20,522 nucleotides of DNA, taken from positions 1 through 20,522 of the IMG/VR virus record IMGVR_UViG_3300020054_000705. The stretch is one strand, 5' to 3'. Shown here piece by piece: positions 1 through 20,522 of this stretch. How positions within the stretch are numbered: position 1 is the stretch's first letter; each line of letters opens with the position of its first letter. The notes beneath the pieces are model-generated. The model saw only the letters and a list, made by a program, of their open reading frames with translations, was not told the origin of the DNA and ran no database searches. The DNA comes from a virus. Position numbers and translations under genes: made by a program.

Positions 1-1
1 C

Positions 2-3000
2 AGAAGTGAACCGGGCGCGAGCACCAGCGTCTACTACCTTGAGTACGACCCCGACGTTGGGAAATCCAGTGGGTTCCATCTGGGCGCCGACGAAGTGCTG
101 TTCAAACGCCTAAGCGGTCTACGCGGCGCTATCGAAACAGATGGCATTCGTCGGGCAGGGAGCAAGCAATCCAGCCCCTTCCTCTATTTCCGAGGCGGGC
201 GCGACAGTCCAGACCACTGGGTTCCGCTCTACTTCGGCGGCGGCTTCTCCGGTGCAGTGGTCGACATCAACGACGGTACGCAGAACGACTACAGTGACTT
301 CTACACGCACCCCTACTCGTCTGGTCCCACGGGCTCTGCCGGGCTGCAAAACGTCGGGGAACTGGCTGGCTCTTACGCGCTCATCGACACCAACGCGATG
401 CTGGCGATGTTCCCCGGCACGCCTTACCTTGACCAGCACCGTGGCCAGAACAACCCTCCGTACTTCAACCAAGACGCCATGCTTTCCTTCGACATGGCCA
501 AGGGTGCGAACACCAAGGTCACTGGACTCACCTACACAGACGGCACCAATTCGGTGCATGCGAACGTGCCCACTCCCCTCATCCTACGCTTCGCACATCC
601 TCACGCACGCTACACCCCTGAGGGCAGCACGACCGACCACACCACCTACATGGTGTTCGGGCCGGGCCAAGCCTTCCCACACAGCGCTTCGCAGTACGAG
701 CCGCAGGGCTCAGACATCGTCACGGCTGGCAACGGCTACAGCGCGGTCCCTATCCACATTGGCGGCGACCCCACCAAGGACTCATTCCTTCCCAACCAAC
801 TGGCGAACGGCGACGGAACTGAACACTCTGGATTCAACCGCACCAGTAGCGCCACAGCGCACCTTCCCATGACGACCTTCTTCCAGCAGAACCACCGCCA
901 AGGATTCAACTACGTGATGAATTGGCAGCCCACCAAGGGCTTCCCGTCCACCAGCGCCTCTGCCACGAAGTCCTACACTCAGGCATCCAACGAGGCGTTC
1001 TACTTCGACGGCTCTGCCGTCACGACAGCCAACCTACCGAAGCACTACCACCCCTTCTCCTACGTCTTCGCAGACCTTGCAGGGGCATTCGTTGGTAGCG
1101 TGACTCACCCCAAGACACGCCGTTCGTCCGTTGTCTGGCACATGGACGGTGGCTACCATCCCGGCGGCCACTTCCTCGACAACCACGTAATGAAGAATCC
1201 CACCAACCCAGTGGGAACCAACCGCTTGAACGTGGGAGGGTTGGCCAAGCACAACCCGTCTTCCTTCCGACCTGCGGGGCTGCTGGCGAAAGCGTACCTC
1301 GACTACTACGCCGCTGACCGCCAGCAAGACACCGATAGTCACGTGGTTGTCGTGGACGCTACGCGCTGCCAAAACGCAGAGGAGTTGGCCACGGTCCTGA
1401 GCGCCGCCATCAACACGTTCCCCGGCGCTGACCCCTTGAAGGCTATTGGCGGGACGTTCATGCCGAGCATGCAGAACGCTCACAACCAAGACAGGTATGG
1501 CTGGGTCGAACTTGACGTCGTGTCGTACACGGCAGAATCAGGTGCGACACCGGCCTCGCTGACGGTGACCAATTCAGCCACCACGCTTCCTGACTACGGG
1601 TGGGTGCGCGTGTCGAACGGGACCTTGGCTGGCTACGCTCCCTACATCTCACAGAGCGTCAGCGCTCCCAACACTACGTTCACGTTGGCGGTGGCCCCCG
1701 GAACCAGCGCTACGAATGTGGTTGACGAGGCTGGCAACCCTGTCGTGCCGACAACCGACTTCAAGGCCTACGTCTGGACCAAGGCTGGCGTTCACCGCCA
1801 TAACAACGTCAACGCTCCTTCGCGGGACCACATGACGCAGGTTCACTTCAGCGGCTTCCACGACGCCGTCGACAGGACGCGGCCCACGGGTGCAGTGGGC
1901 TGGCACGGCGAAGCATACTCCTACCTGAACTCGTATCAAATCGAATCCTCCGGCCTCTATCCGGCTGGGCTTGGCGCTTGGCACCCGTTCTTGGGATTCG
2001 CGCCCTACGGGGCTTCTGAGAACTGCGCTGCTGGCGGTTCGCCCAAGGGCTCTGTCGATTCGCCTGCCGCAGCGTTCTTCGGCGACTACTGCGTGACTGG
2101 GCTCGCAAGTCGCCACCTCGTGGCTGTGACCCACGAAAGTGAACTGCCGCTGATTGCCAAGGCTGACCGCGACGGCGTGAGTTGCACGGGTGACTGGTTG
2201 CACATGGTCCAGAGCACCAACATCGCTCACGCTGGCACGGTAGCATGGGACGACAAGGTGCATAACAAAAGCCGCTACGTCGGCCCTGCTACGGCTGGCC
2301 CACATGTTGAATTGCAGGTGTCCAAGCAGTTCTCTGTCCCAACAGAGTCGTCGAATTACCCGGCGAGCGGGTCAGCAGCGACTGACGCTCAATGGCACAG
2401 GACGATTCAAAACGGCGACATGCTTCGCGCTGATGCGTGCGTCTTCCCTACCGGCGACCTGTTCTGGGATGAGAGTGTGGTCACTCACTCTTCTTCGCAC
2501 GAAAAGGCGTCCAACTACGGTGTCGAGTGCATCGGCGTGAACAACCACAACGATTACCTCGACATCACCGCCTCGACGACTGACTCGCCTCACAACGGGT
2601 TGTTCGGTTTCTACGACGCTCGGCTCGCTGCTCGAAACTTCCTCCCTGAGCACGTCGTCTGGAAGCGCATGGATGGCGGTAGCCTCACGATGCCATCCCT
2701 GAGTGCTCGTGGGCTCGGCATGGTGCCATGGGTCAAGCGCAAGGTGGGAGCCGACGACTACCGCCTCGTCGGTGAAAAGGTGCTTGGTAACGTGCGGTTC
2801 TCCTTTGAATCCACGAACGCAGCCATGTTCCCAATCATCCAAGCACAGGAGTTGGCGCACCCGCAGTTGGCTGAACAGCACCCGCTTGAAATCCGAAACG
2901 CGCTGCTCATTCCCAACGAGGAGCAGCAGTTTCAGAGCATGCTGGTGGTCGACGACACTGGGCAAGAGCATTACCTGCAGGGCGGCTCGCCCTTGGGCAC

Positions 3001-6000
3001 TATCATACTGGACTTCCGACACGTCAGCGACCGCGACATCGAGGGACTGGCGCCCGCTTTGGCAGGGGCAGGGGTCAGCCCGAACCTGCGTATTCGATTG
3101 CCCAACGCCGATGAGATTCCGGGGAACATCATTGTGCGCAGCGGATTTGACCGGATTCAGGCGTATCAGACTGAAACCATGGGCTCTGGTGGCTTGCAGC
3201 ACCCTGCTCAAGGTGGGCTGCAAATCAGGCAAATGTTCGACCGTGAGTTCAGCGGACCACGCCTCTGGCCGACGTGGGAGAACAATGGCTGGGAGCATCT
3301 CAGTCAGGACAGTTCAGACATTTCGACCACGAAGAGCGCCGCCCGCCTCAAGTTCCCTGCATCCACCAGCGAGGGTTGGGCCGACCACACGGACAACGCT
3401 CCACTCGACTCTGCCTACGAACCACACGACCGCAGCCTCTTCTTCCACGTCACTCGCATGGGCGTGAGCATGACGCACCGCTACGACGTCGACGAGTTGG
3501 ACTACAGTGGGTACGAGGAAACCACCGTCCAAGTCGCTTCGACCCCTGCCGCAAGCGTCTGGGCAGATGCGTCAGAGCAGAGCGGGGGCCGCTGGTTCCT
3601 GCGCGTCTATGACCCAAGCACCGACAAGGGCGTGTTGGCATCCTACACCGGCACCAAGTCCGATGGGTTCACAGGCGTCGTGTTCAGCCCGGACTTCGCC
3701 TCTTTTGTCGCTGGCAAGAGCGGGCTCAAGGTCACGCCCTCCTACTACATGCCTGCTGGCAGCACGCGCATGTTCGCTTCGCGCCGCCTACGTGACCACA
3801 GCGAATACAGTGGTGCGAGCCCGGACATGAAGAAGGTGGACTGGTTCGACGTCTACGACAACCTGCCCGCCTCCACAGGCGCGATGACCAAACCTTCCGC
3901 GCCCTATTCCCGCATGACTGCTCCTAAGATGACCCCAATGCCGATTCCACGCATGGGTCACCACTACGTCACGCCGACCATGGCTATGCTCCCCGGACAC
4001 TACGCGCACCCTGCCTACCAGCGACTGTACGACCTGCACCACGCCTGCAAGAGTTCCAACTACAGCCCTCTGCACCAGAGTTTGACCGGCTCGCTTGAGA
4101 ACACCCGCACCAGCGGCTCGGGCGCCACCATCGAGTCAGAGGGCTTCGGACGCGACCCACTCGTTTGGTTCTCGACGCCAACCGCAGCGTTTGGACCCAG
4201 CGACATCCACGGAGGTGCCTTCACCCTGCTCACGGAAACCAAGGTCAAGTACGAAGGCTACGGTGTGGCGGCGAGCACTGGCGCTAACGCTGGCGATGTG
4301 AACGCTCAGGGCGGACATACGCTGGTGCTGGAGGCTGCGAACACCTACACGCTGGGCAACCACTTCCCTGACCCTCTGGAGGTCGGTGCTTATCAAATCA
4401 TCATCCAGCCGAACGTGTTCAAGCAGCAACTGCAGGGTTTCCACAAGAACCACAGCGAGGAGGCCAAGGCTCCCAGTGAGGCTGGCACCAAGGTCACAGA
4501 ACTGACGGGGCAACAGGTCAACACCGTCATCGCCATCGAGCGGGATGTGAGCACGCGTGGAGCCGTGGCTCTCATTCTGGCCGAAGCCATCATGGCTGAC
4601 GTGCGCGGTTGTGAGGTCATCCTGAACGAGGTCATGCTCGACATCGAGCCGGACGCGAACAGCCAGTTCGCAAACCTGCCTCCGTTGGCTCTGTTCAACC
4701 CCATGGGTGTGCAGGAGAGCAGCAGCCCCGCATTCACGCGCCGCAGCCTCCCCTACCGACCGGGAATGTTCCAGAGTTCAACTCCGGGCCGCACGCTCAC
4801 CATCCCGTGGTGGGGCATCCTGCACAAGGACGGGGCCACTTCCTCTGGAGCAGAGAAGTTCCGCCATCTGGAGTGGCACAAGCCGGACAACTACTACGAG
4901 TTCTGCCGAGTTGGCTACGGCGCCATCGGCTCTCAAATGACGCTGGCTGGCTACCCGACAACCTACCTCGACATTTACGAGCCGCATAAGCGTGCTCGCA
5001 GCCTCAATCCGAACTGCATCGTTCTGGCGAACGACTCCGGTGCGCAGACCATCACGGTTGACGACAACGCACTGTTCCCAGTGGCCCCTTACTACGGTGA
5101 GGTGCTGGAGTACACGAAGGACGGCATTCGCTACACTGCGACCTACACCAACCGGACAGGTACGCTCGCCCACGCTACGCTCGGAGCGAGCACGACGTTC
5201 GAGGGCGTCGTCGGCAGTGCTGCGTTCTGGACTGGTCTGGTCAACGAGTCCACAGTTCTGCGACTGAGCAGGCCCTACGACAACGGACCAAGTGACGAAC
5301 TGTTCACCAAGTCAGCGACCAGCATCATGACTCGCAACTTGCCGCAGTACGCTAACGGCAGCCGCGACACCAACTCGCTGCACGCTCCAGACGCATTCCT
5401 GTGCATGTGGCACCCCAACCTTGGGCGACCCTTCACGTGGTACAGCGACGACGAAAGCCGTGCATTCTACACCAACGACGGGTCAGCCGATGCGCCTGTG
5501 GACAAGAAGCCGTACAACCACGTCCCTGAGCATTTCGAGACCATCCACTACCACGATTTCAACTACGTCGCCAGCAAAGGCCCGTTCGGCCTCGCTATGA
5601 AGTGGGTCGCGCCGCCAGCCAGCAGTCAAGCCCACACGGGCGACATTTACACGGCCACCGCCATCGACGCTGTGGTGGATGGCGCTGGCACGCTCGACCA
5701 CCAAGGTGGCACCGTTGGGGCGAACAAGTACAACTTCGCAGGCTTCTGGCCCGGCGGCAGCCGTGGTGCTGGCGGCGTTAGCCGTCTGGAAACCTACGGC
5801 CATGCCCTCATCGGGTGGGGCAGCGACACCTACGGCATGGACTGCGAGACCTACCAAGATTCGACAGGTGTGGCGACGCTGGCCCTGCCGAGCGACCGTA
5901 ACAGGTGCTTCGGCTACCGCATGGCAGTGCGCCAGTTGTTCAACAGGCCGCGCTGGTCGCCATATGTCCGTGGATGGCTGGAAGTGGCCAACAGCAACGC

Positions 6001-7771
6001 CATGCTCGGGTACTATCATGGTCCGCTCATCCAGCAAGACTCCAAGACCGGCGGCTGGGATTACGTGGGCGCTGACGCTGACGAGTCCGACGAGGACTTC
6101 GACGCCCTTTACGTGGGCATCCTTGAGCGCATTACGCAGGTGTCCAGCCTCCTTGGTCAGGACCAACTGGGAAGGCAGGTTCGCTACAGTGACGGGCGCC
6201 GCATGACCGGGCCGTTCGGTTGTCCGGTTCGTACCCTGCGCAACACATCGACGACGACGCGCCTGTTCCCCAACGACGCTGAGGGTCAGGCTGTTGAAGA
6301 GTTGGCTGAGGCTCACCGCTTCTACATGGTCGATTGGTGGGGCAACACGCGCGGTGAGGACGTGCGTCGCTTCCCTGTCCGTGGCTTCGGTCTGCGCCCT
6401 TCGTGGGACCCAGAGGACGCATATGCAGACACGAACGTCACGCATCGTCCTGCAGCGCACGGTCTGTTCGGCGGAGACGGGAACGACCGCTACAGCGGCT
6501 GCGATAACAGCGACAATAACGCAGCCACGAACATGGGCACCGTTGACTGGTTCAACCCAGCCAGCGCTCTGCGAGTGGGTGACCGTGGGGATGGGCGTGG
6601 TGTGCGCTGGCCCACTGTCTTCAACGAAAGCCTGCTGATGGACGTCAGCGAAGCCCACGACGCCACAGGCCTCGTCCTGAGCCACAGCACGTCCGAACCA
6701 GTCTTCGGCAACGGTCTGGTCCGCCCAAGCAACGCTGCGCCTCAGCCCGGTGAAATCGAACGCGGCATCAGCGACCGCGTCGACCTCAACAGCGATGATG
6801 GCCTCCTCAAGCCCTCAGCGCACGTCGCAGAGGGCATCGAGACCGTGACGGCCGACATTCGTGGCGCTGAGCCAGTGGGCAGGGACGACGTGCGCCTTGG
6901 CCTTGATGTCGACACCATCGCTGAACTGAACGACGGCGTCAGCCGTGAATACATCGTCATGTCCACTGAAGCAGCCAGCCTACACACCGACCGCGCTGTT
7001 GGCCAGCGCACAAACGTGCGTGGCGCTCACAACGTCGGAAGCCGCACGCTGAACGACCTCGACATGACCGCACTCGATTGGTCCGACAAGCCGGTGTCCG
7101 GTGTGGTCCGACACTCGGATGCGCACGCGATGTGGCCGCTTGGCGGCACCTACGTCATGGAGTGGAGCAAGCACGCTGGCGTCCTTGACGTCAAAGGCTG
7201 GGGCAAGGCGGGTGCCTCTTCTTCCTCTAACCCCTATCAGGATGCAAACCATGACCCGACCAAGGAGAACGTGAACTACACGGACAGCACCATCCAGTTC
7301 ATCTACAGGCCTGCGCACGGGTTGGACTACCGCCACAGTCAGATGTTCCGACCGTTTGTCGACACGACAGGTCCTCAGACAGGGTCCAACTTCTTCCGCG
7401 CTACTGCTGGCGGCAAGTACGGCCTCTTCACCAGCGACGTTCCCAGCGCACGCACAGGGACGCCGAGCAACCCACCGTATGCCCCCGTCTACACCGTTGA
7501 CCCAGATGCGCCCACCACGGCGGACAGCAACGGTCCCAAGATTCAGGGCGTCGACGTCGCAGGCTTCGACAAGACTGACGTGCGCTCACCAGTTGCGCGC
7601 ATGGTGATGTCTGAGAACACGCTGGAGCACTTCCGCGCTGACGCAAGCCGCCGCTCTATTGACGACGACGAGGGTGACTACAGCGTGCAGCCACGGCACA
7701 GCCAAACGCTGCATCCGAAGGGCAGCAAGGGCGACACTTCCTTCAACACCGGGGACCATAGCGGAGAGTGA
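2..7771 (+). CDS. Giant virion/tail-associated structural protein, 5' end cut by window edge
   Basis: The reading frame is open from the left edge, so the gene begins upstream; the first possible internal start (GTG at 95) lies mid-protein. At least 2589 residues are present, ending in TGA. I recognise no family. The composition is that of a surface beta-rich protein: many His, Tyr, Trp, Asn, Asp and Gly, few Lys, scattered single Cys, no coiled coil, membrane segment or signal visible. A Trp/Arg-rich block at about 6330-6400 (key residues DWWGNTRGED then FPVRGFG) and a Gly/Asp/Asn loop at about 6470-6520 that could bind calcium stand out. It is followed after 6 nt by the next structural gene and heads a block that ends in a tail fibre, so a tail, baseplate or host-contact role is likely (inference). 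It is not an obvious tape measure, since long helices are lacking. The coding assignment is certain; the function is not. Confidence 0.85.
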   Translation, partial: RSEPGASTSVYYLEYDPDVGKSSGFHLGADEVLFKRLSGLRGAIETDGIRRAGSKQSSPFLYFRGGRDSPDHWVPLYFGGGFSGAVVDINDGTQNDYSDFYTHPYSSGPTGSAGLQNVGELAGSYALIDTNAMLAMFPGTPYLDQHRGQNNPPYFNQDAMLSFDMAKGANTKVTGLTYTDGTNSVHANVPTPLILRFAHPHARYTPEGSTTDHTTYMVFGPGQAFPHSASQYEPQGSDIVTAGNGYSAVPIHIGGDPTKDSFLPNQLANGDGTEHSGFNRTSSATAHLPMTTFFQQNHRQGFNYVMNWQPTKGFPSTSASATKSYTQASNEAFYFDGSAVTTANLPKHYHPFSYVFADLAGAFVGSVTHPKTRRSSVVWHMDGGYHPGGHFLDNHVMKNPTNPVGTNRLNVGGLAKHNPSSFRPAGLLAKAYLDYYAADRQQDTDSHVVVVDATRCQNAEELATVLSAAINTFPGADPLKAIGGTFMPSMQNAHNQDRYGWVELDVVSYTAESGATPASLTVTNSATTLPDYGWVRVSNGTLAGYAPYISQSVSAPNTTFTLAVAPGTSATNVVDEAGNPVVPTTDFKAYVWTKAGVHRHNNVNAPSRDHMTQVHFSGFHDAVDRTRPTGAVGWHGEAYSYLNSYQIESSGLYPAGLGAWHPFLGFAPYGASENCAAGGSPKGSVDSPAAAFFGDYCVTGLASRHLVAVTHESELPLIAKADRDGVSCTGDWLHMVQSTNIAHAGTVAWDDKVHNKSRYVGPATAGPHVELQVSKQFSVPTESSNYPASGSAATDAQWHRTIQNGDMLRADACVFPTGDLFWDESVVTHSSSHEKASNYGVECIGVNNHNDYLDITASTTDSPHNGLFGFYDARLAARNFLPEHVVWKRMDGGSLTMPSLSARGLGMVPWVKRKVGADDYRLVGEKVLGNVRFSFESTNAAMFPIIQAQELAHPQLAEQHPLEIRNALLIPNEEQQFQSMLVVDDTGQEHYLQGGSPLGTIILDFRHVSDRDIEGLAPALAGAGVSPNLRIRLPNADEIPGNIIVRSGFDRIQAYQTETMGSGGLQHPAQGGLQIRQMFDREFSGPRLWPTWENNGWEHLSQDSSDISTTKSAARLKFPASTSEGWADHTDNAPLDSAYEPHDRSLFFHVTRMGVSMTHRYDVDELDYSGYEETTVQVASTPAASVWADASEQSGGRWFLRVYDPSTDKGVLASYTGTKSDGFTGVVFSPDFASFVAGKSGLKVTPSYYMPAGSTRMFASRRLRDHSEYSGASPDMKKVDWFDVYDNLPASTGAMTKPSAPYSRMTAPKMTPMPIPRMGHHYVTPTMAMLPGHYAHPAYQRLYDLHHACKSSNYSPLHQSLTGSLENTRTSGSGATIESEGFGRDPLVWFSTPTAAFGPSDIHGGAFTLLTETKVKYEGYGVAASTGANAGDVNAQGGHTLVLEAANTYTLGNHFPDPLEVGAYQIIIQPNVFKQQLQGFHKNHSEEAKAPSEAGTKVTELTGQQVNTVIAIERDVSTRGAVALILAEAIMADVRGCEVILNEVMLDIEPDANSQFANLPPLALFNPMGVQESSSPAFTRRSLPYRPGMFQSSTPGRTLTIPWWGILHKDGATSSGAEKFRHLEWHKPDNYYEFCRVGYGAIGSQMTLAGYPTTYLDIYEPHKRARSLNPNCIVLANDSGAQTITVDDNALFPVAPYYGEVLEYTKDGIRYTATYTNRTGTLAHATLGASTTFEGVVGSAAFWTGLVNESTVLRLSRPYDNGPSDELFTKSATSIMTRNLPQYANGSRDTNSLHAPDAFLCMWHPNLGRPFTWYSDDESRAFYTNDGSADAPVDKKPYNHVPEHFETIHYHDFNYVASKGPFGLAMKWVAPPASSQAHTGDIYTATAIDAVVDGAGTLDHQGGTVGANKYNFAGFWPGGSRGAGGVSRLETYGHALIGWGSDTYGMDCETYQDSTGVATLALPSDRNRCFGYRMAVRQLFNRPRWSPYVRGWLEVANSNAMLGYYHGPLIQQDSKTGGWDYVGADADESDEDFDALYVGILERITQVSSLLGQDQLGRQVRYSDGRRMTGPFGCPVRTLRNTSTTTRLFPNDAEGQAVEELAEAHRFYMVDWWGNTRGEDVRRFPVRGFGLRPSWDPEDAYADTNVTHRPAAHGLFGGDGNDRYSGCDNSDNNAATNMGTVDWFNPASALRVGDRGDGRGVRWPTVFNESLLMDVSEAHDATGLVLSHSTSEPVFGNGLVRPSNAAPQPGEIERGISDRVDLNSDDGLLKPSAHVAEGIETVTADIRGAEPVGRDDVRLGLDVDTIAELNDGVSREYIVMSTEAASLHTDRAVGQRTNVRGAHNVGSRTLNDLDMTALDWSDKPVSGVVRHSDAHAMWPLGGTYVMEWSKHAGVLDVKGWGKAGASSSSNPYQDANHDPTKENVNYTDSTIQFIYRPAHGLDYRHSQMFRPFVDTTGPQTGSNFFRATAGGKYGLFTSDVPSARTGTPSNPPYAPVYTVDPDAPTTADSNGPKIQGVDVAGFDKTDVRSPVARMVMSENTLEHFRADASRRSIDDDEGDYSVQPRHSQTLHPKGSKGDTSFNTGDHSGE

Positions 7772-7777
7772 GGCACC

Positions 7778-9433
7778 ATGGCGCTTGGTAAGAACACCGT
7801 GACTGGGCGCGCTGATGCGGCCCAGAGTACCGTGATGAAGCGCGTGCGCAAGCCTCGCTTTGTCGACAACGCGGTGCGCCATGCCGAGTACACCCGCATC
7901 AAGGCTGGGTTCGCGGCGCAGTTGCCGACTGCATCTGACTTCGTCCCTACCGCAGAGCGACGCTACCGCCTCATCGAGGAAGAGGACACGGTTCGCATCC
8001 TGCACAACCCTACGGATAGCATGCGCTACGAGGGTGCGCTGTTCTACGACGAGGACAAAGTCACGACCTCGACCCCTCTCCCAGCCTTGGCGGTCGGGGC
8101 CGAGCATCACGACCAAGCACTCGTCCTGTCGCAGTCTGAGGCGGCCACCAAGGGCACCCGTTATCGACTGGAGAATCTGAAAGGCAGTGGGCTGAGCGCC
8201 ATCGGCTTCACCGACAAAACCATTCGTTTTGCTCAGAAAGTCGGCGTGGGGCTGCGAACTTCTGACCTTGCAGTTCGCGTAGCGAAAGCCAACACGTCGT
8301 CCATCAACGGCGTGCGAGCAAAGCAGCCCAGTGGCACGTTTTTGGCCCGCGACTTCTACGGCGTCGAGGCGTTCACTGCACTTCGTTACCTGTCCAAGCA
8401 TGACGGCTACAGCCCTCGTGGCGACCGCTACGGCAACCTTTGCTACTTCCCGCAGTCAAACATCGAGCGGGAGTTCTTCGTGGCTGAGAACAGGGTTCTG
8501 GGCGGTGAAATCGACGACAGCACCGACAGTGCCCCCAACAGGGTCGTCGTTCGCGGACGAGCGCGAGCGAACAACCACAGCAACGTCGTGCAGGTCGACG
8601 ACTTTGGTCGTCAGGGGGCAGGGGTGCTGGAAGTGCCGGGTGGCATTCATGCGCCTACAGCGATGACGCGCTCCAGTGCGAAGGCTATCGGGCAGCGCAT
8701 GCTCAAGATGGCGAACAGCGCGACCGGCTCCAAGGTCCTGACCGAAGTCGTGGGTGCGACGCATATGCACCCCGGCGACATGGTGTCGTACCAGACGCGC
8801 ACGGACAACGAGCGATACGTGGTGCTCGGCAGCGACATTGACCTCGATGCTCGCACCAGCAATCTCCATGTGAACTCAGTCAGCGTGTCCCTTGAGGACG
8901 TCCTTCAGCGGTTTCAGGAGATTGACGTCAGCGGCAATATCGAGGCCAACGAAGAGCGGAACAGGCAGTTCGCTGTCGAGGAGTTCTCCACGTCGTTTGG
9001 CTTCAAGTTCCGCGTGTCGTGGCAGATTGCCGAGCGCGTGGACATGAACCGAGGCGTAGGACTGACGGTCGGGACACACGACCGGAGCGGCATCAATGGT
9101 TCGCTCCGGCTTCAAAGCACAGGCGTCCTCGTGAACAACGGTGGCGGCTATGCGTCGGGCACAACGACGTTCACCACTGACGGTGTGGCTGCCGACACCG
9201 TGTTCACGTCCGACAACCAAGAGGTGTTCAAGCGCAACGGGAACAAACTCGGCCACATCGACGTGGCATCCGTGACGCCCACCTCGGTCGTCATCAAGTC
9301 CAGCAGCGTTCACGCCATGGACGACAACGAAGAGTTGTTCGTCTTGTCCGAAGCACCGCTACCAGAGGTCGGCAACAGCCACCTGCGCATCGGCGCCGTG
9401 CACAGTCGCTACATGAACAGCCGGAGGGGATGA
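7778..9433 (+). CDS. Tail/baseplate protein, possibly hub-like
   Basis: 551 residues, ATG start 6 nt after the preceding TGA, with GTGAGG just upstream overlapping that stop. The N-terminus (residues 1-45) is basic. Residues about 255-375 have the order seen in phage hub or late-control-D type proteins: a strand-rich segment (NRVVVRGRARANN), a helix with spaced Ala/Arg/Met (AKAIGQRMLKMA), then a turn HPGDMV followed by strands. That resemblance is weak and by eye only. The C-terminal third is Gly/Thr/Asn/Val-rich and beta-like. Position between the giant structural gene and the small structural and fibre genes supports a virion role at the tail tip. No enzyme motif seen. Alternative: a tail sheath-adjacent or fibre-attachment protein. 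Confidence 0.7.
   Translation: MALGKNTVTGRADAAQSTVMKRVRKPRFVDNAVRHAEYTRIKAGFAAQLPTASDFVPTAERRYRLIEEEDTVRILHNPTDSMRYEGALFYDEDKVTTSTPLPALAVGAEHHDQALVLSQSEAATKGTRYRLENLKGSGLSAIGFTDKTIRFAQKVGVGLRTSDLAVRVAKANTSSINGVRAKQPSGTFLARDFYGVEAFTALRYLSKHDGYSPRGDRYGNLCYFPQSNIEREFFVAENRVLGGEIDDSTDSAPNRVVVRGRARANNHSNVVQVDDFGRQGAGVLEVPGGIHAPTAMTRSSAKAIGQRMLKMANSATGSKVLTEVVGATHMHPGDMVSYQTRTDNERYVVLGSDIDLDARTSNLHVNSVSVSLEDVLQRFQEIDVSGNIEANEERNRQFAVEEFSTSFGFKFRVSWQIAERVDMNRGVGLTVGTHDRSGINGSLRLQSTGVLVNNGGGYASGTTTFTTDGVAADTVFTSDNQEVFKRNGNKLGHIDVASVTPTSVVIKSSSVHAMDDNEELFVLSEAPLPEVGNSHLRIGAVHSRYMNSRRG
9423..9429 (+). promoter_or_regulatory. Strong Shine-Dalgarno (GGAGGGG)
   Basis: GGAGGGG ends 5 nt before the ATG at 9435. 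It lies inside the last codons of the preceding gene, so translation of the 118-residue protein is probably coupled to the 551-residue one. Confidence 0.7.
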
Positions 9434-9434
9434 T

Positions 9435-9791
9435 ATGCCGCTACTGAACGAAGGAACGAGATTTCTGATTGAGACGCTGCGCGACCGCATCAACGAGGTG
9501 GTCTTCGGCTTCGACGGCACAGTCGCCACCCAACAGGATGGGGGCATCGGCAACCCAGCGGTGGTCGTGACCCCAAACGTCAGGGTCGTTGACGACAACA
9601 CGTTGATAGTCGAAGCCCGCCTGCCTCTCAGTACGACGTTCACGCGCCCGCTCAGAGAAGTGGTCATTCGATATAAGAATCCCGCCGACTCAACCGACAC
9701 GACCGACTTCATGCGCTACACCTACAACGCCGTGGAAAAGACGAGCAACAACGAAGTGCAGTTCTCGGCTATCATTGAGGTGAGCATTTGA
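9435..9791 (+). CDS. Small virion structural protein, unknown family
   Basis: 118 residues; ATG one base after the upstream TGA and preceded by GGAGGGG. The N-terminus is helical (residues 1-25, LLNEGTRFLIETLRDRINEV). The remainder alternates hydrophobic and polar residues as in a small beta sandwich, with no Cys or Trp. I do not recognise it. Its place directly before the tail fibre, and the 4-nt TTGA overlap with that gene, suggest an adaptor joining fibre to baseplate or a fibre-attachment protein (inference). Coding status is well supported by the SD, the tight packing and the typical composition. Confidence 0.75.
   Translation: MPLLNEGTRFLIETLRDRINEVVFGFDGTVATQQDGGIGNPAVVVTPNVRVVDDNTLIVEARLPLSTTFTRPLREVVIRYKNPADSTDTTDFMRYTYNAVEKTSNNEVQFSAIIEVSI
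9777..9783 (+). promoter_or_regulatory. Shine-Dalgarno GAGGTGA deciding a TTG start
   Basis: GAGGTGA, complementary to the archaeal 16S 3' end, sits 4 nt before TTG at 9788. It is the reason for choosing the TTG, whose second and third bases begin the TGA of the preceding gene. Confidence 0.65.
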
Positions 9792-12568
9792 CCAATCCGA
9801 CCGCAGGACACACCAGCGCTACCGGCATGGGTAGCGATGCGCAAGGCCTGCGCGATGGCGACGGGCTGACCAGCCCCAGCCTCACCAACCTCTACGAAGG
9901 GTTGCACGGAAACGGCATCCTGCGTCTGGGGGACGGGGCGCGTGGCGACTCGCTGAGGAACAGCGTGGTGGCTAACACTCCCGGCTACCTGCAAATTGGC
10001 GCCGCTCAGGGAGAGGTCAAAGTCTACGGCGGCTACTGCGTTCTCGACGGCGTCCTCTATCAGTTTGCCAACGGTCCGGGCTCCTACGAGACGTTCATCG
10101 TGGGGACCACTGGGGCAGGGGCTAATCACAGCGGCGACCTTCCCAGCGTGCCGGGCTCCAACAGCGACGTCTACGTGGTTGTCTACCTCGTCGGGCGCAA
10201 CACCCCAGAGGCCCACGTGATGTACGAGATGGGCACGCCTGCAGCGCCTTCCAGCGGCACGCCTCTCATTCCGAACCGCTTCCTGTCGACACCGAGCATT
10301 TCCGGCAACACAGACCTCAACCACCAAACGACCGTGCTGGGCGTGATTCGCTACTCCATGGCAGGTGGCTCAGCCAACGTGACCGCAAGCCTCAGCGGCC
10401 CAGTCATCCACGACCGGCGCACGTTCCTCAGGAACAGTCCTCTCTACCTGACGCCCATGACCAAGGGCGGTATTGGCGACGTCGCTGCCTCCAACGCACT
10501 GACCAACCCAGACGCCTTCTTCTCGTCCCCCGAAGACGGTGACCTGACGGGCAGCACGTTCGGTGCCATTTGGCAGACGCACCGTGAAGACACCGCCGGA
10601 GGGAAGCACGGCGTCATTCTGGCAGCCGTCCCCGGCAATCTGGACACTACGCCTGTGACTGGGGTGCACGTGCTTGGACCCGACCGGCTGGAAAACATCA
10701 CGACGTCGGCGGACATCACGTTCACCTTCGACGAAGCGAACATCTGGGTCATCACTACCGATGCCAACCGCACGATTGCTGCGAATGGGGTTTTTCCGGC
10801 AGGGCACATCGTGGACATCTACCACAAGGCGGGAGCGCACACGCTGACCTTCGACCCAACGGTAGGTGGTCACGGCGCAACTCCCATCAACGTCAGCATC
10901 GCGGTCGGCGACTCTGCTCGTTTCGTCTACGACGGAACCGACTGGCACCAAGTCATCGCATCTTCTGCCTCACCACCCTCTGCCAGCGGCGCCTCCGGCC
11001 TCGTCCAATTGTCGGACGGGGCGGGTGGCTTTACCAGCGACGCAGACCTGTCGTGGGACAGTGCAGCCGGAGAATTGACGGTGGACGGCAAGTTGACCGT
11101 TACTGGCCTGATTGACCCCACTGGGCTCGAATTGGACCCGCAGGCCACCAACCCCGGCGGTGTGGCTGGGAACACCTTGTGGCTCGACAGCGGTGCGAGC
11201 AACCGCCCCAAGATTGGGACAAACGCCGTCATCCGCGCTTCCGACAACATCAGCGAACTCACCAACGACTCGGCTTTCGTTGACGCTGCGGGTGCGGCCG
11301 CTGCTGCTCCAGTGGCATCGGTGAACACTCAGACTGGAGCAGTGAGCCTCGACGCTGACGACCTTGCAGACGGCACGACCAACGTGATGATGACCGCTGC
11401 GGAGCGCACGAAGTTGACCGGGGTCGAGACCGGCGCAACTGCTGACCAGACGGATGCTGAGATTCGCGCCGCAGTGGAGGCGGCTACGGACTCCAACGTG
11501 TTCACAGACGCTGACCACACGAAGTTGGACGGAATCGCTGCGGGCGCTACCGCCAACGACACGGACGCCAATCTGCGCGACAGGGCCACGCACACTGGCA
11601 CTCAAGCGGCGAGCACCATCGGTAGCGGTACGTTTGCTGATGCACGCATCGCACAAAGCAACGTGACGCAGCACCAAGCGGCTCTTTCGATTACTGAGTC
11701 GCAGATTTCAGACCTTCAGGGCTACCTGCTTTCGGAAACGAACGACCTGACTGCGTCGGTGACGTGGGCGAATGTGCCAGATGCCAACATCACCCAGTCG
11801 TCCGTCACGCAGCATCAGGCTGCGCTGACTGTCGACGATAGCCAAGTGACCGCTGCGGCAAGTGCAACGAACTACACGCCCTCAGCAGCCACCGTCGAGG
11901 GACACCTGAGCGGCATCGACGCTGCGATAGGTGGTGTGTCCGTGACTGAGACGGACCCTGTGTTCACCGCATCAGCCGCAGCCTCCATCACCAATGCGGG
12001 CTCGGGACTCGTCACCACATCAGCCGAGCGCACCAATTGGAACGCAGCCTACGGGTGGGGTGACCACGGTGCGGCAGGTTACCTGACCAGCGCACCTGCC
12101 CCTGATTTGCTACTCCTTGACTCCAACGGCGTGAACATGACGGCAGGTACGAAGGCTTCTTGGAATACGCTCACGAACTTTACGACTCGTACATCAAGCG
12201 GAACTGCCCCTACATACAACGCAGGCCTCGGCCAAATTACCATCAATGCGTCGGGAACGTATGAGATGATTCTGAGTATCGTGTTCAGGAACGCATCGGC
12301 GGGTTGGGGTTTGGCGTGGTCTTCGTCCTACACGAACTACACCCGTATGTGGGTCACGCGGGGAGCGACGACCGAACTCGGTCCCGTTCAAATGACGTAT
12401 TCGTCATCAATGCAGAATACCCTTGTGCGAGTTCTTGACCTTCAGGCAGGTGATATCATCACACCTGTTGTGTATTGGAACATGTCGTTCGCTTCAATGG
12501 AATGCTTTGAGAACTCACCAACGACTGTCGGTTTTCAGAATTACTGCATGATTAGGAAGGTGTCTTGA
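9788..12568 (+). CDS. Tail fibre / receptor-binding protein
   Basis: 926 residues from a TTG start supported by GAGGTGA. The N-terminal ~220 residues are Gly/Asn/Ser-rich and probably attach to the tail. Residues ~300-400 form a beta domain. From ~410 onward come elements typical of bacteriophage fibres: GLVQLSDG and LTVDGKLTV segments; NTQTGAVSLDADDL; two copies of a TKL-x-G-x3-GATA-x2-TDA unit (about residues 539-597); two copies of a VTQHQAAL unit (about 618-680); and a YGWGDHGAAGYL motif near residue 755. The last ~140 residues look like a C1q/TNF-type jellyroll head, a common receptor-binding tip. The DNA of that tip is clearly lower in G+C than the shaft (about 50% against over 60%), suggesting a swapped module. 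Probably trimeric by analogy with phage fibres. The 3' end overlaps the next gene by one base (TGATG). Confidence 0.88.
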   Translation: MTNPTAGHTSATGMGSDAQGLRDGDGLTSPSLTNLYEGLHGNGILRLGDGARGDSLRNSVVANTPGYLQIGAAQGEVKVYGGYCVLDGVLYQFANGPGSYETFIVGTTGAGANHSGDLPSVPGSNSDVYVVVYLVGRNTPEAHVMYEMGTPAAPSSGTPLIPNRFLSTPSISGNTDLNHQTTVLGVIRYSMAGGSANVTASLSGPVIHDRRTFLRNSPLYLTPMTKGGIGDVAASNALTNPDAFFSSPEDGDLTGSTFGAIWQTHREDTAGGKHGVILAAVPGNLDTTPVTGVHVLGPDRLENITTSADITFTFDEANIWVITTDANRTIAANGVFPAGHIVDIYHKAGAHTLTFDPTVGGHGATPINVSIAVGDSARFVYDGTDWHQVIASSASPPSASGASGLVQLSDGAGGFTSDADLSWDSAAGELTVDGKLTVTGLIDPTGLELDPQATNPGGVAGNTLWLDSGASNRPKIGTNAVIRASDNISELTNDSAFVDAAGAAAAAPVASVNTQTGAVSLDADDLADGTTNVMMTAAERTKLTGVETGATADQTDAEIRAAVEAATDSNVFTDADHTKLDGIAAGATANDTDANLRDRATHTGTQAASTIGSGTFADARIAQSNVTQHQAALSITESQISDLQGYLLSETNDLTASVTWANVPDANITQSSVTQHQAALTVDDSQVTAAASATNYTPSAATVEGHLSGIDAAIGGVSVTETDPVFTASAAASITNAGSGLVTTSAERTNWNAAYGWGDHGAAGYLTSAPAPDLLLLDSNGVNMTAGTKASWNTLTNFTTRTSSGTAPTYNAGLGQITINASGTYEMILSIVFRNASAGWGLAWSSSYTNYTRMWVTRGATTELGPVQMTYSSSMQNTLVRVLDLQAGDIITPVVYWNMSFASMECFENSPTTVGFQNYCMIRKVS
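11402..11578 (+). repeat. Two-copy coding repeat in fibre shaft (37-residue period)
   Basis: Units at 11402-11467 and 11513-11578, 111 nt apart, encode related 22-residue blocks sharing TKL, G, GATA and TDA. The protein is conserved more than the DNA, as expected for shaft repeats in phage-type fibres. Confidence 0.7.
11639..11827 (+). repeat. Two-copy coding repeat in fibre shaft (VTQHQAAL unit)
   Basis: Units at 11639-11686 and 11780-11827, 141 nt apart, encode 16-residue blocks identical at 13 positions. Codons differ at many synonymous sites, so the duplication is old or kept by protein-level selection. Confidence 0.75.
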
Positions 12569-12735
12569 TGCGTACAGTTGAAGAAGCGATTATTGCCAAT
12601 ACGAACCTCACTCATCAAGAGTTCGTGGACTACCCATTGGTAGTGAACGGTACATACGACAGTTCGGCTTGGCCCTCATCGGGCTTCGGCACCGCGCCTA
12701 CGCTTGCTCAGGTACAGGCTTGGATGGCTGCTTGA
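12568..12735 (+). CDS. Small protein following the tail fibre, unknown
   Basis: 55 residues; ATG at 12568 shares its A with the TGA of the fibre gene, with AGGAAGGTG a few bases upstream. The N-terminal half is acidic and probably helical (TVEEAIIANTNLTHQEF). The C-terminal part is small-residue rich (SSAWPSSGFG) and ends in a short amphipathic helix (LAQVQAWMAA). No family recognised. Like the fibre tip it lies in low-G+C DNA, so it may travel with that module as a tip partner, fibre chaperone or accessory protein (inference). Its stop overlaps the next start in the same TGATG arrangement. Confidence 0.6.
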   Translation: MRTVEEAIIANTNLTHQEFVDYPLVVNGTYDSSAWPSSGFGTAPTLAQVQAWMAA

Positions 12736-12989
12736 TGGGGCGACTGGTCGACCTGCTCAAGCAGGAGTGTGAGAACTGCAGACGCATCGCTCTGCCTCGT
12801 AGTATCTCTGGTCGCTACGTCAGCGGTGAATTGGCCGTGCTACACGAGTGCCCTTTCTGCTCCTACGTGCGGTTTCACGGACAACTGGGATTCAAGGGCG
12901 AGCGCAAGCGCCGCGCAGAGCCGGTGTCGAAACGAGCAGGCGGACGCCTCTCCGCGTTTCTCAGGAATAGGGCTGAGAAAATGCGGTGA
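12735..12989 (+). CDS. Small zinc-ribbon protein with basic tail
   Basis: 84 residues starting at the ATG that overlaps the preceding TGA by one base; no strong SD, so probably translated by coupling. Two CxxC knuckles (C12/C15 in CENC and C39/C42 in CPFC) separated by 23 residues form a classic zinc ribbon. The C-terminal ~35 residues are strongly Arg/Lys-rich, compatible with nucleic-acid or capsid binding. It is the last plus-strand gene before the convergent junction. Function unknown; a transcription- or packaging-related role is possible, but nothing in the sequence decides it. An in-frame ATG further upstream (12669) would run through the 55-residue gene and is less likely. Confidence 0.65.
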   Translation: MGRLVDLLKQECENCRRIALPRSISGRYVSGELAVLHECPFCSYVRFHGQLGFKGERKRRAEPVSKRAGGRLSAFLRNRAEKMR

Positions 12990-13057
12990 TTATGCGACTT
13001 CGCGTTCACTCTTCCTCTTCGGCGAGGACCTCTACAGCCCTACAGATGTGGCACATC
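12990..13057. other. Convergent intergenic junction
   Basis: 68 nt between the ends of the plus-strand structural block and the minus-strand replication block, the only gap of any size in the window. It is pyrimidine-rich on the plus strand (TTCACTCTTCCTCTTC). I see no convincing hairpin with a T-run on either strand, although both transcripts should end about here. A possible 16-codon gene lies on the minus strand. Confidence 0.6.
13006..13056 (-). CDS. Possible 16-residue CxxC mini-protein (tentative)
   Basis: ATG at 13056 lies 1 nt beyond the thermosome TGA. It is preceded at 5 nt by GGTGA, itself part of the last thermosome codons. The product has a CxxC near the start and ends in four Glu before a TGA. 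The start/SD geometry matches other genes here, but the length makes chance occurrence easy. Confidence 0.2.
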   Translation of the reverse strand: MCHICRAVEVLAEEEE

Positions 13058-14551
13058 TCACTCACCGCGCTTTCCGATGATGTCGTCGATGCGGAGGATG
13101 CTGATGGTCACTTCACTGGCTGACTGCACAGCCTGTCGCACCAGTTCAAGGGGCTCAAAGACGCCAGCCTCAACCATGGAGCAAGCACCGCCATTCTCGA
13201 TGTCCGGCCCAGCATCGCCGTTGCCCTGCATGTGCTCGTTGCGCAGCGTCAGGATGGTGTCCAGTGGGTCGTGACCGGCGTTCTCGGCGATGGTGGCAGG
13301 GATGCCCTCCAGAGCGTCTGCAAAGGCGTCAATGGCCATCTGCTCACGCCCACCGGCTTCTGCCGCACGAGCGCGCAGGTGGAGGGCCGCGCTGAGGTAG
13401 GCAGAGCCGCCGCCAGCCACGGTCTTCCCGCTGTTGTGAGCCAAACAAACGACACCCAGCGCATCCTCAAAGCCGCGCTCAGTCTCGTCGAGCGTCTGTC
13501 GGGTTGCCCCTCGCAGAACGAGGGTGGTCACTTCGCCTTCGCCCTCGACGATGACGTAGCGCATGTCGCCGATGGTTTCGCACCTGATATGGGCGTCAGA
13601 AGCCACCTTCCCACCGTCTTCGACGCTGTGGTACACGGTGGTGCCCAGAAGTCGAGCCAGAGCCGTCATGTCGCTTTCTGGCACGCGGTGGACCACAGCG
13701 ATGTTGGCGTTGGCCAGAGCCGCCGCAACGACCTCGTTGACGGTGTCCCTGCAGAACACGGCACCTCCGTCAGGCATGATGCTGATGATGTCCGTGGCCT
13801 TCTGAATCCACTCGTCTCGGCTGGACTGCTTCCGGTACTGCTGGTATTCCTGCGCAGAAGACAGGCTGATTTGCACGTTGTCGTCCTTCTTCCCGTCGCC
13901 AAGACCCGTGTTGATGAGCAGCACCTTGGGCGCAGGCTCGTCGGGCATGGCCGGGAGCATGAACTCCTTGTGCAGCACCACGCCGTGGAAACAGTACGAG
14001 TCGTCCAGCGAGCCACCCGGCTGCGAAAGGACCCGGATGCGGGAGTAGTCGCCGTTGGCGTTCTTGGCTGCCGTCACGCACAGTTCGCTAACGTGGTCCA
14101 TGCTGGACTCCAGCGCCTTTCCCGTGATGGAGGTCCGTGCAATCTTGCTCAGAGGCGCCTCGACGGTCAACGAGTTTAGGTGCTCAACGGCCCAAGCGGC
14201 TGCCTTGCGGTAGCCACGACAAATGATGTTCGCGTGGAGGCCCTTGCCGAACAGCAGTTCGCTGTTGCCCAGCAATTCACCGGCAAGCACAACCGTGCTG
14301 GTCGTACCGTCGTAGCAGACGTCCTCCTGCGTGTTGGCAGCCTCGACGACCATCTTGGCCGCAGGGTGAGTGATGTCCAACTGCTGCAGAATGGTCGCGC
14401 CGTCGTTGGTGACGATGACGTTCCCGCCTGCGTCGACCATCATCTTGTCCATGCCCATCGGCCCCAGTGTCGTTTTCACCGTCGACACGGCCCGCTTGGC
14501 CGCTCGGATGTTATGCACTACAGCGCTCGTGTTCCCCTCTGTCTCGTTCAT
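13058..14551 (-). CDS. ths: Group II chaperonin (thermosome) subunit, viral
   Basis: 497 residues from an ATG placed 4 nt after GGTGAT; a GTG three codons earlier, overlapping the upstream stop as GTGA, is the alternative. Group II landmarks in order: TLGPMGMDKM (~27-37), NDGATIL (49-55), the ATP/Mg loop DGTT (81-84), an apical domain with a lid-like helical protrusion (~210-260), LDETERGFEDAL containing the catalytic-type Asp (D363), a GGG turn (380-382), NAGHDPLDTI and ILRIDDII. It would form double-ring ATP-driven folding chambers in the cytoplasm. It is shorter than cellular thermosomes (about 545 residues), lacking part of the N-terminus and the Gly/Met-rich C-terminal tail. The first Gly of the usual GDGTT is Tyr here. 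It ends the replication block, facing the large virion genes, so it may fold virion or replication proteins. It could co-assemble with host subunits or form its own ring. Confidence 0.95.
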   Translation of the reverse strand: MNETEGNTSAVVHNIRAAKRAVSTVKTTLGPMGMDKMMVDAGGNVIVTNDGATILQQLDITHPAAKMVVEAANTQEDVCYDGTTSTVVLAGELLGNSELLFGKGLHANIICRGYRKAAAWAVEHLNSLTVEAPLSKIARTSITGKALESSMDHVSELCVTAAKNANGDYSRIRVLSQPGGSLDDSYCFHGVVLHKEFMLPAMPDEPAPKVLLINTGLGDGKKDDNVQISLSSAQEYQQYRKQSSRDEWIQKATDIISIMPDGGAVFCRDTVNEVVAAALANANIAVVHRVPESDMTALARLLGTTVYHSVEDGGKVASDAHIRCETIGDMRYVIVEGEGEVTTLVLRGATRQTLDETERGFEDALGVVCLAHNSGKTVAGGGSAYLSAALHLRARAAEAGGREQMAIDAFADALEGIPATIAENAGHDPLDTILTLRNEHMQGNGDAGPDIENGGACSMVEAGVFEPLELVRQAVQSASEVTISILRIDDIIGKRGE

Positions 14552-14555
14552 CTGT

Positions 14556-14561
14556 ATCACC
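14556..14561 (-). promoter_or_regulatory. GGTGAT Shine-Dalgarno overlapping upstream stop
   Basis: GGTGAT, 4 nt before the ATG at 14551, contains the TGA stop of the exonuclease gene. One element therefore ends one gene and starts the next, and it favours the ATG over the GTG at 14560. Confidence 0.6.
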
Positions 14562-15168
14562 AGTCTACCTCAAACTCCTTCACTTCGCCAGTGTGGCGAC
14601 AGCGGGCTTTCACGAAGCCTTCCGTCACACCGTGCTGCCAAAGTTCGTAGGTGAGTTCTGCATCCTTCAGGCAGTATTCGGCGACCTTGCCGAAGTTGCC
14701 CTTGCGCCACTCGATGGGCGCGTCATGACTCGTCATCAATTTGCCCTTCTGGAGGGTGTGCTCGCAAGCGTCCGACAGGGGCACAGCGTGCCCCGTGATG
14801 GCGCGCAGCAGCGCTGAAGTGTCGAAGACCTGCTCGTCGGACTTGGCGAGGATGTCGCCCGCTGCCCAGCAGTCGAGGGCGTCGCGGATGATGGGGAGGT
14901 CGAACTTCTTGAGGTTGTGACCCAGCACGAGCCCGCCTTGGTTGACGTGTTCGGCGAGGTCTTCGCCGATGATTTGTGGGTGCAACTTCTTGACGACCGT
15001 TCCTTCAGGAAGCGCCTTGGTGACGGGCTCGTTGCAGTAGACCACGCCGTTTTCGCCGTCCCACGTCGCCACGACAGTGGGCTCAAACAGGTGCGTCTGC
15101 CCCCAGCCGCCAATCTCGTGCGAGTAGTTCGCAGTCTCAATGTCCAGAGCCAGCATTTTTACGACCAT
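14557..15168 (-). CDS. DEDDy-type 3'-5' exonuclease (DnaQ/RNase H-like fold)
   Basis: 203 residues. All three exonuclease motifs are present: Exo I LALDIET (D9, E11), Exo II GHNLKKFDLP (N85, D90) and Exo III YCLKDAELTYELW (Y165, D169, so DEDDy). Spacing resembles the proofreading domain of family B polymerases, but no polymerase domain follows, so this is a stand-alone two-metal nuclease. The ATG at 15168 has GGAGGA 8 nt upstream and overlaps the 3' end of the Cys-rich gene by 32 nt; a second ATG (15156) just before the first motif lacks a good SD. The stop overlaps the thermosome start region. Likely roles are proofreading in trans, end trimming or recombination. DNA versus RNA substrate cannot be told from sequence. 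Confidence 0.85.
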   Translation of the reverse strand: MVVKMLALDIETANYSHEIGGWGQTHLFEPTVVATWDGENGVVYCNEPVTKALPEGTVVKKLHPQIIGEDLAEHVNQGGLVLGHNLKKFDLPIIRDALDCWAAGDILAKSDEQVFDTSALLRAITGHAVPLSDACEHTLQKGKLMTSHDAPIEWRKGNFGKVAEYCLKDAELTYELWQHGVTEGFVKARCRHTGEVKEFEVDW

Positions 15169-15307
15169 TCACACATTCCTCCATGCAACCGAAGCACCAG
15201 TCGCACATGACGACTTCCTGACCATGATGTTTTCCAAAGGTCCAGCCTCCGATAAATGCCCCCACGGGGGTTGAGCACATAACGCATTCGGTGCACTTAA
15301 CTTCCAC
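15137..15307 (-). CDS. Cys-rich zinc-binding mini-protein
   Basis: 56 residues with seven Cys in two clusters: C5-x2-C8-x2-C11 and C35-x2-C38-x2-C41-x3-C45. The linker carries Gly, Trp and two His (GGWTFGKHHG). The pattern suits a zinc ribbon or two-zinc cluster; an Fe-S site cannot be excluded. GTG start at 15307, with GGTGGTG 6 nt upstream lying across the ATPase stop; a further GTG pair upstream would add up to four residues. The 3' end runs 32 nt into the exonuclease gene in another frame. The dense, regular Cys spacing is strong evidence that this frame is translated. Function unknown; its place between helicase-like and exonuclease genes hints at a replication accessory role. Confidence 0.65.
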   Translation of the reverse strand: MEVKCTECVMCSTPVGAFIGGWTFGKHHGQEVVMCDWCFGCMEECVNGRKNAGSGH

Positions 15308-15308
15308 A

Positions 15309-16730
15309 TCAAGCACCACCCTTCCTGAACTCAGGTCGCAGTCTGATGTAGACACGCACACCGTCACGAGTGTCGACGAACATTTCTGCTCCGTAGTCGT
15401 TGTACTTCGTGTTGATGGACCCGTGGCTACTGTAGTTGGCCATCTTTCCGAAGGCCTCCATGACTTCGCTCTTCTTGGCCCAGCCCTGACCACGGGTGTC
15501 GTCGAAGTCGAAGAGTTCGCACTGTTCAAACGACTTTCGCCAGAAGTCCTGAACCTTCTTCTTCTCACTGGCGCCCGCACCGATGTTGACTTCGGATTCA
15601 AGCCACTGAATGAGGTTCCCGTAGAGGTCGTAGAGGATTTCGCGTGCCATGTCGACGTGGTCGCCACGTACAACCCAGACACCCTCAATCATGGCCATGT
15701 GGTGAGCGAGGATGTTGGTGTAGTTCTGGAGCCCCATGACGAAGGAAGAGCAGATGCCCTGCTTGTCCGGGCCGAGCGGCTCAACGATGCTGTAGTACTC
15801 GTCAATCGCCATGTAAAGGGCCGGCTTGTACGAGCCGTCAATGGTGAACATTCGCTTCATCAGCCCCATGACGACCTGCTCTTGGTCGTCTTCCGACATT
15901 TCATCCCATTCCATCGGTGGGATGTCGGCAAGGTCAAGGACGCGTCGCTTGAGTTGCTTTTGCAGGTCGGCAAAGAACTGCACGACTTCGTCGAAGGACA
16001 TCGCAGGCTCTGAGTCGTCGTGCACAGCGTCGGCCAACTCGTAGTTGATTTGACGCTTCATCTCCAGCGTCCACTGCCGCCAATACGTCAGAACACGCTG
16101 AAAAATACCCTTATCGAGCACGTGTTCCTTGATGCCCTTCGGCGGGAAAGTGGTAATCCAGAGGGACACCTCGGACTTGACGCTGAACGTCTCACGAGCC
16201 ATGTGCTTCGTGAGGTAGTTGCGCCCAGTACCCGCTGAGTTTAGAGCGGACTGGAGGAAGAGGGTGGTGTTTTCGTTGTGCTGCCCTGTCTTTAGGACGA
16301 CGCTTCCTTCGTCGAAGTTGAGCCCCTTGCGCCCGGCCAGAATGCCGGGGCGCACCATCATGTCGGGGTTGCGCGGGTCCTCCGAATCGGGGTCAGGGAC
16401 CAGTGTGCCCACGAGGGCAGCGTCGTTGCCGGAGTTGTAGTCCATGCTGTTCAGACCTGCTTCCAGCAACACTCGCTCGATGACCTCGTAGGCCGCTGAC
16501 TTGCCCGTCCGAGTGTCCTGAATCCAGAACATGCTGACGCGGGGGTCAAGGTTGCTCCCACCCACAGGGATGCGGACATACGGGATGGCCGCCTGACCAA
16601 GAATGAAGAAGAACGACAGCAGGCCCGGAATCTCGTTGTTCCTGCTGAACATGTTGAAGTGTTCAAGGTAGCCCCTCAGTGCAGGGTATTGCTTGGTACA
16701 TTCATAGTTCGCTGCTCGATGTTCCATCAC
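15309..16730 (-). CDS. AAA+ ATPase, probable replicative helicase
   Basis: 473 residues. The P-loop is TRTGKSAA (G76 K77 S78), without the usual leading Gly of GxxxxGKS. The Walker B candidate is GLNFDEGS (D140, E141), sensor-1-like SLWITTFPP lies at 189-197 and a putative arginine finger is FQRVL (R212). The ~80 C-terminal residues look like a winged helix (WAKKSEVMEAF, then YGAEMFV and VRVYIRL strands). This layout fits MCM-like or DUF3987-like helicases that partner AEP primases in viruses and plasmids. By context it is the best helicase candidate, just downstream of primase and ERCC4 nuclease. The GTG start at 16730 has GAGGAGGG 7 nt upstream, with an ATG as the next codon; it overlaps the nuclease gene by 29 nt. 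Helicase activity is inferred; the ATPase fold is fairly clear. Confidence 0.65.
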   Translation of the reverse strand: MMEHRAANYECTKQYPALRGYLEHFNMFSRNNEIPGLLSFFFILGQAAIPYVRIPVGGSNLDPRVSMFWIQDTRTGKSAAYEVIERVLLEAGLNSMDYNSGNDAALVGTLVPDPDSEDPRNPDMMVRPGILAGRKGLNFDEGSVVLKTGQHNENTTLFLQSALNSAGTGRNYLTKHMARETFSVKSEVSLWITTFPPKGIKEHVLDKGIFQRVLTYWRQWTLEMKRQINYELADAVHDDSEPAMSFDEVVQFFADLQKQLKRRVLDLADIPPMEWDEMSEDDQEQVVMGLMKRMFTIDGSYKPALYMAIDEYYSIVEPLGPDKQGICSSFVMGLQNYTNILAHHMAMIEGVWVVRGDHVDMAREILYDLYGNLIQWLESEVNIGAGASEKKKVQDFWRKSFEQCELFDFDDTRGQGWAKKSEVMEAFGKMANYSSHGSINTKYNDYGAEMFVDTRDGVRVYIRLRPEFRKGGA

Positions 16731-17442
16731 GGCTGTTCCCTCCTCTCCCGTAGGTCTTGGTCACGCGAACAGGCTCCTCAGAGGTCAATACCTCAAGGAG
16801 TCGCTGGCGCAACTTCGGACCGAGGCCTCTCACCTGTTTAAGGCTCTCGGGATAGAGCATTTCTTCAATGGAGCCGCACCGCTCCAGTGTTTTCTGAACC
16901 AGTTCCGGCCCAAAGCCGGGGACGGCGAGCAGCATGTCTGCGCGCACGTCATTGGTGCTGGTGCGGGTCACAGCCCTTGCACCGTGGGTGCTGGCTGGCT
17001 TCTGCATTTTGCTGTGCAGTTTAGCGATGAACATGGCTGCCTCGGAGTAGTCCTTGGCACGGTAGATGTGGCAGTCAAAGTCCGCTGTGATTCGGGCAAA
17101 AATGCCCAGAATCATGTCCTGCGTCTTGGCGTAGGTCACGGGGCGACCCTGTTTCTTGGACAGGGCCACGTGCTTAGCGATGTCGCCGTGCACGACGAGG
17201 ATGACGCGCTCGCAGTTGGCGTCGAGGTTCTCGATTTGGCGCATGAGGTGGCCGCTGAAGGTCGATTGGATGAGGTCAGACAGGCTCTTGCACTCGATGT
17301 GCGCATTACCTGCCTTGTAGTCGCCCATGCCCTGAAGGTGCTCTTTGACGACATCGAAGCCCTCTCGTGCTGCGGCACGCACCACGGCATCGTGGAGAGG
17401 GCCACGCTCGTTAGAGTCGATGACCAGAGGACCTCGCTTCAT
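16702..17442 (-). CDS. ERCC4 (XPF/Hef/Mus81-type) structure-specific nuclease with HhH2
   Basis: 246 residues, the compact nuclease-plus-HhH2 form. N-terminal motifs: VIDSNER (D9, E12), GD (40-41) and IECK-x3-D (E50, K52, D56). The canonical signature is GD-x(n)-ERK-x3-D; here Arg is Cys (C51), while the metal- and catalysis-associated D/E/K/D remain. The C-terminus holds two helix-hairpin-helix motifs, VPGFGPELV (~174-182) and VRGLGPKLR (~204-212), that bind branched DNA. Family members cut flaps, forks and junctions, usually as dimers. A role in resolving viral replication or recombination intermediates, or stalled forks, is likely. The ATG at 17442 has GGAGGGG 9 nt upstream and overlaps the preceding stop as ATGA. 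No C-terminal PCNA-binding box is evident. Confidence 0.88.
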   Translation of the reverse strand: MKRGPLVIDSNERGPLHDAVVRAAAREGFDVVKEHLQGMGDYKAGNAHIECKSLSDLIQSTFSGHLMRQIENLDANCERVILVVHGDIAKHVALSKKQGRPVTYAKTQDMILGIFARITADFDCHIYRAKDYSEAAMFIAKLHSKMQKPASTHGARAVTRTSTNDVRADMLLAVPGFGPELVQKTLERCGSIEEMLYPESLKQVRGLGPKLRQRLLEVLTSEEPVRVTKTYGRGGNSRDGTSSSEL

Positions 17443-17717
17443 CCGACCAGACCCCTCCTTCTTTTGATGTGCTCATATCGCTCAGAGAACTTCTTGCAGC
17501 GGGCGCAGAGCCGTTCATCCGGCTTCTTATCCACAAGTTCCCAATCACGTCCACCGAAAATGACCATGCCGCAGATGGAAGCATCGTTCTCTTTCACAGT
17601 GCCATCCATACGCTTGAGAATCATGTGAACGGGTTTGGTCGAATTTGTGATGCCCGACCTCCCTCCCGAGCCTTTGCGCTTGCCGCACCAAGACAGGTAG
17701 GCGTATCGTTCATTCAT
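17439..17717 (-). CDS. Small zinc-finger protein
   Basis: 92 residues from the ATG at 17717, which has GAGGTGGT 5 nt upstream and overlaps the primase stop by 8 nt. The pattern H31 ... C49-G ... C71-x2-C74 resembles a zinc-finger type common among small phage proteins (His, then a Cys-Gly, then a final CxxC). An extra Cys (C11) near the N-terminus could be a further ligand. The C-terminus is basic (SERYEHIKRRRGLVG), compatible with DNA or RNA binding. It sits between primase and ERCC4 nuclease with overlaps on both sides, so it is co-translated with replication enzymes. No enzymatic motif. Family not named with confidence. Confidence 0.68.
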   Translation of the reverse strand: MNERYAYLSWCGKRKGSGGRSGITNSTKPVHMILKRMDGTVKENDASICGMVIFGGRDWELVDKKPDERLCARCKKFSERYEHIKRRRGLVG

Positions 17718-18825
17718 CAGCGACCACCTCTTCGTCAATCGCACCAGTCTTATCCCAATACCTGCACTTTCCGAGGCACATACCCTTCTTGTGAAGCATC
17801 GAGCACGTTTGAGGGTATTCCGTGCCCACGATGGTGCCGACTTGGTAGCGGGTCGTGGCCTCATCAAAATCTGCCCAGTCGAGCCCGCTGATGAATTGCA
17901 CGATGGTTTCGCCGTGCTCTGCTAATTTTGAGCGGTCGATTCGCTCGACCGGCACGAAATTACGCAGCCGCTTAGAAAGGTATTTGACCAATTGAACACG
18001 GGCGTCGTGGCTTGGGTTGCTGCCCACCCGACAGGCCGCCGAGTTTAGGCAAGGGAGGATGATGACCCCGTCCATGGACGCTGTTGGCAGGTCGATGGGC
18101 TTTGAGTTGGGGTCGAAGACGCGGGAGCGCTGCTTGGTGCGCACGACGTCCAGAGACACCCCCTTGGTCCCGTAAGCGAACATGCCCGATTTGGACTCCA
18201 GTGCCTCGACCATGATATGGTCAAGCCCTGCCTCCAAGTCGGAGGTTTTCAGCGGTATGGACCAGAGGCCGCGCTTGGAGTTGTACGAGTTCGGGAGGCG
18301 AATCATGCCGCTCGTGTCGAACGGCACTGCGGGGTCCGAGCAGAACAGGTTCATCTCGTGAATCCACTCGCTGATGAGGGACATGCCTGCCTCCTTGACG
18401 TCGGACAGGTGGTTGCCGTCGGCGGGCATGTAGGGCTTGTCCAACATGACCCAGACGTGGAAGCCGCCACCGCTGTACCAGACGGCATGTGCGATGTCCT
18501 CCTTGAGCAAGTGCTTGTGCAGGGTGAGGGTCTGACGCAGGGCCTTCTCAGGGTTGACGTCTGGCCTGTCGCGCTGCCTGAAGTCCTTGGGGTCAAAGTC
18601 CATCACGAAGTGACGGACGATGGGCGTGGTCAGGTCGACGCGCCTGTTGTGTGGCTGCTGCAGGGCTCGGTAGCCGTAGACGGTCATGTAGGCGTTGGAC
18701 ACTCCGTCCTTGCCCGACCAGTAGCGCTCCAACTCCTCATCTGTACGAACCAGTTTTCGGAAGCCCCTGCCCTTCTCATTCCCAAGTTCCATTACTTCAC
18801 GTGGGAAATCGAAGACCAGTCGCAC
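17710..18825 (-). CDS. Archaeo-eukaryotic primase (AEP) with Cys-rich C-terminal domain
   Basis: 371 residues. Catalytic core: motif I VMDFDPKD (D76, D78), motif II YSGGGFHVWV (S118-H123) and motif III-like RLPNSYNSKRGLW (R176 to K184), which bind metal and nucleotide in PriS-type primases. A second region after ~250 has LPCLNSAAC (C259, C265), SHDAR (272-276), then TCSMLHKKGMCLGKC (C341, C350, C354). Several Cys around an H-x-x-R helix recall the Fe-S/zinc domain of the primase large subunit or PriCT-type tails, suggesting a single-chain primase combining both functions (inference). The GTG at 18825 starts 2 nt after the upstream gene ends, with weak SD; an ATG at codon 12 is the alternative. 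It should make primers at viral forks with the nearby AAA+ ATPase; PrimPol activity is possible. Confidence 0.88.
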   Translation of the reverse strand: MRLVFDFPREVMELGNEKGRGFRKLVRTDEELERYWSGKDGVSNAYMTVYGYRALQQPHNRRVDLTTPIVRHFVMDFDPKDFRQRDRPDVNPEKALRQTLTLHKHLLKEDIAHAVWYSGGGFHVWVMLDKPYMPADGNHLSDVKEAGMSLISEWIHEMNLFCSDPAVPFDTSGMIRLPNSYNSKRGLWSIPLKTSDLEAGLDHIMVEALESKSGMFAYGTKGVSLDVVRTKQRSRVFDPNSKPIDLPTASMDGVIILPCLNSAACRVGSNPSHDARVQLVKYLSKRLRNFVPVERIDRSKLAEHGETIVQFISGLDWADFDEATTRYQVGTIVGTEYPQTCSMLHKKGMCLGKCRYWDKTGAIDEEVVADE

Positions 18826-18826
18826 C

Positions 18827-19099
18827 TCACTCGCCCGCCTTCATAATGCGTCCGAGGACGTCGACCAGTTCCTCGTTGTCCGTGAGGAGGTTGACGTTGA
18901 GCGTCAGGTGCATCGGACCAAGAGGACCGCTCTCGGTTTCAGGGTCGAACTCCCAGAGGGACGTCTGAATCGCCACGGTGTATTCCACCTCACCCAGATG
19001 TGAGAAGTTCACCTCGACCGGGCGACCGACGGCTGCAGGAAGCAGCCGCTCGATGACCATGGTGAGTGTTCGGATGTCGTGCTTCGTCGGGATGTGCAT
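18827..19099 (-). CDS. Hypothetical 90-residue protein in replication block
   Basis: 90 residues, ATG at 19099 directly abutting the nuclease stop (TGAATG), with AGGAGGA 7 nt upstream. The N-terminus is helical (DIRTLTMVIERLLPAA), then alternating strands (VEVNFSHL, EYTVAIQTSLWEF, MHLTLNVNLL) and a final helix (NEELVDVLGRIMKAG). It is moderately acidic and has no Cys. This alpha-beta-alpha order suggests a small single-domain binding protein. I recognise no family. Being packed between Cas4-like nuclease and primase, it may be a partner of one of them (inference). The SD and spacing make translation likely. Confidence 0.65.
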   Translation of the reverse strand: MHIPTKHDIRTLTMVIERLLPAAVGRPVEVNFSHLGEVEYTVAIQTSLWEFDPETESGPLGPMHLTLNVNLLTDNEELVDVLGRIMKAGE

Positions 19100-20107
19100 T
19101 CACTCTTCCTCCTGCATCTTGGCGATGTATTCCTTTGGGTCGTCGCTGCCCTCCCACGAAGGACAAATCGACTTAAAGTCGCACCAAGCACATTTACCTT
19201 GGCTCGGCTTAGGGGGGAAGTCTCCAGTCAGGTACGCCGTGATGAGGGCGTCCTTGAGGCGATTCACCTTCTTCTGGTAGTCGCTCCACCTTCGTCCGGT
19301 AGCCTCCTCATAGAAAATGCGATTGATGCTGCGCTGCTCGTACCCGAACTTGTTGTAGGCATCGAGCCCTTCCACCTCACCGGAAGGGTAGACCCAACCC
19401 CAGTGCGTGACGTTCTGGTACTCGTGGTCAGCCATCTGGAGCAAGTGCTTGTAGAACGCCATTTCAGTTCGCATGGATTGCACCTTGAATGACTGGTCTT
19501 CCCACGTCACGGTTCCAGTTTTGTCCATCTTGGCCGTCTGCAACCACTTACCTGTCTTCAGTTCCATCAGGGCCACGCCGTTTTCAGTGGCGAACCCACG
19601 GTCAATGCTCCCAGCCCAATGGATGGGGATGGTCAGCACCTCGCCGTTGAACTCAAACTCTTCCTCGGTGAAGGCGTGAATCTCGGTCTCATTGATGATG
19701 GGCAGGTAGTCGTCCTTCCCACCTGCGAGCAGTCGCTCCAAGTCCCACTTCAACCGTGTCTCAATGGACTTCTCCTCGCCCAACTCGTAGGTTTCTTCGG
19801 GCAGGATGCTCAGCGCCAGTGCCAGCGCCTCGTCGCGTTTGTCCCGCTGCATGAGGGTGAGCAGGTCATCGAGGTAAGGGTACACGTTGTCGTAGTAGTA
19901 CTCGACCGCGTTGTGCACGTTGGTCCCCTTCCGCATCGCGTCGGTCTCAGGAGTCGGCAGGCCATGCACGCGCTTATACTCGTACTGCTTGGGGCAGAAG
20001 TCGAAGTCGCTCGTCAGGCTCGACTTGGTCATGCGTAGGTGCTTCTGGTGACCCGGCTCCCACTTGTACGTCGATTTCGAGTATGCTGCCCAGTCCCTGT
20101 CGCTCAT
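19100..20107 (-). CDS. PD-(D/E)XK nuclease, Cas4/RecB-like with Cys cluster
   Basis: 335 residues. Motifs in order: SSLTSDFDFCPKQYEYKRV with C38; RKGTNVHNAVEYYY (H65); GSID (D169); MELKTGK (E182-x-K184), the catalytic D...ExK; RTEMAFYKHLL, in place of the QxxxY helix; and CAWCDFKSIC (C306, C309, C315). One early and three late Cys match the Fe-S arrangement of Cas4 and AddB-type nucleases, which process DNA ends, usually as exonucleases. No cas gene is nearby and the neighbours are replication genes, so end resection or viral recombination is more likely than CRISPR adaptation. The ATG at 20107 has GGAGGA 6 nt upstream and overlaps the previous TGA as ATGA. The C-terminus ends in an acidic helix. 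Confidence 0.88.
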   Translation of the reverse strand: MSDRDWAAYSKSTYKWEPGHQKHLRMTKSSLTSDFDFCPKQYEYKRVHGLPTPETDAMRKGTNVHNAVEYYYDNVYPYLDDLLTLMQRDKRDEALALALSILPEETYELGEEKSIETRLKWDLERLLAGGKDDYLPIINETEIHAFTEEEFEFNGEVLTIPIHWAGSIDRGFATENGVALMELKTGKWLQTAKMDKTGTVTWEDQSFKVQSMRTEMAFYKHLLQMADHEYQNVTHWGWVYPSGEVEGLDAYNKFGYEQRSINRIFYEEATGRRWSDYQKKVNRLKDALITAYLTGDFPPKPSQGKCAWCDFKSICPSWEGSDDPKEYIAKMQEEE

Positions 20108-20283
20108 TCGTATTCCTCCAGTTTTGATTGACGTCCGCCGACGATGTCGGCGAACTCGGAAAGCGTGGTCTGGCGCGACCCTTTTTCATCATAACGACCG
20201 CAAGTCGGGCAGGCGTCGAATCGGGACAGCGGAGCCGTAGGCTCGGTGTCCATCACCCGCTTCCAGAAAGCCCACTTGCTCAA
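20104..20283 (-). CDS. 59-residue CxxC mini-protein
   Basis: 59 residues from a TTG at 20283 overlapping the upstream stop as TTGA, with GGAGGA 6 nt before it, the same arrangement as the tail-fibre start. An ATG at codon 11 would give a 49-residue version. A single CPTCGRY knuckle (C25, C28) is followed by a polar helical tail (TTLSEFADIVGG, then QSKLEEYE). With only one CxxC, metal binding would need a dimer or partner. The last TGA overlaps the ATG of the Cas4-like nuclease. The frame fills exactly the space between two secure genes and uses this genome's start/stop geometry, which is the main support. No family recognised. Confidence 0.55.
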   Translation of the reverse strand: MSKWAFWKRVMDTEPTAPLSRFDACPTCGRYDEKGSRQTTLSEFADIVGGRQSKLEEYE

Positions 20284-20477
20284 GCGTCTTCCTCCTTCTC
20301 AAGGTCGCGGATGAGCCTCTCAAGGTAGACTGCGAGGTCCATGGCCTCCTCCTGAGCGTGGCGCAGCCACTCGATGTGGGTGAGGTCCTTGCGCTCCATC
20401 GTCTTACCGTACTTGTGCCAGCCGAGGTCAGCGCGCTGTCGAATCTTGCGGACGACCTCTTCTTCGATTTTGCTCAT
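20280..20477 (-). CDS. MazG-like (all-alpha NTP pyrophosphohydrolase) small protein
   Basis: 65 residues, all helical. The segment HKYGKTMERKDLTHIEWLRH followed by AQEEAMDLAVYLERL matches small phage proteins of the MazG-like/all-alpha NTP-PPase group: an early YGKT, then a helix with EE-x2-D that would bind Mg and a nucleotide triphosphate. Such enzymes hydrolyse (d)NTPs to monophosphate and pyrophosphate, shaping the nucleotide pool or removing damaged nucleotides. At 65 residues it is near the minimum for the fold and would act as an oligomer. The ATG at 20477 has a near-perfect SD (GAGGTGAT) 3 nt upstream. It overlaps the previous gene as ATGA. The substrate cannot be inferred. Confidence 0.6.
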   Translation of the reverse strand: MSKIEEEVVRKIRQRADLGWHKYGKTMERKDLTHIEWLRHAQEEAMDLAVYLERLIRDLEKEEDA

Positions 20478-20522
20478 TCAATCACCTCAAAGTAGTTCTT
20501 GGGTCGGGCAGCGCCAGAAGCG
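20474..20522 (-). CDS. 3' end of an upstream gene (partial)
   Basis: Fifteen codons (ending RPKNYFEVIE) and a TGA that overlaps the next ATG as ATGA. The frame is open to the right window edge. Too short to identify; supported by the overlap geometry seen at most junctions of this block. Confidence 0.45.
   Translation of the reverse strand, partial: ASGAARPKNYFEVIE
20481..20488 (-). promoter_or_regulatory. GAGGTGAT Shine-Dalgarno
   Basis: Eight bases complementary to the archaeal 16S rRNA 3' end, 3 nt before the ATG of the MazG-like gene and inside the last codons of the preceding gene. Confidence 0.65.

Follow-up and report, generated by a model that had tools for sequence, protein, structure and literature searches.

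A giant tail protein of marine archaeal head-tailed viruses, encoded ahead of a hub-like gene, as a candidate tail-tip scaffold

The window, by which is meant the whole stretch of 20,522 nucleotides analysed here (IMG/VR record IMGVR_UViG_3300020054_000705), begins within the gene for a giant tail protein, of which it holds the C-terminal half. The unbroken gene in relatives is about 15 kb long, and its predicted product has about 5,100-6,400 residues. Its position in the gene order marks the giant as a tail gene, and it is probably, albeit with much room for doubt, a very large tail-tip (baseplate) scaffold displaying carbohydrate-binding modules. This reading is based on the place of the gene between those of the tape measure and a hub-like protein, the LamG domain at its start, the modules shared with other proteins, and the purifying selection on its sequence. 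The genes of the window relevant to this argument follow each other in the order given below.

2..7771, plus strand: C-terminal half of the giant tail protein (2,589 aa); open frame with near-full-length relatives, start beyond the window
7778..9433, plus strand: hub-like tail protein, 551 aa; profile match to HVTV-1 gp133, carries the M1 module
9435..9791, plus strand: conserved protein, 118 aa; match in 192 collected loci, no significant PDB match
9788..12568, plus strand: tail fibre, 926 aa, TTG start; phrog_21412 tail fiber, 7.6e-17
12669..12989, plus strand: conserved protein, 106 aa; relatives in 59 loci
13058..14560, minus strand: thermosome (group II chaperonin), first gene of the opposed block; Cpn60_TCP1, 3.4e-129

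Two other genes on the minus strand of the window were also read. The product of 19100-20107 is a RecB-like exonuclease (phrog_69, 1.3e-11), for which tblastn against phage records gave 15 Campylobacter phages at about 21-22% identity, and that of 16702-17442 looks by eye like an ERCC4-type nuclease ending in a helix-hairpin-helix (PHROGs, E of only 0.19). In a relative, the start of the product of L105:22881-23810 (minus strand) resembles by eye the archaeal transcription factor B with its zinc ribbon.

The frame at 2..7771 is single, open over 2,589 residues, and runs off the 5' edge of the window. By tblastn against IMG/VR, a total of 99 encoding stretches were identified, from which 76 distinct loci were kept, and most of these align across nearly the whole query. 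In comparison with the relative L001 (about 80% identical), dS was 1.6, near saturation, and dN was 0.14 (ratio, about 0.085); in each of the nine blocks compared, dN stayed far lower than dS. The near-full-length relatives and the low dN in every block indicate that the frame is a genuine gene rather than a chance frame, and the giant is, as judged from these rates, under strong purifying selection.

The counterpart of the missing 5' part is present in L001, whose complete copy encodes 5,241 residues. The start of the window corresponds to about residue 2,645 of this copy, and this alignment, together with the other complete copies, identifies the window frame as the second, C-terminal half of a chain of some 5,240 residues. 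The original prediction of a giant of more than 2,589 residues was therefore right as to the frame, of which the window contains only about half. Profile scans of IMG/VR detected 233, 355, and 360 encoding stretches, the best 80 being kept each time; the most distant relatives thus lie outside the sample, and the records are not equivalent to independent viruses. Of the 238 ORFs on the plus strand that reach 1,200 aa in the collected loci, 235 are relatives of the giant, and a total of 171 were left once contained copies were dropped. Among these, the 81 non-redundant complete giants that exceed 4,800 aa, a limit which excludes a few split copies, range from 5,098 to 6,137 aa (median, 5,488), and one further giant-bearing record carries an open frame of 6,362 aa. 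Extreme length and the presence of several domains could point to a polyprotein cut by a viral protease into several tail proteins, and the frame is in two parts in a few relatives (L031, L057, L061, and record G003). The break sites differ, however, and that of L057 is at a 22-base tandem duplication, so that the split frames look like products of sequencing error or decay and not like natural gene borders. Given in addition the 81 complete single frames, a polyprotein is highly improbable.

The DNA upstream of the giant was fetched for long relatives and read in nine genomes. The order of genes is terminase, portal, capsid, small head genes, tail tube, two overlapping ORFs, tape measure, one or two proteins of the p667 family directly before the giant, and the giant itself. 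Terminase, portal, and capsid protein were identified in G014, the tail tube by Phage_tube_2 (27.3 bits against a cut-off of 27), while the two overlapping ORFs are taken by position as putative tail assembly chaperones. The tape measure matched phrog_1535 in L333 (445 aa, 6.8e-17), L334 (382 aa, 2.2e-11), L420 (344 aa, 2.9e-27), L105 (178 aa, 1.7e-12), and L057 (at least 287 aa, 9.4e-27). In the clade of the window, the gene in the tape-measure place encodes just 139-160 aa, compared with 178-445 aa in the other clades.

L081:14365-14847: short tape-measure gene, clade of the window
L080:3731-4195: short tape-measure gene, clade of the window
L084:5103-5525: short tape-measure gene, clade of the window
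L078:5424-5843: short tape-measure gene, clade of the window

Three of these copies gave no PHROG match at E<=0.01 and the fourth only one at E of 0.02; the last 43 residues, however, align with the C-terminal end of the L057 tape measure (E of 4e-17). The length of a tail follows its tape measure by 0.15 nm per residue. With 139-160 residues, the tail tube in the clade of the window should therefore be roughly 21-24 nm long, and the tails very short.

The giant itself was considered as the tape measure, being very long and located in the tail module downstream of small chaperone-like ORFs. This candidate was rejected because a separate tape-measure gene stands upstream in the relatives (phrog_1535, up to 2.9e-27). 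Even the short gene there in the clade of the window has the C-terminus of a tape measure, and the structure models, which cover about 93% of the window half of the giant, contain no long helices (13-15% helix, the longest of 14 residues). The chance that the giant is a tape measure is thus negligible, as the original prediction had supposed from its composition.

The tail module can be compared with that of the haloarchaeal virus HVTV-1 and other Druskaviridae. The window stops short of the capsid gene, which in relatives matches phrog_24667 (4.8e-56), and in a close relative the capsid protein shares about 33% identity with those of HVTV-1 and its kin. Chaperones and a tape measure are also annotated in these haloviruses, and the tail tube gave a hint of likeness (HHalign, 26%). 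The profile of the 551-aa protein matched HVTV-1 gp133, the second gene past the annotated tape measure, with E of 4e-7 when a small set of halovirus ORFs was searched, and in HHalign with a probability of 43 and P of 2.5e-4. Gp133 is YQBQ-like (2.7e-5, under the cut-off), and the gene that follows the presumed tape measure in three other records of the halovirus type resembles Prophage_tail, likewise under the cut-off. For the giant, no Pfam or PHROG match to hub domains of the gp27 or Prophage_tail kind was found. The 551-aa neighbor would be a better candidate for the hub than the giant, its identity as a hub being weakly indicated by these matches. In halovirus-type records the hub-like gene comes directly after the tape measure or one small gene later, and the giant is absent (0/6); relative to the haloviruses, therefore, the p667 protein and the giant seem to occupy the gap between tape measure and hub.

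The distribution of the giant agrees with this difference. The profile of its N-terminal segment matched in all 29 marine records with a capsid gene and room downstream (hand-picked, from the best 80), and again in 17 of 17 further marine records against none of six of the halovirus type (also hand-picked), which makes 46 of 46 hand-picked marine records with a related capsid gene and room downstream. The core profile A5 was detected in six of six marine records but in none of six halovirus-type records, and no match to it was found in HVTV-1. Since Druskaviridae are suggested by Liu et al. (2021; PMC8651126) to derive from among marine archaeal viruses, the giant-free state of haloviruses may reflect a loss instead of the original condition.

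In relatives, the half of the giant that is missing from the window opens with a domain of the ConA-like lectin fold, Laminin_G_3 (PF13385), which spans the first approximately 240 residues or less than 5% of the protein. When 300-aa N-terminal pieces were searched, this LamG domain was matched at E<=0.1 by 15 of the 16 members (lowest E, 2.6e-13), the piece of L001 scoring 20.7 bits, under the curated cut-off; scanned whole, the N-terminal 2,600 aa of L001 and 3,000 aa of L076 gave no Pfam family. The window half gave no Pfam family at E<=1, a single PHROG match at E of 0.24, and no match by tblastn against INPHARED. The original description of a protein without recognisable domains therefore applies to the window half but not to the missing half. 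Sequence searches of the PDB gave nothing significant with the profiles of the window half, the L001 N-terminal half, and LamG, nor with those of the hub-like, p667, and 118-aa families, and no known family with an established role was found over most of the length of the giant in Pfam, PHROGs, or the PDB. Giant virion proteins of phages are known as a kind, because phrog_701 has 6,136 positions; its match to the giant was not significant (E of 0.43). For the conserved core, no match was found in PHROGs or Pfam.

Upon alignment of 31 giants, insertion hotspots were located after L001 residues 1484, 1513, 1672, 3202, 3211, 4019, 4262, 4518, 4527, 4560, 5054, and 5154. The inserts in the 81 complete giants include a LamG-like type (five giants), a propeller-like type (four), a GSGY type (11), and a 139-aa type (four), and the 80-aa M1 module is present in 42 of the 81. 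M1 was also found in the hub-like and p667 proteins (HHalign P of 5e-19 and 9e-12). The LamG-like insert matches the virion structural protein phrog_10356 (5e-22), the GSGY-type insert matches phrog_18802 (9e-5) and phrog_697 (0.003), and the propeller-like insert has as its sole match Beta-prop_EML_2 (2e-4, far under its cut-off); the likeness to these three phage virion structural families is limited to the optional inserts. Profile self-comparison of the giant for internal repeats yielded nothing beyond weak matches between small modules (best probability, 72%). A p667 paralogue of 824 aa (L081:14850-17324) has a LamG-like domain of about 250 aa, which is optional near the C-terminus of some giants. 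An apparent colinearity of p824 with the whole C-terminal half of the giant was an artefact, caused by the truncated giant L062 inside the p824 alignment; the genuine relation is this one optional insert of about 250 aa, common to giants and four p824 proteins.

The LamG start, the optional lectin-like or propeller-like inserts, and the nearby fibre gene would also suit a giant adhesin, that is, an extended fibre or spike which is attached at one end to the tail tip and itself picks and binds the host receptor. The pattern of conservation argues against it. By summed BLAST segments in 70 of 71 other loci with all the neighbors, mean identity to the window copy was highest for the thermosome (65.5%), followed by the 118-aa protein (62.2%), the giant (60.7%), and the hub-like protein (48.6%); for the fibre it was 47.3% over 57% of the length. 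The fibre is the variable element of the module, with widely varying coverage and relatives of 371 to 938 aa among the lengths listed. Conservation of the giant is spread along its length, both in 56 distinct complete copies (pairwise identity, 40-100%) and in a wider set, and within the window half the C-terminal end is the most constrained part in the dN/dS blocks against L001. A classical fibre has a conserved N-terminal anchor and a variable C-terminal receptor-binding part, and the giant does not follow this pattern. With an average conservation above that of both the hub-like protein and the fibre, and with its C-terminal end the most constrained part of the window half, the giant is unlike a classical receptor-binding fibre, in agreement with the original view that it is no ordinary fibre. 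An adhesin is accordingly somewhat unlikely, though the most serious competitor. The further suggestion of a tail-tip or host-recognition machine holds in its first part, because place and modules fit a tail tip; a mainly host-recognition fibre is not supported, since the giant is on average more conserved than the separate fibre.

Two segments of the window half were modelled with AlphaFold2. The model of window aa 35-1234 (88 sequences) had a mean pLDDT of 64 and a pTM of 0.66, and that of aa 1380-2579 (86 sequences) a mean pLDDT of 68.5 and a pTM of 0.76; they contain 17-19% strand and 13-15% helix, the remainder being irregular. Two regions are referred to below.

371..1828, plus strand: best-modelled block, window aa 124-609 (residues 90-575 of the first AlphaFold2 model), mostly pLDDT 55-96
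4997..5299, plus strand: small beta-barrel module, window aa 1666-1766; VIA-align, lambda tail-tip protein

The best-modelled block ends in a small beta-barrel (aa about 498-594), and its structural matches are to this barrel only. The barrel of the first model matched T5 Dit pb9 with Z of 5.2, amid barrels of EF-Tu and F1, and that of the second model matched lambda gpJ by VIA-align with Z of 7.9 over 77 residues, a score that does not stand out clearly from F1-ATPase barrels at 6-7. Each likeness concerns one small barrel, less than 100 of about 5,200 residues, and because the same barrel is common in F1-ATPase and EF-Tu, kinship with gpJ or pb9 is not supported by the models. The first model gave no PDB match at E<=0.001, and neither model matched a solved structure at Z>=8, which is no proof of a new fold. 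In BFVD, the sole match at E<=0.001 was A0A1B1IU10 (piece _3 for the first model, piece _4 for the second). This unnamed UniProt entry is the same giant, strongly matching both models in structure as well as in sequence (36% and 43% identity, E of 1e-73 and 3e-96), and a relative is therefore already in public databases. Prediction in segments and profile searches, as the original prediction had proposed, thus left the core without a family or solved-fold match, small barrels apart.

The composition noted at the outset stood up in part. Histidine (3.8%) is the highest among the eight window proteins compared; tyrosine, tryptophan, and asparagine (4.2, 1.7, and 4.7%) are equalled or exceeded by others of the eight, and lysine (2.5%) is lower in the fibre (1.1%). 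The description as beta-like without coiled coil agrees with the strand content and short helices of the two models, in which, however, two thirds is irregular and the confidence middling. Numerous conserved core positions occupied by His, Asp, Glu, Trp, or Tyr, and a size that leaves room for several enzymes, might indicate a tail-tip enzyme that degrades the host surface by an unrecognised catalytic core. No enzyme family was matched in Pfam or PHROGs and no enzyme-like fold match stood out, so that an enzyme is clearly unlikely. The tail-tip scaffold has points against it as well, namely a core without fold match, barrel matches common to unrelated proteins, and the rarity of optional lectin-like inserts (LamG-like 5/81, propeller-like 4/81).

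If the giant is a tail-tip scaffold, several copies, perhaps three or six, would surround the hub where the tail tube ends distally and build up a large baseplate or cage, in which the conserved core would join the tube end, the hub, and the fibres. The N-terminal LamG domain and the optional LamG-like or propeller-like inserts on its surface might make the first, weak contacts with cell-surface glycans, while host specificity would be set by the variable fibre encoded downstream. Copy number, ligand, and presence in virions are what we infer here from the sequence. With 5,240 residues, a single chain has a mass of about 0.57 MDa, and by arithmetic an assumed trimer or hexamer would be about 1.7-3.4 MDa.

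The capsid identity of about 33% between a relative and haloviruses, and the thermosome gene in the window, bear out the original suggestion of an archaeal virus. According to Nishimura et al. (2017; PMC5332604), the thermosome is present in 18 of 18 members of marine group II virus clade 1. With its thermosome, halovirus-like capsid, and opposed gene blocks, of which the thermosome and the two opposed blocks are seen in the window, the source virus fits this thermosome-bearing clade 1. Marine archaeal head-tailed viruses of the thermosome-bearing, Poseidoniales or 'magrovirus' type are the best explanation of the lineage. The nearest cellular thermosome found was that of a Poseidoniales MAG (39%; others, 36-38%), and a Poseidoniales archaeon is a possible host. 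When genome contigs were scanned with the hub-like protein, no relative was detected, and thus no provirus link. The GC content of the collected giant-bearing loci ranges from 35 to 60%.

The thermosome, 51-77% identical to that of the window, was found in 14 of 29 giant-bearing records, many of the others being short, and in eight of the nine of at least 90 kb, the ninth (G006) ending inside the giant. In halovirus-type records, the giant was absent from six of six and a chaperonin was not found in the two checked. This co-occurrence leads to a bolder and rather doubtful proposal, that the giant is a lineage-defining organ, a tip on the scale of one to several megadaltons which makes up much of a very short tail in the clade of the window and is folded by the virus's own thermosome. 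The folding link is drawn from co-occurrence within one lineage, for which shared descent alone could account.

The searched passages of PMC10160649, PMC5332604, PMC5628999, PMC7318539, PMC12324425, and PMC8651126 contain no mention of a giant tail protein, nor do the ICTV profiles; earlier notice in Philosof 2017, Prabhu 2025, or Zhou 2023 is possible. The gene of about 15 kb takes up roughly a sixth of a genome of about 100 kb and is present in every tested marine record with room for it, which makes the giant a useful marker for an uncultured lineage of archaeal viruses with a tail plan different from that of the haloarchaeal relatives. It also represents a concrete candidate for the structure that makes the first contact with the archaeal cell, and gives a testable reason why these viruses may carry a chaperonin.
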